Source: Bradyrhizobium diazoefficiens (GTDB taxonomy: Bacteria > Pseudomonadota > Alphaproteobacteria > Rhizobiales > Xanthobacteraceae). From it: DNA of 64,000 nucleotides. The stretch spans positions 3,311,501-3,375,500 of the forward strand of contig NZ_JAENXS010000001.1 of NCBI RefSeq assembly GCF_016612535.1, given 5' to 3'. This document shows positions 1 to 64,000 of this stretch, piece after piece. The stretch's first letter is position 1; every line of letters starts with the position of its first letter. Below the pieces are notes generated by a model. It saw only the letters and a list, made by a program, of their open reading frames with translations, ran no database searches and was not told the DNA's origin. The position numbers and the translations under genes were made by a program.

Positions 1-1
1 C

Positions 2-1672
2 CGCTGGTCGACCCGGGCGATCATGCTCGACAAGACGGATGCGACAAAGCTCCTGACGAAAATCCGGCGCCAGTGGTTCGCCAAGCGGAAGTCGATTGCT
101 GCGATCCTGAAGGAGGTGATGACCAACGAGGCCTCCTCGCTTCTCGATACCGACGCCCACAACAAGGCGATGGATGCGGACGCGGCGCTTCAGGAGCTCG
201 GGTCGGACCAGATCGGCGAAGCGTTCGTGACGGCGAGCGTTACCGTTTGGGGACGAGATGCGCGCTCGGCCGACGACAGATTGCGGCTCGTCGAGAAGGT
301 CATTCAGGGGCGCGACTTCACCTGCATGATCGAGACGGTGAATGCCGTCGAAGCATGGCTCGGCAGCCTGCCTGGACACGTCTACGCCAACATCCGGCAA
401 CCGCCCATTTCGACCCTCAACCTTGCGCACATGATTCCGCTGTCGGCCGTCTGGTCCGGCGAGGCGCGAGATCATCATTTCAAGGCTCCGCCCCTGCTTT
501 TTGGCAAGACAGAAGGGTCAACTCCCTTCCGTTTCGCGCTTCATGTCGGGGACGTCGGACACACGCTTGTGGTTGGTCCGACCGGGGCCGGCAAGTCGGT
601 CCTGCTGGCGCTGATGGCGCTCCAGTTCCGCCGGTATCCCCAGTCTCAGGTGTTCGCCTTCGATTTTGGAGGCTCAATCCGAGCGGCAGCCCTCGCGATG
701 GGTGGCGATTGGCACGATCTCGGCGGCGCGCTGTCGCAAGATGCGTCCGAGCCGGTCGCGTTGCAGCCATTGGCCTGGATCGACGATACGGCGGAACGGG
801 CCTGGGCCACGGACTGGGTCGCCTCGATCCTTGCCCGCGAGAAGATCGAAATCACGCCGGAGGCAAAGGATCATCTATGGTCGGCGCTGACCTCCCTTGC
901 TTCAGCGCGCCTGCCGGAGCGGACCCTGACAGGGCTGTCCGTTCTGCTCCAGTCGACGACCCTGAAACGCGCTTTGCAACCCTATTGCCTCGGTGGACCC
1001 TATGGCCGGCTGCTCGATGCAGAATTCGAGCGAATTGGTGAGGCGTCGGTTCAGGCGTTCGAAACCGAAGGACTGATTGGAACGGGCGCGGCACCCGCGG
1101 TGCTGGCCTATCTGTTCCACCGCATTGGCAACCGCCTCGACGGCAGGCCGACGCTCATGATCGTCGACGAAGGCTGGCTTGCGCTTGATGATGCGGATTT
1201 TGCCGGCCAGCTGCGCGAATGGTTGAAGACGCTGCGCAAGAAGAACGCGTCTGTGGTGTTCGCCACACAGTCTTTGTCGGACATCGATGGATCTGACATC
1301 GCTCCTGCCATCATTGAGAGCTGCCCGACTCGATTGCTTCTGCCGAATGAGCGGGCGATCGAGCCTCAGATCACCGCGATCTACCGCCGCTTTGGGCTCA
1401 ACGATCGCCAGATCGAGCTCTTGAGCCGCGCGACGCCGAAACGGGACTATTACTGCCAGTCCCGCCGCGGCAACCGCATGTTCGAGCTCGGGCTCGGTGA
1501 AGTCGCGCTCGCCTTTGCGGCTGCATCCTCCAAGACGGACCAGGCCGCGATCGATCGATTGGTCATAGAGCACGGGCGCGAGGCCTTTGTGCCTGCTTGG
1601 CTCCAGCACAGCGGAGCCGGTTGGGCCGTGGACCTTATTCCCAATCTTGGCAATCTGGAGAAATCGCAATGA
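2..1672 (+). CDS. trbE: TrbE, VirB4-like conjugation ATPase (5' partial)
   Basis: Cytoplasmic ATPase that powers assembly of the conjugative type IV secretion channel. The reading frame is open to the left edge, so the N-terminal third is missing (TrbE is usually about 800 aa; 557 codons are visible). The Walker A motif GPTGAGKS lies near nt 574-597 and the Walker B motif LMIVDEGW near nt 1155-1180, followed by the FATQS segment typical of VirB4/TrbE. The first internal ATG is at 23, but translation must start upstream. Its TGA overlaps the trbJ ATG (ATGA), so the two are probably translationally coupled. Confidence 0.95.
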   Translation, partial: RWSTRAIMLDKTDATKLLTKIRRQWFAKRKSIAAILKEVMTNEASSLLDTDAHNKAMDADAALQELGSDQIGEAFVTASVTVWGRDARSADDRLRLVEKVIQGRDFTCMIETVNAVEAWLGSLPGHVYANIRQPPISTLNLAHMIPLSAVWSGEARDHHFKAPPLLFGKTEGSTPFRFALHVGDVGHTLVVGPTGAGKSVLLALMALQFRRYPQSQVFAFDFGGSIRAAALAMGGDWHDLGGALSQDASEPVALQPLAWIDDTAERAWATDWVASILAREKIEITPEAKDHLWSALTSLASARLPERTLTGLSVLLQSTTLKRALQPYCLGGPYGRLLDAEFERIGEASVQAFETEGLIGTGAAPAVLAYLFHRIGNRLDGRPTLMIVDEGWLALDDADFAGQLREWLKTLRKKNASVVFATQSLSDIDGSDIAPAIIESCPTRLLLPNERAIEPQITAIYRRFGLNDRQIELLSRATPKRDYYCQSRRGNRMFELGLGEVALAFAAASSKTDQAAIDRLVIEHGREAFVPAWLQHSGAGWAVDLIPNLGNLEKSQ

Positions 1673-2400
1673 GCCCTCGTCGTCTCGCTCTGGCGATCAG
1701 CATCGTTGCTGTCTCGCTTCTGACAACCGCGCCCAGCGGGGCGCAATGGATCGTCTTTGATCCCAACAACTACGTCCAGAATGTCCTGACCGCAGCACGA
1801 GAGCTGCAGCAGATCAACAATCAGATCACCTCGTTGCAGAACGAGGCGCAAATGTTGATCAACCAGGCGAAGAACCTCGCAAGCCTGCCATATACCTCGC
1901 TGCAGCAGCTCCAGAGCTCCATTCAGCGCACCCAGCAGCTTCTCAACCAGGCCCAGCGCATCGCCTATGACGTGCAGCAGATCGATCGGGCCTTTGCCAC
2001 CAGCTACGGACCGGCAACCAGCGGCCAATCCGATTCAGCGTTGATCGCAGGTGCGCAATCGCGCTGGCAGAATTCGGTCGCGGCATTTCAGGACGCGCTC
2101 CGTGTGCAAGCCGGCGTTGTCGGAAATCTCGACACAAACCGCATTCAGACCTCGGCACTGGTGAGCTCAAGCCAGGGTGCAAGCGGGGCCCTGCAGGCCA
2201 CGCAAGCCGGCAACCAGATCCTGGCACTACAGGCAGCGCAGCTCGCCGACTTGACCGCGACCGTGGCGGCGCAGGGCAGAGCTCAATCGCTCGAATCCGC
2301 CCGGCGCGCCGCGGCTCAGGACCAAGCGCGCGAGCAGCTTCGGCGCTTTCTGACGAGTGGTCAGGGCTATCAATCCTCCAACGTGCAGATGTTTCACTGA
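1669..2400 (+). CDS. trbJ: TrbJ, VirB5-like conjugal transfer protein
   Basis: Periplasmic/pilus-associated component of the Trb mating apparatus. The product is 243 aa with a Sec-type signal peptide (about residues 1-26, ending in SGAQW). A long Gln/Asn-rich helical region follows, with the conserved start DPNNYVQN and repeats of the type LQQINNQI, characteristic of TrbJ. The ATG at 1669 overlaps the trbE stop and fits the signal peptide better than earlier in-frame codons. Its stop overlaps the next start. Role is assigned from family and operon position. Confidence 0.93.
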   Translation: MSPRRLALAISIVAVSLLTTAPSGAQWIVFDPNNYVQNVLTAARELQQINNQITSLQNEAQMLINQAKNLASLPYTSLQQLQSSIQRTQQLLNQAQRIAYDVQQIDRAFATSYGPATSGQSDSALIAGAQSRWQNSVAAFQDALRVQAGVVGNLDTNRIQTSALVSSSQGASGALQATQAGNQILALQAAQLADLTATVAAQGRAQSLESARRAAAQDQAREQLRRFLTSGQGYQSSNVQMFH

Positions 2401-2783
2401 TGAGCGATCAAAAGGCATTCCAGGCAGTGTCGCTCACTATCACGGTGATCGCCGGAGCGGCACTCATCGTCGCATGCACGATCCAGCTACGCGGACCGGA
2501 CAAAATCATGGGTTCGAAGCCATCGAGCATAGCGGCCAGCCGTCCCATGGAATCCGATCTCACCCGCTGCCGTACCGTGACGTCAGAGCATTCTCCGGCG
2601 TATCAGGATTGCCAGAGGATCTGGGCGGAGAACCGGCGCCGGTTCTTCCGTCCAGGAATGAGCTCGATCAGTCCCGCTGCCAACGATCGAGCCGGCTCGC
2701 CGGTGCTGTCGGCGCCGAAAGATCAGAGCCGAATGCCTCAAGGCGATTCCTCCGTCGCGTCACCCGAGGGAGGTAATCAATGA
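2400..2783 (+). CDS. trbK: TrbK-like protein (entry-exclusion type)
   Basis: A 127-aa protein with one N-terminal hydrophobic segment (about residues 8-26, containing ALIVACTI, which could be a lipobox-like Cys) and a polar C-terminal part. Position between trbJ and trbL and size fit the TrbK/TrbK-alt group linked to entry exclusion in rhizobial trb operons. Start and stop both overlap neighbours by 4 nt. The functional name rests on synteny more than on sequence. Confidence 0.75.
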   Translation: MSDQKAFQAVSLTITVIAGAALIVACTIQLRGPDKIMGSKPSSIAASRPMESDLTRCRTVTSEHSPAYQDCQRIWAENRRRFFRPGMSSISPAANDRAGSPVLSAPKDQSRMPQGDSSVASPEGGNQ

Positions 2784-4009
2784 CGGGCACGGGAATTATC
2801 GATCAGTTCCTCGAGACCTTCACCCGCTACATCGACAATGGCTTTGGGCTTCTTGGCGACGAGGTGGGTTATCTTGCGACAACACTGGCTGCGATCGACA
2901 TCACCCTGGCCGCCCTGTTCTGGAGCTGGGGCACGGATGAGGACATCGTCGCGCGGCTCGTCAAGAAAACCCTGTTCGTCGCTGTCTTCGCCTACCTGAT
3001 CGGCAATTGGAATCATCTCGCCCGTATCGTCTTCGAAAGCTTCGCCGGTCTCGGATTGAAGGCCTCAGGGACAGGCCTTTCGGCAGGCGATTTTGTTCAC
3101 CCCGGAAAAATCGCACAAGTCGGACTCGATGCCGGCCGGCCGATCCTGGATTCGATCTCGAACCTGATGGGCTACATCAGCTTTTTTGAGAACTTTGTCC
3201 AGATCGTCGTCCTGCTGTTCGCCTGGGCCGTCGTCCTGCTCGCCTTCTTCATTCTGGCGATCCAGCTCTTCGTCACGCTGATCGAGTTCAAGCTGACGAC
3301 GCTGGCAGGGTTCGTGCTGCTTCCGTTCGGCCTGTTCGGCAAGACGGCGTTTGCGGCCGAACGCGTCCTTGGCAATGTCGTGTCGTCCGGCATCAAGGTG
3401 CTGGTGCTGGCCGTGATCGTCGGTATCGGCTCGACCTTGTTTTCCCAGTTCACCTCCGGCTTCAATGGCGGTCAGCCGACAATCGAAGATGCCATGACTC
3501 TGGTCTTGGCCGCATTGTCGCTTTTGGGTCTTGGAATCTTTGGACCCGGAATCGCGAACGGACTGGTATCCGGTGGTCCCCAACTCGGAGCGGGCAGCGC
3601 GGTCGGTACGGGACTTGCGGCCGGCGGGATGGCTGCAGCAGGAGCCGGTCTGGCTGCCGGCGCTGTCGGCCTCGCCGGCGGAGCGATCGCAGGTGCGGCG
3701 CGGGGCGGCAGCGCGATCGCAAGCGGCGCGGCGGCCGCCTACCGGAGCGGCGGCATCGGTGGTGTTGCCGAGGCTGCTGCTTCCGCTTCTGTCAGTCCGC
3801 TCCGCAGAGCCTCCGCATCGATCCATAGCGGCAGCCAGTCGAGCGGCACGACCTCTGCCAGCTCGGGGGAAGGTCCGCCGGATTGGGCGCGGCGCATGAA
3901 GCGCGCGCAGACAATCAGCCATGGAGTTTCGGCGGCAACTCATGCCGTTCGGTCGGGAGACCATGGTGGAAGTGGCAGCTCGATCGATCTGTCCGATGGA
4001 GGGCGCTAG
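2780..4009 (+). CDS. trbL: TrbL, VirB6-like inner-membrane channel protein
   Basis: Polytopic membrane core of the conjugation channel. The product is 409 aa. It opens with a TrbL-type N-terminus (TGTGIIDQFLETF) and has about six hydrophobic segments up to residue 275. A Gly/Ala-rich, low-complexity region of about 70 residues follows, then a polar Ser-rich tail, the usual TrbL architecture. Start overlaps the trbK stop. The annotated end is immediately followed by another ATG. Confidence 0.93.
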   Translation: MTGTGIIDQFLETFTRYIDNGFGLLGDEVGYLATTLAAIDITLAALFWSWGTDEDIVARLVKKTLFVAVFAYLIGNWNHLARIVFESFAGLGLKASGTGLSAGDFVHPGKIAQVGLDAGRPILDSISNLMGYISFFENFVQIVVLLFAWAVVLLAFFILAIQLFVTLIEFKLTTLAGFVLLPFGLFGKTAFAAERVLGNVVSSGIKVLVLAVIVGIGSTLFSQFTSGFNGGQPTIEDAMTLVLAALSLLGLGIFGPGIANGLVSGGPQLGAGSAVGTGLAAGGMAAAGAGLAAGAVGLAGGAIAGAARGGSAIASGAAAAYRSGGIGGVAEAAASASVSPLRRASASIHSGSQSSGTTSASSGEGPPDWARRMKRAQTISHGVSAATHAVRSGDHGGSGSSIDLSDGGR

Positions 4010-4417
4010 ATGTCAAAGTGCCCGTTTGCTGAGAAGCTGCGCGAATATGGCCACAGGACTGACCAGCCAAGTTCAAGCGCGCGCCCTGGGGGGCGCGCCT
4101 GGCATGGCCCGGCCTGGCAAGCTCTGGTGCTGGCTTCTCAAGCACTCTCGTTGAGCCTTACGCCCGCGCTTCTCTGGCAGGCTACGCATGACCAGTCCGC
4201 CGCAGTGAGAGCGCCACTGCACGAAACGCAACAAGTGTTCGAGATGCCGACCATGCAGGATCGGCGGGACGCCCTCGTTACGCTGCCGCTCGGGCATTTG
4301 CTGCCTGACCTCCGCGGTTTGTGCTCAAGCGTTCGTAGACGGCAATGCAGGGCCTGCCGTGTCTCGCGTTGCCTGTGCGTGTTCAGACAGCTCGTGCGTG
4401 TCGAGCAAGCGACGTGA
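4010..4417 (+). CDS. unrecognised ORF between trbL and trbF
   Basis: A 135-codon frame whose ATG directly follows the trbL TAG. It has one hydrophobic stretch (about residues 40-58, LVLASQALSLSLTPALLW) and then a Cys/Arg-rich C-terminus that does not look like normal coding sequence. Most trb operons have trbL and trbF nearly adjacent, so these 484 nt are an insertion or the decayed remnant of an extra gene. No function is assigned, and the frame may not be translated. Confidence 0.3.
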   Translation: MSKCPFAEKLREYGHRTDQPSSSARPGGRAWHGPAWQALVLASQALSLSLTPALLWQATHDQSAAVRAPLHETQQVFEMPTMQDRRDALVTLPLGHLLPDLRGLCSSVRRRQCRACRVSRCLCVFRQLVRVEQAT

Positions 4418-4493
4418 TTGCGCCCCTCCGCACTCGTCGCTTGGCCAATGAGCAAAATGTAAGTCTCAATTCCGTTTCTTGGGGAAATGACTG

Positions 4494-5177
4494 ATGTTCA
4501 AGAGGTCTTCGGTTCACTACGGGCGAACGCCCGCGCCGGTGACGCCCTACCAGAAGGCGGCGCAAGCGTGGGACGAGCGCATCGGTTCGGCACGTGTGCA
4601 GGCCAAAAATTGGCGGCTGATGGCATTCAGCTGCCTGGCCCTCTCGTGTGGCCTCGCAGCAGGGCTGGCCTGGCAAGCCAGCCAAGGAACGATCACGCCG
4701 TGGGTCGTCGAAGTCGATCGTCTCGGCCAGGCGCAAAGAGTGGCTCCCGCGACAGCTGATTTCGAACCCAGCGATGCTCAGATTGCCTATCACTTGGCTC
4801 GCTTTATCGAGGACGTTCGCGGTCTGCCGGCAGATGGCATTGTCCTGCGCCAGAACTGGCTCAGGGCCTACGACTTCACCACCGACCGCGGGGCCGCTGC
4901 GCTCAACGAATACGCCAGGAGCAATGATCCCTTCGCAAGGCTCGGGAAGACGCAAGTCTCAGTCGAGGTCTCGAGCGTGATCCGCGCCTCAACGGAAAGC
5001 TTCCGTGTCGCCTGGGTCGAGCGCGGCTACGAGAACGGATCGCTTGGTTCAACCGAGCGCTGGACCGCCATTCTGACGATCGTCATTCAGCCGCCTCGCG
5101 ATGCCGATCGGTTGCGCAAGAATCCGCTCGGCGTCTACGTCAATGCAATCAGCTGGTCGAAGGAGCTCGGGCAATGA
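4494..5177 (+). CDS. trbF: TrbF, VirB8-like conjugal transfer protein
   Basis: Bitopic inner-membrane scaffold of the Trb secretion apparatus. The product is 227 aa with a short cytoplasmic N-terminus, one transmembrane segment (about residues 43-65), and a periplasmic VirB8-like NTF2 fold. Typical features are TPYQKAAQAWDERIG near residue 16, the PWVVEVD segment after the membrane span, and LRKNPLGVYVN near the end. Its TGA overlaps the trbG ATG. Confidence 0.93.
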   Translation: MFKRSSVHYGRTPAPVTPYQKAAQAWDERIGSARVQAKNWRLMAFSCLALSCGLAAGLAWQASQGTITPWVVEVDRLGQAQRVAPATADFEPSDAQIAYHLARFIEDVRGLPADGIVLRQNWLRAYDFTTDRGAAALNEYARSNDPFARLGKTQVSVEVSSVIRASTESFRVAWVERGYENGSLGSTERWTAILTIVIQPPRDADRLRKNPLGVYVNAISWSKELGQ

Positions 5178-6169
5178 AGCCGCCATCCTCTCAAGTGGCG
5201 ACCGGCGTCTCTCCAGGGGCATCGGCCAGGGCGGCCGTTTCAGTGCTCGCGGTCCTCGCGTGCATGCTTGGCGGCTGCTCGACCTATATTCCGCCCCAAA
5301 TCACCTATGACTCCGACGTGCCGCCAGTGCCGCCGGGACCAGCCGATGTCGATGATCGGAGCCGGCCACTTCACGTCCCGCCCGCCTGGAAGCCGGCGCT
5401 CGGCGGCAAATCGGGGACAAAGGAGGAAACCGAGCCGGTCGACAGGGTCGAAGCGGCCAACAGCGCAGCTCGCGTCCAGCCACGCAAAAGCGGGTATTTC
5501 AACGCCGCGCAGATCTACAGCTTCAGTCCCGGTGCCCTGTACCAGATCTACGCAGCGCCGGGTCAAATCACGGACATCGCGCTGGAAGAGGGCGAACAGC
5601 TGGTCGGGTCCGGCCCGATCGCGGCCGGTGACACGGTGCGTTGGGTCGTCGGTGACACCGAGAACGGAAGCGGGGACACCCGCCGCGTCCATGTCCTGGT
5701 CAAGCCGACGCGCGCGTCGATCGAAACGAACCTCGTCATCAACACGGATCGGCGCACCTATCTGATTGAGCTTCGTTCGCGCGAAAAGCCCTACATGCCG
5801 CTCGTTGCGTGGTACTACCCGCAAGATCGGCAGGGCAAAAGACAATCAGCACCTTTGACGCCTGCTTTGCCCGACATCGCGCAGCGCCGCTTCCGTTACC
5901 GTATCGAAGGTGACAACGCGCCCTGGCGTCCCATTGCGGCCTATGATGATGGTCGCAAGGTCTACATCGAATTTCCGCAAGGCATCGTACAGGGCGAAAT
6001 GCCGCCCCTGTTTGCCCTCGGCCCTGACGGCAAGACCGAGATCGTCAATTATCGGGCCTATGGCAATCTGCTGATTGTCGATCGGCTGTTCGCAGCCGCC
6101 GAACTTCGCCTCGGCGGAGAGCACCAGCAGAAGGTCAGAATTGTTCGGACCGACGGGAGCTCGACATGA
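5174..6169 (+). CDS. trbG: TrbG, VirB9-like outer-membrane-complex protein
   Basis: Periplasmic/outer-membrane part of the conjugation channel that pairs with TrbI and a small lipoprotein. The product is 331 aa with an export signal ending in LGGCSTYIPP, a lipobox with Cys near residue 36, so it may itself be a lipoprotein. The C-terminal half has VirB9-type motifs (RTYLIELRS, PYMPLVAWYYP, and the YRAYGNLLIVDRLF ending). No separate trbH is seen. The 4-nt overlaps on both sides indicate one operon. Confidence 0.93.
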   Translation: MKPPSSQVATGVSPGASARAAVSVLAVLACMLGGCSTYIPPQITYDSDVPPVPPGPADVDDRSRPLHVPPAWKPALGGKSGTKEETEPVDRVEAANSAARVQPRKSGYFNAAQIYSFSPGALYQIYAAPGQITDIALEEGEQLVGSGPIAAGDTVRWVVGDTENGSGDTRRVHVLVKPTRASIETNLVINTDRRTYLIELRSREKPYMPLVAWYYPQDRQGKRQSAPLTPALPDIAQRRFRYRIEGDNAPWRPIAAYDDGRKVYIEFPQGIVQGEMPPLFALGPDGKTEIVNYRAYGNLLIVDRLFAAAELRLGGEHQQKVRIVRTDGSST

Positions 6170-7380
6170 CCGACCGTCAGGAAGAAGAACAACCGGCCGG
6201 CACGCAGCGGACGTCTCCGGACCAGGCAGAGCTGTTTCGGCTCCGGCCGGAATACCCGCGCGTGACCCGCCTTTCGCGCAAGGTCCTGTTGACCGGAAGC
6301 TCCCTCGCAGTATTCCTTGTGGCTGGGGCGACCTTCTGGGCGCTGCAGAAAAATCAGGCCCGCGGTCCGAGGCCAGAAGAGCTCTACAGCACTGATCATC
6401 ACAACGTTGCGGAAAGTATCACCGCGCTTCCGCAGGATTATACGAAGGTGCCACGCCAGGTGCCGCAGCTGGGCCCGCCGCTTCCAGGCGATCTTGGCCG
6501 CCCGATCCTCGCTGCTCAGGGGCAGCCAGCTGGTGCCGCTGGAGCTTCGCCCGATCAGGAGCGGCAGCGAGAGAACCAGGAGGCAGAGGCTGCGCGCATC
6601 AGCCGCTTGTTTGCCACCCTCAATGCGCGAGAGGCCCCAAATCCGATAGGCACCGGGCAAGCAGTTGATCGCGCGAACGTGGCTGCGCCGGCATTCAATA
6701 GCGAGGAGGGATCTGCGCAGAATGCGCAGGACCGGAAGCTTGCATTCGTGAATGCTGCCGTGGACAAGCGGACCACGAGTCCGGATCGGATTACGAAAGC
6801 TGCTTCACCTTATGTGGTGCAGGCAGGAACCGTCATTCCCGGAGCTTTGATCACGGGGATCCGCTCCGATCTGCCGGGACAAATCACGGCTCAAGTCACC
6901 GAGCACGTGTACGACACGCCGACGGGCCGCTTTCTGCTGATCCCGCAGGGCGCGCGTCTCATCGGTATCTATGACAGCCAGATCAGCTTCGGCCAGTCAC
7001 GTGTGTTGCTGGTCTGGACCCGGCTGATCATGCCGAACGGGCGCTCCATCGTCCTCGAGCGGCAACCCGGCGCGGACCCATCAGGGTATGCAGGGCTTGA
7101 AGACGAGGTCGACAACCACTGGGGTGAACTCTTCAAGGCAGCCGCACTTTCAACCTTCCTGGCCGTCGGCACAGAATTGGGAGCTGGCTCCGATACCAAC
7201 AGCAACGATAGTGCGATCATTCAGGCGTTGCGGCATGGCGCGGCGGACTCGCTCAACCAAACCGGACAGCAAGTGGTTCGGCGCAGTCTCAACATCCAGC
7301 CCACACTCACTGTCCGACCCGGGTTTCCGATCCGCGTCAATATCAACCGTGATCTCGTTCTGGAGCCATATAAAGGGTGA
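6166..7380 (+). CDS. trbI: TrbI, VirB10-like conjugal transfer protein
   Basis: Inner-to-outer membrane spanning protein of the Trb channel, 404 aa. It has a cytoplasmic N-terminus, one transmembrane segment (about residues 44-62), a Pro/Gln-rich periplasmic linker, and a C-terminal VirB10 beta-barrel domain with signatures VVQAGTVIPGALITGI, IPQGARLIGIYD and PGFPIRVNINRDLVL. Full length for the family. Its stop overlaps the next start (TGATG). Confidence 0.94.
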   Translation: MTDRQEEEQPAGTQRTSPDQAELFRLRPEYPRVTRLSRKVLLTGSSLAVFLVAGATFWALQKNQARGPRPEELYSTDHHNVAESITALPQDYTKVPRQVPQLGPPLPGDLGRPILAAQGQPAGAAGASPDQERQRENQEAEAARISRLFATLNAREAPNPIGTGQAVDRANVAAPAFNSEEGSAQNAQDRKLAFVNAAVDKRTTSPDRITKAASPYVVQAGTVIPGALITGIRSDLPGQITAQVTEHVYDTPTGRFLLIPQGARLIGIYDSQISFGQSRVLLVWTRLIMPNGRSIVLERQPGADPSGYAGLEDEVDNHWGELFKAAALSTFLAVGTELGAGSDTNSNDSAIIQALRHGAADSLNQTGQQVVRRSLNIQPTLTVRPGFPIRVNINRDLVLEPYKG

Positions 7381-7631
7381 TGCACATGCCAAAACTCAAA
7401 ATCGCAGCGATCCCAGATGAAAAACCCGTCAAGATCAGTGTCGATCTGCCGGCGTCCGTGCATCGAGATCTTGTTGCCTATGCCGAGACCCTCTCGCGTG
7501 AATCGAACCAGTCAGTGGATCCCACCAAGCTGATTGCGCCGATGCTGGCACGGTTCATGGGCACCGATCGCGGTTTCAGAAAGCTTAGGCGTTCAAGTCA
7601 CCCCTCTGCCGTTGAAGGCGGCGAGGGATAG
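7380..7631 (+). CDS. DUF2274-type small protein at the end of the trb operon
   Basis: An 83-aa protein with the DUF2274 pattern: PVKISVDLPASVHRDLVAYA resembles a ribbon-helix-helix N-terminus, then PTKLIAPMLARFM. Such genes usually follow trbI in alphaproteobacterial trb operons; their role is unknown, but the fold suggests a DNA-binding repressor. A GTG at 7377 is possible, but the ATG at 7380, coupled to the trbI stop, is preferred. The last 34 nt overlap the 3' end of the convergent LysR gene. Confidence 0.8.
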   Translation: MHMPKLKIAAIPDEKPVKISVDLPASVHRDLVAYAETLSRESNQSVDPTKLIAPMLARFMGTDRGFRKLRRSSHPSAVEGGEG

Positions 7632-8587
7632 CGTTCGGCCAGGAGATCCAGGAAGCGCATAAGCGCCGGGTTCTCATTGTCCTTTCGCCAGTACGCGTTG
7701 AAGCCCATACGGCTTGGTCCAGAGCCGTCCTGGATTTCCCGATAGACCACGCCGGTGAAGTTGGCTCCGACGTCAGCTTCGAGCACCAGACTTATTCCAA
7801 GCCCCAAGCTGACGAGGCTCTTGATGATGCCTCGACTGACATCATGCCGCTCGATCTTTGGTCGCCTCTCATTGGCAACCAGCTTTGAAACCAGCAGCTC
7901 CTTTATATCGCTTCCCGGATCACGTTGGCTTAGAAGAACCGTCTCGTTGAGAAGATCGGTCCAGTAGATAACGTTGCGGGTGAGCAGCGGATGATCTTTT
8001 GGAAGCACAACGAGAATGCGTTCGCTCCAAACCGGTAGACTCTTCTGACCGGCCAGCGTACGTCCTCCAGGCACAACGGCGACATCGGTCGTGCCAATGC
8101 GAACAGAATCCATCAGGCGCGTGCGCGACTGTTCGGCTGTGGTGAGCGCGACCATGGGAGCTCGCTTCCTGAATTCCGCGAGAGTGGCGCGCAGATTGCC
8201 TGCAGATATTGAGGTGCAGAAACCTACGGAAAGGTGGCCCGCCTCGCCGCGGCCGCTCGAGCGGCCCGTTGCGACCAGCGTGTCGAGCTGCTCAAGGATC
8301 ATTCGCGACATTTGCAGGATCGTTCGCCCGGCCCGCGTTGGCACAACCCCGCCAGTCGAACGGTCAAAGAGAGCCACTCCGACCAGGTGCTCAAATTGAC
8401 TGATCGAGCGACTGAGCACCGAATGCTGCACGGACAGGAATTCGGCCGCCTGTCGAAAGCTTCCGCAATCGGCCGCAGCAACCGCGGATCGCAAGTGATG
8501 TAGACTGATATTGGTCGATTGGGCAGGGTGAGACATGTCTGTTGAGATCGCGATCGCTAATGGTTGGGAAGTTGAGCGGGCTGACAT
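7598..8587 (-). CDS. LysR-family transcriptional regulator
   Basis: A 329-aa regulator with an N-terminal winged helix (about residues 27-85; LHHLRSAVAAADCGSFRQAA, then SVLSRSISQFE and LFDRSTGGVVPTRAG) and a LysR substrate-binding domain behind it. It sits between the convergent trb operon and the co-directional AHL synthase gene, so control of conjugation or of quorum sensing is a reasonable guess. The first ATG gives a longer N-terminus than usual; the ATG giving MSHPAQS (about 8533) is an alternative start. The ligand is unknown. Confidence 0.88.
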   Translation of the reverse strand: MSARSTSQPLAIAISTDMSHPAQSTNISLHHLRSAVAAADCGSFRQAAEFLSVQHSVLSRSISQFEHLVGVALFDRSTGGVVPTRAGRTILQMSRMILEQLDTLVATGRSSGRGEAGHLSVGFCTSISAGNLRATLAEFRKRAPMVALTTAEQSRTRLMDSVRIGTTDVAVVPGGRTLAGQKSLPVWSERILVVLPKDHPLLTRNVIYWTDLLNETVLLSQRDPGSDIKELLVSKLVANERRPKIERHDVSRGIIKSLVSLGLGISLVLEADVGANFTGVVYREIQDGSGPSRMGFNAYWRKDNENPALMRFLDLLAERYPSPPSTAEG

Positions 8588-8597
8588 ACGGTACCCT

Positions 8598-9227
8598 CTA
8601 CGCAGCTTTCAGCGCCGGCTCCCAGAGCACAGGTGAGCGGAGTGTTCCGGTGTCGCGGACCCGGGATAGTGCGGCCGCTGAAATTTCGAGATAGCCGGCA
8701 ACGGCTTGGGTGTTTCCCAATGTCCTTGCTTGGCCGACCCGCCGCAGAGGCCACCCGGCGCGACGCAAGATGCGCTCCATCCGGGCGTCGGTCACCGTGA
8801 TGATTTCGGTGAGCTGCCTCGAAAGGCCGAATTCGATCATGCCAGCGAAGAGCTCGTAGGTCGCGCTGGTCAGCCCGCGCATTGTTCCCCGCGCTTCAGC
8901 GTCAACATCCAGCGCGAAACGGCTGCTTTCCCAGACCGAATGATTCGCGTTAAAGGGCTGTCCATCGAGCAGCACAGGGAAGGTATCGCGCAACATCGTC
9001 GGTCCGGTAGATGGAAGCAGCCGTACGCAGCCCTGAACGCTATAGTTGCTCGATCGCTGAATCAGGTAGACAGGACCGAGTGCATCGAATTCATCGACTT
9101 CCATGTCCCCGCTGGTCTGAACGTCCCATGCGAGTCGTTCCTTGAAAACCCTGTATCTAAGTCGGTGCATCTCACAAAGCTCTTCAGCAAAGGCTCCATA
9201 GAATTGCTGTGTAATAATCTGCATCAT
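8598..9227 (-). CDS. traI: acyl-homoserine-lactone synthase (TraI/LuxI family)
   Basis: Makes an N-acyl homoserine lactone signal from S-adenosylmethionine and acyl-ACP. The 209-aa product has the LuxI invariant pattern: R-YRVF-KERLAWD near residues 24-34, the acidic motif EVDEFDALG, and RLLPSTGPTML. The frame continues upstream, but the ATG at 9227 is chosen because GGAGG lies 8 nt before it and the protein then begins at the family's usual position. Its place beside trb genes suggests control of transfer. An 18-bp imperfect dyad 60 nt upstream is a candidate operator. Confidence 0.93.
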   Translation of the reverse strand: MMQIITQQFYGAFAEELCEMHRLRYRVFKERLAWDVQTSGDMEVDEFDALGPVYLIQRSSNYSVQGCVRLLPSTGPTMLRDTFPVLLDGQPFNANHSVWESSRFALDVDAEARGTMRGLTSATYELFAGMIEFGLSRQLTEIITVTDARMERILRRAGWPLRRVGQARTLGNTQAVAGYLEISAAALSRVRDTGTLRSPVLWEPALKAA

Positions 9228-9286
9228 CGATTGTGCCTCCAAAGCCGCAGGGCGGGTATTGAAGGGGAATTGCTGGGGATGTGCAG

Positions 9287-9304
9287 CCTCCTCAGTTAAG
9301 GAGG
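9287..9304. promoter_or_regulatory. candidate lux/tra-box dyad upstream of the AHL synthase
   Basis: An 18-bp imperfect inverted repeat, CCTCCTCAGTTAAGGAGG, in which 14 of 18 bases match the reverse complement. Length and symmetry match LuxR/TraR operators, and it lies about 60 bp upstream of the AHL synthase start on the minus strand. The half-site differs from the Agrobacterium tra box, so assignment is by position and symmetry only. Confidence 0.45.
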
Positions 9305-9507
9305 GTGTGATATCGAGAGCCGACGCACGCATCCGGCAACGACCCGGATTGGCAGGACCGAGCCGCGCAAGCATATTTGGTCGGTCTTCGCCCGTAGCGT
9401 CGCCGAAAATCCTCAGACCACTATCGACGCGTTTTTGCTGTCGGCCTATATGGAGTGGCTAGAACTCGGAAACGAGACCTAGAGTTTGAGGGTACATTCT
9501 ATCGAGG

Positions 9508-9753
9508 ATGACACGCACTATGTCAGAAATCTCATGGCGACAGGACGGGGTCGATCCTGGCTGGTTCATCGCTGAGGGCATCGGATCAGTCCGAAGCACG
9601 GCCAGCTACGGACGACCAGGAGGCTGGTGGTTCCTCCCTGCCTGGTTGCCTGACACTGAAGAAAACGACATCGGACCATTCAGGACAAAAGCTGCAGCAT
9701 TAAAAGAAGCCGAACGTCTGGCTGCCGCCCAAGATCAAATCGCCGGGAATTAA
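9508..9753 (+). CDS. small hypothetical protein
   Basis: An 81-aa frame, acidic and Trp-rich in the middle (GRPGGWWFLPAWLPDTEEND), ending in an Ala/Glu helix (FRTKAAALKEAERLAAA). Codon use and composition look coding, and the C-terminal pattern (GPF-x-TK-x-A-x-KEAE) resembles short conserved proteins that end by modifying an amphipathic helix. A second ATG at 9520 is possible. It lies between the AHL synthase and the LuxR gene on the opposite strand. No function assigned. Confidence 0.5.
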   Translation: MTRTMSEISWRQDGVDPGWFIAEGIGSVRSTASYGRPGGWWFLPAWLPDTEENDIGPFRTKAAALKEAERLAAAQDQIAGN

Positions 9754-10012
9754 TCGCGGTTTGGCAACTCGGGGCTGATGCCGGAACATCGTTTACCCTC
9801 GTTTGCTCATCTGGTCGGCGCGCTGATGGCTCAAGCCGCATGGGCGACGCTCTGAGGGCGCCAATTCCAAGGCAGAAGTGCCTAGTGGGCTTGGCGGGAT
9901 GACCCCGCAGGCGGGGCAGTATGTCCCGCGAGGCAGGCCCGGGGATCGACGTTGTTGGGCTTTGCGGACGCGATGAGGGTGTGCATGGTCGCGGCGCGCC
10001 GGCCGCCCTCAC

Positions 10013-10735
10013 CTAGGTCTTTCCGCCAGCGGCAACAAAACGCGCGACTGCCTGGATAGTCGACCGAACGCCCAGCTTGGCCTTGGCGTTGTCCAGGTGA
10101 AATGCGACCGTATGGTGAGAGATGCCCACTATGCGGCCAATCTCCCAGGAAGACTTGCCCTGAGCGGCCCAATTCAGACATTGGATTTCCCGCGGAGAAA
10201 GCGCGACACCATCAATCTGATCGCGGGCACGCAGCTTACGTTGTGCATGCGCGTGGAAAGTCGTTGCTATCAAGGGAAGTATACGCGCGTGCCGGCGTAC
10301 GGAACGTCCGAAGGACGCACCTCGTTCGCTGGCAGCAAATGTGACCGCGGCAATAGCGACGCCGCTCTCGTGAATCGGAACGGTGAAGCCGCAGCGAATG
10401 CCAAATCGGGCGGCCTCCTCGAAAAGCTGATGCGCAGGCTCCGAATCTGCTTCTGGTCCGAGACCAAGGCCCCACTCAAAGGCCTTGTCCCGGCGAACAG
10501 ATTGAATAATCACAGGATCGAACCGATGGTACTGCTGCTCGACGTAATGCGAAGTCCAAGTTGACGGATAGGTCGAAATCAGAAGCGGCGGCGCGCCTGG
10601 TCTGGACGGCAAAACGAGGTAGGCGAAACAACACAGATCGAGCGCGGCAGCAGTTTCGGCCATCCCCAACCTAAGGTCATCGACGTCGGTACTTTCAATG
10701 AGTTGATCGACAAAGGCTTGGAAAACGTAACGCAT
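10013..10735 (-). CDS. LuxR-family quorum-sensing regulator (TraR-like)
   Basis: A 240-aa regulator with an N-terminal autoinducer-binding domain (about residues 15-155; conserved W in STWTSHYVEQQYHRFDPVI, and GFTVPIHE) and a C-terminal LuxR helix-turn-helix (about residues 175-235; LSPREIQCLNWAAQGKSSWEI, SHHTVAFHLDNAKAKLGV). The ATG at 10735 has AAGGA just upstream and is preferred over the ATG 54 nt earlier. With the nearby synthase it forms a likely AHL sensor-synthase pair, though they are not adjacent. Confidence 0.92.
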   Translation of the reverse strand: MRYVFQAFVDQLIESTDVDDLRLGMAETAAALDLCCFAYLVLPSRPGAPPLLISTYPSTWTSHYVEQQYHRFDPVIIQSVRRDKAFEWGLGLGPEADSEPAHQLFEEAARFGIRCGFTVPIHESGVAIAAVTFAASERGASFGRSVRRHARILPLIATTFHAHAQRKLRARDQIDGVALSPREIQCLNWAAQGKSSWEIGRIVGISHHTVAFHLDNAKAKLGVRSTIQAVARFVAAGGKT

Positions 10736-10897
10736 TATCCTTCTCGCTGCAGACACCCGTATGACTTTTGCCTCGATCAGAAATTTCACATATCGGGTTC
10801 ATTCGCATTGTCACTTCGTGGCGCACGGAGAACGCCTGTGGTGTGTTTCAGGATAATGCGCGAACCAAGATGAAACCTAATTGCTTGCCTCCAATGA

Positions 10898-10924
10898 TGA
10901 GGTCAAGTCGGTTGAGGTCAAGTC
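10898..10924. repeat. 12-bp direct repeat in the gap upstream of ald
   Basis: TGAGGTCAAGTC occurs at 10898-10909 and again at 10913-10924, a 15-bp periodicity. It is the only structured element noticed in the gene-free stretch 10736-11188. It could be a regulator site for ald or for the divergent luxR gene, but nothing identifies the protein. Confidence 0.4.
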
Positions 10925-11188
10925 ATGCTTGATATGCTGTGATGTTGTGATCAGCGTCCCATGGTTGCGCGAGCGTGGCGGCAAATAGTGTCCGCTCGAC
11001 ACGAGAGTTCGGTTAGCAATCCGCCGCTTGCGGCTGCTCATCGACATTGCGGTATCGGTCTCGCTCGCTTCTTTGAAATCCTGCGTGGTTGCCCAGAAAA
11101 TCGGGGGATTTCCGCGCGACTTGGCTCCACTTTCGTAAGTTTGCACCGCGATTCCCACTAGAAGAGGCCGCTCAAGAGGAGATTGCTA

Positions 11189-12301
11189 ATGAAGGTCGGT
11201 GTTCCCAAGGAGATCAAGACGCACGAATACCGGGTGGGCCTGACCCCTGGGGCCGTCCGCGAATATGTGGCCGCAGGCCATAGCGTTCTGATCGAGACCG
11301 CGGCCGGTGCTGGCATCGGCGCAACAGACGACCAATACCGGAAGGCTGGCGCGACGATTCTGGACTCCGCTCGCGAGGTCTTTGCGTCGAGCGAGATGAT
11401 CGTAAAGGTCAAGGAGCCCCAGCCTTCGGAATGGACCCAGCTGCGAGAGAACCAGATTCTGTTCACGTATCTGCATTTGGCGCCGGACCCGGAGCAGGCT
11501 AAGGGCCTCATGAAGTCCGGGTGTACCGCCATTGCGTATGAGACGGTGACGGGGGCGGCTGGCGGGCTTCCGCTGCTTGCGCCGATGAGCGAGGTTGCGG
11601 GCAGGCTTGCGATTGAAGCTGCAGGCGTGGCGCTCAGGCGGTACACCGGCGGGCGGGGGCTGTTGATCGGCGGCGTGCCCGGCGTCCAGCCGGCTCGTAT
11701 CGTTGTGATCGGAGGCGGGGTTGTTGGTGCGCATGCGGCGCGGATGGCGGCGGGATTGGGCGCCGAGGTCACGATCCTCGATCGTTCGATTCCCCGGCTT
11801 CGCGAACTGGACGAACTATTCGAGGGGCGCGTTCGCACCAGGTTCTCGACCATAGACGCCGTCGAGGACGAAGTATTTGCCGCGGATGTTGTCATTGGTG
11901 CCGTGCTCGTTCCCGGCGCCAGCGCGCCGAAGCTGGTCAGTCGCGGCATGCTGAGCTCGATGCGCAAGGGCTCCGTCATCGTGGACGTCGCCATCGATCA
12001 GGGCGGTTGCTTCGAGACATCGCGTCCGACGACGCATGCGGATCCAACCTACGAGGTGGACGGTGTCATTCACTACTGCGTCGCCAATATGCCCGGAGCT
12101 GTCCCGCTCACCTCAAGCCAAGCATTGAACAACGCAACGCTTCCCTTCGGTTTGGCTCTCGCCAACAAGGGATTTGCAGCCGTGCTCGAGAATCCGCATC
12201 TGCGCGCCGGCCTCAATGTCTATCGGGGCCGGCTAACTTACAAGGCCGTGGCCGAGAGTCTCGGCCTACCCTTCTCACCGATCGAACAGGCCGCGGCCTG
12301 A
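11189..12301 (+). CDS. ald: alanine dehydrogenase
   Basis: NAD-dependent enzyme interconverting L-alanine and pyruvate plus ammonium; in bacteroids alanine can be an exported nitrogen product. The product is 370 aa, full length. Hallmarks are MKVGVPKEIKTHEYRVGLTP at the N-terminus, the catalytic region KVKEPQPSEW and LHLAPD, and the Rossmann motif VVIGGGVVGAHAA near residue 172. The ATG at 11189 follows AAGAGGAGATTGCTA; the in-frame TTG at 11183 is not needed. A strong terminator follows 40 nt after the stop, so it is monocistronic. Confidence 0.95.
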   Translation: MKVGVPKEIKTHEYRVGLTPGAVREYVAAGHSVLIETAAGAGIGATDDQYRKAGATILDSAREVFASSEMIVKVKEPQPSEWTQLRENQILFTYLHLAPDPEQAKGLMKSGCTAIAYETVTGAAGGLPLLAPMSEVAGRLAIEAAGVALRRYTGGRGLLIGGVPGVQPARIVVIGGGVVGAHAARMAAGLGAEVTILDRSIPRLRELDELFEGRVRTRFSTIDAVEDEVFAADVVIGAVLVPGASAPKLVSRGMLSSMRKGSVIVDVAIDQGGCFETSRPTTHADPTYEVDGVIHYCVANMPGAVPLTSSQALNNATLPFGLALANKGFAAVLENPHLRAGLNVYRGRLTYKAVAESLGLPFSPIEQAAA

Positions 12302-12341
12302 TCCCCAGAGGCTCCTTAGGGGGCGTTTTCCTCCCTCACTT

Positions 12342-12370
12342 GGGCCACTCCTTCGGAGTGGCCCTTTTTT
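12342..12370 (+). terminator. rho-independent terminator of ald
   Basis: A 10-bp perfect stem (GGGCCACTCC / GGAGTGGCCC) with a TTC loop, followed by six T residues. It begins 40 nt after the ald stop codon. Confidence 0.92.
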
Positions 12371-12422
12371 GGGGGGATGGCACAGCTCTACACAAGACAG
12401 TGTGACGTGCCCTCAAGGCAAA

Positions 12423-12454
12423 GGTCACACGTTCGAATCGTGTCGGGTGCGCCC
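12423..12454 (+). other. 3' fragment resembling a tRNA (T-arm and acceptor), possible att scar
   Basis: ACACG-TTCGAAT-CGTGT (12427-12443) is a perfect T-arm with the invariant TTCGA loop, followed by CGGGTGC-G-CCC, which reads as an acceptor strand and discriminator like tRNA-Arg genes. The matching 5' half (acceptor, D-arm) and a proper anticodon stem are absent upstream. Such 3' ends are what integrative elements leave in or copy from tRNA genes. The rest of 12455-12725 holds nothing I recognise. Confidence 0.45.
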
Positions 12455-12725
12455 ATAAGTTCAAATACTTAGCGCGTTCTTAGAAGCAGCGATATCTCGA
12501 CAAGCTAGCAGATAGCTAGCACACAGCTCAGCTCGACTTTTTCGGCAAAAGCGCATAGCGGTCGGCGGCTACGTCACAGGTTGCGTCTTGAGGCTTGGGC
12601 AATAGACGAAGCAGCTTACGATCTTGCGCATAGGCGCGCGCACCGCCGACACGCCGCAAGCCGCCGCACTTTGGAGAAGAAGCTTGCTGTGAAGATGGCG
12701 CTCGTCGCTACGCACCTAGCGGCAG

Positions 12726-13037
12726 TCAACAGACGGACGCTGACACGGAGTTACATTTCTTCCATCGGAACAGTCGATCGTTGAAAAAGTACGCATTGTA
12801 TCGTGCTCCGTCCTGGCTAGCCCACGTCATTCGATAATATCTAATGGCGATCGTTCGCGACTCTACGATCCCCTCCGGTTCACCGAGCATGCTAATAACG
12901 GCTTTTCGCGACAATCCGAACTTTAAAAAATGAAAATCCAGTTCAATATCCTGCGCTTGTGGTGATGCCGTACCCGAGAGCAACAAGACGACGATTAAAC
13001 AAGCGGACTTTGTCCAAAGACCTACAATGTGTCTCAT
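12726..13037 (-). CDS. small exported BamE/SmpA-like protein
   Basis: A 103-aa protein with a signal peptide (about residues 10-28, hydrophobic, ending SPQAQD) and the motif FLKFGLSRKAVISMLGEPEG. That motif matches the G-x-s/t-x-x-x-V-x-x-x-LG-x-P turn of BamE/SmpA-like small periplasmic domains. It ends with two Cys. A good ribosome-binding site (AAAGGAAC) precedes the ATG. It is the last gene of a five-gene leftward set, 46 nt after the DUF4407 gene. Function unknown. Confidence 0.6.
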   Translation of the reverse strand: MRHIVGLWTKSACLIVVLLLSGTASPQAQDIELDFHFLKFGLSRKAVISMLGEPEGIVESRTIAIRYYRMTWASQDGARYNAYFFNDRLFRWKKCNSVSASVC

Positions 13038-13083
13038 TTTCTGTTCCTTTCGTGATTCGGTGATTGTGTCCGCCTAACGAAAT

Positions 13084-14523
13084 TCAAGCGGCTCTGTCTT
13101 GGTCATCCGGATAAAGTTGATTCATGGCGACCTCCTTCGTTCGACGTGCGGCTCGCTTCTCTGCAAGGGCTTGACGCATTTCTTCGATGTCAATTTCGCG
13201 ATTGATACTGGCGGACTCCGCATCAAACCGAGAGACGTCGTTTGCACGAAGCAACTCTTGGGCTGCATTTTCGAAGTCCACTGCGGTGCGTACAGCGTAA
13301 AGAGTTGGTGTTGAGAAAAACACCTTGCCAAGTACCGCGCTCACTTCAACGGCCATGATCACGAGAGTGGTCCAGAACGTTACCCTTGCGACCGCCGGCC
13401 GTTCTTTCAAAACTTCAAGTGCCTCGACACGCGCCAGAAATCCATGAGCTTTCGCCGCATAGCCCGGTCTCTGTTGTGCAATGGCGATTAGTTTTACCTC
13501 CCGATCGCGAATTGCCTGGTCACGCCTTTTGTCGAGTTCGTCCCGTCGAGATCGAACAGACGCCATTGCCTCATCGAGCGTCTTCAAGCCGCCGACGACG
13601 AGCTCATTTGCCTTTTCACTTCGGCGATCGCGCTTTTCACGCATCTCTGCAATCGTAGACTGTAGGCGCGTCATTTCCCCCCGAAGCCGCTCCGATTCGA
13701 CGGAGGCCAGTTGCGCCTTTTCGGTTGCATTCCTGTAGAGATTGCCCTCGCCGCGCTTGCCCGAGTTTTCCGTCGACTCCTTGACTCCGTTTCGTTCGTT
13801 GATCGCATCCCCCTGACGCCGCACCATCTCTGCGTCCGCGGCACGCTTTGCGGCAGACAGTTGGTTTAGGCGCTCTGTCAGGACCTCAACTTCTTGGTTT
13901 GGCTCGGTTTCGAGGAGAAATTTGCGTCGTAATGCGACTTCTTGTTCGCGGAGTTCGGAGAGTTCATGAGTTTGGCGCGATATTTCGGTCGCCATCGATT
14001 CGACGCCGGCGTCATATTCCGCTTCAATCTCTTGGAACAGCTTGGAGTTAGCCGTTCGATAGTCTGCATCGATCTGGCGTTCAATATCGGCGCCAAACAA
14101 ACGCAGCTCGAAAAAAGTGGCGAACGCGAACGCGATGGTGACAGAGAGTAGCAATCGTAGAGATACGGTAGCGGGGCGTTTGACCTTCGTCCAAAGCAGG
14201 TTCTTGGCGTTCCCGTAGCCGCGGTCGCGCGCTAACTCTAGCCCGTGGTGGTAGAAGTCCGATTGGACGATCTGAATGTCGACCAGCAGCACCACGCAGG
14301 CGGTGACAAAGGCCATTGCTAGTACGACGATATCTGAGCTTGAGGAGTCTCCGAAGCCGATGAGAAGCGAGGTTCCGAAGATCACGAAGAGAAATACTGA
14401 CGAAAGCAAAAGCTGCAAACCGATCCTCACGGCGAATTGTCCGTCACCGAGCTGACATTTGCGTAGACGTTCATGGTCGACGCCGGCAAGATTGCAAAGC
14501 AAGCGGAAGGTACGGTCAAACAT
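13084..14523 (-). CDS. DUF4407-like membrane/coiled-coil protein
   Basis: A 479-aa protein with three hydrophobic segments in the N-terminal third (about residues 33-57, 67-87, 122-143), a long charged coiled-coil (about 165-370), and a fourth hydrophobic segment (about 392-412). This is the architecture of DUF4407 proteins. AAGGAG precedes the ATG. It follows a cytoplasmic coiled-coil gene by 72 nt, so the two may form a membrane-tethered complex. Family function is not known to me; the call is from architecture. Confidence 0.7.
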   Translation of the reverse strand: MFDRTFRLLCNLAGVDHERLRKCQLGDGQFAVRIGLQLLLSSVFLFVIFGTSLLIGFGDSSSSDIVVLAMAFVTACVVLLVDIQIVQSDFYHHGLELARDRGYGNAKNLLWTKVKRPATVSLRLLLSVTIAFAFATFFELRLFGADIERQIDADYRTANSKLFQEIEAEYDAGVESMATEISRQTHELSELREQEVALRRKFLLETEPNQEVEVLTERLNQLSAAKRAADAEMVRRQGDAINERNGVKESTENSGKRGEGNLYRNATEKAQLASVESERLRGEMTRLQSTIAEMREKRDRRSEKANELVVGGLKTLDEAMASVRSRRDELDKRRDQAIRDREVKLIAIAQQRPGYAAKAHGFLARVEALEVLKERPAVARVTFWTTLVIMAVEVSAVLGKVFFSTPTLYAVRTAVDFENAAQELLRANDVSRFDAESASINREIDIEEMRQALAEKRAARRTKEVAMNQLYPDDQDRAA

Positions 14524-14595
14524 GTTTATTCTCCTTAGTGTTGCATTTGTATGGATGGATCAGAACAAATAGGCTTCAAGAGCGCACCACACGAC

Positions 14596-15252
14596 CTAAC
14601 CCGACGAGTGGCCGGGTACCGCCCTCTCGCGAAAGAGAGCCAGTGTCCTCTCGATCTGTTGCGCATGGTTACGGAGGATGATCTCGACCTTGGCGTTTAA
14701 ATTGTTGCCGAAGATTCGAGCCCACGTTTCGATATTCTCTCGTTCGACTATGTAGCTTTGTTCGTCCAGCCTACCGGTTGACTTCCAATGCTCAAGTCGA
14801 TCAAGCCTCGACTTCTTCTGTTCGTGACCTGCGAGGCCCTGATCTAGGGCAAGGTCGATCAATTGGCGCTCAAATTCGGTCGATCGCTCTGCGATTTCCT
14901 TCTCCATGCGGGATCCTTCGCGCATCGATTCGGCGAATAAGCGCTTCTTGTCCGCATCGAGCTCAAGGCTAATTTGGAAGATGATTTTCTCTTTCTGAAC
15001 GGCCAGCATTTGAACAATCAATTCGCCGGCTATTCGTCGCGTTTCGTCTCGAGACGCTCGATCGACGGCCAGTCGGTCGAAGAAACCGAGGTTGTTTCGC
15101 ATCTTGCCGACCTGTTGATTGCTCGTACCAAACGTCACGGCGACTTCCTCTTTCCGGACCGGCAGCCCAGGTGACGAGAAAAAGCTGTGACCGCCCGCGC
15201 TGGAGTTACCTTGCGCAACACTCCAAAAGGTCATCGCTGATTTGTCGGACAT
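14596..15252 (-). CDS. unrecognised coiled-coil protein
   Basis: A 218-aa soluble protein. The N-terminal 45 residues are Ser/Gly-rich and low complexity; the remainder is almost all helix with heptad-like Leu/Glu/Lys spacing (for example IFQISLELDADKKRLFAES). The ATG at 15252 is preceded by GGAG; an upstream in-frame ATG would add a basic stretch that looks non-coding. It lies between an OB-fold-like and a DUF4407-like gene on the same strand. No family recognised. Confidence 0.6.
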   Translation of the reverse strand: MSDKSAMTFWSVAQGNSSAGGHSFFSSPGLPVRKEEVAVTFGTSNQQVGKMRNNLGFFDRLAVDRASRDETRRIAGELIVQMLAVQKEKIIFQISLELDADKKRLFAESMREGSRMEKEIAERSTEFERQLIDLALDQGLAGHEQKKSRLDRLEHWKSTGRLDEQSYIVERENIETWARIFGNNLNAKVEIILRNHAQQIERTLALFRERAVPGHSSG

Positions 15253-15328
15253 GGAGATCTCCGCGTAGATCGAAGGGTTTCGACGCCGGTGTTGACGCCG
15301 TGGTGGCAGCAAGATTTGCTGCAAATAC

Positions 15329-15709
15329 CTATTGTTGGATGAGGACGGGCAGATCGTAGGATCCGAGCTGAATCGCGCTCTTTAATTGTCCGACGACCGC
15401 TATCTCTGCGCCGACTGGTGGAGCATTGTTGCTGCTGCTTACAACCATAATGGCTGATCCAACGGGATCTTGAATTCGGAAAATGCTGTATCCGAGCAGA
15501 CCAACCCGCCCCTGCGACGTAACGGTTCCTGACACCTTGATTGTGCTGTTGGCGTAAGCATCTTTGTTCGCCAATAGCGTTGCGATTGGCACCGTAGGCG
15601 CCATTACGCCACGTATGGCTGTGGGCTTAATTCGATTGCTCGCGAAAAAAGCGGCCGTCGCCAAGGGGGCAATAATAATCAGGATCGTGGAAAGCGCTCG
15701 CCTAAACAT
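15329..15709 (-). CDS. small membrane-anchored OB-fold-like protein
   Basis: A 126-aa protein with an N-terminal signal anchor (about residues 5-23) and a beta-rich domain: TIKVSGTVTSQGRVG, then FRIQDPVGSAIMVVSS, then PPVGAEIAVVGQL. This is the usual pattern of bacterial OB-fold domains (V-x-G-x-V ... L-x-D-x-x-G-x-I-x-V ... G-x-x-V-x-V-x-G). AAGGAG precedes the ATG. Possibly ligand- or nucleic-acid-binding outside the membrane; the role is unknown. Confidence 0.6.
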   Translation of the reverse strand: MFRRALSTILIIIAPLATAAFFASNRIKPTAIRGVMAPTVPIATLLANKDAYANSTIKVSGTVTSQGRVGLLGYSIFRIQDPVGSAIMVVSSSNNAPPVGAEIAVVGQLKSAIQLGSYDLPVLIQQ

Positions 15710-15780
15710 GTCTGTTCTCCTTTACGATCAGAAGTCGGGACGGATTTGACGGGTCGATTACGGACTCTCAGCTTGCTGGA

Positions 15781-16368
15781 TTAAGCAGCTTGGCTGAGGC
15801 TCAGCTCTCGAATGACACCGAAGGGGCCAATGCGACCAGGCAAGTCAGACGGCGGCAGCATAAGATAGTCGATCCAGACGACGCGATCGGCAGCTTGGGT
15901 TAACTTCTTCGAAGCGCCTTGCCGAAGTCCCCAGACCTCAACTGCGATGCCGCACGCTTGGATCGCCCGCATCACGTTGAGATAGTCGCCATCATGGGTC
16001 ACGAGGATGACCCTCTCAAATCCCGCGAACGCGTACTCAATAGCTTCAAGCATCGCGACCCGATCTACATTTTCACGAACAGCGATAGGCTTGAGCCCTA
16101 TAGCGCGGATCATGTGCACCGCGCGCGCCGGGAAGTCGCGATTTCGGCAGAAGGATCCATCGCAAACCCGCCGCTCGCGCAGCGCCGCGGCAAGGGCAAA
16201 ATAGTTGAACGATCGCTGGGGCCGCGCACGTCCCGTCTTCTTGTCAATTCCTCGGTGAAGCAAACTATCCGTATCTATTACAATGGCCGTGCGGCAGTGT
16301 GTGTCATTCAGCGCGCTGAGTTCCGCCTTGTATGCCGGGGCAGTATTGATCTGCAGGGACGTTTGCAT
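15781..16368 (-). CDS. NYN-domain (PIN-like) putative ribonuclease
   Basis: A 195-aa protein with the LabA/NYN pattern: an early acidic strand TAIVIDTDSLLHRG (Asp pair near residues 31-33), then VDRVAMLEAIEYAF, then VILVTHDGDYLNVMRAIQACGIAVEVWG, whose D-G-D after a hydrophobic strand is the NYN metal-binding motif, and a final DRVVWIDYL. AAGGAGGA precedes the ATG at 16368, so the long upstream extension is not coding. It heads the leftward five-gene set and is divergent from the ECF operon. Confidence 0.7.
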   Translation of the reverse strand: MQTSLQINTAPAYKAELSALNDTHCRTAIVIDTDSLLHRGIDKKTGRARPQRSFNYFALAAALRERRVCDGSFCRNRDFPARAVHMIRAIGLKPIAVRENVDRVAMLEAIEYAFAGFERVILVTHDGDYLNVMRAIQACGIAVEVWGLRQGASKKLTQAADRVVWIDYLMLPPSDLPGRIGPFGVIRELSLSQAA

Positions 16369-16659
16369 TTGGGCTCCTCCTTGCATTCGCGGCTGATTCC
16401 GCGAGGAGCCTTCGCAATTAAACTGTTGTCTGCCGTTTACATTAATTTCTTCAGCGTCCCGAAATTGCTTCCCAATTTTGCAAATCGTCGGAGTTGGCCG
16501 ATCGTGATGAGTGGACTGGCGGCTCAATTCTCCGCGCCGGGACATCGCTCGGAATCGGTACACAGAAACTGTGGGCCGAATCCTGCGCTCGAAATGACCG
16601 TGTTTTCAGGTAGTTGGGAGCGGTATTATGCGCCTAGACGCCATCCTTTGGAGACTAAA

Positions 16660-17298
16660 ATGTCCGAGCCCGCCTCAACTTCGGCCATCCCTCTTGCCCG
16701 CGAAAGCGAGACCTTTCTCTATGCGATCGCGGGGCTTTGCGTCGCAATCGACGTCGGTCTTGGTGCAATTGTGAATTTGGTCAAGTTGCCCGTCTATCTT
16801 GACGCAGTTGGAACGATCGCTTTTGCTTTGCTCGCAGGTCGCATGGGCTTCAGAGGCTTCCTACTTTCCGCCTTCGTAGGAGCGGCGGCATTCGTATTGA
16901 CGGGGCTCGTCTTCAATCCCGTGGTGTTTTGGTTCATTCCCACTCAAGTCGCGATTGCCGCCTATTCGTTTTATGTTGCGCGTCCCTTGATTGGCGGTTT
17001 CGTCTCGGAGGTGAGATTTGGCCTAAAGCAAATTCTACTGATGGTCGCCGTCGGCGTTGGGTTAGGGATAGTCGCGGGGGCCGTCAGTGCTCCCATCATT
17101 GCTTATGTGTTTGGCGGTATCACCGGAGCCGGAGCGTCATTAATTGTCGCAGCGCTGTTGAAGACCGGGGCGAATTTGTTTCAGTCAGTGCTTGCTTCGG
17201 GTTTCGCTTCCGAACCCATCGACAAGACCATCCAGCTATTCGTGGCCGGCGCACTGGTAAGAGCTACGCCGTCACGCGTGCGGCGCTTGTTTATTTGA
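16660..17298 (+). CDS. ECF transporter substrate-binding (S) component
   Basis: A 212-aa integral membrane protein with five or six hydrophobic helices. The first reads IAGLCVAIDVGLGAIVN and the second begins VYLDAVGTIAFALLAGRMGF, the Y-LD-x-x-G pattern seen in S components of the ECF vitamin transporter family. The ATG at 16660 follows TTTGGAG; upstream codons belong to non-coding sequence. The next two genes encode the T and A components, so this is a complete dedicated-type transporter. Substrate is not readable from sequence. Confidence 0.8.
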   Translation: MSEPASTSAIPLARESETFLYAIAGLCVAIDVGLGAIVNLVKLPVYLDAVGTIAFALLAGRMGFRGFLLSAFVGAAAFVLTGLVFNPVVFWFIPTQVAIAAYSFYVARPLIGGFVSEVRFGLKQILLMVAVGVGLGIVAGAVSAPIIAYVFGGITGAGASLIVAALLKTGANLFQSVLASGFASEPIDKTIQLFVAGALVRATPSRVRRLFI

Positions 17299-18014
17299 GA
17301 CGCAATGTGCAAGCACATCCGTTCGGTAGGCTCTTTCTCGCAATTGCCGCACTCTGCGCGTCCCTTAACTCGGGGCGCGTAGCGCTCGCGGCGACTGCGG
17401 CTTGCGCGATCCTGGGCTTTTTTCTGTTAAGACAACAACGATTGCTCGTTCGTTACATCGTTCTGGTCTCACCATTTGTCTTTACTTCTGCCGTGCTTTG
17501 GACCCTGGTACTTTTCGATTTTGGCAGGCCGGATCCTTCGGCAACCTTGACGGCGATTTTCGATTCTAATTCCAGATTTTTTCTTTTAGTTCGAATGCTG
17601 GTGACGACGTCGGCGATAGTGCTAGCATTTGGCACGGTTCCAGACGGTGAATTCGATACGGTCCTGCGCAAACTAGGGTTGCCCCAGGGTCTCGCCATCA
17701 TATTCGCTTCGGGATTATCGTTGGCTACAACCGTGCGAGAGTCGTTCGAACGCAGCGTCGTTGCACTTCGAGCTCAAGGGCTGCTCGGTCCGTCTTTGGG
17801 TTCGAAGGTCAGCTCGTTGGGAAAGTTGATAGGTCTGACGTGGGTTTCGACCCTAAGCACATCTCTCGGACGAGCCGAGTCGAAGTGGAACGGAAATGCA
17901 TTCCTCGGCGCCATGCGGGCGCACGGGATTGATGTGCTGAGTATATCCAGAGCGGATACAATTATCGCAGCCATAATTGCCGGAGCTCTCATTATTGTCT
18001 CGGTGGGTCTGTGA
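17295..18014 (+). CDS. ECF transporter transmembrane (T) component
   Basis: About 239 aa, five to six hydrophobic helices. The C-terminal half carries EcfT features: FGTVPDGEFDTVLRKLGLPQGLAIIFASGL and ESFERSVVALRAQGL, the latter matching the A-x-R-A-x-G coupling motif. No ATG exists at the beginning; the TTG at 17295 overlaps the S-component stop (TTGA), and a GTG at 17307 is an alternative. Translation is probably coupled to the upstream gene. Membrane partner of the ATPase that starts 3 nt downstream. Confidence 0.8.
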   Translation: MRRNVQAHPFGRLFLAIAALCASLNSGRVALAATAACAILGFFLLRQQRLLVRYIVLVSPFVFTSAVLWTLVLFDFGRPDPSATLTAIFDSNSRFFLLVRMLVTTSAIVLAFGTVPDGEFDTVLRKLGLPQGLAIIFASGLSLATTVRESFERSVVALRAQGLLGPSLGSKVSSLGKLIGLTWVSTLSTSLGRAESKWNGNAFLGAMRAHGIDVLSISRADTIIAAIIAGALIIVSVGL

Positions 18015-18017
18015 CCT

Positions 18018-19238
18018 ATGACCGTCGTTTTATATGAAGGTCCCAATTTTTCAGGCCGGTCCGACGCGTTACGAAATTTCGCCTGGAACGCAGGTACGAC
18101 CTCAGGCAGCGGGCAGTATTTGAATTCATTGCTCGACAACAATTTGTCGGGACTAGCTCGATCTGTGCGGGGGGAGCTTCGTCTTCATCGCGCGCAAAAG
18201 CTTGGACGAATCGAATCGAGCACCGCAATACAGGAGTTGATTGGATACCTGTCGCCGGACCAAACTATCATGTCCCTGTCGGGCGGCGAGACGGTCCGCC
18301 TCTTGATTGCGTGCGCTATCGCATTGCAGCCAGAGCGCATCGCAATCGACGGTCTCTTGGAGCAGTTGGATCGTCGGTCGCGGCCAGCAATCGGCGATGT
18401 ACTATCGTCTTCCAAGCTAGGCATAGAGTTTCATGTCTCCGATAACGACCCTCAGGCTATAACGACGTTATTCGATAGGCATATCAAATTTGAACGGGGC
18501 GCAAACTCAGTCGACTTAAACTCTCGACTATTGGCTCTGTCCGAAAGGGTCTCGCAGCAAAGGGTGTCTGCTCCCTCCCTAGGGCTTGAGGGTTTGTGCT
18601 TCAGCTATCCGAGCTCTAATCGCCCAGTGTTTGATCGGGCAGACTACTCGTTCCAGCCCGGTAGGCCATACATCCTCAAAGCACCAAACGGTGCAGGGAA
18701 ATCCACGCTGGCACGTCTGCTTTGCGGTGTCCTCGCACCACAAAGTGGTCGACTGGATGTCGCCGGCCAATCTTTCTCGCCCCATAGAAGCCGAGACAAC
18801 TTGATATTCTATGCCTTTCAAAATCCGTTGGATCAAATCTTTGGTACAACAACCCGCGCCTATTTGGACGCTCTGTCGAATGTTGCGGCTCAAAGGAAGA
18901 CGTTTCTAGCCGGCAAAATCGGACTCACAACGGACGATGTATTAGCGGGATTGGGCATAACCCCATTCGCCGAAGCTGAACCCTTTGAATTGCCTTTCGT
19001 GGTTGCCAAGCGGCTGTCTCTGGCTGGAGCTTTGTTGGCACGATCGCCTTGGATTTTCCTGGATGAACCGGCGCTGAGCTCGGACGCTGACGGGCGCGCG
19101 GGCTTGAGGCATTTGGTTCAAGCGCTCTGCGAGGCTGGTTTCGGGACAATCATTGTATCGCACGGCGAAGAATTTGATGGACTGCCTCACTCCACACCAG
19201 TGACAATACAGGGTGGCAAGATTAGGGAGGGAGTCTGA
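18018..19238 (+). CDS. ECF transporter double ATPase (A component), asymmetric
   Basis: A 406-aa fusion of two ABC ATPase domains that energises the ECF transporter. Domain 1 (about 1-175) has a degenerate Walker A GPNFSGRS (Lys replaced by Arg, residue 14) and a Walker B IAIDG lacking the catalytic Glu, yet keeps the signature LSGGE (87-91). Domain 2 (about 188-406) has intact Walker A APNGAGKST (222-230), Q-loop FQNPLDQIFG and Walker B WIFLDEPA, but its signature is replaced by ELPFV. The domains are complementary, predicting one active composite ATP site. Starts 3 nt after the T gene. Confidence 0.88.
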   Translation: MTVVLYEGPNFSGRSDALRNFAWNAGTTSGSGQYLNSLLDNNLSGLARSVRGELRLHRAQKLGRIESSTAIQELIGYLSPDQTIMSLSGGETVRLLIACAIALQPERIAIDGLLEQLDRRSRPAIGDVLSSSKLGIEFHVSDNDPQAITTLFDRHIKFERGANSVDLNSRLLALSERVSQQRVSAPSLGLEGLCFSYPSSNRPVFDRADYSFQPGRPYILKAPNGAGKSTLARLLCGVLAPQSGRLDVAGQSFSPHRSRDNLIFYAFQNPLDQIFGTTTRAYLDALSNVAAQRKTFLAGKIGLTTDDVLAGLGITPFAEAEPFELPFVVAKRLSLAGALLARSPWIFLDEPALSSDADGRAGLRHLVQALCEAGFGTIIVSHGEEFDGLPHSTPVTIQGGKIREGV

Positions 19239-19240
19239 AC

Positions 19241-20524
19241 ATGATCGATGTTGCGGTGCAATCCATAAGATGGGGGGACGTGGGTGAGAGGCGCAATTCG
19301 CTGTCGGAGCGCTTTTTGCCTGCTTTTGACGTGCTCAAGGAATTTGCGAACGAGCCGGTTCATCTTGTAAGCGCGCCTTACGGAACGAGGTTGATCCGCC
19401 ATGGAATGTTCAACTGGCCGGCGTTGGGTCCTGACGGCGGCATCCGCGACGAGTACAGAGGTGGCCTAGTTCCGCTTGGTCTCGTCATTTCGGGTGCAAT
19501 CGAGCTGTATACGATAAGCGCATCGACGGTGACAGTCCGACGTCACGATAGAGGCGTTCAGCGAACTGTGCCAATGTTTATGTTGGGCGCCGGAGAGTTC
19601 TTCGGTCTATTTGAGACGTTTGCAACATCGTTCTCTCAGCCGGAACTGAACGGAGACGCCGGCGGGACCACGTTAGTGGTGCTGCCGCACATCGGTGACA
19701 AGGAAAAGTTCTCTACTCTAAAGAACACTGATACGGGAATGTATCGACAGGGTAAGAACAACAATCAGAAATTTTCTATCAAGAACTCAGATATTGATCA
19801 CCTTCAAATCATCGAAGGAAGCAGTCTTGCTTTTGGTCAACTGTTTTCAGGTCTGCTTGCACAGATCGATTGTCCTTGGCGCGCACAACTAATTCTGTTT
19901 CCGACGCGTTTCGTCGATGGTATCCGCCGGAAGGCAGCGGCCCATCAAGCCCTACTCGAGGCGACTATTGCTCAACTGAGCCTGACGTGCGTTCGAATGG
20001 GCTTAGAGAAGGAATTGGACAAGAAGGTTCGGCAAACCGAGAAAAATCACGTTCTCGGGGTCAGCATGATCGCTCACGGCTATCGTCCCGGCTTTGTCGG
20101 CGTCGTGGAATCGGAACTCGATGAAGCTGTGCTGCCCTCAAAGCACATCCATCAGCTAATGTACGACCTGGACGTGTTCGAACCTATCACTTTGGCTCAG
20201 AGCGGTAGCGCCGCGACCGGCTCGCGATTCTTTCCTTCGATCTTCCGACCGTCTTTCGCACTTGAACCATCGCTATACTTCTTGAAGCGCCCCCATTTTC
20301 TTCCCTCAAATGACAGATCGTCTGTTCAGGAAAAATTGGACGAGATAATTTCACAATGTCACGAGCACACGAAGCGCAAAGCGGGCTTCCGGTCTTTAAA
20401 CGGACAGCAATTGCAGACGATGCTCAAAGAGCAACACCCCGGAGCCGAACAAGCCAAGATTTGTCTTGGAAGTTCGGCATTTCTCACTGGGGGCTGCATT
20501 GCGATCACGCCGATTAACGATTGA
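19241..20524 (+). CDS. unknown protein of the ECF operon
   Basis: A 427-aa soluble protein with no family I recognise. Residues about 80-130 (GLVISGAIELYTI ... VPMFMLGAGEFFGLFETF) look like a small jelly-roll or cyclic-nucleotide-binding-like element. The second half contains an unusual basic stretch GKNNNQKFSIKNS. It starts 2 nt after the ATPase stop and is followed after 22 nt by the SAH-hydrolase-like gene, so it is almost certainly co-transcribed and part of the same pathway. Catalytic motifs are not apparent. Confidence 0.6.
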   Translation: MIDVAVQSIRWGDVGERRNSLSERFLPAFDVLKEFANEPVHLVSAPYGTRLIRHGMFNWPALGPDGGIRDEYRGGLVPLGLVISGAIELYTISASTVTVRRHDRGVQRTVPMFMLGAGEFFGLFETFATSFSQPELNGDAGGTTLVVLPHIGDKEKFSTLKNTDTGMYRQGKNNNQKFSIKNSDIDHLQIIEGSSLAFGQLFSGLLAQIDCPWRAQLILFPTRFVDGIRRKAAAHQALLEATIAQLSLTCVRMGLEKELDKKVRQTEKNHVLGVSMIAHGYRPGFVGVVESELDEAVLPSKHIHQLMYDLDVFEPITLAQSGSAATGSRFFPSIFRPSFALEPSLYFLKRPHFLPSNDRSSVQEKLDEIISQCHEHTKRKAGFRSLNGQQLQTMLKEQHPGAEQAKICLGSSAFLTGGCIAITPIND

Positions 20525-20546
20525 CACGGTTCAGCAAAGAGTGACG

Positions 20547-21908
20547 ATGAATCGGTCTAACAAAAGTAATCAATCAGCGGAGAGCGCTACTCGATCTGCT
20601 GTAGAACAGATGCCAATTGTCGTTCATCTCGTCGAATCCCTTAAGGCCGACGGCTTTCGTTTTGACGGAAGTACGCTTCTTTTCGGCGTGCAGCATCTCA
20701 TGCAGCAGTCGCTCGTGCTTTGCTGGGCATTGAACGAGCTTGGACTGAGCTATGATCGGATTGCGTTAGCAGGAAAGCCATACTCCACAAACCCGGATGT
20801 AGTGGATCAGCTCCATTCATTCGGCGTGACGGTGCAGGAGCCGAGAGACTACGATCTAACGAGAACCCAATCGCACGAATTGATTGATGATATTCGTCGG
20901 CTTTCGGTACGATTCTCCAGCACGAAGATGAAGTATCTTAATCCAACTGCTCTTGTGATTGACGACGGCGGCCAGGCGCTTTCTCACTTCGTGCAATTCG
21001 TTCCTCTCCCATATCGTCTCGCCGGTGTCGAGCAAACGGCTAGCGGGTTTTGGCAACCAGGATTTCACACAGTTTCGTTTCCTGTCGTGGACGTTGGCGG
21101 CAGTGCGGTTAAGCGGATTTGCGAGCCAGCCATAGTCGCGGATGCTGCCATGCAAAGAATCAGGAATTTGATCGATACTGCGACATTAGGGCGGCGAGCT
21201 GGGATCATCGGCCTCGGCTATATTGGTAGCGCCCTCTACGATGAACTTCTGAAGTACGGGGTTGAAGCCCTTCGATTTGATCTACGGTCCAGCGATTCAT
21301 TTACAAGAGGCGCGGATCTGCAGGCTCTCTTCAATCGATGTGATGTGATATTTGGATGTACCGGCGTAGATGTGACTCGAGATTTGATATCGAGCGGTCA
21401 AGATATTGTGGGGGGTAAGGCAGAGAAACTGTTGGTCTCGCTCTCATCGGGAGATGATGAATTCTTTACGCTCAAGAACGAATTGCTGGCTAATTCGAAG
21501 CAATCTCGCAGCTACCGCATGGGGCAAATTCCTGATGTTTGGGGAGAGCGTCGGGGTACTCGCTTTCGAATCTTACGCAATGGGTTCCCAATCAATTTTG
21601 ATAACAGTGCCGTGTCCGCTCCGCTGTACACGATTCAAGGAACAATTGCGGCGCTAATCGGTGCATCGTGCCAAGCATTTCAGATCGCTCGACGATCTGG
21701 TGTCGGAGACAATCTGGCGCAAAGGACAATGCTAGATTCGAATTTCCAGCGCTGGCTGTATCGCAGCTGGCGACCGTATTTGGGTTCCGCTCAAGACGAG
21801 CGAATGTTAGATCTAGATGAAATTGGTCGGCTTTCAGCTGAGCGGACGCAACCGAAAAGTGCGCAAGTCGCTCCTGCGTTTGGCCTGTGGACTGACGCTC
21901 ATCTGTGA
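20547..21908 (+). CDS. divergent S-adenosylhomocysteine-hydrolase-like protein
   Basis: A 453-aa protein aligned by eye to AHCY: VQHLMQQS (H50) for the substrate His, GKPYSTN for the S/T-Q-D loop, VIDDGG (D139-D140), GVEQTASG for the SEETTTG loop, SAVKR (K189) for the catalytic Lys, and the NAD-binding GLGYIG (222-227). Known catalytic residues are only partly kept: the second Glu of the EE pair is Gln, the D-N after the Lys is E-P, and the late GH and H-x-x-x-G-R motifs are not found. It probably binds NAD and a nucleoside-like ligand but may not hydrolyse SAH. Last gene of the ECF operon. Confidence 0.72.
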   Translation: MNRSNKSNQSAESATRSAVEQMPIVVHLVESLKADGFRFDGSTLLFGVQHLMQQSLVLCWALNELGLSYDRIALAGKPYSTNPDVVDQLHSFGVTVQEPRDYDLTRTQSHELIDDIRRLSVRFSSTKMKYLNPTALVIDDGGQALSHFVQFVPLPYRLAGVEQTASGFWQPGFHTVSFPVVDVGGSAVKRICEPAIVADAAMQRIRNLIDTATLGRRAGIIGLGYIGSALYDELLKYGVEALRFDLRSSDSFTRGADLQALFNRCDVIFGCTGVDVTRDLISSGQDIVGGKAEKLLVSLSSGDDEFFTLKNELLANSKQSRSYRMGQIPDVWGERRGTRFRILRNGFPINFDNSAVSAPLYTIQGTIAALIGASCQAFQIARRSGVGDNLAQRTMLDSNFQRWLYRSWRPYLGSAQDERMLDLDEIGRLSAERTQPKSAQVAPAFGLWTDAHL

Positions 21909-22071
21909 GAAAAGCGGGTGCTCGTTCATAACGCGAAATAGGTCGCGCCTTATGCTTCACCTCGATTCTGCAGCGCGGGATATCGTTAACTGCTGCTCGT
22001 GCCGCGAGCGAATGAAGAAAAATACCTTTATGAATTGCTGCTCGAACTGCGGCGCCATCCTGGGCATAGCA

Positions 22072-22482
22072 CTAAGACGCTGGCTGACGACTTTTTTGAA
22101 ATCCGCTAGGCGATATGCCGTGCTCCGCGGAGACTGGGTGTTTGGCGATATTGAGAAGAGGGTAATCGATGGCCTGCTTGACATGGGCGTCCTTGAGATC
22201 GATCCAGATGGCCTTGACGTCGATAATGAACCGGATGTGATCGTCAACCTTCACAGCAAGATCAACATAAGTCCCGCGGATCGCATACTGGCTAGTGACG
22301 TGTAAGTATTTGTCATAGCCGCAGATATCGAAAAGCATATCGTTGACGACGGCGACCGTGTCGGCTTCGCTGACATCGCGCTTCAATAGCCCTGTTAATA
22401 CGCTTTGATACCTCTTGAGTTGACTAGTGATCCGCGTAGCGACTCTCGTTGAGAGTTTCGCCATGATGGAGGCAAGCATCAT
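22072..22482 (-). CDS. orphan HsdR-N/PD-(D/E)xK-like protein, probably truncated
   Basis: A 136-aa frame resembling the N-terminal nuclease-like domain of type I restriction HsdR proteins: helices QLKRYQSVLTGLLKRDVSEAD, then TYVDLAVKVDDHIRFIIDVKA, giving D74 ... D88-x-K90 as the PD-(D/E)xK core, then HVKQAIDY. After QAIDY, where relatives continue into the A-A-N/L-T-N-G segment, the sequence turns into an unrelated tail, so the gene is likely cut by a frameshift or deletion. GAAGGG precedes the ATG at 22482. It is convergent with the ECF operon. Confidence 0.55.
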   Translation of the reverse strand: MMLASIMAKLSTRVATRITSQLKRYQSVLTGLLKRDVSEADTVAVVNDMLFDICGYDKYLHVTSQYAIRGTYVDLAVKVDDHIRFIIDVKAIWIDLKDAHVKQAIDYPLLNIAKHPVSAEHGISPSGFQKSRQPAS

Positions 22483-22789
22483 GCAACCCTTCGGCGAGCA
22501 CAACCCCCAATTTAGTCAGAATCGAGCTGGCTCTCCTATCTCAAAACGCTTGAACTTTTTGCATTGTTACCTTCTTGCCAGGTGAGGCGGATTACCCCTT
22601 ACGAATAGGTTCACCCGACCGAAAGAGCGGTAATGCGGCCCATGGCAAGATTGCGAGCGTTGCCCCCAGGCTGCTATTTCACACACCCATCATCGCTGAT
22701 GCGAACGCCGTGCGTCGGCATCAGGCCTGAAGACGTGTACCACTTCGCGCCGCGCGGGTTGCGGCGAGATCGAGTCGCGGCCGAGACTG

Positions 22790-23401
22790 TCATTGCGATC
22801 CGGCAGCTGGCTCGATGCTCGCCCAGGAAGCCTCCGTCAGGCGTAGGAAGTTCATAAGCAGCACGTACCCTTGTTCCGTGAGTATCGATTCCGGATGAAA
22901 CTGCACGCCAAATGTTGGTTGGAAACGATGTGCGAGCGCCATGACCTCGCCTTCCTCCGAACGCGCCGTCACCATAAGATCCGGGGCGCAAGCCTCATCG
23001 AGCTCAACAACAAGAGAATGGTAGCGGCCAACGCGAAATGGGGATGGGATCTCCTTGAACAGCCCTCGACCATTATGCGTGACATACGAGGACCGACCAT
23101 GCATAGGGCGACGTGCACGCGCCACGCCTCCGCCGAAAACGCTCCCGATACATTGGTGTCCGAGGCAAATGCCCAGAAGCGGTACGCGACCTGAAAGCTC
23201 GCGAACGACGGCAGTGGATATGCCGGCCTCAAGGGGAGTGCAGGGACCGGGCGAGATGACCACTGCGCGCGGCTTCAGGCCAACAAGGTCGGTGACGCTG
23301 ATCACGTCGTTCCGGACCACCTGCGCCTCCTCACCAAGGTTGCGGAAATAGCGGCCGATGTTGAAGACGAAGGAGTCGTAGTTGTCGATGATGACAATCA
23401 A
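22790..23401 (-). CDS. pabA: aminodeoxychorismate synthase, glutamine amidotransferase subunit
   Basis: Class I glutaminase that feeds ammonia to PabB for 4-aminobenzoate (folate) synthesis. The 203-aa product has the family start IVIIDNYDSFVFNI, oxyanion loop SPGPCTP, nucleophile motif GICLGHQ and the FHPES His-Glu pair. The start codon is TTG at 23401, overlapping the pabB stop as TTGA, which implies translational coupling. The same family includes TrpG; the fused gene order with a PIKGT-type PabB favours pabA. Confidence 0.9.
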   Translation of the reverse strand: MIVIIDNYDSFVFNIGRYFRNLGEEAQVVRNDVISVTDLVGLKPRAVVISPGPCTPLEAGISTAVVRELSGRVPLLGICLGHQCIGSVFGGGVARARRPMHGRSSYVTHNGRGLFKEIPSPFRVGRYHSLVVELDEACAPDLMVTARSEEGEVMALAHRFQPTFGVQFHPESILTEQGYVLLMNFLRLTEASWASIEPAAGSQ

Positions 23402-24807
23402 ACTGCACCCGTTCGTTCAGCACGAAACGCATCGAAGATGCACTTCGCCTTGGCGAGCGTCTCCTCGTATTCGGCCTCTGGGTCCGACATCGCCGTTATC
23501 CCGCTGCCTGCATGAAAGACAGCCACATCGCCGTCGATCGTTACAGTGCGAATCGCAATGTTTGTATCCATGTGGCCGTTAAAGCCGATGAAGCCGATCG
23601 CTCCGCAATAGAGCTCGCGTCCCACACGCTCGATTTCCGCTATTATTTCCATCGAGCGCACCTTTGGTGCTCCGGTAATGGAGCCGCCGGGAAAGCAAGC
23701 GCGAAGTAAGGTAACGGCGTCCTGGTCTCCTGCAAGTTCACCCGTAACGACCGACACGAGGTGGTGCACCGAGGCATAGGATTCGAGCCTGCACAATGCC
23801 GGAACCTCGACCGAAGGCGCAGTGCAAACGCGAGACAGATCATTGCGCAGGAGGTCGACGATCATAACGTTCTCGGCGCGGTCCTTTTCAGACGTAAGGA
23901 GGATTTGAGCTCGACATCTGTCTTCCTTCCAGTCAGCGGAACGCGCGATCGTGCCCTTAATGGGACGCGTCTCGACCCGACCTCCGCCAAGCCTTAGGAA
24001 GCGCTCCGGTGAGCTCGATGCGACGGTCAGCTTGCCATAGCGCAGGAGCGCTCCAAAGGGTGCCGGGTTTGATAATCGTAGTTGGCAGTAAAAGGTGAGG
24101 GGATCGAAGGAAGTCGATACCTTGGCGCTGAAGCGCTGCGCAATGTTGGCTTGGAAGACGTCTCCGGCCAGAATCAAGCCGATGACGCGCTTGACCGCAG
24201 TAATATAGTCGTCGCGGCTGAAGTTCGAATGCCACACGCCCACGCTGCCGGAGGATGCATCCCGCGGCGTCTCTGCGCGGGCAAGGAGAGATGCAAATTC
24301 GTCAGCTCGGCGGTGTGCACGCTCTGCGCGGCGTATAGGATCCTCCTCCGGCCATCCGGTCGAAACGATCCAGCATTTGTTGTGCCGGTGGTCGTAGCTC
24401 ACGACTACGTCATAGAAATGCAGGAGCGATTGGGGCAATCCCTGGCCGGGAATTACGGACGTCGGCAAGTGCTCTAACGTCCTGTTTAGATCGTAAGCAA
24501 GGAAGCCGGCCGCGCCTCCCTGGAACGGGGGGAGATCGGAGCGATGCTCTTGCGAATAGTTGGCGAGAAGGGCACGAAGAGCTTCCCACGGATCGCCCTC
24601 AAGAGCCTCTCCGTTCCAACTCGCCTGTCCGTCCGCGACCATAAAGGTACCGAACGGGTCGCAGCTCAGATATGAATAGCGGCCGAGCAATTCGTGCGTT
24701 GCCGCGCTATCGAGAAACGTCAGATGCGGTCGATGCGCCAAACGTCGCATCGCCGTGACGGGCTCGATCCACTGCAGCTCGCGGACGTGCACTGGTCTGT
24801 CAATCAC
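23398..24807 (-). CDS. pabB: aminodeoxychorismate synthase component I
   Basis: Chorismate-utilising subunit that forms 4-amino-4-deoxychorismate. The 469-aa product has the N-terminal TrpE/PabB domain (about 10-150) and the chorismate-binding domain (about 195-460). Motifs are RPIKGT (the Lys distinguishes PabB from TrpE, which has PIAGT), DLLRNDLSRV, and FPGGSITGAPK. The start is GTG at 24807 with no strong ribosome-binding site. It lies between a Dabb gene and pabA on the same strand, likely one transcription unit. Confidence 0.92.
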   Translation of the reverse strand: MIDRPVHVRELQWIEPVTAMRRLAHRPHLTFLDSAATHELLGRYSYLSCDPFGTFMVADGQASWNGEALEGDPWEALRALLANYSQEHRSDLPPFQGGAAGFLAYDLNRTLEHLPTSVIPGQGLPQSLLHFYDVVVSYDHRHNKCWIVSTGWPEEDPIRRAERAHRRADEFASLLARAETPRDASSGSVGVWHSNFSRDDYITAVKRVIGLILAGDVFQANIAQRFSAKVSTSFDPLTFYCQLRLSNPAPFGALLRYGKLTVASSSPERFLRLGGGRVETRPIKGTIARSADWKEDRCRAQILLTSEKDRAENVMIVDLLRNDLSRVCTAPSVEVPALCRLESYASVHHLVSVVTGELAGDQDAVTLLRACFPGGSITGAPKVRSMEIIAEIERVGRELYCGAIGFIGFNGHMDTNIAIRTVTIDGDVAVFHAGSGITAMSDPEAEYEETLAKAKCIFDAFRAERTGAV

Positions 24808-24906
24808 CGATGACTTGCGTGCTGTGAGATGTGCTCAGATTGTGATCCCGGCTCGACCGAGAGGCGCTCGTCTGGGACCCGGAGACCATCGAGGCCGATT
24901 GCCAGG

Positions 24907-25266
24907 TTAGGCCCCGCCAGTCGGCTCGAGGCGCCGAGCGACTTGACCTGTTGCTGCCATTGAGGCGAAGCGCACATCCGTTGATACGGTGTAATCGGCC
25001 GCAAACCGCAGCTCGCGGAGGGGTCGCACCCGGCTAATCGATTCCTGGTATAGCTCATGAGCCTTGTAGGCTGCGAGTTCCCTCTCGTTGTCGAACTCAC
25101 CGTAGACCACAACGTCGATATCGTTGCCGAACTGGTCGGCCTTGCGATTGCGACCAACCTCCAGCAGGCGTGCATGTGGAATTGTGGTGAGAATTGACAG
25201 GCCTTCGATCATTTCGTCGATCAGGGCCTTATCCTTGGCGGTAAACAAAACGATGTGACGAATCAT
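24907..25266 (-). CDS. Dabb (stress-responsive alpha/beta-barrel) domain protein
   Basis: A 119-aa protein beginning IRHIVLFTAKD, the standard Dabb opening (H-x-V-x-F), followed by GRNRKADQFGNDIDVVVYGEFDNERELAAYKAHELYQ, where the Y-x-x-H-x-x-Y segment is the conserved core. The start at 25266 is chosen to match the family; an upstream ATG would add 12 residues. It precedes pabB by about 100 nt on the same strand. Dabb proteins act as small enzymes or stress proteins; the role here is unknown. The 881-nt stretch 25267-26147 holds no gene I can support. Confidence 0.8.
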   Translation of the reverse strand: MIRHIVLFTAKDKALIDEMIEGLSILTTIPHARLLEVGRNRKADQFGNDIDVVVYGEFDNERELAAYKAHELYQESISRVRPLRELRFAADYTVSTDVRFASMAATGQVARRLEPTGGA

Positions 25267-26147
25267 GGATGGCCCCGGGGTTGATATCGCAAGTAGGCGC
25301 ATAATTATCTTGGCATTGAGCCCGCTGCAACACTACCGCAGCGCGTCGCAATCGCCGCCATGGCTTCGCTGCTGGAGCTTCTGCCCGTGGGGCTCCATTT
25401 GCGGTACGCAGTCCAGGCCCAGTGGCGAGCGTGCGCGCTCCAGATGCCATGACGTTAGCCGCCGGCGCTCAGGCGGTCATGGTTGCCTCGGTGTCCGGGT
25501 GAAGCGGTCTCAAGCCAAGCCAAACGCCATCGGCCCTGCAGCTCCTCTTGTTGGGGTCTCCGTGGACGAAGCTGCCGCGTGAATGCATCCTTCCTCCATG
25601 CGCTTCGCGGTAGTCACCAGCACAACCGACTCTCCGGGACGCAATAGCCGCTCATGAGGTGCAACTGATCGCGGCACGTGAGCGCTCCAGCTTTGTCGAG
25701 ACCAATCGCGAGCGGGGCGGTCACGGCCTGGGCGACACGCTCGAGACCTCGTCCTCGATAGGCCGTCGCGCGCAGCCACTCTAGAGGTTCCAGAAACAGC
25801 TTACGACGGGACTCAGCTGGTCGGACGTCACCCGATCGTCTGCAGTACGGCCGCTATGCCCGACCCAATAATCGATTTCGACGATGAATTTCTGCGCCAA
25901 ATAGGGGAACGTCGCGCGACGTATGCGCTGACAGGAAGGAGATTGGCGAATTTCTTCTAAATAAAGCGATAAATTTCGCGCTTATCCACGGTGCCCGATC
26001 GGAAGGGGGGCGCAGCCAAGGTCAAAGCGACGAGTGCAAGCGGGATACCGAAGCGCGACGCGGGACTGAGCTGCGTCCCGCCCGACCACGCGTCGCAAGC
26101 CTGAGCCCTCCGACGCGCAATGGGAGAGGCAGGAATTGGAGGCGGAC

Positions 26148-26333
26148 ATGTCCAAAGACCATCAAAAACGTCAGCGCAACACCGTCAAACGGTGCGCCAT
26201 TTGCGCCGGAAAGTTTGGCCTTATTCGTTACTACTCTTCGCGAACCGCCCTCTGCTCAAAGAGGTGCGTTGAGCACTTCAAGTCCCGTTGCGAAGCGGAT
26301 AGCAATTGGTTACGGCGATTACCCGCCGCCTGA
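26148..26333 (+). CDS. small zinc-ribbon-like hypothetical protein
   Basis: A 61-aa basic protein with CAICAGKFGLIRYYS and ALCSKRCVEHFKSRC, giving two Cys pairs spaced like a zinc ribbon. The ATG at 26148 is preceded by GGAGG. It resembles short conserved proteins of rhizobia but I cannot name a family. A second Cys-rich small gene lies 146 nt downstream. Confidence 0.6.
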   Translation: MSKDHQKRQRNTVKRCAICAGKFGLIRYYSSRTALCSKRCVEHFKSRCEADSNWLRRLPAA

Positions 26334-26478
26334 GCGGTCACCGGCGGCTGAGGACGCGCCTCCTACTGCGGCCCGGACTGCCTCACGTTTACTGCGGCGC
26401 CGAAATCATTGACGTCGAACAGCGCGCGATAATCTCGCGAACTGCGCACCGACCGCAGGGAAGGCGTGGATCTCCATT

Positions 26479-26871
26479 ATGAAGTTCGTATTGGTCAATC
26501 ACAGGGCCCCGCTTAACAGGGCGGCCTGCACCGCATGCGCGAAAGTTCTCGGCACCGGGTACCTGCGGGACGTGTCGACGCAGAGGCCGTACTGTGGTTA
26601 CGATTGCTACCTTCGCTACGAAGCCAGGAGCCTGTTGATGCCTTGGCTGAAAACGTCATGTGCCGAAGTGGATGCCCCGACGCTTCACGCTTTGCCGCTC
26701 GAATTCATGACGTCGTTTGCACCATCCTACTGGTATTCGATGTCACTTGCAGCCTTGCGGATGGGGGAGCTCATGGCCGTAGAGTTGTCCAATACTGTCC
26801 GCGCGGGGACATGGACGTTTGGCTCGCCCCTGTGGCGGCGCTACGGAGGTGGCCCCAGCCCACCGCAATGA
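26479..26871 (+). CDS. Cys-rich hypothetical protein
   Basis: A 130-aa protein with CTACAKVLGTGYLRD ... YCGYDCYLRYEA near the N-terminus, a plausible four-Cys metal site, followed by a helical region containing LPLEFMTSFAPSYWYSMSLAALRMGELM. Composition and Cys layout resemble the upstream 61-aa protein, suggesting related small metal-binding proteins. Function unknown. Confidence 0.55.
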   Translation: MKFVLVNHRAPLNRAACTACAKVLGTGYLRDVSTQRPYCGYDCYLRYEARSLLMPWLKTSCAEVDAPTLHALPLEFMTSFAPSYWYSMSLAALRMGELMAVELSNTVRAGTWTFGSPLWRRYGGGPSPPQ

Positions 26872-26951
26872 GGTCCGCCGAGCTTCATGGGTCGATACAG
26901 ACGACAGAGAAGCAGCTCCGTTATTGCAAGCTGGTGTCAGGAACAACCAAA

Positions 26952-27386
26952 ATGGCGGAGCATAGCTTCTGGCGCTTCTCGCGAACGTTGCATCGCGCGA
27001 TCAACGACCGGCATCTTGAGGACATCGAGGCCCTCCTCGACGAGGAGGTCGACTGGACGATCTACGGTCCGATCGACATGTTTCCTTTTCTCGGCACTCG
27101 GTACGGCAAGCGCGCCGTGCTCGACGTCATCCGGAAGATCTCTGACAATGTCCAGATTCGCCGTTTCGAACGCGACACCACCATGCTCGGCGTCGATTCC
27201 GCAGCCTCCATGCTGCGCTGTTCCCTGACGGCGCGCCAATCCGACAAATCCATCTCGCTGCGCGTGGCGCAGTTCGCCCAGTTCAAGGCTGGCCGGCTCA
27301 TCAGCATGCGTGTGCTCGTCGACACCTTTGATCTCGTCGAGCAGGCACTGGGCCGACAAATTCATCTCCCGAAGATGACAAACTGA
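26952..27386 (+). CDS. NTF2/SnoaL-like protein
   Basis: A 144-aa protein with the NTF2-like pattern: helical N-terminus (LHRAINDRHLEDIEALLDEEVDWTIYGP), the FPFLGTRYGKRAVLDVI turn, and beta strands FERDTTMLGVDSAASMLRCSL and RVAQFAQFKAGRLISMRVLVDTFDLVE. The ATG at 26952 gives a normal family length; the frame is open upstream but out of character. A ligand-binding or isomerase-like role is possible. Convergent with the bioR gene. Confidence 0.78.
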   Translation: MAEHSFWRFSRTLHRAINDRHLEDIEALLDEEVDWTIYGPIDMFPFLGTRYGKRAVLDVIRKISDNVQIRRFERDTTMLGVDSAASMLRCSLTARQSDKSISLRVAQFAQFKAGRLISMRVLVDTFDLVEQALGRQIHLPKMTN

Positions 27387-27540
27387 GGTGAGACGCGTCA
27401 GCGGGTCTCTCCCTCTTGGGGTCGACGATGGCGGGTGCGCGATGCTTACGCCGGACGCGATCGCGTCTTCATCGCATGGTGATGATGACGATCGGCGTCA
27501 ACGTAGACAACTTCGTAGACGGACCGGAAGCCTCTTCCAG

Positions 27541-28176
27541 TCAGGAGGCGGGAAGGGCAAGGCGCTCAATGGTTTGAATGTGACGCGCGAGCAGGTTGCA
27601 GGCTTGATCGACGTTGCGGGATCGCAATGCCTGCAGAATCAGCCGGTGATCCTGGTTGGACCGCGGTCGCCAGCCGGCACTTCGCGCCATTGCGAACACC
27701 AAGCGCGAATTTGCAAGCTGCAGTCCATCGAGGTTGGCGAGCAGGCGCGGCATCGCGCAGGGCGAAACCAGCGCGCGGTGAAAGGCGCGGTTGGCCATTT
27801 CAAAATCCTCGATTGTCTCGGCATTGTCTCCTTCAATGAGAGCGAGCTCGATCCGTGCCAAATGGGCCGACGTCAGCTTTGGAACGGCATTGCGCAATGC
27901 GACCACCTCGAGCGCGGCGCGCATCTCGGCGATCTCCTTCACCGACTTGGTGTCGAGAGGAGCAACCCGCACGCCGCGACGGGGCCGAGCTACGACAAGG
28001 TGTTGGGCTTCCAGCTGCCGAAACGCCTCGCGGACAGGAACGTGACTGGAATTGAATTGCCGCGCGACATGATCCTGCCGGAGCGGAGCGTCTGGCTGCA
28101 GCGCGCCGGTGATAATGCGCTCACCGATCGAGTCGGCGATGCGGCCGGCAACCGTCGTGTTCTCGTTCATCACCAT
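27541..28176 (-). CDS. bioR: BioR, GntR-family repressor of biotin genes
   Basis: A 211-aa GntR-family protein with an N-terminal winged helix (about residues 10-72; IADSIGERIITGALQPDAPLRQ, then VPVREAFRQLEAQHLV) and a FadR/VanR-like C-terminal helical domain containing EMRAALEVVAL and the late H-x-x-I-x-x-A-L-x-x-R-N segment. It is divergent from bioB, and the intergenic region carries TTATCTAT-type sites matching the known alphaproteobacterial BioR operator TTATMKATAA. A site next to its own start (about 28175-28186) suggests autoregulation. An ATG at 28170 is an alternative start. Confidence 0.85.
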   Translation of the reverse strand: MVMNENTTVAGRIADSIGERIITGALQPDAPLRQDHVARQFNSSHVPVREAFRQLEAQHLVVARPRRGVRVAPLDTKSVKEIAEMRAALEVVALRNAVPKLTSAHLARIELALIEGDNAETIEDFEMANRAFHRALVSPCAMPRLLANLDGLQLANSRLVFAMARSAGWRPRSNQDHRLILQALRSRNVDQACNLLARHIQTIERLALPAS

Positions 28177-28243
28177 AGATTATCTACCAGAAAAACGAAT
28201 GCGTTCACTTAGGACATCCTCTAGCATTGGTCGAGACTCGTTA

Positions 28244-28272
28244 TCATAGATAATCGCTCGCATTATCTATGA
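28244..28272. promoter_or_regulatory. BioR operator dyad between bioR and bioB
   Basis: TCATAGATAAT (28244-28254) and its exact inverted copy ATTATCTATGA (28262-28272) flank a 7-bp spacer. Each arm contains TTATCTATGA/its complement, one base from the BioR consensus TTATMKATAA, so this is two head-to-head BioR sites. It lies 28 nt upstream of the bioB start. Confidence 0.85.
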
Positions 28273-28299
28273 TTAACCGCGGATGGGAGCGCGGCTCTT

Positions 28300-29295
28300 A
28301 TGGTTGCTGCTATGGACGTGAAGCGAAACGACGGAAACAACAGCGCGCAGGTCTGCAGAAGCTGGAACCGCGCCGAGGCTGAAGCACTCTATGGACTGCC
28401 GTTTGCCGAGTTGATGCTTCAGGCGCAGAGCGTTCATCGCGCCAACTTCGATCCAAACCACGTCGAAACCGCAAGCCTGCTCAGCATCAAGACCGGCGGC
28501 TGTCCGGAGGGCTGCGGCTACTGCTCGCAGAGCGCGCACTACGATACTGGGCTGAAAGCCACCCGCCTGATGAATCGCGCCGATGTGGTCGCGACCGCGC
28601 AGCGTGTCAAGGATGCGGGAGCGACCCGCTTCTGCATGGCCGCGGCCTGGCGCAGTCCAAAAGACCGCGATCTTGATCAGGTCTGCGACATGGTCAGTGC
28701 GGTCAAGGCTCTCGGCATGGAGACCTGCGTCACGCTCGGGATGCTGATGCCGAAGCAGGCTGCGCGGCTCTCAGAGGCCGGTCTCGACTTCTACAATCAC
28801 AACGTCGATACCTCCGCGCGGTTCTACGGCAAGATCATCACCACGCGCACCTTACAGGACCGGATCGACACGCTTGCACATGTGCGCGAGGCGGGCATCA
28901 AGGTCTGCTGTGGCGGCATTATCGGCATGGGTGAGTTCGTCGAGGACCGCCTTTCCATGCTCGTCCTGCTCGCCAATCTCCCCCGTCATCCGGAAAGCGT
29001 GCCAATCAACCTGTGGAACCAGGTCAAGGGCGTGCCGGTCAATGACACCGCAGAGCGCCCCGATCCGATCGCGCTGGTGCGTCTGGTCGCAACGACCCGC
29101 ATCATGATGCCCAAGAGCGTGGTGCGGTTGTCCGCTGGACGTCAATACATGAGCGATGAACTGCAGGCGCTGTGCTTTTTGGCTGGCGCGAACTCAATCT
29201 TCCTCGGCGACGTGCTGTTGACGACGAAGAATCCGAAAGCCGACCGCGACGCCAATTTGCTGCACCGGCTCGGCATTACGTCCGGGCTGTCTTGA
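28300..29295 (+). CDS. bioB: biotin synthase
   Basis: Radical SAM enzyme that inserts sulfur into dethiobiotin, the last step of biotin synthesis. The 331-aa product has the cluster motif [13 protein letters not shown] (C-x3-C-x2-C, near residues 68-75), YNHNVDTS, and GGIIGMGE and [10 protein letters not shown] for the [2Fe-2S] site. The first ATG (28300) is used; an ATG 12 nt later is possible. First gene of a bioB-panD-bioF-bioD set downstream of the BioR operator. Confidence 0.96.
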
Positions 29296-29344
29296 GTGAA
29301 ACAGGGTCGCGAGCGCAGCGCGCAAACTCCAATGTAGGTAAAAA

Positions 29345-29698
29345 ATGCAGATTACGTTGATGAAAGGCAAAATCCATCGCGCGTCGGTCACTGAAGCCGA
29401 TCTGCACTATGAAGGCTCGATTTCGATTGATCGGTTGCTGTTGGACGCTGCGGGACTCCTGATCAACGAGCGCGTCGAAATCTTTAACATCGACACCGGC
29501 GCACGCTTTGCCACCTATGTGCTCGAGGCACCCAGGGGGTCCGGCATGATAGGCCTCAATGGTGCGGCCGCGCGACTTGCGATGCCCGGAGATAAGGTCA
29601 TCATCGTTGCATATGCCTCCTTTGATGAGGCGGAAGCAAAGACGTTCAGGCCACGCGTTGTGCGGGTTGACCGGGAGAACCGCATCCTACCGGGTTGA
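29345..29698 (+). CDS. panD: aspartate 1-decarboxylase (pyruvoyl proenzyme)
   Basis: Makes beta-alanine for pantothenate. The product is 117 aa and begins [20 protein letters not shown], with the self-cleavage site Gly24-Ser25 in HYEGSISID, which produces the pyruvoyl group, and the conserved [20 protein letters not shown]. Full length. It sits between bioB and bioF, so vitamins B5 and B7 genes appear co-regulated; the rest of pantothenate synthesis (panB, panC) lies downstream of bioA. Confidence 0.96.
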
Positions 29699-29780
29699 AA
29701 GCAGACGACCCCGACGCCGGAGCCGTTGTCCTGGCGGCCGATGAAATTTGCATGATTGATGGCGACCCTGGGAGGGGTGA

Positions 29781-30935
29781 ATGAGCTCGATCCATACGGC
29801 CAAGGTCGCCGACTATGTCGCGGCGTTGCATGCCCTGAAAGAGGATGACCGGCTGCGCCGCCTTAGGCCGCGCGAAGGCATCGATTTTGTATCGAACGAC
29901 TATCTTGCGCTTGCGAGCGCACCGCGCATGAAAAAGGCAGTTTTTGCGGCGCTCGAGGCCGGCACTCCGATCGGAGCCGGTGGGTCGCGGCTTCTTCGCG
30001 GCAATTGCGAGGAGCACGAACGTCTCGAAGCAGAAGCGGCTCAGTTTTTTGGGGCGGAGACGGCGCTCTTCTTCGGCGGCGGTTATGTTGCAAATTTCGC
30101 TCTTCTGACAACATTGCCGCAGCGCGGCGATCTACTCGTTCTCGATGCTCTCGTGCACGCGAGCATCCATGAAGGTGCGCGAGCTGGCCGGGCCGACTTT
30201 CGCATAAGCGCCCACAACGATCCTCAGTCGGTCGAAGACACAATCCGCGACTGGCGTACCCAGGGCGGAGTGGGCCGCGTCTGGATCGTGGTTGAAAGTC
30301 TCTACAGCATGGATGGCGACTTCGCGCCGCTCGAAGACCTCCTCGCTATCGCGGGCCGGCACGACGGGTTCCTGATGGTCGATGAGGCCCACGCCACAGG
30401 CGTCTACGGGGAGCTGGGACGAGGACTCACCGCCTCCTATGAGGGGCAAGGAAATCTGTTGGTCGTTCATACCTGCGGCAAGGCGCTGGGCGCCGCAGGC
30501 GCGCTCGTCACTGCCTCAACGGCCATGCGCGATTTCATGGTCAATCGCTGTCGCCCGTTTATCTTCGCCACAGCACCCTCGCCATTGATGGCCGTTGCCG
30601 TGCGGGAGGCCCTGTTCATCCTGCAGCAGGAACCCGAGCGGCAGCAGCGTTTGGCCAAGCTGGTCGCGTTCACGCATCGGGAGATCGGCGTGCGCGGCGG
30701 GCGAAGTTCTTCGGCCTCGCAGATCGTGCCCTATATCGTCGGCGACAATGGGCGTGCGATGCGGCTCGCAGCGCGACTGCAGGCTCGTGGCTTCGATATC
30801 CGCGGAATCCGACCGCCAACCGTTCCCGTGGGTACGGCCCGATTGCGAATTTCACTGACCCTCAACATCGGGGAGGAGGACGTGCGTGCAATGCTCGATG
30901 CGCTGTTCGAGGAGACGAGAGGTGAAGCCCGATGA
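29781..30935 (+). CDS. bioF: 8-amino-7-oxononanoate synthase
   Basis: PLP enzyme condensing pimeloyl thioester with alanine, first committed step of biotin ring assembly. The product is 384 aa with FVSNDYLALA near the start, GAGGSRLLRGN, the DEAHATGVYGE motif, and HTCGKALGAAGA containing the PLP Lys. GGAGGGGTGA precedes the ATG. Its TGA overlaps the bioD ATG. Confidence 0.95.
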   Translation: MSSIHTAKVADYVAALHALKEDDRLRRLRPREGIDFVSNDYLALASAPRMKKAVFAALEAGTPIGAGGSRLLRGNCEEHERLEAEAAQFFGAETALFFGGGYVANFALLTTLPQRGDLLVLDALVHASIHEGARAGRADFRISAHNDPQSVEDTIRDWRTQGGVGRVWIVVESLYSMDGDFAPLEDLLAIAGRHDGFLMVDEAHATGVYGELGRGLTASYEGQGNLLVVHTCGKALGAAGALVTASTAMRDFMVNRCRPFIFATAPSPLMAVAVREALFILQQEPERQQRLAKLVAFTHREIGVRGGRSSSASQIVPYIVGDNGRAMRLAARLQARGFDIRGIRPPTVPVGTARLRISLTLNIGEEDVRAMLDALFEETRGEAR

Positions 30936-31564
30936 GACAGCAGATCGTCGTGACAGGCACAGATACCGGGATCGGAAAGACGGTCTTTTCCGCAGGGCTC
31001 GCTCATCTCCTCGGCGCGCACTATTGGAAACCGATTCAGGCGGGCCTCGAAGGAGAAACCGACACCGAAGTCGTCGCGCGGCTGGGTAGTCTTTCAGGCG
31101 ATCGCATCGTGCCGGAGGTTCACCGCCTTCGAACGCCGGCTTCGCCCTATCACTCCGCGGAAATTGACGGTGTTCGCATCGATGCGGACTCGCTCGCTGT
31201 GCCAGACACCGGCGGACGACCGTTGGTCATCGAGGGCGCCGGCGGGCTGATGGTGCCGCTGAGTCTCGGCACAGTTTATGCTGACGTGTTTGAGCGATGG
31301 CGTCTTCCAGCAGTGCTCTGCGCTCGGACGGCGCTGGGCACCATTAATCACTCGCTGCTGTCGATAGAAGCTCTGCGGAGGCGCCATATCGACATCCTCG
31401 GGATTGCATTCATTGGGGAGCGGAATGCTGAGGCTGAGAGCGCGGTTTGTGAGATTGGCCGCGTGCGTTGGTTGGGGCGATTGCCCTGGCTTGCTCCCCT
31501 CACGCCAGACACGCTGCAGGTCGCGTTCAAGGCGTCGTTTCGCGCTGATACGTTCAGGTCATGA
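30932..31564 (+). CDS. bioD: dethiobiotin synthetase
   Basis: ATP-dependent carboxylase that closes the ureido ring of dethiobiotin. The 210-aa product has the P-loop GTDTGIGKTVFSAGLA, YWKPIQAG and EGAGGLMVPL. Full length. The ATG overlaps the bioF stop. The last bases overlap a short decayed copy of the bioA start (see the duplication scar), which separates it from the intact bioA by 585 nt. Confidence 0.94.
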   Translation: MRQQIVVTGTDTGIGKTVFSAGLAHLLGAHYWKPIQAGLEGETDTEVVARLGSLSGDRIVPEVHRLRTPASPYHSAEIDGVRIDADSLAVPDTGGRPLVIEGAGGLMVPLSLGTVYADVFERWRLPAVLCARTALGTINHSLLSIEALRRRHIDILGIAFIGERNAEAESAVCEIGRVRWLGRLPWLAPLTPDTLQVAFKASFRADTFRS

Positions 31565-31659
31565 TGCCGAACAAGAAAACCCAGATCTGGCGTCGGTTCA
31601 TGCAACACGCGCTTCTGGATGACATCACCAACGTCATGGGTTCAAAAATGCTAGTTTGA
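31561..31659 (+). pseudogene. decayed copy of the bioA 5' end
   Basis: A 32-codon frame beginning MMPNKKTQIWRRFMQHALLDD. The intact bioA begins MTPKKKPAIWHPFTQHALQGE. DNA identity is obvious in ATCTGG and CAACACGCGCTTC. It starts at the bioD stop exactly where an adjacent bioA would be expected, then hits a stop. It is a remnant of an earlier bioD-bioA junction. Confidence 0.8.
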
Positions 31660-31669
31660 GTCTCGGCTC

Positions 31670-31933
31670 ATGGTCATAGACCCTGCAAATGGTGAAGCTC
31701 GTCGCGTCCCCTTCAATCCGCCGCTCGAAGCAAGATACATGTCCGTTGACGGCTGTTTCGCAGGTAACTGCCTCGTTCTGAACACGGGCGAGTATGGCGC
31801 TCTCCTTGAAAATATTCCGCCAACGCTGGATGAGTTCTTTTTGATCTTCACTTCGGCGGCAAGGCCGGCTTTTCGACGATGCAAGCGAGCATGGGTTCGG
31901 GGCAGCCAGATGGATGTCGAGTATCAGCGCTAG
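31670..31933 (+). CDS. PilZ-like small protein inside the bioD-bioA duplication
   Basis: An 87-aa frame with SVDGCFAGNCLVLNTGEYGALLE followed by LDEFFLIFTSAARPAFRRCKRAWVRGSQMDVEY. The spacing (D-x-S/T-x-x-G-A-x-L, then R-R-C-x-x-x-W-x-x-G-x-x-x-x-V-x-F/Y) matches short PilZ-like proteins common in Bradyrhizobium. Such proteins usually bind cyclic di-GMP, but the Arg-rich N-terminal binding motif is not evident here, so this copy may be inactive. It lies between the two duplicated junctions. Confidence 0.5.
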   Translation: MVIDPANGEARRVPFNPPLEARYMSVDGCFAGNCLVLNTGEYGALLENIPPTLDEFFLIFTSAARPAFRRCKRAWVRGSQMDVEYQR

Positions 31934-32054
31934 CTTCGCAAGACATATGTAGGAAGCTACTAGACGAGCAACAATGCGCCGCTTCTGCATCGACCAGGCC
32001 AGTGCCTTCATCGAAGGAAAGAATGAGCACAATTGGCGAGAGCGATCGGCAGTC

Positions 32055-32153
32055 CGTTGGCTAGGGCGAGTGCTCGGGCCACCCTCTCTCATTGCAAAGA
32101 CGCCGCGGGCCGCGTTCAAGGCCTCATTGCGTGCTGGTGAGTTCAAGCTGTGA
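32055..32153 (+). pseudogene. decayed copy of the bioD 3' end
   Basis: In frame this encodes RWLGRVLGPPSLIAKTP then RAAFKASLRAGEFKL and a stop, clearly parallel to the end of intact BioD (RWLGRLPWLAPLTPDTL, VAFKASFRADTFRS). It overlaps the bioA GTG (GTGA), which reproduces the original bioD-bioA overlap. Upstream of about 32050 similarity fades. Confidence 0.8.
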
Positions 32154-33415
32154 CGCCGAAGAAGAAGCCCGCGATCTGGCACCCGTTCACGCAACACGCG
32201 CTTCAGGGCGAGATGACAAAGGTTCTGCGTGGCGATGGTGCTTATCTCTACACCGCGGATAACCGCCGCATCATCGATGCAATCTCATCCTGGTGGGTCG
32301 TGACCCACGGTCATTGCCAACCGCACATTGTCAGGGCGATTCAGGAACAGGTGGGCAAGCTCAACCAGATCATCTTTGCCGGCTATACCCACGATCCGGC
32401 TGAGGAGGTTGCGGCGCAACTCTTGAAGCTCGCACCCCGTGGGCTTGACCATGTCTTCTTCTCCGACAGCGGCTCCATGAGCGTGGAAGTCTCGTTAAAA
32501 ATGGCGATCGGCTATTGGAATAATGTCGGCGAGCCGCGGACACGCATTGTCGTGATGCAACATTCCTATCACGGCGATACAATTGGAGCGATGTCAGTGG
32601 GGGCTAGGGGCGTGTTCAATGACGCATACGGGCCCTTGCTGTTTGACGTGACCGCAATTCCGTTTCCTGTGGAAGGCCGTGAGCAGGCAACCCTCGATGC
32701 GCTCGAGTCGGCATGCCGAAACGAAACTCCCGCAGCCTTTATTGTGGAGCCTCTGATTTTGGGGGCGGGCGGGATGCTGATGTACCCCGCTTGGGTGCTA
32801 AGGGACATGAAGCGGATCTGCGAGGCCTCTGACGTCCTGTTCATCGCCGATGAGGTCATGACCGGCTGGGGCCGGACCGGAACGCTATTCGCCTGCGAGC
32901 AGGCCAATATCACTCCAGATATCGCCTGTTATTCGAAAGGCCTCACCGGCGGGGCGCTCCCACTGGCAGTGACGCTCTGCCGCGCGGAGATATTCGACGC
33001 GCATTACTCAAGGGATCGTACCCGCACGTTCTTTCATTCGAGTTCATATACCGCGAATCCGGTGGCCTGCGCCGCCGCAAAAGCGAATCTGGATCTCTGG
33101 CAAGATCAGGAATCACGCCAGCGCGTCGCGTCTGTCGCCACGATGCAAGCGCATGCAATTGAGCCATTCCATGCCGACCCGCGCTTTGCAAACGTCCGGC
33201 GGACCGGCACCATTACAGCGCTCGATCTGAAAACCAGCGATCCGGGCTATCTCGCAGGCATCGGTCCGAAGCTTCTGGCCTTCTTCGAGGGTCGAAATCT
33301 CTTGCTCCGCCCACTCGGCAACACGATCTACGTGATGCCGCCTTATTGCGTCACGGCGGCAGATCTTGATCAAATCTACGCTGGTATCAGGGATGCTGCC
33401 GATGCGCTGGAGTGA
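32150..33415 (+). CDS. bioA: adenosylmethionine-8-amino-7-oxononanoate aminotransferase
   Basis: PLP transaminase forming 7,8-diaminopelargonic acid with S-adenosylmethionine as amino donor. The 421-aa product has IWHPFTQHA near the start, SSWWVVTHGH, FFSDSGSMSVE, the DEVMTGWGRTG Asp motif, and CYSKGLTGGALPLAVTL with the PLP Lys. The start is GTG at 32150, inside the duplicated bioD end. The gap 33416-33813 before panB contains no gene I can support. Confidence 0.95.
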   Translation: MTPKKKPAIWHPFTQHALQGEMTKVLRGDGAYLYTADNRRIIDAISSWWVVTHGHCQPHIVRAIQEQVGKLNQIIFAGYTHDPAEEVAAQLLKLAPRGLDHVFFSDSGSMSVEVSLKMAIGYWNNVGEPRTRIVVMQHSYHGDTIGAMSVGARGVFNDAYGPLLFDVTAIPFPVEGREQATLDALESACRNETPAAFIVEPLILGAGGMLMYPAWVLRDMKRICEASDVLFIADEVMTGWGRTGTLFACEQANITPDIACYSKGLTGGALPLAVTLCRAEIFDAHYSRDRTRTFFHSSSYTANPVACAAAKANLDLWQDQESRQRVASVATMQAHAIEPFHADPRFANVRRTGTITALDLKTSDPGYLAGIGPKLLAFFEGRNLLLRPLGNTIYVMPPYCVTAADLDQIYAGIRDAADALE

Positions 33416-33813
33416 GGGCGCGGCTCGAGCGCGTCTGACGGAACCCAGCTGCGGCCGTAAGGTGAATATGCTGGCCGAACCTGAACCTGCCGGAGGCTTT
33501 GGCAAAGCATCCGAGCCGCTGTCGCAGAGATGGCCGACGTCGTACCCCGGCGCAAACTCGCAGGATGTGCGGAGAGCGGTAGCGTGCCGACATGGCGGTG
33601 CCCGGCGCGTTGCAAAGCCGGTCCGCGCGACGAAATGGTGGCAGCAAAGTTTCCGCTTCTGATGATTGCGCAATCATTAGACGTTTCTATCTGTCCGCCG
33701 CTGGCTTTGGAAATGTGCCTTTCCATATCGCCTGCACCATTGACAGTCTTCTCTCAGCTTCCGTACGTAGCCCCGAGTCCGGGATGCGGACAGTGGAGCG
33801 GTCGGGATCTAGG

Positions 33814-34677
33814 ATGAGCCACATTTCAGAGCAGCCTGTTGAACGTGCCACGATTCCAGTTCTGCAGCGGTGCAAGGAGGAGGGACGCCGTATCGTAATG
33901 ACCACCGCTTACGACGCGGTTACGGCGCGCATAGCCGATCCCATTGTCGATGTCATCCTCATCGGGGACAGTGTTGGCAACGTCTGCCTCGGATTCGACA
34001 ACACGCTGCCGGTCAGCATGGCCATGATGAACCATCACCTGGATGCTGTTGCGCGCACGAGAGCGCGTGCCTTGCTCGTTGCCGATATGCCCTTTCTCAG
34101 TTTTCACCTCAGCATCGAGGAGACGATACGCAACGCCGGGGGCTTTCTGCAGCGAGGCGCGGCAGCGGTTAAGCTCGAAGGCGGGGCGAAGCGCATCGAA
34201 ATGGTCCGTGCCCTGGTCGATTGCGAAATTCCTGTGATGGGGCATCTGGGCCTCACTCCGCAGAGCGTCAATGTCATGGGTGGTTTCAAGGTGCAGGGCC
34301 GGAACGCCGATGACGCTCTCCGCCTGCTCGACGACGCCCACCGTCTGCAAGAGGCCGGATGCTTCGCTCTGGTCCTGGAGGGCGTGCCGGCCGAGCTCGC
34401 CGCGCGCGCGACCGAGGTCCTGACGATACCGACCATTGGAATTGGCGCGGGTCCCAGTTGCTCGGGCCAGGTGCTCGTATTCCATGATGTCCTGGGATTG
34501 ACTGAAGGTCATCGGCCGAAATTCGCTCGTGCCTATGCAGATGGTTTTCAGCTGCTGCAGGAGGCGCTGTCGCGCTGGGCCGCAGATGTCCGCAGCGGCG
34601 TATTCCCGGGGCCGAAGGAGTCCTACGGGCTTCCGCAAGGTCTTGGCGAAACGATCGCAAACTGGGCTCCCGCCTAA
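33814..34677 (+). CDS. panB: 3-methyl-2-oxobutanoate hydroxymethyltransferase
   Basis: Makes ketopantoate from ketoisovalerate and methylene-tetrahydrofolate. The 287-aa product includes MTTAYDAVTARIAD, ILIGDSVGNVCLGFDNTLPV, VADMPFLSF, VMGHLGLTPQSV and IPTIGIGAGP, all standard PanB motifs. The ATG at 33814 follows AGGATCTAGG; the frame is open further upstream but without PanB-like sequence. panC follows 19 nt downstream. Confidence 0.95.
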   Translation: MSHISEQPVERATIPVLQRCKEEGRRIVMTTAYDAVTARIADPIVDVILIGDSVGNVCLGFDNTLPVSMAMMNHHLDAVARTRARALLVADMPFLSFHLSIEETIRNAGGFLQRGAAAVKLEGGAKRIEMVRALVDCEIPVMGHLGLTPQSVNVMGGFKVQGRNADDALRLLDDAHRLQEAGCFALVLEGVPAELAARATEVLTIPTIGIGAGPSCSGQVLVFHDVLGLTEGHRPKFARAYADGFQLLQEALSRWAADVRSGVFPGPKESYGLPQGLGETIANWAPA

Positions 34678-34696
34678 CCTGAGGTACAGCAAAGCA

Positions 34697-35548
34697 ATGC
34701 AGACCATCACGACAGTCGCCGAACTTCGTCGCGCTCTTTCAAACGCCCGCAGGGCCGGTCAACGCGTCGGATTCGTGCCGACCATGGGCTATCTGCACGA
34801 CGGCCATCTAGCCCTGGTCGAGGCAAGCCGGGCGCAATCTGACCTCACCGTTCTCAGCATCTTCGTGAACCCCACTCAATTCGGGCCGAACGAGGATCTC
34901 AGCACCTATCCGCGTGACTTCACGCGCGATGAGAAACTGTGCCGCGATGCGGATGTTGCCATCGTCTTTGCGCCGGATGCCAGGGAGGTCTATCCGGCAC
35001 AATTTGAGACCTTCGTCGAGCCGGGCGACCTGGCAAAGCCGCTCTGCGGAGCGTTCAGACCCGGGCACTTTCGCGGTGTCGCGACGGTCGTCTGCAAACT
35101 GTTCAACATGGTGCAGCCGGATGTCGCGTTTTTCGGACAGAAAGATTTTCAGCAATGCGCGGTCGTGCGTCACATGGCACGTGATCTCGATCTTCCGATC
35201 GAGATCGTGACCGTGCCGACGGTCCGGGAAGCGGATGGGCTCGCGATGAGCAGTCGCAACCGCCATCTCAGCGAGGACGAACGTCGGCGGGCTGGTGCCA
35301 TCAGCCGTGGACTGTTCGCCGCCGCGGACAAGTTCCGCTCAGGAGAACGCGACGTCGAAAGGCTGCTTGCAATCGCCAAAGGGCATTTGAACGAGGTCGA
35401 TCGGCTGCAATACCTTGAGCTTGTCGACCATGATACGCTCAAGGCCGCCGACAGTCCGCTAAGCCACCCGGCGGCCCTGTGTGCCGCAGCCTACGTCGGC
35501 TCGACCCGGCTGATCGACAATATGATACTGGCGTCACCGACTTCCTAG
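34697..35548 (+). CDS. panC: pantothenate synthetase
   Basis: ATP-dependent ligase joining pantoate and beta-alanine. The 283-aa product has the nucleotide-binding motif VPTMGYLHDGHLALV (H-x-G-H), FVNPTQFGPNEDL, FGQKDFQQCAVV, the KMSKS-like AMSSRNRHLS and a short C-terminal lid. The ATG at 34697 is used. Last gene of the bio/pan block. Confidence 0.95.
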   Translation: MQTITTVAELRRALSNARRAGQRVGFVPTMGYLHDGHLALVEASRAQSDLTVLSIFVNPTQFGPNEDLSTYPRDFTRDEKLCRDADVAIVFAPDAREVYPAQFETFVEPGDLAKPLCGAFRPGHFRGVATVVCKLFNMVQPDVAFFGQKDFQQCAVVRHMARDLDLPIEIVTVPTVREADGLAMSSRNRHLSEDERRRAGAISRGLFAAADKFRSGERDVERLLAIAKGHLNEVDRLQYLELVDHDTLKAADSPLSHPAALCAAAYVGSTRLIDNMILASPTS

Positions 35549-35770
35549 CACCAGCTCGAGCGGATTAGCTGCGGTGAAATCCGTCGCTAATGTCACGTGA
35601 GCGCGGAATTTGAGCGTTCTGTTGGGATAGATTGCATTAATCAAGATCAAGTTGCCATTACGATGCAGGGTTAGGCGCAGCCCTGTTTCACGAGCCGACC
35701 GTTGGGCGGGGTGGCAAGAATAACGTGGTCAAATCCGTCTCAGTTTGTCGGCACGGCATAGGAGCAGGAC

Positions 35771-36052
35771 ATGGCCAGCCATTTCTATCGACTCCGTATG
35801 GGCGCGTATGCCGAGACATTGTTTCGGTGCAACAAGCGCGAGAAGCTGCAAATGGTCTGGCTGCAGTGCAATTTGATGCGGCTCGGGAATGAGGTCATAC
35901 GATCCGAGCACTGGTCCATCTCGGCGGACCAGCCAGTTCGGCATGAACACGGCGCGGCCAAAATCGCCAGAGGTGAGACGACGCTCGGCGACCTGAAACA
36001 AATCGGCCGCGAAGCGTTTCCCGAAGCGCCGACCATGTGGCGGCAGGCGTGA
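35771..36052 (+). CDS. small hypothetical protein
   Basis: A 93-aa frame with a Shine-Dalgarno-like AGGAG 8 nt upstream. The protein is rich in Arg, Leu and Glu (RLRMGAYAETLFRCNKREK) and has no motif I recognise. The minus strand is also open here, so coding status is uncertain. The remaining parts of 35549-36370 show nothing else. Confidence 0.35.
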   Translation: MASHFYRLRMGAYAETLFRCNKREKLQMVWLQCNLMRLGNEVIRSEHWSISADQPVRHEHGAAKIARGETTLGDLKQIGREAFPEAPTMWRQA

Positions 36053-36370
36053 ACGATAGCCAGTTTGGTTCTCTGAACATCGCGGTCGGCTGTCCAATGG
36101 GCGAAACCGCAACGTCTTCATGTCCTCCGACGCAAAACGATCATGCAGAGATTTGTAACGCGAACGGCTGCGTCGTTGCCCGTGCTGCTGGGCTGAAGGA
36201 AAGTTGCGCCTAATAAATGCGAATTCAGAATTCCGAAATCAATCTCAATTAGCAAGCCACTCATCGGCGAGCAGAGCAGGCCAGCTCCCGTTCTGCTCGA
36301 TACTGATCACGCCCGTGGGACCCGCGACAACCAGCGCGCACCGGGGGCTTAAAACTCATCACGGGGTACA

Positions 36371-38365
36371 ATGACCGGAGTAGCGAGCAGACTTATCGGG
36401 CAGCTGCGGAGTTGCCGGGCCTTCCGCATCGGGTTGCGCGGCCAAATGGCACTGCTCGGGATCTCGGGAGTTCTTGTCACAGGTGCACTCTGCGCAGCCG
36501 CCCTGAACTACGCGAGCCTGGTCCAGAGCGAGGCGAATGACAGCAGCAGGTTCAAAGATCATGTCGCATCTTTGTCACAAAGCTTCCTGGAGTCACGACA
36601 AGTCACGAGCGACTTCCAGCGCAAGCCGAGCGAAATGGCAATCGCGAAGCATGCGAAGAGTCATGAGGAGCAGCTCGCAGACCTGAGCCGGGTCGAGGCA
36701 TTTGTGTCGGCCCTGCCCGACGACGACCCACGCAAGGAAGCGACCGCGTTGCGGTCCGTGATCAATCTCTATGCGACCCGCTTTCGAAACGTGGTGTCGG
36801 CGCAACGCAATCTCGGCTTCAACGAAGACGATGGATTTCAGGGCAAGCTGCGTAAGGCCGTGCATGCCATCGAGCAACGTCTAGCCGACCTGAACCAGCC
36901 ACGCCTTACGATCTTGATGCTGACGATGCGCCAGCACGAGAAAGACTTCATGCTTCGTGGCGAAGACAAGGATGGCGATCAACTGGCTGACCGGAAAGCG
37001 GAATTCGAAACCGCGCTTGCTCAGGCGAGCCTACCTCCGGAGACGAGATCCCAGCTCCTCGAACTGATCCGCGCATATAAGTCGAGCTTTGTGTCGTTCA
37101 TGGTGACGCAGCAGGCGCTGAGCGATCAGGCCGAGGATCTCGGGCAAATCTACGACCGCATCAGGCCGGCGCTGGCAAAGATCATGGCCGCTGCTGACAT
37201 GCACTCGCGGGCTGCGGAAATGCAAGCTGAACAAATTCGGCGGAAGTTGATCTGGCTGATCGGGTTGGCAACGTTGCTCGTTGGCCTGCTTGCGTTGCTG
37301 TTCGGACGGCGCGTTGCAAAAACAGTCGCTTCGATGACGGCGGCCATGCGCCAGCTCGGCGAGGGCCGGTTCGACGTCGTTCTGCCAGGCCTTGGCCGTA
37401 ACGATGAACTTGGCGAGATGGCCGCAGCGGTCGAACTGTTCAAGCTGAAAGCGCGCGAGAAAGCGCAAGCCGAAATCGATGCAAAGGCCGAACAGGATCG
37501 TGCCGCCGCCGAGCAGCGGCAGGCCGATATCGCTCAGCTCGCCGGCGAATTCGAAGCCGCTGTGGGCAATGTTATCGATACGGTCTCCTCTGCCTCCTCG
37601 GACCTTGAAGCCTCCGCCCGCAGCCTTACCTGCACGGCTGATCAGGGCCGGCAACTCTCGGTCGAAGTCGCCAGCTCATCGCAGCAAGCGTCTGCCAATG
37701 TTCAGCTTGTTGCGACAGCGACGGCCGAAATGGCGGCGACGATCGCGAGCATCGGCCGGCAGGTCGAAGAGGCTGCCGATATGGCGCGCGAAGCGGTTTG
37801 CAGGGCCGAACTCAGCGATCAGCGCATGGTCGGTTTGGCGGCTGCAGCGGACCGGATCGGCAGCGTGGTCCAGCTGATCGCCGCGATTGCGCGGCAGACC
37901 AATTTGCTCGCGCTGAACGCGACAATTGAAGCTGTGCGCGCCGGCGATCTCGGCAAAGGTTTCGCCGTTGTCGCTGACGAAGTGAAGTCTCTCGCAACGC
38001 AAACGGCGCATGCGACCGCCGAGATCAGCGAGCACATTCATGGCATTCAGACGGCAACGACTGACTCGGTCGGCGCGATTGCCGATATCGGCGTCATTAT
38101 CGGCCGCATTTCGGAGATCGCCGTGACCGTGGTCAACTCCATCGCGGAGCAGGGAGCAACGAGCAAGAATATCGCCTCCAATTTGCAGGAAGCGGCCGCC
38201 AGAACCAGCCAGGTGGCGGCGAGCGCCGTTGAAGTGACCAACGGCGCAAAGGAGACAGGAGGGGCTTCGATGCAGGTGCTGACGTCTGCCGAACTTCTGT
38301 CCGGGGAAAGCGCTCGGCTGAGGCGGGAGCTCGGCAGCTTTCTCGGGCGGGTCCGGGCGGCTTAA
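36371..38365 (+). CDS. methyl-accepting chemotaxis protein with HBM-type sensor
   Basis: A 664-aa transmembrane chemoreceptor. It has an N-terminal transmembrane segment (about residues 29-47), a large all-helical periplasmic sensor (about 50-290) with the HBM-type stretch [13 protein letters not shown], a second transmembrane segment (about 291-312), a HAMP domain, and a cytoplasmic signalling hairpin with the conserved tip [23 protein letters not shown]. The ligand is unknown; HBM sensors often bind organic acids, which would suit a root-colonising bacterium. Confidence 0.93.
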
Positions 38366-38514
38366 GCTGGCATCTCAACGTCACGAGCCGCCGGAGCCGG
38401 AACATCGATGCATTTTCGAAGGTTGCTCCAGTTGCTTAAGACAGTGGAGCGGACGAAAGCGTCTTCACGTGCGTGACGAAAGTGTCCTGTTCTTTCGATG
38501 ACCCGCAACTCCTC

Positions 38515-38703
38515 TCATCTTCGTCCATGTTCCATGTTTGATCGCTCCTGCTCCAGAGCTTCCATACCGTTTCGATGCAGCCAAAGAAGCGCCCTTGCGA
38601 GCTGACGGAGATCGTTTCGGCTCGTACCAATGGGCAGTCGCCGTGCGCGACGAAGCGCATCTGCAGCTTGCTTCTCCAATCGCGATAATTCCCGCTCTGT
38701 CAT
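38515..38703 (-). CDS. small helical hypothetical protein
   Basis: About 62 aa from the ATG giving MTERELSRLEKQAADALRRA; an earlier ATG would add 10 residues. The protein is highly charged and helical, with LPIGTSRNDLRQLARALLWLHRNGM, a pattern I associate with short conserved rhizobial proteins of unknown role. The rest of 38366-38846 shows nothing else. Confidence 0.5.
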   Translation of the reverse strand: MTERELSRLEKQAADALRRARRLPIGTSRNDLRQLARALLWLHRNGMEALEQERSNMEHGRR

Positions 38704-38846
38704 CGTCATTTTGATCGATCTACACGCATCCATATCGCACGTCCCTGGGGTTGGCCCAACGGCACTCGTGCCCGGACTCAGAAAGACGGCAGCCGCAGAT
38801 CTCTAGCATGTCGGCAGCGCAATCTGCGCCCGCGCCATTTCGCTCG

Positions 38847-38966
38847 CTAGGGCACGTTGACGGGTGGGATGGACGCTGTCGGTCCCGGCACGAAATCATC
38901 CTGGTGTCGGCCATGGACAGTCAGCGCAATTGCAAAGGTCACAAGGAGAATGATGAGTCCACGCAT
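38847..38966 (-). CDS. 39-residue membrane-anchored peptide
   Basis: An ATG-started frame encoding a hydrophobic segment (GLIILLVTFAIALTVHG), then a short Pro-rich polar tail ending PPVNVP. It looks like a single-span or exported micropeptide. The ribosome-binding site (GGAG, 13 nt upstream) is weakly spaced. Too short for most gene callers, so I list it with low confidence. Confidence 0.4.
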   Translation of the reverse strand: MRGLIILLVTFAIALTVHGRHQDDFVPGPTASIPPVNVP

Positions 38967-39135
38967 GGCAAAAAGCTTACTCCGGTAGCAGTATCGGATT
39001 TATGAAACACCTCGCACTCCGGAGCATTCGAGAATCGGCGTGCAAACACGGCGACCGCTAAATCAGACGGGCATGTTGGGCCGTAGAGACAGACCGGCTT
39101 AAGCTCGTCCTTCTGGATCCTCAGCGCCCTGTTCG

Positions 39136-39438
39136 TTGCAAAACGGCGTGCGATTACGTCGACGCACTGGAAAAAAGCATGTCTTCCTAACAACAGCAGG
39201 AATAGTGCACGCGATTCGAATAATCATTTTTGCGTTCGTCGTTAAAACCGCGAAGGCAGCAATGGGGCTGATGGTCTTCGCCGTAACTGAAAGCGATGTA
39301 TGCCCAATCACGATTCGTCTCGGGTACGCACTGACCGCGGTCGGCGTTGCGCTGCTCTGCTCGAGCCTGCTTGCCTTTCTTGATCTAAAGCCAGTGCGCC
39401 GGCTTTGGGTTCGTGCCTTTGCGCATGCGGCGGCGTGA
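39136..39438 (+). CDS. small putative membrane protein
   Basis: A 100-aa frame with a basic N-terminus and two hydrophobic segments (about residues 25-49 and 62-81). A conflicting minus-strand frame exists, so confidence is low. No family recognised. The stretch 39439-39786 is AT-richer and holds no gene I can support. Confidence 0.35.
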   Translation: MQNGVRLRRRTGKKHVFLTTAGIVHAIRIIIFAFVVKTAKAAMGLMVFAVTESDVCPITIRLGYALTAVGVALLCSSLLAFLDLKPVRRLWVRAFAHAAA

Positions 39439-39786
39439 TCGGACGTCTTTATCGGTGAACTCGGCCGGTCAGCTGGGAATGACCAAGGTTACAACGAGAC
39501 AACAAGTCCCGCGGTATCAATTAAGCAATTGAAATTTAGGGTAAAAATTCTTGGTTTGAGAGCAATGTGCAATATTGTGCTAGAAAAGCGCACAAGAGTC
39601 CGAAATCGGCTCCCTCTAAAAGGGGCGAATCGGCCTTCTCCGACGCATATAACGCCGATCTGCCTAAAAAGGGTTACCCGTCCCCAAGCTGTCGACCGTT
39701 TCCGCAGGTCCATTGATTGCCTACGAGGAATGGGAGAACATGTGTGGGATAGACTCACGCGTCGGTGCCCAAGCGAGAGGTGATTC

Positions 39787-40782
39787 GTGAGCGAGGAGCC
39801 CGAGTTTGATTATGATGAGATGACCAGGAACACCACGGTCCCTCCCAATCTGAATTTTTGCCTGAAGGGCTTCCAGACCGAAGAAAAAGCCAAAGAACTT
39901 GCGGACTGGACCTACAGTTTCCTTAAAATCATTGGCGCCAAGCTCAATCTGGAGCGATTAGACGGCATAACGATTGCCTTCGATTATCCGAAAGCCTTGG
40001 CCGAATTGGATCGAGGCTACGCAACGAAGTTCGTCCTCACCCCATCCAGTGAGTTCGCACAGGGCGTCGCCATGGCGCCAGCCGTAAAACGCGATGGCGT
40101 CATCAAGACCCACATTGTCTTCGATGCGAATGTCTTCGTTCGTTTCATGGATACAGACGACGAACAATGGCTGTGGATTTACTATCAGTTGGCGCACGAA
40201 TGCGGCCACGTCCATGACCGGCACGCATTTGATAAGGCCCTGCCGGATTTACTGCTAACCCTGCATGACTTCGGCGACGACTTGAACAAAACCCGCTACG
40301 AGCTCGGAGACAACTGCTGGTCGGAGTATGCCGCATCTCGTTTGAGTGCGGAATTTTATGCTGGCCAAGTTGCCCACTACGAAGAAGTCTTCATAGCAAC
40401 ATTGGAAGGTCTCGACGAGCGCACCACGGCGATTATGGCGAAGTTCGCTGAAGACAACGACGGTTTGCAGTGCTTCAGATCGTTGTGCGCGGAGTACGAA
40501 CGGATCATGAGGTTCGTATCATATCTGCTTGGCCACATCGACGGTTTGGGTGGGGAGGTCGATGTGGCGCCCAAGTTTAAAGAATTCCTGGAGTCAGAAC
40601 ATTGGCTTGGTCAGTACATCATCGAGCTCGATAACACTTTCGATGAACTCTGGGCAAATTACGGGAAATGGACGAGCTACGAGGATTTTGACGGGCTCGG
40701 TACGATTGTTCTGGTTCTTGTAGAAACGCACAACGTTAGCGCGGTCGTACAAGACAGACAGATGTATGTGAGCATTCATTGA
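39787..40782 (+). CDS. putative zinc metallopeptidase (HExxH)
   Basis: A 331-aa cytoplasmic protein with QLAHECGHVHD (HExxH; H137, E138, H141) and a downstream acidic NCWSEYAASRLSA (E180), the layout of zincin peptidases with a third ligand Glu, loosely like ImmA/IrrE-type proteases. The start is GTG at 39787, preceded by GAGAGG. No partner regulator (such as an XRE gene) is adjacent. Composition differs from the surrounding fragments, suggesting transfer. Substrate unknown. Confidence 0.65.
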   Translation: MSEEPEFDYDEMTRNTTVPPNLNFCLKGFQTEEKAKELADWTYSFLKIIGAKLNLERLDGITIAFDYPKALAELDRGYATKFVLTPSSEFAQGVAMAPAVKRDGVIKTHIVFDANVFVRFMDTDDEQWLWIYYQLAHECGHVHDRHAFDKALPDLLLTLHDFGDDLNKTRYELGDNCWSEYAASRLSAEFYAGQVAHYEEVFIATLEGLDERTTAIMAKFAEDNDGLQCFRSLCAEYERIMRFVSYLLGHIDGLGGEVDVAPKFKEFLESEHWLGQYIIELDNTFDELWANYGKWTSYEDFDGLGTIVLVLVETHNVSAVVQDRQMYVSIH

Positions 40783-40920
40783 TTTTAGCCGGAAAGGAGA
40801 GGCTGCGTTCTGGATGTCTTTATGGATCGTTGCAGGATGCTTTAAGCCATCGCCAGATGATTGCGGTCGCCGCGATGGAGGCCGTACCGGTCAACCATTG
40901 ACGACAAAATCCCAAAGTAA

Positions 40921-41237
40921 ACGCGCGCACATCGCAACCTTAAGCACCGCGATCTATTCAACATCATCCTCAAAGAACAAAATCTCAAACTGGACCGCGA
41001 GGGCCAACGCCGGACTGCTACAGCCTCAGGCACAGCTACATCTGCTTCCGCCTGATGGAGGGCGCCGACGTTTATCAAATCGCCAAGAACTGCCGGACCA
41101 GCATGGAGATGATCGAGGACTTCTATGCCTCGCACATGAGCATGCTCGATGCAGCTGTTGTAAACGTGCGCCGCCCCAAGCCGAAGAAGCGCGCCAAAGG
41201 CAAAAAATCGCTGCAATCCGCACAGAATCCGCTATAG
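40921..41237 (+). pseudogene. tyrosine recombinase (integrase) C-terminal remnant
   Basis: Two frames together read as the end of a phage-type integrase: HRDLFNIILKEQNLKLDREGQRRTA, then after a one-base deletion near 41019-41021 SLRHSYICFRLMEGADVYQIAKNC, then SMEMIEDFYASHMS. The RH box and catalytic Tyr (DFY) are present. The N-terminal two thirds are missing. It ends 47 nt before the tRNA-Leu gene, the typical position of an old island junction. Confidence 0.75.
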
Positions 41238-41284
41238 CAATTCTTCGTTGGCCTGTGGGCAGTCGCCCGCTAGGATAGCGCTAC

Positions 41285-41608
41285 GCGGGCGTGGCGAAAT
41301 TGGTAGACGCAAGGGACTTAAGGATTTGAGTGCCCCCGGGAAACCCGAGGTGCAGAACTGCCCAAATTCGGGGAAACCGGTAACAAGCAATCCCGAGCCA
41401 AGCGCCTCGGCCGAACGGCCGAAGCGAAGGTGTAGAGACTAGACGAGCAGCACCTAAAGCGCGAACGCGCTAGGATGAAGGTATAGTCCAGACCAGAAAC
41501 GAGCCGACAGCGCGAACGCGCCAAGGCCCGGCGGCGAAAGCCGCAGCTGGTAAGAAAATCCCTCGGCTCGAAAGAGCTGTGCCCGTTCGACCCCGGCCGC
41601 CCGCACCA
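41285..41608 (+). tRNA. tRNA-Leu(UAA) interrupted by a group I intron
   Basis: The 5' exon 41285-41319 (GCGGGCG acceptor, GTGGCGAAATTGGTAGACGC D-arm, GGGACTT) and the 3' exon 41555-41608 (AAAATCCCT, variable arm GGCTC-GAAA-GAGCT, T-arm, CGCCCGC acceptor, encoded CCA) join into a complete class II tRNA. The acceptor pairs perfectly and the anticodon loop reads CTTAAAA (UAA). The T-stem has one mismatch, GCCCG against CCGGC (C52/C62), where one base change would restore pairing. The intron falls after the first anticodon base, the known position in tRNA-Leu(UAA) genes. Confidence 0.9.
41320..41554 (+). other. group I intron (235 nt) in tRNA-Leu(UAA)
   Basis: The core elements are readable in order: P (AATTCGGGGAAACC), Q (GCAATCCCGAGCCAAGC), R (AGGTGTAGAGACTAGACG) and S (AAGGTATAGTCCAGA). 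GACTA in R pairs with TAGTC in S to form P7. The exon ends in U and the intron ends in G, as expected. Layout closely follows the cyanobacterial tRNA-Leu intron. It has no internal ORF, so no homing endonuclease. Confidence 0.9.
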
Positions 41609-41713
41609 ATCCATTTTTCCTATGTTCAGAATCACAATAGCTCGGTAGCCGTTACTTCGCCGCTTTAAACAGCTTGAGGCTGCCCGCGAGCAGCCCTATC
41701 GCCCCAGCGAGCC

Positions 41714-44700
41714 ATGATGGAATTCGTTGACCTTGATCGTTATTTCGTACCGCTGAACAAAGATCAGGAACCAAGTCTCGATATTGGCCGCTTCTGGGGG
41801 CCACGCGCAGCAGGCTGGCTCAATTGGGAAGAGCTTCGCCGACGCCGACGTGTCATCTTGTTGGCTGAAGCCGCCAGCGGCAAAACGGAAGAATTCCGGC
41901 ATCAGCGCGAAACCTTGCGCGCGGACGGCAACCCCGCCTTCTTTCTACGCATCGAGGAGCTTGCCGAAAACGCAGTTGAAGCGATCCTCGATGGCGCAAG
42001 CGTCGAGCTTTTTCAATCATGGCTGAGCGGCTCCGGCGAAGCCTGGTTCTTTCTCGATGCCGTCGATGAAGCGCATCTGAACAGAAAGAGCTTCGATTCA
42101 GCGCTCAGACACTTCGCAAGAGACCTCGGAGCCGGCCTCGAGCGGGCGCACGTTTACGTCTCTTGCCGCGTAACCGACTGGCGGGGCGCAGAAGATCGCA
42201 CAATCTTTTCGCGCTATCTCCCCGCCTGGAACCAGCCGATAATCGCACCTGTCGCGAAACCGGACGATTATAGCGCCCTTCTTGATCCAATCTTCAAGGA
42301 CAAGCGATCTCCGCGCGACGATCAGGCCGCCAAAGGCGAGAAACTGCTCAATGAACTTCTCGTCGTGCAGCTTGTACCGCTTTCTCCAGAGCAGTACCGA
42401 AAGCTCGCAACGAAGCGGGGCGTCCCTGACGTCGATGCGTTCGTCGCTGCGATCGCAAGACATGGCCTCGAAGCATCTACCGAGCGCTCTCGGGATTTAC
42501 TCGACCTCGCCGACTACTGGAAAACATATAAGAAGTTCGGCACGTTTGCCAAAATGCTGGAACACGGCATCACCGGCAAACTCGGCGAACCAAATCCACA
42601 TCGCGCGGACAACGAAGCCCTTTCACCGGAAGAGGCGCGTGAAGGCGCCGAACGCTTGGCAGCAGCCCTAACCCTGGGCAAGTCCTTCACGCTACGAGCG
42701 CCAGGAGACGACTCCGACCCGAGCCTCGCGTCGGGCGCACTCAACCCGAGGGAGATTCTTCCCGAGTGGACCGACGCCAAGCGGAACGCTTTGCTGCGGC
42801 GCGCCATCTTTGCGCCAGCCACCTATGGCCGCGTACGATTTCATCACCGTTCGACCCAAGAATATCTTGCCGCAGGCTGGCTCGATCGCCTGATCCGCAA
42901 TAACTGCCCGCGTACTGAGATATTCAATCTTCTCTTTACAGAGCGCTACGGTGTCGAAACTGTCGTGCCTTCGCTGCGAGCCGAAGCGGCTTGGTTATCA
43001 CTCCGGCAGCCTGATATTCGCGATGAAGTTATTCGCCGAGAACCGTTGATCCTCGTAACGCAGGGCGATCCCGGCTCGCTCCCCTTGCCGGTTCGGGAGC
43101 AGCTCCTGATGCAATACGCCTCCAAGCAGGCCACGGGCGACATTTCCGATGACCGCCTCGATGCTCGCGAGCTCTGGATGTTCGCCGATGAGCAGCTCGC
43201 ACCAACGGTGGTGAAGGCTTGGCAGGCTAACACGCGGGAACAGTTCCGCTACGACTTGTTACGGCTTATTCGCGAGGGCGGAATTAAAGGTGCCTCCAGC
43301 CTGGCGCGCGCGGTTGCGCTGGACAAGAAGGCCGATGACAACCACCGCATTGTCGCCGCGAAAGCAGCCGAAGCCTGCGATGATCGAGCGACGTTAACTG
43401 CGCTATCCAACGAGCTCGTTAGGGATGCGGCGAAAGCGAGCCCTGGCCTGGCCGCATCGTTGTCGCTGATCCTCTATCCCAGCTTTCTTTCCACAGCGGA
43501 CTTGCTGAAAATCATTGCCAAATCAAAGAATCCAGCGGAACATGCGGCCGAGGATTTCGGCTACGAACTTGAAAAGCTGTATGACAAGGCTCCGAACGCC
43601 GCAGCCCGTGTCGCCCTCCTTGGCGGTCTCGCCGATCTCTGCCTGTCCAAACCTTTCGTGGACGAGCATCATCGCATCGCGAAGAACTTCGGCGAAATTG
43701 CCAAACATCTGTACAACGTCGCGCGCCGCGAAGTCGCCGGGTTAGCCAAAGTCGAACCGCCGACCCACATTGTGCGTCTGCTCGTCGCCGCTGAACGCGG
43801 CGGCCGCGATAGCTACAGCAGCGAAGCAAAGCCATCGCTTCACGAACTGGTGCGAAAAAATCCACCCTTGAATCGTGCTCTCTTCTGGGCAGACGTTGCC
43901 GAGCATCGCGCGAATACGAAGGGCCCAATTGTCGATTATTGGCACGTGCATTTCGGCAGCGGCAGCGAAGCCTTGTGGGGCTTCACAGAGGCCGACATTT
44001 CGTGGCTTTACGACGACCTGAAATCGCGCCCCAACATCGAAGACAAGCAAGTCGCCCTCAGCGTAATATTGAACCTCCTCCATCGTGCCGGTCGCTTGGC
44101 GGCGGAGGCAGGCACCATACGCGCTGCAATCGGGAAGGAAGCAGTGCTGCTCGACGCGCTGCAAAAAGCGCTTGAACCGCCGGCCGAGGGCGTCACGATA
44201 CGCGCACATCGCTTAAGGCGCGAGGCGCATGATCGTGAGGCCGAAGCCCAAACCAAGGCTGATCGGAAATCCTGGATCAAGTTCCAGAACGATCTCCTGA
44301 AGGACCCAACCGTCCTATCCGATCCCAAAAATCTCAAGTCCTGGAAGACAGGCGTTTTCCGCCTCCACTATCTTACAAATTGGCTTCGGAGGCGTACCGG
44401 TTCAGACATACCGCGAGCGGTTCTCGAATGGCGGCTTCTGGAAGAAGGCTTCAATCGCACCATTGCAGAAGCCTACCGCGACGGTATGAGGCGGCTTTGG
44501 CGCTCCATTGCGCCTGTGCGGCCACGTCGAAATCGCGACGGGACGATCACCAAGAAGTCGCCATCGATTCTTGCTTTTGCAGGCATCGGACTCGAAGCTG
44601 CGGAAGATGCCGACTGGGCACTTCGTCTTACCGAAAAGGAAGCAGTTATTGCGGCTCGGCATGGTTGCCGCGCCGAAGAAGGCTGTCCCGATTGGATTGA

Positions 44701-46219
44701 CGGCCTGACAATGTCATGGCCAAAAGCTGTCCTGCCGGTTCTCAAGGACCAGATCATTCGCGAATGGACATTGCTGCCTGACGGTATCACAAGCTTCCTG
44801 CACCGCTACGGCGCCTCAGCTCATTCGATCCAGCAGTCTGTTCAGCCGCTCCTGCGTGCGGCATTCCTGCAAACGGAGGCCAAGACGGTTGCGGTTCTCC
44901 ATACGGGCATCCGGATCATTCGCAATCTCTCTCTAGACACCACGCAGCGCGCAGAACTTTTCAAGACGGCTATCGCACGCTTCAATGCGCACACAAAGGC
45001 CAATCGTGACGATTTCGCATCGTCCTATTTGCTGGTGCTTGTGATGCTTGATCCCGATGCGTCCTTGCCGATACTGCGGCAATGGCTCGATGCTCCGTCT
45101 TCCAGGGCGGACCGAAAGGCGCGTGCGGAAACGACGTTCAGCATGCTGTTCGATCGGCATGATCCGCTCACTTCTGATGCGCTTGCCGCCACCTCCACGA
45201 AAGGCCTAGAGGCGCTTTTGCATCTTGCCTATAGCCACATTCACCCGAAGAACGATCTCGTTCATCACGGGATGTATTCGCCCGGACCAAGGGACAATGC
45301 CGAGTCTGCGCGCAACGTCATCTTGTCTGTCTTGCTTGAGAAGCCCGGCGGCGATGCCTACGAAGCCATGAAGCGGCTGGCGAATGATCCTATCTTCGCT
45401 CTCCGCGCACATCGGTTCCTTGAGCTTGCGCGCGGTAAGGCCGAACGCGACGCGGAGATTCCCGCCTGGACCGCTTCCGAAGTGCTCACATTTGAACGTG
45501 AAGCCACCGCTCCAGCCAAGACCGGGGCGGATCTCTTGCGTATCGTCCTCGGCGTGCTTGCCGACATTGCCCTAAATCTGACGAAAGGTGACTTCAATTC
45601 CCGCGCGCTGCTCGAGCGTGCGAAAGACGAGGAAGAAGTGCAACAATGGCTCGCCGAGCAGATGAACTCCCGCGCACGTGGCCGCTTCCATGCGTTCCGG
45701 GAGCCAGAGGTCGCCATTCGCGATAAGCCTGACATCATTATTGCGTCCACGTCTTCGCCCGCCCAGGTCTCGATCGAGGTCAAACACGGCGGTAAAGACT
45801 GGAGCGCACGCGACCTTGAAAACGCATTGAAGACTCAGCTTGCCGAAGACTACCTGAAGCCTGACAACCGGCGGCACGGCGTCCTTGTTGTCACTCATCA
45901 TAGGAACCGCCGCTGGCTGCGCATCAGCGACAATAAGTCGATCCCGTTCGCAGATCTCATCGACTGGCTCTCCGGGATCGCCGCGACGATCACCGAGAAC
46001 GCCGTAGGCCAAATAGCGGCAAAGTGCGTCGGGCTCGATGCCTGGAAGGCCGAACCGAGCCCGCGAAAGCTATCGGCACCGAAACCCAAGGCGCCCGCCA
46101 AGCGGACCACCGCGGCTAAGAAAACTACGAAGAAGACCAAGAAGACCAAGAAGACCAAGAAGACCAAGAAGACCAAGAAGACCAAGAAGACCAAGAAGAC
46201 CAGAAGAACGCCTCGATGA
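41714..46219 (+). CDS. giant NACHT-like NTPase with C-terminal PD-(D/E)xK nuclease-like domain
   Basis: A 1501-aa protein, candidate antiviral STAND-type sensor. The N-terminal NTPase has Walker A AEAASGKT (51-58), Walker B WFFLDAVDEAH (111-121), sensor-like SCRVTDW, and the NACHT winged-helix signature FHHRSTQEYLAA (about 376-387). About 900 residues of helical-repeat-like sequence follow. Near the C-terminus KPDIIIA ... VSIEVKHG gives D1340 and E1355-x-K1357, a PD-(D/E)xK core, then a QLAEDYL helix. The end is a Lys-rich tail built of Lys-Lys-Thr repeats. Directly downstream of the split tRNA-Leu. The defence role is inferred from architecture. Confidence 0.75.
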   Translation: MMEFVDLDRYFVPLNKDQEPSLDIGRFWGPRAAGWLNWEELRRRRRVILLAEAASGKTEEFRHQRETLRADGNPAFFLRIEELAENAVEAILDGASVELFQSWLSGSGEAWFFLDAVDEAHLNRKSFDSALRHFARDLGAGLERAHVYVSCRVTDWRGAEDRTIFSRYLPAWNQPIIAPVAKPDDYSALLDPIFKDKRSPRDDQAAKGEKLLNELLVVQLVPLSPEQYRKLATKRGVPDVDAFVAAIARHGLEASTERSRDLLDLADYWKTYKKFGTFAKMLEHGITGKLGEPNPHRADNEALSPEEAREGAERLAAALTLGKSFTLRAPGDDSDPSLASGALNPREILPEWTDAKRNALLRRAIFAPATYGRVRFHHRSTQEYLAAGWLDRLIRNNCPRTEIFNLLFTERYGVETVVPSLRAEAAWLSLRQPDIRDEVIRREPLILVTQGDPGSLPLPVREQLLMQYASKQATGDISDDRLDARELWMFADEQLAPTVVKAWQANTREQFRYDLLRLIREGGIKGASSLARAVALDKKADDNHRIVAAKAAEACDDRATLTALSNELVRDAAKASPGLAASLSLILYPSFLSTADLLKIIAKSKNPAEHAAEDFGYELEKLYDKAPNAAARVALLGGLADLCLSKPFVDEHHRIAKNFGEIAKHLYNVARREVAGLAKVEPPTHIVRLLVAAERGGRDSYSSEAKPSLHELVRKNPPLNRALFWADVAEHRANTKGPIVDYWHVHFGSGSEALWGFTEADISWLYDDLKSRPNIEDKQVALSVILNLLHRAGRLAAEAGTIRAAIGKEAVLLDALQKALEPPAEGVTIRAHRLRREAHDREAEAQTKADRKSWIKFQNDLLKDPTVLSDPKNLKSWKTGVFRLHYLTNWLRRRTGSDIPRAVLEWRLLEEGFNRTIAEAYRDGMRRLWRSIAPVRPRRNRDGTITKKSPSILAFAGIGLEAAEDADWALRLTEKEAVIAARHGCRAEEGCPDWIDGLTMSWPKAVLPVLKDQIIREWTLLPDGITSFLHRYGASAHSIQQSVQPLLRAAFLQTEAKTVAVLHTGIRIIRNLSLDTTQRAELFKTAIARFNAHTKANRDDFASSYLLVLVMLDPDASLPILRQWLDAPSSRADRKARAETTFSMLFDRHDPLTSDALAATSTKGLEALLHLAYSHIHPKNDLVHHGMYSPGPRDNAESARNVILSVLLEKPGGDAYEAMKRLANDPIFALRAHRFLELARGKAERDAEIPAWTASEVLTFEREATAPAKTGADLLRIVLGVLADIALNLTKGDFNSRALLERAKDEEEVQQWLAEQMNSRARGRFHAFREPEVAIRDKPDIIIASTSSPAQVSIEVKHGGKDWSARDLENALKTQLAEDYLKPDNRRHGVLVVTHHRNRRWLRISDNKSIPFADLIDWLSGIAATITENAVGQIAAKCVGLDAWKAEPSPRKLSAPKPKAPAKRTTAAKKTTKKTKKTKKTKKTKKTKKTKKTKKTRRTPR
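46130..46203 (+). repeat. 9-bp tandem repeat (AAGAAGACC) coding for Lys-Lys-Thr
   Basis: About eight nearly perfect copies in frame at the 3' end of the NACHT-like gene, giving a KKT-repeat tail. The unit is a multiple of three, so copy number changes would alter tail length without a frameshift. Confidence 0.95.
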
Positions 46220-46710
46220 GAACCCGGAAAGCGTCGCCCACAGGCAAGAAGGCCCGGCGATAGCACAAGAGGGCGCGCAGGCGCTAGACCCGTTTTCGTC
46301 CCCGTCTTCGTCGCACCCTGCGAGTGCAATTTCGGCGCCGGTCAGCGGCTAGTCCCCTTGACGGAATGAATCTGCCACCCGGCACACCCAAAGGGCAACG
46401 CTCACTTGCCTACCGCAAGTTTCTCGCGCCGGACTTGCTGACCGCGTGCGATGCATCGGCCGCGATTCCCGGGGTTTCGGCTTTGAGGATCTTATCTTTT
46501 CGGGTCCGCGGGAATGTCGGCCTCTCCAAGTGCGCGACTTCTGCCGAGACGCGCGGCGCCGTCAAAGCCGCTCGCTTCCGCGCTGCGCTTGTGCAGCAGC
46601 GCGCCTGACGGTGCCCTACGGGCGTTTTGACAGCCCCGATTGTGCGCCTCGGCCGGAAACGCGCATCGAGGCCGCCATCCCGGCGGGCTCATTGGCGAAA
46701 GAATAAGATC

Positions 46711-46872
46711 ATGAAAACCGAAACCAAGTCGCGTCCGATGCACCGCATCTTCGCGGTCACCAAGTCCGGTGAGAACAAATACTGGCAAGCGATCGGTGCC
46801 CTAGGAAAGACGACGCCATCTATGAAGGCCACAGCGTGCATACGTCGTTCGCCTCGGCTCGCGCTAGTCTGA
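46711..46872 (+). pseudogene. fragment of a small conserved hypothetical gene
   Basis: The frame starts MKTETKSRPMHRIFAVTKSG and continues to YWQAIGA, which looks like the beginning of a short rhizobial protein of unknown function; after that the sequence loses coding character and another frame continues briefly. It is probably broken by a frameshift. Around it, 46220-46863 and 47164-48104 hold no gene I can support. Confidence 0.35.
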
Positions 46873-47163
46873 TGAGACTGGATGTGTGGCATGTGGGTGG
46901 TCGGTTCGCTCCGTCGCGGTGACGGCCGGTCGCCAGCCTTCACATCCCGAACAGCTCGGACATGAGTCGTGAATCAGCCGAACGGCAAGCCGCGTTAGAG
47001 TTTTTGGATTTGTTTCGCCGGCCGCGGCTAGATTTAAAATCTTTTCGGCAAGGCATGCTTTTAAGGAAGACGTCCGCGCCGGTTCCGGCATCATTTGGAC
47101 AGCATTGTCCAGGACGCGCCTCAACACGGCACGCAGGTGAGCATCTGAATTCGCAGCTGTCAT
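46864..47163 (-). CDS. small hypothetical protein
   Basis: About 99 aa, helical in the middle (LKACLAEKILNLAAAGETNPKTLTRLAVRLI), resembling a short C-terminal domain found in several rhizobial symbiosis-region proteins, for example the pattern L-x-A-x-I-L-x-x-A-x-x-G-E-x-x-P. The C-terminal part carries two Cys and looks less constrained. Coding is likely but not certain. Confidence 0.45.
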   Translation of the reverse strand: MTAANSDAHLRAVLRRVLDNAVQMMPEPARTSSLKACLAEKILNLAAAGETNPKTLTRLAVRLIHDSCPSCSGCEGWRPAVTATERTDHPHATHPVSSD

Positions 47164-48104
47164 GAGGCTCATCCAACGGATCAAATCTGTGCGCGTTGGC
47201 TTCGGCTCTCACCCAGTGTTCCTGAGAAGATCCGCCGAAACCCATCGTTCGATAAGCCCGTTTCGTCTAGTGATTGGTGCAATCGGCTTGTTTGCCGTCA
47301 CGCCCGACACATATAGGAAACATGTTTAGCGGAGGTGACACTGAAGCTTGGAATGCGATTTCTTTGGTGGGTTCGCGTTGTCCAGAACGAAGTCGAGAGG
47401 AGTTGTGTAACGACCGACCGAGTCCCCGTAGATCGTGGGGCCTGCAGCTCCGTCCAAGAGCGCGTGCTAGAGGTGATCAATCAATCTTTCTGCGGCGACA
47501 TTGTTCCGCCTAAAGTACCCGAACGGGCGGAGTAACGCCGAATGCAAGCAGCTCGTTTTGGTAGGTGCGACATCACGCGGACGCTTAATTCGGCAGCAGA
47601 GTCGTTTGCCAAGAACTGCTCAGAACCTTGTCGCACTTCAGCAGCAAAGGCCAAGGCGTACCTATCCCACGCGGCCCGATGTAGCGAGCCGGGCTCGCAG
47701 GCCGCGCGATTGATCCACAACGCCGTCTGAACCGGAGACACGAGCATGTGTGGCTAAAGCTAGTGCCGGAGACGAGCTCTACCACAACACCAAGGCGCCC
47801 TTTACAACAGCGACGGTAGTCAGCTGTTGGTCAATGTGCCGACTGGCGCAGGAAAGGCATGACGTTACCAGAGAAGCCAAAGCGAGCGCGCCGCCTCCGA
47901 CCGCGCCTTTCATGCTGGAGAATGTCGGGCCAGCCTAGACCGATCCAGGCTCGCTAGCGATGTAAAGCCCGCAAAGCTCGACGTCGGCCGATGGTGCAGC
48001 AGCTTGGCATCATGTGACGGCGTGGTGTTTGGTCCGATCAGCCAGGTCAGGTTGGAGGTGAGAAATGTCAGTCCGACGGCAAACAGCTCTCACAGCCGAG
48101 CCGG

Positions 48105-50006
48105 CTAATTCTCCGTCCGGTTCGTCGGCACGATGATCCCTCGTGCGGCCAGGCAGTTTAGCACCGTATCGGCCAACCGTTCCGGCTGCTGGTTCAGTGT
48201 TGTCAAATGGATCTCCGGCGCGCTCGGCGCCTCGTATGGCGCATCGATGCCGGTGAAATTCTTGATCATGCCCGATTTCGCCTTGGCGTAGAGCCCCTTC
48301 GGATCGCGCCGCACGCATTCGCCGATCGGCGTATCGACAAAGACCTCGATGAATTCGCCGTCGCCCACGAGATCGCGCACCATGTCTCGTTCAGCCTTGT
48401 AGGGCGAGATGAATGAGCAGATCACGAGCAAGCCACTATCGACCATCAGTTTGGCAACTTCGCCGGCGCGGGGGATGTTTTCAATCCGATCGGATTCGGT
48501 GAAGCCGAGATCTCGATTGACACCGTGCCTGAGATTGTCGCCGTCCAAGAGCATGGTGTGATATGACATCACAAATAACTTCTGGTCGACGACGTTGGCG
48601 ATGGTCGACTTGCCCGCGCCGGGAAGCCCGGTAAGCCAGATGATGCAGGGTCTTTGGTGCTTGAGAGCGGCGCGCTCCTTCTTCCCGAGTGAGAGCGGCT
48701 GGCAGGCCTTTGCGGCACGCCGCAAGGGAAACGCAATCATGCCGGCGCCGACGGTCCTGTTGGTGTCGCGATCGATCACGATGAAGGAGCCGGTACGCCG
48801 GTTCGCTTCATAGGCGTCGAAGGTTGCCGGCAGTACGGTTGCAATCTTGCAGAAGCCGATTTCATTGAGGCGCAAAGTTCGGGCCGCCACATGCGCGCCC
48901 GTGTTGACGTCGATCCTGTATTTCATCGCGGTGATGCTGCCGGACGCAATCGATTGCGTGCCGATCCGGAAGGCATAGGACCGGCCTGGCACTATGTCCT
49001 CCTGATCCATCCAGATCACGTGGGCGGCAAACTGATCAGCGACCTCCGGTCGTTCCCTGGGCTTGGCGATGACATCCCCGCGGCCGATGTCGATTTCGTC
49101 GGTCAGCGTAATGGTCACCGCATCGCCGGCTTCGGCACGCACAAGCTCGCCATCGTACGTCACGATCTGCTTGACGCGCGAATTGCGTCCCGATGCTGGA
49201 ACGACGATTTCGTCGCCAACGGCAATGCTGCCAGAGACCACGGTTCCAGCGTAGCCGCGGAAATCCAAATTTGGCCGGCTCACCCATTGTACCGGAAAAC
49301 GGAAGGGCAAGCCAGCCGTGTTGGACTGGATGTCGATGCTTTCGAGATAGTCCAACAGGCAAGGGCCGTGAAACCAGTCGGTATTGCGGGACCGGTTGAT
49401 GATGTTGTCGCCGTATCGCGCGGAGATCGGGACAGCCGCGATCGACGTAAAGCCAAGGTTCGAAGCGAACCTGACATAGTCGGCCATGATGCGATCAAAA
49501 ACCTCCTTGCGGTAATCGACCAGATCCATCTTGTTCAGGGCCACGACCACGTGCCGGATGCCCAAGAGCGCGCAAATGTAGGAGTGGCGCTTTGTCTGCA
49601 CCAGGACGCCTTTGCGCGCATCGATGAGGATGACCGCGAGCTGGGCGTTGGAAGCGCCGGTCGCCATGTTACGCGTATATCGTTCGTGACCGGGCGTATC
49701 GGCCACCATGAAGGATCGGCGCAGCGTGGTGAAGAAGCGATAGCCGACATCGATGGTGATGCCCTGTTCGCGTTCAGCCTCAAGTCCATCGACCAGCAGG
49801 GCCAAGTCGATAGCATCCCCAGTTGTGCCGTGCTTGACGCTGTCGCGCGCAAGCGCCTGCAGCTGATCCTCATAGATCCCCCTGCCGTCGTGCAGAAGCC
49901 GGCCGATTAGCGTCGACTTTCCATCGTCCACCGAGCCGCAGGTGATGAAGCACAGCTGATCCTTGCTGCTGGTGAAGGGGAGCTCTCGCAGCGCATCAGT
50001 ATCCAT
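48105..50006 (-). CDS. nodQ: NodQ/CysNC, sulfate adenylyltransferase subunit 1 fused to APS kinase
   Basis: Makes PAPS from sulfate with NodP, for Nod-factor sulfation or sulfur assimilation. The 633-aa product has an N-terminal GTPase ([13 protein letters not shown] near residue 26, DTPGHE, NKMD), EF-Tu-like barrels to about residue 430, and a C-terminal APS kinase (P-loop GLPGAGKST near residue 466, then [10 protein letters not shown] and [16 protein letters not shown]). Immediately downstream of nodP with no gap. The cysNC housekeeping version has the same architecture; the symbiotic setting favours nodQ. Confidence 0.9.
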
Positions 50007-50942
50007 TCAGAAGTAGCCTTCCCGCTTCTTTTTCTCCATCGAGGCCGCTTCATCGGTATCGATCAGCCGCCCCTGACGCTCGGAACGTGTCGCAACCTGC
50101 ATTTCCGCAACGATGTCTTTGATGGTGGCGGCGTCGGACTCGATGGCGCCGCTCAGCGGATAGCAACCAAGTGTGCGGAAACGCATCATCTTAAGCTCCG
50201 GTGTCTCGTTCGGAGCCAAAGGCAGGCGCTCGTCATCCACCATGATCAGCGCGCCATTGCGATGGACCACCCAGCGCATTTTTGCGAAATAAAGCGGAAC
50301 TACGGGAATGTTTTCCAGCATGATGTATTCCCAGACATCGAGCTCCGTCCAATTTGAAATGGCAAACACGCGCATTGTCTCGCCTTTGCGGCTGCGGGTG
50401 TTGAAGAGATTCCACAGCTCCGGCCTCTGGTTGCGCGGGTCCCAGACATGTCCATGCGAACGGAAGGAGAAGATGCGCTCCTTCGCCCGGCTCCTTTCCT
50501 CGTCGCGCCGGGCGCCACCGAACGCTGCGTCGAAGCCGTAGAGGTCGAGCGCCTGCTTGAGTGCGTCTGTCTTCATCACCTGGGTATGCAGCGTCGATCC
50601 GGAATCGATCGGGTTGATGCCGCGCTTGATCCCGTCCCGGTTCACATGAACGATCAGGTCGATGCCGAGACGTTGGGCCGTCTCGTCGCGAAAGCTGATC
50701 ATCTCGCGAAACTTCCAGGTTGTGTCGACATGCAACAGCGGAAACGGGACCTTCGCCGGATAGAAGGCCTTCTGCGCCAGGTGCAGCATGACGCTCGAAT
50801 CCTTGCCGCTCGAATAAAGCATTACGGGCTTTCGAAATGCGGCAACGACTTCGCGCATAATCTCGATGGACTCGGCCTCGAGCCGCCGCAGGTGCCGCGG
50901 CAGCGTGCGAGTCTGTGGCTTGGTGATCTCTTGTGCGTTCAT
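50007..50942 (-). CDS. nodP: NodP/CysD, sulfate adenylyltransferase subunit 2
   Basis: PP-loop ATPase that adenylates sulfate together with NodQ. The 311-aa product has [16 protein letters not shown] at the N-terminus, the PP-loop [43 protein letters not shown] and a C-terminal basic tail (KKKREGYF). The ATG at 50942 matches family starts; an in-frame ATG at 51008 would add 22 atypical residues. A nod box about 335 bp upstream points away from this gene. Confidence 0.9.
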
Positions 50943-51277
50943 TTTAACCAACTGCGGGTCCCCGCGCGGCAAGTCGCCGTTTCGATAATCTAGCTTGCCA
51001 TAGCGCATGAGCCGCTTTCAGAGTCCGTCACGGTGAACAGAAATCACGCGCGAATATTCGCGCGGGCTTCTCGAAAGTCATCCAGGCCGCGTTCCTTGCG
51101 GACGTGCAGCTTTCGTTTCCGTATCCCGCCAGCGCAACGGTTGAGAACGCAGAGAGATGGGAACAGATCGCATCTGCAATGACCACCTCACTCCCGTGCT
51201 TGAAGGCCGTTTGTTATGAGATGAGGAGATCAAGATCAACTCCATTTCAAGACCGAGACCCTGGAGCGGTTCTCTCT

Positions 51278-51324
51278 ATTCATTGTCTGGATGTGCGCCA
51301 TCGACAGAATCGATTTTACCAATT
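51278..51324 (+). promoter_or_regulatory. nod box 1
   Basis: A 47-bp match to the NodD-binding nod box: ATTCAT-N4-TGGATG-N6-ATC, then AATCGATTTTACCAATT. The two ATC-N9-GAT half units read ATT-N9-GAT and ATC-N9-GAT. Oriented rightward, away from nodPQ and toward the 52-codon ORF. Confidence 0.88.
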
Positions 51325-51500
51325 GTGCGGAATGGCAGATAGAAAAGCTCAGTTGGAGAAATAGATCATCAGGCCGGGTTGCCTCGTTTCATGTGAGGGC
51401 CGTCTCAGATGCCGATTGTCGGTTCTTGATTGGCTTATCATGCATCTTTGCGGCGGGCGCCATTCGGCAATGGCCTTCATTTTGACGTGTTGAAGGTCTC

Positions 51501-51659
51501 ATGAACGTCGGTGTCGACTTGTCTACGCGCGAGTGTTCGGAAGAATTGTTCGACTCGCGCCATCAATGGAAAGGTCGGAAGCGACAGCGCTTTGTATTCT
51601 TAATGGATATCGGCCTGCTCGTCGCCAAAGTTAGCGGCGAATGCCCTCGCCGTACATGA
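51501..51659 (+). CDS. 52-residue ORF downstream of nod box 1
   Basis: An ATG with GAAGG 5 nt upstream, encoding a charged peptide that begins MNVGVDLSTRECSEELFDSR, has a basic middle (KGRKRQRF) and a short hydrophobic run (FLMDIGLLVAKV). It lies 177 nt after nod box 1 and 76 nt before a strong terminator, so a nod-box transcript of about 450 nt would carry this as its only sizeable frame. No family recognised; the transcript could also act as an RNA. Confidence 0.4.
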   Translation: MNVGVDLSTRECSEELFDSRHQWKGRKRQRFVFLMDIGLLVAKVSGECPRRT

Positions 51660-51735
51660 ACCGCCGGCAGCCCTCCATCTGCCGACGGAAGCTGGTGCGA
51701 TGTTTTGTAGCATCGCTCCTCCCAGACTGAACTTC

Positions 51736-51765
51736 GCCCGGCCCCAAAGGGGTCGGGCGCTTTTT
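51736..51765 (+). terminator. rho-independent terminator after the nod box 1 transcript
   Basis: Stem GCCCGGCCCC / GGGGTCGGGC (one G-T pair) with an AAA loop, followed by GC and five T residues, in the plus orientation. The only upstream promoter-like element on this strand is nod box 1. Confidence 0.85.
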
Positions 51766-52357
51766 ACTGTGGCCGGATCCATCCGCATTAGCGGGCCAGG
51801 GTTCGCAAGCGAGCTCAACGTCTTTCAGCACACCCTTGGGACGCTTCTGTCCATTCTGCCTGGGCCTGCCCGTTGATCCGGATTGACTCCGATGGCGCAG
51901 GATGTTGTTGGGACCGCTCAAATCGGTCCAGCAGATGATGTCCTGCACAGGCAAAAGCTGATCGTCCGGAAAGATCACCAGACTCACTGGCTCCAGCGTG
52001 AGGTATTCCCGACATAAGAGACGTTTCATGTCGGCTCGTGGTGTCAAACGCTCAAAAGTGGGCCGTCGCGGACGGCGGCCATTGGCCGGTTTCGAAATTG
52101 TCCGAACCGGCTGTCGCGCGGCGGATGATCGTCAGCAACAGACATGTTGAGCAAGAGAGCCAGGCGATTATGCCACGTCAGGATCGGCGCTTTGATCGGG
52201 GCTCGTCGTTGAATGTTCGCGCGCGGAAGCATCCTCGTGGGCGGCCCGTCAAAACAGACTATGTCGGAGTGAGCGGTGGTATTCGTCCGCCGTCAATCAA
52301 GAGACAAGCGGCCACACGGGTCGCCGCTGGAGTTGAAGAACGAAACTCCTGTCGTCC

Positions 52358-52404
52358 ATCCACGGCGTGGATACATTCGATCATAACAATCGATTTTACC
52401 GATC
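52358..52404 (+). promoter_or_regulatory. nod box 2
   Basis: ATCCAC-N4-TGGATA-N6-ATC, then AACAATCGATTTTACCGATC; both half units are perfect ATC-N9-GAT. It lies 165 bp upstream of the 210-aa gene at 52569 in the same orientation. The stretch 51766-52357 has no gene I can support. Confidence 0.92.
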
Positions 52405-52568
52405 GACCTAAACGCTGGATAGTCAGCGCGCCGGTGAATTTAGATCTGAGACACCGCAGGTCGTCAAGATCGCTTGTCGATTGATCAGGCGGTCGGGCAG
52501 CCCTGCGCAATCGGGCCGGCAGGTCTCAATCTCCAAATTCGCGTGCAAGAAGGGTGCATGAGGCAGTC

Positions 52569-53201
52569 ATGACTATGAGTGGGGACGGGTCTACGGAATC
52601 GGCCAGTAGAGCGCCTGAAACGAGCGTATCGAGTGAAGACGCTTTGAGCGCCGACCCTTCGACTAACCGCGATTCACCCGCACAGGCGCGTCAAGCGTTT
52701 TTCGTGGTCCCGGTGAGGACACGTCCGCAGCACAGTCCAGCCGATCCTCACCCTATAGAGCGCATGGCGCAGTTTCATCGCTGCAATTCGAGCGTCCGGC
52801 AGCTCAAGCAGAGGATTGGGCTACAAATCGAAGAGATCAGGAGCCTGATTGACGATGGCAAGAACGTACGCCAGGCCACCGAACTGCTGAATGAGCTCAC
52901 AATCGAGCTGATAGCCGCAGCGCTCGCTCTCTGGGCAAAACGCGACGAGCGACCCGGCGGCGAGGTCATAGGTAGTGGAGATGAGCCAGTCATACAGGAC
53001 TACCGCAGCCTATGCGATCCGGAACAGCTGTCGGTCCTGGGACGAATTTATGATCATGCCGTTGCAGCATTGCCGGAAGAGATGCGAACGCATCGTAACC
53101 GAAAGCAGATCGCCAAACTCATTCTAGGACGAGCAATCATAGCTGAGTTCGAGCTGGGCTTACTCATCAGGTTTGTCGTCGCCGTCGCCTCTGCCGTTTG
53201 A
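52569..53201 (+). CDS. nod-box-associated hypothetical protein
   Basis: A 210-aa protein: a low-complexity Ser/Asp-rich N-terminus (about 1-50), a helical middle (RQLKQRIGLQIEEIRSLIDDGKNV), and a C-terminal segment PEQLSVLGRIYDHAVAALPEEMRTHRNRKQIAKLIL resembling a short domain in other alphaproteobacterial proteins. ATG at 52569 has GAGG upstream; GTG at 52554 is possible. Its place behind nod box 2 predicts flavonoid/NodD induction. Function unknown. Confidence 0.7.
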   Translation: MTMSGDGSTESASRAPETSVSSEDALSADPSTNRDSPAQARQAFFVVPVRTRPQHSPADPHPIERMAQFHRCNSSVRQLKQRIGLQIEEIRSLIDDGKNVRQATELLNELTIELIAAALALWAKRDERPGGEVIGSGDEPVIQDYRSLCDPEQLSVLGRIYDHAVAALPEEMRTHRNRKQIAKLILGRAIIAEFELGLLIRFVVAVASAV

Positions 53202-53369
53202 TCAAATATTGTCTCGTCCCCTTTGGGTTGGATCGAAGTCGGTTTCGGTGTTTAGAAGATGACAAATGTACGAACGCGCAAATGCTGCCGACAGGACACT
53301 TGCGTAAGGGAAGTCTTAATCGAGGTTCGATACGACCACTTTCGTTTGATTTAACCGGCAGTTTGAAAC

Positions 53370-54761
53370 ATGTGGCACACTCGGATATCAAGTCTCGCCC
53401 TCGCATTGTCTGTCCCCGCAGCGACAGCCGCGGCTAATGCAGGCGTCCTATCACTTCACTTCTGGGGCGGACTCGTACTTGGCGGATCTATGTTGGTCCT
53501 TTCCATCGTGACGTCGAGGAGAGGGCAGAAGCCATCAGCAGTGACCTTGGACGAAGCGATGGCCATCAAGGCTTTCGAGTCGATCAAGGACGGTATCACC
53601 GTCTATGATGCTGACAAATGCGTGCTCGGCAACGACGCTGCAGCTCACATGCTCGGGCTTTCCAGTGGAGAAGAGCTGAAAGGGTTGAGTATCGCCTCGC
53701 TCTCGCTGGATCCTCAACCGAACGGCAAGACTGTTGCGCAGATGTTCGAGCAGACCAACGAGGCAGTGACCCGGTCAGGCCACGTCGCGATCGAATGGTG
53801 GCTTCGGCGCAAAGACCAGTCCTCAATTCCGGTCAGGATAAGTCTTGTTGTTTCGGAATTCAGCGGCCGTCCGGTCGTGGTGTGTGTTTGGCAGGATATA
53901 ACCGACCTGGTTCGCATGCGAGAAGAGCGGCTAAGTCTTGCGACAAGATTTGATAGCGACGTGTCGCGGGTCGTCGATGTTGTGGTGAGCTCAATGCACG
54001 ACATGCAAGCGGCCGCATCGGAAATTACAGCTTCAACGGACGATGTCTGTCTTCGCACCGAAGCCATGACCGAAATGGTGAAAAAGACCGAAGGAAACTC
54101 GACCGCGGTCTCTTCGGCCGCTCAGGAGTTCTCGGCCTCGATTTCGGAAATCAGCCGACAGGTTTCGACGGCAGCGAACATTTCGCAGGTTGCGCGCGAC
54201 AAGACCGGGCACGCTGAGGCCACATTAGGTGAGCTCGTCGCTTCGGTGACGAAGATCAGCACTGTCGTCCAAATGATCGAGAGCATAGCCTCGCAAACCA
54301 ATTTGCTGGCGCTCAACGCAACCATCGAGGCAGCACGCGCCGGCGAGGCCGGGCGAGGCTTTGCAGTGGTGGCGGGTGAAGTGAAGAATCTTGCCGCGCA
54401 GGCAGCAAAAGCGACGAGCGAGGTTGATGCTCAAATTGTTGCCATTCAACAAAGGACGGAACTTGCGACGGCGGCGATGAGTGACATCGCCGGCATAATC
54501 GACAAGTTGCAGGAGATATCGAGCAGCATATCGGCGGCGATAGAGGAGCAGTCGATCGTGACGAACGACATCTCAAGAAGCATTACCAACATCAGTGCTG
54601 ATATGCGCGACGCGTCTCGCGATATTGACCAACTCAACGATGTTTCGCGAGCCTCTGGCTCATCGGCAGCCCAGGCCGTCGGGAAGATGAAGTATTTGAG
54701 CAACAATGTCGCATCGTTGCAGGGGCAGGTCAGCGATTTCTTGATCAAGATCAGGGCGTAA
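53370..54761 (+). CDS. PAS-containing methyl-accepting chemotaxis protein
   Basis: A 463-aa chemoreceptor with one or two N-terminal hydrophobic segments (about 5-47), a PAS domain (about 65-180; [23 protein letters not shown] and [12 protein letters not shown]), and a cytoplasmic signalling domain with the tip [37 protein letters not shown]. No periplasmic sensor, so it senses an internal or redox cue. It is 168 nt downstream of the nod-box-associated gene with no terminator between them, so it may share nod box 2. Role in symbiotic chemotaxis is inference. Confidence 0.92.
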
Positions 54762-55349
54762 TACAGCGCCCTCAGTTCAAGTACAGGTCAAGCAACCAAC
54801 TCACCATGAGATCTGCCGACTGTGACGTCGGTTAGCCAGGCGCAACTCAATCAGTCGGATCGATAACGCGTGTTGGTTCAGCATGGCGCGGTTCGTAGGC
54901 CAGGTCGGATGCTGTTTCGACAGACTTGCGGTCGAGGCGATGCTGTTGCAAGCACCTAAGCTGGCAGCCAGCGGGCGGTACGGATCTTGATGGTCTCGTT
55001 CTGAGGCACGACCGGTTGGGGAATTTGCTTTGCAGTTTGCGATGACCGGGATGGCGTGCGATCACGCGGCCCGCATCCGCGCCAATACGTCGGCGTCGCG
55101 CGAGTGCCATTCGTCCATACGGATGTCACTCGCGATCCGAGTTCCGCGGTTGTGCGGCCACAACGGTCTGGCGAATTCAGTGCCTTCGTCATCCATCAAG
55201 GCGGGTCCGAGAAGCTGGATGCGGAAAAAATGCCGCCTCGACATGGATCGCCTCGCGCGCCGGCACGGCATTCTGGATAAACTAGGCGACCTGCTGCCCT
55301 GAACCACCCGACTTTAAGGTAGGGCTTCTGTTCTCGAGAGAGAAAGACG

Positions 55350-55430
55350 ATGCGTAAAGCCAGTTCCCGGAAGAGCAGCTCATCAAGCTCTTGAACGAAC
55401 ACGGCGCCGGTCGGCTACGCCAGTCGATCA
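55350..55430 (+). pseudogene. possible IS3-type orfA remnant
   Basis: MRKAS, then after a one-base shift FPEEQLIKLLNEHGAG, resembles the beginning of IS3-family OrfA (M-R-K-S-x-F-x-E-E-Q-I-I-x-x-L-x-E-x-x-A-G). Nothing recognisable follows. The surrounding gene-free stretch 54762-56281 shows no other supportable gene. Confidence 0.3.
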
Positions 55431-56281
55431 ACTCGCTTGATCCTTGCTGCGGCAGTAAGTGGACCTTCCAGAAGGACCGGAAAGAGGGAAGAAGGATCGG
55501 GCAGGCGAGAACGAACGACGCCCCGGGGGAAAAGGAACTGACCAGCGATTTTCAAGAAACGATGGAAGTCTTGTTTTCAGGTTCTACCCGTGGCGGGGCG
55601 GATGCGCGCCATTCTTCAAGAGAGTAGCGGATGCTGCGCGCGGACCTGATCCGTAGCGTGGCGGCGGACCGCCGCAAATGTCCGCGCAAACGATAAATTG
55701 CCGGCTGTCGCGAGGCGCGTGACCAGGTTGCGAGGCAACCTTAAGAGCTTGAGACATTCGCAATTCTTGCTAGCTGTCGGGATGTTTTGGCGGGACCGAA
55801 GAGTCGCGCGGCCGTGTCGGAAAACTTACAATCTGACGCTACATACGATTCAAGTCCGTCGCCGGCCCAGATTCAGCAATTTCTTGACATTCACAGGACC
55901 GTTTAAGCAGCGAGAACAAGACCGTGGCGGGCGCAAGGCGTCGCGCGTCGGCAGAATTGGCCTGGAGCGCCAGAGTCGCCTCTGCGTTGGTTATCAGGAT
56001 AACAGGCCTCGAGGTCGAGGCTGCGCTCCAGCAGGAGCAAATCAAAGAAGCGGTAGAGATGCGTCGTTCGGGACGGACCTTCCGGAGGGTCGGAGCGTGC
56101 TGCCATTCGAGATCAAGCCCGTGCCGCGAGATCACATGGTGCCAGCAAACTCATTGATTGAACTTTGGGGTGTTTGCCCGACGAGCTTCAGGAGGCTCGG
56201 GTCCGCGGCCAGCGCGCGGCACACAGCTTCATCCTGAACACGCTGCGGGCCCATTGCCCTGGCAAGCAGCGGAAAACGAAA

Positions 56282-56306
56282 GCGCCCGCCCGAACAGGGC
56301 GGGCGC
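56282..56306 (-). terminator. rho-independent terminator of the RTX gene
   Basis: A perfect 10-bp stem GCGCCCGCCC / GGGCGGGCGC with a 5-nt loop, followed on the minus strand by TTTCGTTTT, 20 nt after the RTX gene stop. Confidence 0.88.
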
Positions 56307-56326
56307 GGTTCGGCATGGGTTGCGGG

Positions 56327-57130
56327 TCAGTGGAATGTGAAGTCCGATGCGCTCAGGCCCAAGCTGGCCAGGCCGTCCACGCTGTGCACATTGCTCAGGT
56401 GGGCGAACTCGTCTACGTGGTTCGCGGAGGTGACGTAGGCCAGATTCGCAGTCATGCTGTTGTACCCAAAGTAGGCGATAATGTCGCCGGGGGCCGCGGA
56501 AATGGCGCTGGCTGCGTCAGAGCCGTTGGAGAAACCCCGATCGGTGATCACCACGACATGTTCCCCGTGAGCACCTGAGGCCGGGCCACTGTAGAAGGTG
56601 TCCACCTGATTGCCAGACTGCTGGCTGACGTGATTGAGGAAGTTCGCGTTGAGCCCGTCGCTGCCAAAGCCGACCGCGTCGAACGTGAAGGTGTCCTGTG
56701 CCGGGTCGAAATCCACGATCGTGGTGTGGTCGGGGGCCGGCCCGTACTGTTGGTCGAATCCGGGGTGCGGGTCGTGGAACTGGAACGCAAAGGTGTCGTT
56801 GCCGGTGCCTCCCGTCAGGGAATCCCTGCCGTCACCAGCGAAGAGGACGTCGTCGCCGGCGCCGCCGAAGAGCTTATCATTGCCCTCATTGACAATTCGC
56901 GGTTTGTCGGGGCCGTTGTCGCCATAGAGGAAGTCGTTACCCTCGTCGCCGAAGACGTTGTCGTTGCCCTGGCCGCCGAAGACTCGGTCATTGCCCTCGC
57001 CGGCCGAGATGACGTCGTTTCCGGCACGACCGTCGATCCAGTCGTCGCCCTTGGGGTCGATGATGATATCGTTACCGTCGCCGCCAAAGAGACTATTGCT
57101 GCCCGGACCGCCAACAATTGGTTTGTCCAT
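56327..57130 (-). CDS. RTX-type calcium-binding protein
   Basis: A 267-aa secreted protein with at least six Ca-binding nonapeptides (GGDGNDIII, GRAGNDVI, GEGNDRVFGGQGNDNVFGDEG, GGAGDDVLFAGDG, GGTGNDTF) over residues about 10-115, then a beta-rich C-terminal half that probably carries the type I secretion signal. There is no N-terminal signal peptide, as expected for RTX proteins. An AAGGAG site precedes the ATG. Adjacent type I export genes are not seen. A degenerate nod box lies 66 nt upstream. Confidence 0.85.
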   Translation of the reverse strand: MDKPIVGGPGSNSLFGGDGNDIIIDPKGDDWIDGRAGNDVISAGEGNDRVFGGQGNDNVFGDEGNDFLYGDNGPDKPRIVNEGNDKLFGGAGDDVLFAGDGRDSLTGGTGNDTFAFQFHDPHPGFDQQYGPAPDHTTIVDFDPAQDTFTFDAVGFGSDGLNANFLNHVSQQSGNQVDTFYSGPASGAHGEHVVVITDRGFSNGSDAASAISAAPGDIIAYFGYNSMTANLAYVTSANHVDEFAHLSNVHSVDGLASLGLSASDFTFH

Positions 57131-57195
57131 CGCGAATACTCCTTGTTAGACAGCCCCCACCATGCCACCTGGCTCGTTCATATTGCTCATCAGCC

Positions 57196-57242
57196 AAATA
57201 GAATAATTCATTGTTTTGATAGAACGCATCGACCTGGCGGAT
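57196..57242 (-). promoter_or_regulatory. degenerate nod box upstream of the RTX gene
   Basis: Read on the minus strand it gives ATCCGC-N4-TCGATG-N6-ATC, then AAAACAAT, matching nod box spacing. The first half unit is ATC-N9-GAT, the second ATC-N9-AAT; the rightmost part is poorly conserved. It points at the RTX gene start 66 nt away. Confidence 0.5.
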
Positions 57243-57406
57243 ACATCCAGGACGCTTCTCTGGCCTAACAGCTCAGCGCATCAGCTGATGCAACCGGTTT
57301 GAGCTGGTGCCCGCCGGGCTATGATGAGTCGCGAGCGGGCGCCAAGCCCACCCAAGGCTAACGCGTTGCATTCGAGTAGCCGCGGTCAATGACACGCGCT
57401 GGTCCT

Positions 57407-57472
57407 TGTTTTCTATCGAACAGGCGCAAACGAAGCCGTCTATGGGAAGCTTCCGATGTCGGGTTTGCAACA
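57407..57472 (+). promoter_or_regulatory. two NifA upstream activator sequences
   Basis: TGT-N10-ACA occurs at 57407-57422 (TGTTTTCTATCGAACA) and at 57457-57472 (TGTCGGGTTTGCAACA), 50 bp apart, about 120 and 70 bp upstream of the sigma-54 promoter. Both fit the NifA binding consensus. Confidence 0.9.
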
Positions 57473-57541
57473 CAGTCAGGCCGGGCTTGCCCACAAAGCT
57501 ATGTGCTTCCAATTCCGCTAGTTTTTGCGCTTGCGCGCGGC

Positions 57542-57557
57542 TGGCACGCTCGTTGCT
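57542..57557 (+). promoter_or_regulatory. sigma-54 (-24/-12) promoter of nifD
   Basis: TGGCACGCTCGTTGCT, an exact match to TGGCACG-N4-TTGCW with correct GG-N10-GC spacing. It is 49 nt upstream of the nifD ATG, so it drives nifDKENX with NifA. Confidence 0.95.
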
Positions 57558-57605
57558 AAACTCTTCGCTGAGCACGCGTCGCGCTAACTCTCAAAGGATA
57601 TCAGC

Positions 57606-59105
57606 ATGAGCTTCGTTAGGACCGAAAGCATCGAGGAGATCAAGGCCCGCAATAAGGACCTCATCCAGGAGGTGCTGACGGTCTATCCCGAGAAGACGGC
57701 AAAACGGCGCGCCAAGCACCTGAACGTTCACGAGGCAGGGAAGGCGGATTGCGGCGTTAAGTCCAATCTCAAATCCATCCCCGGCGTGATGACGATCCGC
57801 GGCTGCGCCTATGCAGGCTCCAAGGGCGTGGTCTGGGGGCCGATCAAGGACATGATCCATATCAGCCATGGTCCGGTGGGGTGTGGCCAGTACTCCTGGG
57901 GCTCGCGGCGCAACTATTACGCCGGCACGACCGGTATCGATACGTTCGTGACCTTGCAGTTCACGTCCGACTTCCAGGAAAAGGATATCGTGTTCGGCGG
58001 TGACAAGAAGCTCGTCAAACTCATCGACGAGCTGCAGGAGCTGTTCCCGCTGAACAACGGCATCACCATCCAGTCCGAATGCCCGATTGGCCTGATCGGC
58101 GATGATATCGAGGCGGTATCCAAGGCCAAGTCGAAGGAATATGGCGGCAAGACGATCGTGCCGGTTCGCTGCGAAGGCTTCCGCGGCGTCTCGCAGTCGC
58201 TCGGGCACCATATCGCCAACGATGCCGTGCGCGATTGGATCTTCGATAGGCTCACGCCCGAGAAGTCCCGCTTCGAGTCGACGCCCTATGACGTTGCGAT
58301 CATCGGAGACTATAATATCGGCGGTGATGCCTGGTCGTCTCGAATCCTGCTGGAGGAAATGGGCCTGCGCGTCATCGCCCAGTGGTCCGGAGACGGGTCG
58401 CTGGCCGAGCTCGAGGCCACGCCCAAAGCGAAGCTCAACATACTGCATTGCTACCGCTCGATGAACTACATCTCCCGTCACATGGAGGAGAAGTTCGGCA
58501 TTCCGTGGTGCGAATACAATTTCTTCGGCCCCTCGAAAATCGCGGAATCACTGCGCAAGATAGCGAGCTATTTCGACGACAGCATCAAGGAAGGAGCCGA
58601 GCGGGTGATTGCGAAATACCAGCCGCTTGTTGATGCGGTCGTCGCAAAATACCGCCCCCGCCTGGAAGGCAAGACCGTGATGCTGTTCGTCGGCGGATTG
58701 CGTCCGCGCCATGTGATCGGAGCCTACGAGGACCTCGGCATGGAAGTCATCGGCACGGGCTACGAGTTTGGCCATAACGATGACTATCAGCGCACCGCCC
58801 AGCATTACGTCAAGGACGGCACGCTCATCTACGATGATGTCAATGGCTATGAGTTCGAGCGCTTTGTCGAGAAGATGCAGCCCGACCTAGTCGGCTCGGG
58901 CATCAAGGAAAAATATGTGTTCCAGAAGATGGGGGTGCCGTTCCGGCAGATGCACTCCTGGGACTATTCGGGTCCGTACCACGGTTATGACGGCTTTCCG
59001 ATCTTCGCGCGCGACATGGACATGGCTATCAACTCGCCCGTGTGGGGGAAGACCAAGGCGCCCTGGAAGGCTGTCGCAGAACCAAGGCTCATGGCTGCGG
59101 AATAG
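57606..59105 (+). CDS. nifD: nitrogenase MoFe protein alpha chain
   Basis: Alpha subunit of nitrogenase, which reduces N2 to ammonia at the FeMo-cofactor. The 499-aa product includes the P-cluster ligand region [18 protein letters not shown] and [29 protein letters not shown], and the cofactor His segment [15 protein letters not shown]. Full length. First gene behind the NifA/sigma-54 promoter; nifK follows 72 nt downstream. Confidence 0.98.
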
Positions 59106-59177
59106 CTGGCCTCCCCGCCGTCTCTTCAGGGACGTCGAGCCGACATTGACCACGATTTTCAAGAGGATTTCCACGAA

Positions 59178-60734
59178 ATGGCGCAGAATGCAGAACACGT
59201 GCTCGATCATGTCGAGCTGTTCCGCGGTCCGGAATACCAGCAAATGCTGGCCAACAAGAAGAAGATGTTCGAGAACGCTCGAGATCCCGCGGAGGTCGAA
59301 CGCATCAGGGAATGGTCGAAGACGCCCGAATATCGCGAAAAGAACTTTGCGCGGGAAGCTCTGACCATAAACCCGGCCAAGGCTTGCCAGCCGCTCGGCG
59401 CAGTCTTCGCCTCCGTTGGATTCGAGGGCACACTGCCCTTCGTGCACGGCTCCCAGGGCTGCGTCGCCTATTATCGCAGCCATCTGTCGCGGCACTTCAA
59501 GGAGCCGAGTTCCTGCGTCTCTTCGTCAATGACGGAAGATGCCGCAGTGTTCGGCGGCCTGAACAACATGACCGATGGGCTCGCCAACAGCTATAACATG
59601 TACAAGCCCAAGATGATCGCGGTCTCCACGACCTGCATGGCGGAGGTGATCGGGGATGACCTTAACGCCTTTATCAAAACCTCCAAGGAGAAAGGATCGG
59701 TCCCGCAGGATTTCGATGTGCCGTTCGCGCACACGCCAGCCTTCGTCGGCAGCCACATCACGGGCTATGACAATGCGCTGAAAGGTATCCTTGAGCACTT
59801 CTGGGACGGAAAAGCCGGGACAGTGCCGAAGCTCGAGCGCACTCCCAACGAGAAGATCAACTTTATCGGCGGCTTTGACGGCTACACTGTTGGCAACACC
59901 CGTGAAATCAAGCGCATCTTCGATTTGATGGATGTCCAGTACACGATTCTCGCGGACAATTCCGATGTGTTCGATACGCCGACCGACGGCGAGTTCAGGA
60001 TGTATGACGGCGGCACCACGTTGGAAGACGCCGCAAACGCGCTTCACGCCAAGGCGACGATCTCTGCGCAGCAATGGTGCACGGAAAAGACGCTAGCGTT
60101 CATCGCCGGCCATGGCCAGGAGGTCCTGGCCTTCAACCATCCGGTCGGCGTCTCCGCGACCGACGAGCTCCTCATGGCGCTAGCGCGCATCACCGGCAAG
60201 GAAATCCCCGAGGCGCTGGCGCGAGAGCGCGGCCGCCTGGTCGACGCGATCGCCGACTCCAGCGCCCATATCCACGGCAAGAAATTCGCGATCTACGGCG
60301 ATCCAGACCTATGTTATGGGCTGACTGCCTTCCTGCTCGAACTCGGCGCCGAACCGGTCCATGTGCTGTCCACGAACGGCAACAAGGCCTGGCACGATAA
60401 AATGCAGGCATTGTTTGCGAGCTCGCCGTTCGGGCAGAATTGCCATGCCTATCCGGGGCGGGACCTCTGGCACATGCGCTCGCTGCTGTTCACGGAGCCG
60501 GTCGACTTCCTGATCGGCAACACGCATGGCAAATATCTGGAGCGCGATACCGGCACCCCGCTGATCCGCATCGGTTTCCCCATTTTTGATCGGCATCATC
60601 ATCATCGTTCTCCGCTGTGGGGCTATCAGGGCGGCATGAACGTTTTGGTGAAGATCCTCGACAAGATCTTTGACGAGATCGACAGGAAGACCAGCGTTAC
60701 AGGCACGGACTATAGCTTTGACATCATTCGTTGA
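59178..60734 (+). CDS. nifK: nitrogenase MoFe protein beta chain
   Basis: Beta subunit of nitrogenase, sharing the P-cluster with NifD. The 518-aa product has [46 protein letters not shown] with the Cys ligands, [16 protein letters not shown], and [14 protein letters not shown] near the end. The ATG at 59178 is used. nifE begins 94 nt downstream without a terminator. Confidence 0.98.
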
Positions 60735-60828
60735 TGACGAAACACGCCTAAGTGATCGCCGGCAAACATCGGCGATGGCTTAAGCGCGATGGCTGATCTC
60801 ACATTATCGCGATTGAGAGGAGAGACCG

Positions 60829-62508
60829 ATGAGTTCGCTTTCGGCCAGAATCCTGGACGTCTTCAACGAGCCGGGCTGCGCCAAGAACGCCGACAAGTCG
60901 GAGGCTGACCGCAAGAAGGGTTGCACCAAACCACCTAAGCCGGGCAGTGCGGCCGGCGGTTGCGCCTTCGACGGCGCCAAGATCGCGCTGCAGCCGTTCA
61001 CCGATGTGGCCCATCTGGTGCACGGACCCATCGCCTGTGAGGGCAATTCCTGGGACAACCGCGGTGCAGCTTCGTCCGGGGCCAGCATCTGGCGCACCGG
61101 CTTCACCACTGACATGAACGAAACCGATATCGTGTTCGGCGGCGAGAAGCGACTTTACAAGGCGATCAGGGAGATCTTGGCGAAATACGATCCGGCGGCG
61201 ATCTTCGTCTATCAGACCTGCATTCCCGCCATGATCGGCGACGACATCAATGCCGTCTGCAAAGCGGCTTCCCGGAAGTTCGGCAAGCCCGTGATTCCGG
61301 TCAATTCGCCAGGCTTCGTAGGGTCGAAAAACCTCGGCAATAAGCTTGCGGGGCAAGCACTGCTTGATCATGTCATCGGCACCGAAGAGCCGGACCACAC
61401 CACGTCCTGCGACATTAACCTGATCGGCGAATACAACCTCTCGGGCGAATTGTGGCAGGTCAAGCCGCTGTTGGACGAGCTCGGCATCCGCATCCTCTCC
61501 TGCATTTCCGGAGACGGGAAATATCGCGAAGTCGCCTCATCGCATCGGGCGCGCGCCGCCATGCTGGTCTGTTCGAAGTCGATGATCAATGTGGCGCGCA
61601 AGATGCAAGAGCGCTATGGCATCCCGTTCTTCGAAGGCTCGTTCTACGGCATCCAGGACTCCAGCGACGCACTGCGCAACATTGCACGCGTTTTGGTCGC
61701 GCGCGGGGGCCCGGAAGATCTGATCGGCCGGACCGAGGCCGTCATAGCGCGGGAGGAGGCGCGCGCGTGGGCGAAAATCGGATCCTACAGGCCGCGCCTT
61801 GCCGGCAAGAGGGCACTTCTCATCACAGGTGGCGTGAAATCCTGGTCCGTGCTGGCCGCGTTGCAGGAGGCCGGCCTCGAGCTGGTCGGCACCAGCGTCA
61901 AAAAATCCACAAAAGAAGACAAGCAGCGCATCAAGCAGCGGATGGGGCAGGACGCCCATATGATCGACGACATGGCGCCACGGGATATGTACAGGATGCT
62001 GAAGGCCGCAAAAGCGGACATCATGCTCTCCGGCGGCAAGTCGCAATTCGTCGCGCTGAAGGCGGCGATGCCCTGGCTCGACATCAACCAGGAGCGCTCT
62101 CATGCCTATATGGGCTATTTGGGGATCGTGAACCTGGTCGAGGAGATCGACAAGGCGCTGTTCAATCCGATGTGGGAGCAACTGCGCCGGCCGGCCCCAT
62201 GGGACGGGATCGCCAAGGATGGCCAGCCCATGCGCTTGGCCCTTGCGCAGAGCGAGGGACAGCCCGCCGAGACCGCAAAAACCCCGGCGCTCATGGAGGC
62301 GAGCCGCCGCGCGAAAAAGGTTTGCCTCTGCAACAAAGTCGATCGAGGAACGATCGAAGATGCAATCCACGTGCACGGTCTGACGAGCGTCGAGGGTGTC
62401 AGAGAGCACGCCGACGCATACGGCGGCTGCTGCAGGAGCCGGATCCAGGACATCCTGAAGGCGATGTCGGTCTCGCAGCCGCCTGCCATGCGGCAGGCCG
62501 CGGAATAG
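60829..62508 (+). CDS. nifE: NifE, FeMo-cofactor scaffold, with C-terminal BFD-like extension
   Basis: With NifN forms the scaffold that matures the FeMo-cofactor. The 559-aa product has the NifE core (GCAFDGAKIALQPFTDVAHLVHGPIACEGNSWDNRG, YQTCIPAMIGDDI) to about residue 480. A C-terminal extension follows with VCLCNKVDRGTIEDAI and YGGCCRSRIQDIL, resembling the [2Fe-2S] BFD/NifU-central domain. Cys are at 499, 501, 534 and 535, so the second pair is C-C rather than C-x2-C. The extension makes it longer than Azotobacter-type NifE. Confidence 0.96.
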   Translation: MSSLSARILDVFNEPGCAKNADKSEADRKKGCTKPPKPGSAAGGCAFDGAKIALQPFTDVAHLVHGPIACEGNSWDNRGAASSGASIWRTGFTTDMNETDIVFGGEKRLYKAIREILAKYDPAAIFVYQTCIPAMIGDDINAVCKAASRKFGKPVIPVNSPGFVGSKNLGNKLAGQALLDHVIGTEEPDHTTSCDINLIGEYNLSGELWQVKPLLDELGIRILSCISGDGKYREVASSHRARAAMLVCSKSMINVARKMQERYGIPFFEGSFYGIQDSSDALRNIARVLVARGGPEDLIGRTEAVIAREEARAWAKIGSYRPRLAGKRALLITGGVKSWSVLAALQEAGLELVGTSVKKSTKEDKQRIKQRMGQDAHMIDDMAPRDMYRMLKAAKADIMLSGGKSQFVALKAAMPWLDINQERSHAYMGYLGIVNLVEEIDKALFNPMWEQLRRPAPWDGIAKDGQPMRLALAQSEGQPAETAKTPALMEASRRAKKVCLCNKVDRGTIEDAIHVHGLTSVEGVREHADAYGGCCRSRIQDILKAMSVSQPPAMRQAAE

Positions 62509-62517
62509 GACGGCGTC

Positions 62518-63921
62518 ATGGCTCTCGTCAGCACGCCGAGCAAGGCCTGCACGGTCAACCCGCTGAAGATGAGCCAGCCCATCGGCGGCGCATTCGCGTT
62601 CATGGGCCTGCGCGGGGCGATGCCGCTTCTGCACGGTTCGCAAGGCTGCACGTCGTTCGGGCTCACGCTGTTCGTGCGGCATTTCAAGGAACCGGTCCCG
62701 CTGCAGACCACCGCGATGAGCGAGGTGACAACCGTGCTCGGCGGGTTTGAAAATATCGAGCAAGCCATCCTCAACATCCACCATCGAGCCAAGCCGGCGA
62801 TCATCGGGATCTGCTCGACCGGGATAACGGAAACGAACGGCGACGATATCGACGGCTACATCAAGCTGATCCGCAAGAAGCATCCGCAACTCGCCACATT
62901 TCCCCTGGTCCATGTCTCGACGCCCGATTTCAAGGATGCGTTCCAGGACGGCTGGGAAAAGGCAGTGGCGCGCATGGTCGAGGTGCTTGTCAGCGCGCCG
63001 ACGATCGCGGCAGAGCGCGATCCCGCGCGGGTGAATGTCCTGCCCGGATGTCACCTGACGCCCGCGGACCTCGATGAGGTCAGAACGATTCTGGAGGATT
63101 TCGGGCTCAAGCCACGCTTCCTGCCTGACCTAGCGGGATCGCTGGACGGGCATATCCCCGAGGAGTTTACGTCAACGACCATCGGCGGCATCGGCATTGA
63201 GGAAATTGCCAGCATGGGCCAGTCCGGCTGGACCATTGCCATCGGTGCGCAGATGCGGCGGGCGGCAGAAGCCATGCAGACCAGGACCGGGGTGCCGTTT
63301 CGCCTGTTCGAGCGATTGTGTGGCCTCATCCCCAACGATGAATTCATCGCGTTCTTGAGCGAGATCTCCGGCCGCCCTGTGCCAACCAAATATCGGCGCC
63401 AGCGCGGACAGCTCGCCGATGCGATGCTGGACGCCCATTTCCATATCGGCGGCCGTAAGCTCGCGATCGGTGCCGAGCCTGACCTCTTGTTCGACTTCTC
63501 CAGCATGCTGCACGACATGGGCGCGCAGGTCACGGCGGCCGTGACGACCACGCCCTCGCCCGTGCTGGAGCGGATAAGGACGGAGGAGGTGCTGATCGGC
63601 GATCTTGAGGATCTGGAAGAGCGCGCCCGGAGAGCGAATTGCGATCTATTGATCACGCATTCGCATGGCCGCCAAGCGGCGGAACGGCTCAAGATCCCGT
63701 TTCATCGCGCGGGATTTCCGATGTTCGACCGCCTTGGCGCAGCACACCAGCTGTCCGTTGGGTATCGCGGCACGCGCGATCTGATCTTCCATCTCGCCAA
63801 CTTGGTCATCGCCGACCGCGAGGAAAATCATAAACCCTGCCCCGATAGCTGGCGGGCCTCAACGCCGCCTCTCAAGTCCGGACGCAGCTTCACCGACGCA
63901 ACAGAGAGGTCGATTGCATGA
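62518..63921 (+). CDS. nifN: NifN, FeMo-cofactor scaffold partner
   Basis: Partner of NifE in cofactor assembly. The 467-aa product has KACTVNPLKMSQPIGGAFAFMGLRGAMPLLHGSQGC, STGITETNGDD and LPGCHLTPADLDEVR, standard NifN motifs. It starts 9 nt after nifE; its stop overlaps the nifX ATG (ATGA). Confidence 0.97.
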   Translation: MALVSTPSKACTVNPLKMSQPIGGAFAFMGLRGAMPLLHGSQGCTSFGLTLFVRHFKEPVPLQTTAMSEVTTVLGGFENIEQAILNIHHRAKPAIIGICSTGITETNGDDIDGYIKLIRKKHPQLATFPLVHVSTPDFKDAFQDGWEKAVARMVEVLVSAPTIAAERDPARVNVLPGCHLTPADLDEVRTILEDFGLKPRFLPDLAGSLDGHIPEEFTSTTIGGIGIEEIASMGQSGWTIAIGAQMRRAAEAMQTRTGVPFRLFERLCGLIPNDEFIAFLSEISGRPVPTKYRRQRGQLADAMLDAHFHIGGRKLAIGAEPDLLFDFSSMLHDMGAQVTAAVTTTPSPVLERIRTEEVLIGDLEDLEERARRANCDLLITHSHGRQAAERLKIPFHRAGFPMFDRLGAAHQLSVGYRGTRDLIFHLANLVIADREENHKPCPDSWRASTPPLKSGRSFTDATERSIA

Positions 63922-64000
63922 AGGTCGCATTCGCTACCCAGGATTTGAGGCGCGTCGATGCCCATTTCGGCTGGGCCAAGAACATTGTCATCTATGACGT
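63918..64000 (+). CDS. nifX: NifX (3' partial)
   Basis: Only the first 27 codons are present (MKVAFATQDLRRVDAHFGWAKN), the family's conserved N-terminus. NifX carries cofactor precursors between NifB and the NifEN scaffold. Start overlaps the nifN stop; the gene runs off the right edge. Confidence 0.9.
   Translation, partial: MKVAFATQDLRRVDAHFGWAKNIVIYD

Follow-up and report, generated by a model that had tools for sequence, protein, structure and literature searches.

A rare and mobile five-gene set joins an ECF importer to a predicted CRP-like protein and a divergent SAH-hydrolase-superfamily protein

The stretch of DNA analysed here, 64 kb in length and called the window throughout, carries five open reading frames on the + strand between positions 16660 and 21908. 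All five are open, and re-examining them reproduced the layout first described for this DNA, including the spacings of 2 nt and 22 nt that precede the last two genes:

16660..17298, + strand: ECF transporter S component, a substrate-binding membrane protein of 212 aa; ATG start; match to NCBIfam ECF_S_CD3073 below cut-off
17295..18014, + strand: ECF transporter T component of about 239 aa; TTG start (uncertain), overlapping the S stop; weak CbiQ match
18018..19238, + strand: ABC ATPase of the ECF module, with two units fused into one 406-aa protein; PF00005 match
19241..20524, + strand: U427, a 427-aa protein with a predicted CRP-like N-terminal fold, beginning 2 nt past the ATPase
20547..21908, + strand: AHL, a divergent SAH-hydrolase-superfamily protein of 453 aa with an NAD site; ATG start, 22 nt past U427

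An Rfam search of the 64-kb window returned no match, and we found no published description of the five-gene set in the open literature as judged by titles and the beginnings of abstracts.

GC content drops to 0.52-0.55 at 12-22 kb, most of the first 38 kb being near 0.60, and is equally low at 38-42 kb. Conjugal transfer genes (TrbL/VirB6, VirB8 and CagX) and a LuxI-type autoinducer synthase lie nearby (window 2780-6169 and 8598-9374), and the window is thus probably part of an integrative conjugative element or a comparable element. Among 60 relatives U427 was found in one, its own genome, and a wider search recovered it again in its own genome only (1 of 299). Based on the low GC, the nearby conjugal genes and the presence of U427 in 1 of 60 relatives, we infer that these are accessory genes, probably acquired by conjugation. 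Just before the operon, a low-GC segment on the minus strand (window 13084-16563) encodes a DUF4407 protein and an NYN-domain protein. Elsewhere in the window are a 1501-aa frame with no Pfam match at E 1e-5 (41714-46219) and an APS kinase/EF-Tu-like GTPase fusion of the NodQ/CysNC type (48105-51008); the latter is accompanied on the same strand by a 333-aa frame, possibly NodP, and the two hint at a symbiosis region.

The first three genes were predicted to form an ECF module, and both their family matches and the joint encoding of S, T and two ATPase units agree with this assignment. The S component matched NCBIfam ECF_S_CD3073 with an E-value of 4.2e-21 and had no match in the Pfam search; its 75.4 bits fall under the cut-off of 180 bits that marks a CD3073 equivalog. 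The T component matched CbiQ weakly (21.9 bits, cut-off 111.8), and the ATPase matched PF00005 above its cut-off (2e-18) as well as cbiO and ECF_ATPase, both under cut-off.

AHL fell under curated cut-offs in a single-sequence family search. Searched against the PDB, an AHL profile of 68 rows (33 of 41 other P homologs, 34 of 42 AHL loci and the window) found human AHCY-like 3 and 2 as its best matches (E 3.5e-21 and 6.3e-21), followed by a bacterial SAH hydrolase (2.7e-20). The window protein has GLGYIG at 222-227 and K189, carries Q163 at the second Glu of the SAH-hydrolase EETTTG motif, E193-P194 at the Asp-Asn pair and Ser301 at the GHF histidine, and lacks both the C-terminal tail and the later GHP histidine, which we take to be His353. 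The alignment thus confirmed the residues on which the original prediction had called the protein divergent: a kept NAD site and K189, Q for one Glu, E-P for D-N and no late His motifs. Across the family, His50, Asp139, Thr164, Lys189 and GxGxxG are kept in 66-68 of the 68 rows, and Q163 is found in 56 of 68 rows, E193 in 67 and S301 in 67. In SAH hydrolase numbering, the positions of Thr57, Glu156, Asp190, Asn191, His301 and His353 are changed, with Leu or Met at Thr57 in 60 of 68 rows and mostly Pro, Ser or Ala at Asn191. AHL has the overall fold and NAD site of an SAH hydrolase and lacks the equivalents of Glu156, Asp190, His301 and Thr57; for the roles of these four residues and His353 in SAH hydrolase we follow PMC4647836.

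The original prediction also depended on AHL not grouping with ordinary SAH hydrolases. In a tree of 70 rows built with a quick method (the window, 21 of 41 P homologs, all 42 loci except L024 and L042, and 8 SAH hydrolases), the 8 SAH hydrolases were split from AHL by a branch of length 3.42 with an SH-aLRT of 100. Together, tree and residues rule out that AHL is an ordinary SAH hydrolase. The genome that carries the window encodes an ordinary SAH hydrolase as well; of 13 other AHL genomes tested, 10 had an SAH-hydrolase match and 3 had none, so that AHL could stand in for the enzyme in these three. Such replacement would suit a helper of the methyl cycle, in which the substrate hydrolysed by AHL is SAH, or an analogue of it, made by a linked methyltransferase. 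Several neighbourhoods are consistent with this idea: in L025 a single 966-aa protein carries a methyltransferase domain (L025:10910-11707) behind U427-AHL, methyltransferase-type genes lie no more than two genes away from AHL in L008, L009, L013, L014, L020 and two Streptomyces plasmids, and a SAM synthetase adjoins L028. We nevertheless regard it as improbable, as there is no methyltransferase among the window's five genes, the adenine- and 5'-side residues of AHL are replaced, and the ordinary enzyme is already encoded here and in most of the other AHL genomes tested. Two Streptomyces plasmids (L075 and L132) share genes for a GNAT protein, an AHL relative, a 155-aa-type protein, a methyltransferase, a phosphoribosyltransferase and a HAD protein, a group that looks like a biosynthetic cluster.

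U427 was originally listed as an unknown, and it is indeed without a curated family: searches against Pfam and NCBIfam gave nothing near a cut-off, its halves had no Pfam match at E 2, and PDB sequences yielded no relevant match. It is not featureless, however, as structure prediction gives its N-terminal part a CRP/cyclic-nucleotide-binding-domain fold, and we describe this part as having a predicted CRP-like fold. At the sequence level, PF00027 reached a best E of 0.034, below cut-off, in 1 of 18 members of the U427 family, and hhalign against a CRP profile (16 proteins out of 29 own-genome matches) gave probabilities of 10 and 1.4 in the two directions. With respect to a DNA-binding winged helix as in CRP/FNR regulators, the superpositions of some CRP chains run on through U427's C-terminal part only at an rmsd of 4.4-5.2. 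Candidate relationships to the partner protein of Legionella and Coxiella AHL relatives, a hybrid histidine kinase (hhalign probability 0.1), to a cyclase-like/PycTM protein and to a neighbour in L018 were not supported.

When the AHL family profile was run against species genomes, 42 loci were found; a first contig scan with U427 alone as query had returned nothing. Co-occurrence of all five genes elsewhere had been put forward as a check, and the order S, T, ATPase, U427, AHL recurs in four other loci (L010, L025, L027 and L036), which rules out chance adjacency. Loci with this order span Bacteroidota, Pseudomonadota and Verrucomicrobiota. In these four loci the S protein is 40-44% identical to that of the window (38-55% among all five), the T protein holds the same place at 17-20% identity to the window T, and the ATPase, fused in all five loci, is 31-34% identical. 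Such a contrast between S (38-55%) and T (17-20%) is what conservation of a single ligand would predict. We conclude that the five genes are a genuine set that is rare, mobile and conserved across phyla.

The link between U427 and AHL extends further than the importer. U427 adjoins or is fused with AHL in 12 of 42 loci (L002, L007, L010, L013, L014, L019, L022, L025, L027, L031, L036 and L043; L013 and L014 are near-copies), and in L025 and L027 the two form one protein, each fusion matching a U427 profile built without them (E 1.8e-6 and 4.3e-6). U427 and AHL distances correlated with r 0.80 over 13 pairs, a value reached in none of 2000 permutations although shared ancestry alone can give such an r; three of these pairs (P0005/P0046, P0010/P0048 and P0034/P0050) were joined only by contigs of equal length, which suggests that they are linked on the same contigs. 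The five ECF-bearing rows are scattered in the AHL tree (5 changes), clustering no more than with shuffled labels. ECF genes accompany AHL in only 4 of the 42 loci, which argues that AHL can play its role without import. Contig edges cut off several of the loci, and some partners may have escaped notice there. A class-wide AHL profile search at E 1e-3 was swamped by NAD-domain matches and was not used for counts; it gave only two strong full-length matches, to the own gene and to L045. Around the Verrucomicrobiales genome, a search at phylum level gave 2 of 288 genomes, the known one and G756, which carries a further AHL-profile match (G756:C41:1838-2947, E 6.7e-22). AHL relatives were also sought in viral contigs, where 43 pattern matches were found and none was confirmed.

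We examined relatives of the S component for indications of its ligand. The five AHL-linked S proteins form a single clade against 13 other S proteins (support 100/97), and searches for this clade in 130, 127 and 3 genomes found the known locus only, while other S relatives beyond those known occurred in 2 of 299 and 5 of 247 genomes. Among 6 plasmid S relatives inspected out of 18 matches, 3 adjoin a nucleoside hydrolase, 1 lies near a nucleoside deoxyribosyltransferase and 2 adjoin a PPC-domain protein. Among 7 chromosomal relatives, 4 adjoin putative pyruvate dehydrogenase subunit genes (assigned by eye from protein starts) and 2 a PPC-domain gene. The original prediction of a dedicated uptake-and-conversion module for a nucleoside-type molecule is thus upheld in part: the recurring set and a non-ordinary AHL support the module, but the neighbours of related S components disagree, and we reject a nucleoside as the proven substrate. 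AHL's fold points toward a nucleoside-type molecule.

Our preferred reading, close to but a little short of an even call, is that the five genes are a horizontally acquired module for the import, sensing and conversion of one specific small molecule. As inferred from its family, the ECF transporter would import this molecule via its dedicated S component. AHL, whose core is kept in sequence, would bind NAD+ and oxidise a ring hydroxyl of a ribosyl-type substrate, allowing elimination or addition at neighbouring carbons as in SAH hydrolase; the substrate would differ from SAH in base and 5' group. Judging from the fusions, U427 may be AHL's ligand-binding partner, its predicted CRP-like domain sensing substrate or product and controlling AHL or the operon. 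Identifying the S ligand would at once suggest the AHL substrate. A mobile and patchy distribution, and a fold that could bind adenosine-like inhibitors, would also suit a set that imports and inactivates a competitor's nucleoside antibiotic or SAH-hydrolase inhibitor. Importing the compound through a dedicated transporter would be a strange path to resistance, though, and the five include no known resistance gene; we think this account slightly less plausible even than a methyl-cycle role.

Uptake and conversion may be half the story, because AHL relatives repeatedly pair with signalling proteins. A hybrid-histidine-kinase-type protein lies less than 400 bp from AHL in 9 of 42 loci (L003, L004, L006, L009, L011, L015, L021, L023 and L028), including Legionella, Coxiella-type and other bacteria; the L004 protein has PAS, HisKA, HATPase, receiver and Hpt domains. 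In two loci (L030:8743-11809 and L035:8104-11071), AHL directly follows a protein that combines a weak cyclase-like N-terminus with a Pycsar TM effector domain, and a gene of weak HIT-type similarity lies alongside. An EamA-type transporter occurs in L032, L033 and L041 (by clustering, with Pfam support for the L033 member), joined by a short-chain dehydrogenase in L033 and L041 (by eye), and both are annotated beside AHL on a Simkania plasmid. These kinase, cyclase-like/PycTM and EamA partners, together with the methyltransferases, raise the alternative that AHL makes or destroys a nucleoside-type signal, which U427, or elsewhere a sensor kinase or cyclase, reads and the ECF transporter retrieves from outside; the 12 of 42 loci in which U427 adjoins AHL or is fused to it also speak for this. 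However, 8 of 10 rows labelled HK fall in one clade of the AHL tree, so the kinase linkage represents few independent cases, and the cyclase assignment is weak (PF00211 matches one of the two proteins at E 0.028 and the other not at all). We consider this alternative unlikely overall, though a serious one. The same doubt applies to its general form, in which the proteins of the AHL clade would supply the enzyme for an undescribed family of small-molecule signalling systems, producing or removing a nucleoside-type signal that is 3'-oxidised or 5'-altered, with a lineage-specific partner (CRP-fold U427, PAS hybrid kinase or cyclase-like/PycTM protein) to read it and the ECF transporter as its importer in one branch. 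If true, it would reveal an undescribed nucleoside-type signal.

The Pycsar-type TM neighbour in L030 and L035 and the patchy, mobile distribution could also indicate that U427-AHL is a two-part abortive system for anti-phage defence. This is very improbable: U427 has no match among PADLOC models, AHL reached only E 0.0081 to an unrelated model, and defence fits poorly with an importer. The analysis identifies a separate SAH-hydrolase-superfamily clade with its catalytic core kept and its substrate residues replaced, tied across phyla by gene order and fusion to a predicted CRP-fold family without a curated family match and to a matching ECF S subfamily.

Several known systems resemble parts of this set. 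The closest to Pycsar are L030 and L035, where an AHL relative lies directly downstream of the cyclase-like/PycTM protein, but the cyclase part is only weakly detected there and the window has no Pycsar-type neighbour. With CRP/FNR regulators and other cyclic-nucleotide-binding domains U427 has its predicted N-terminal fold in common, whereas it differs from CRP/FNR regulators in lacking a curated family match, in its extra C-terminal part and in its fusion to an enzyme in two loci. ECF transporters with their own T and A components and the CD3073-like S family likewise encode S, T and paired ATPases from a single operon; the window S belongs to a separate clade, and its 75 bits compare with a CD3073 cut-off of 180. 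Compared to AHCY/SAHH (including archaeal 7r3a) and AHCY-like 2 and 3, AHL keeps the whole fold and NAD site along with the equivalents of SAHH His55, the DDGG aspartates, Thr157 and Lys186, but has Gln for Glu156, Glu for Asp190, mostly Pro, Ser or Ala for Asn191, Ser for His301 and mostly Leu or Met for Thr57, has neither GHP histidine nor C-terminal tail, and forms a separate clade.
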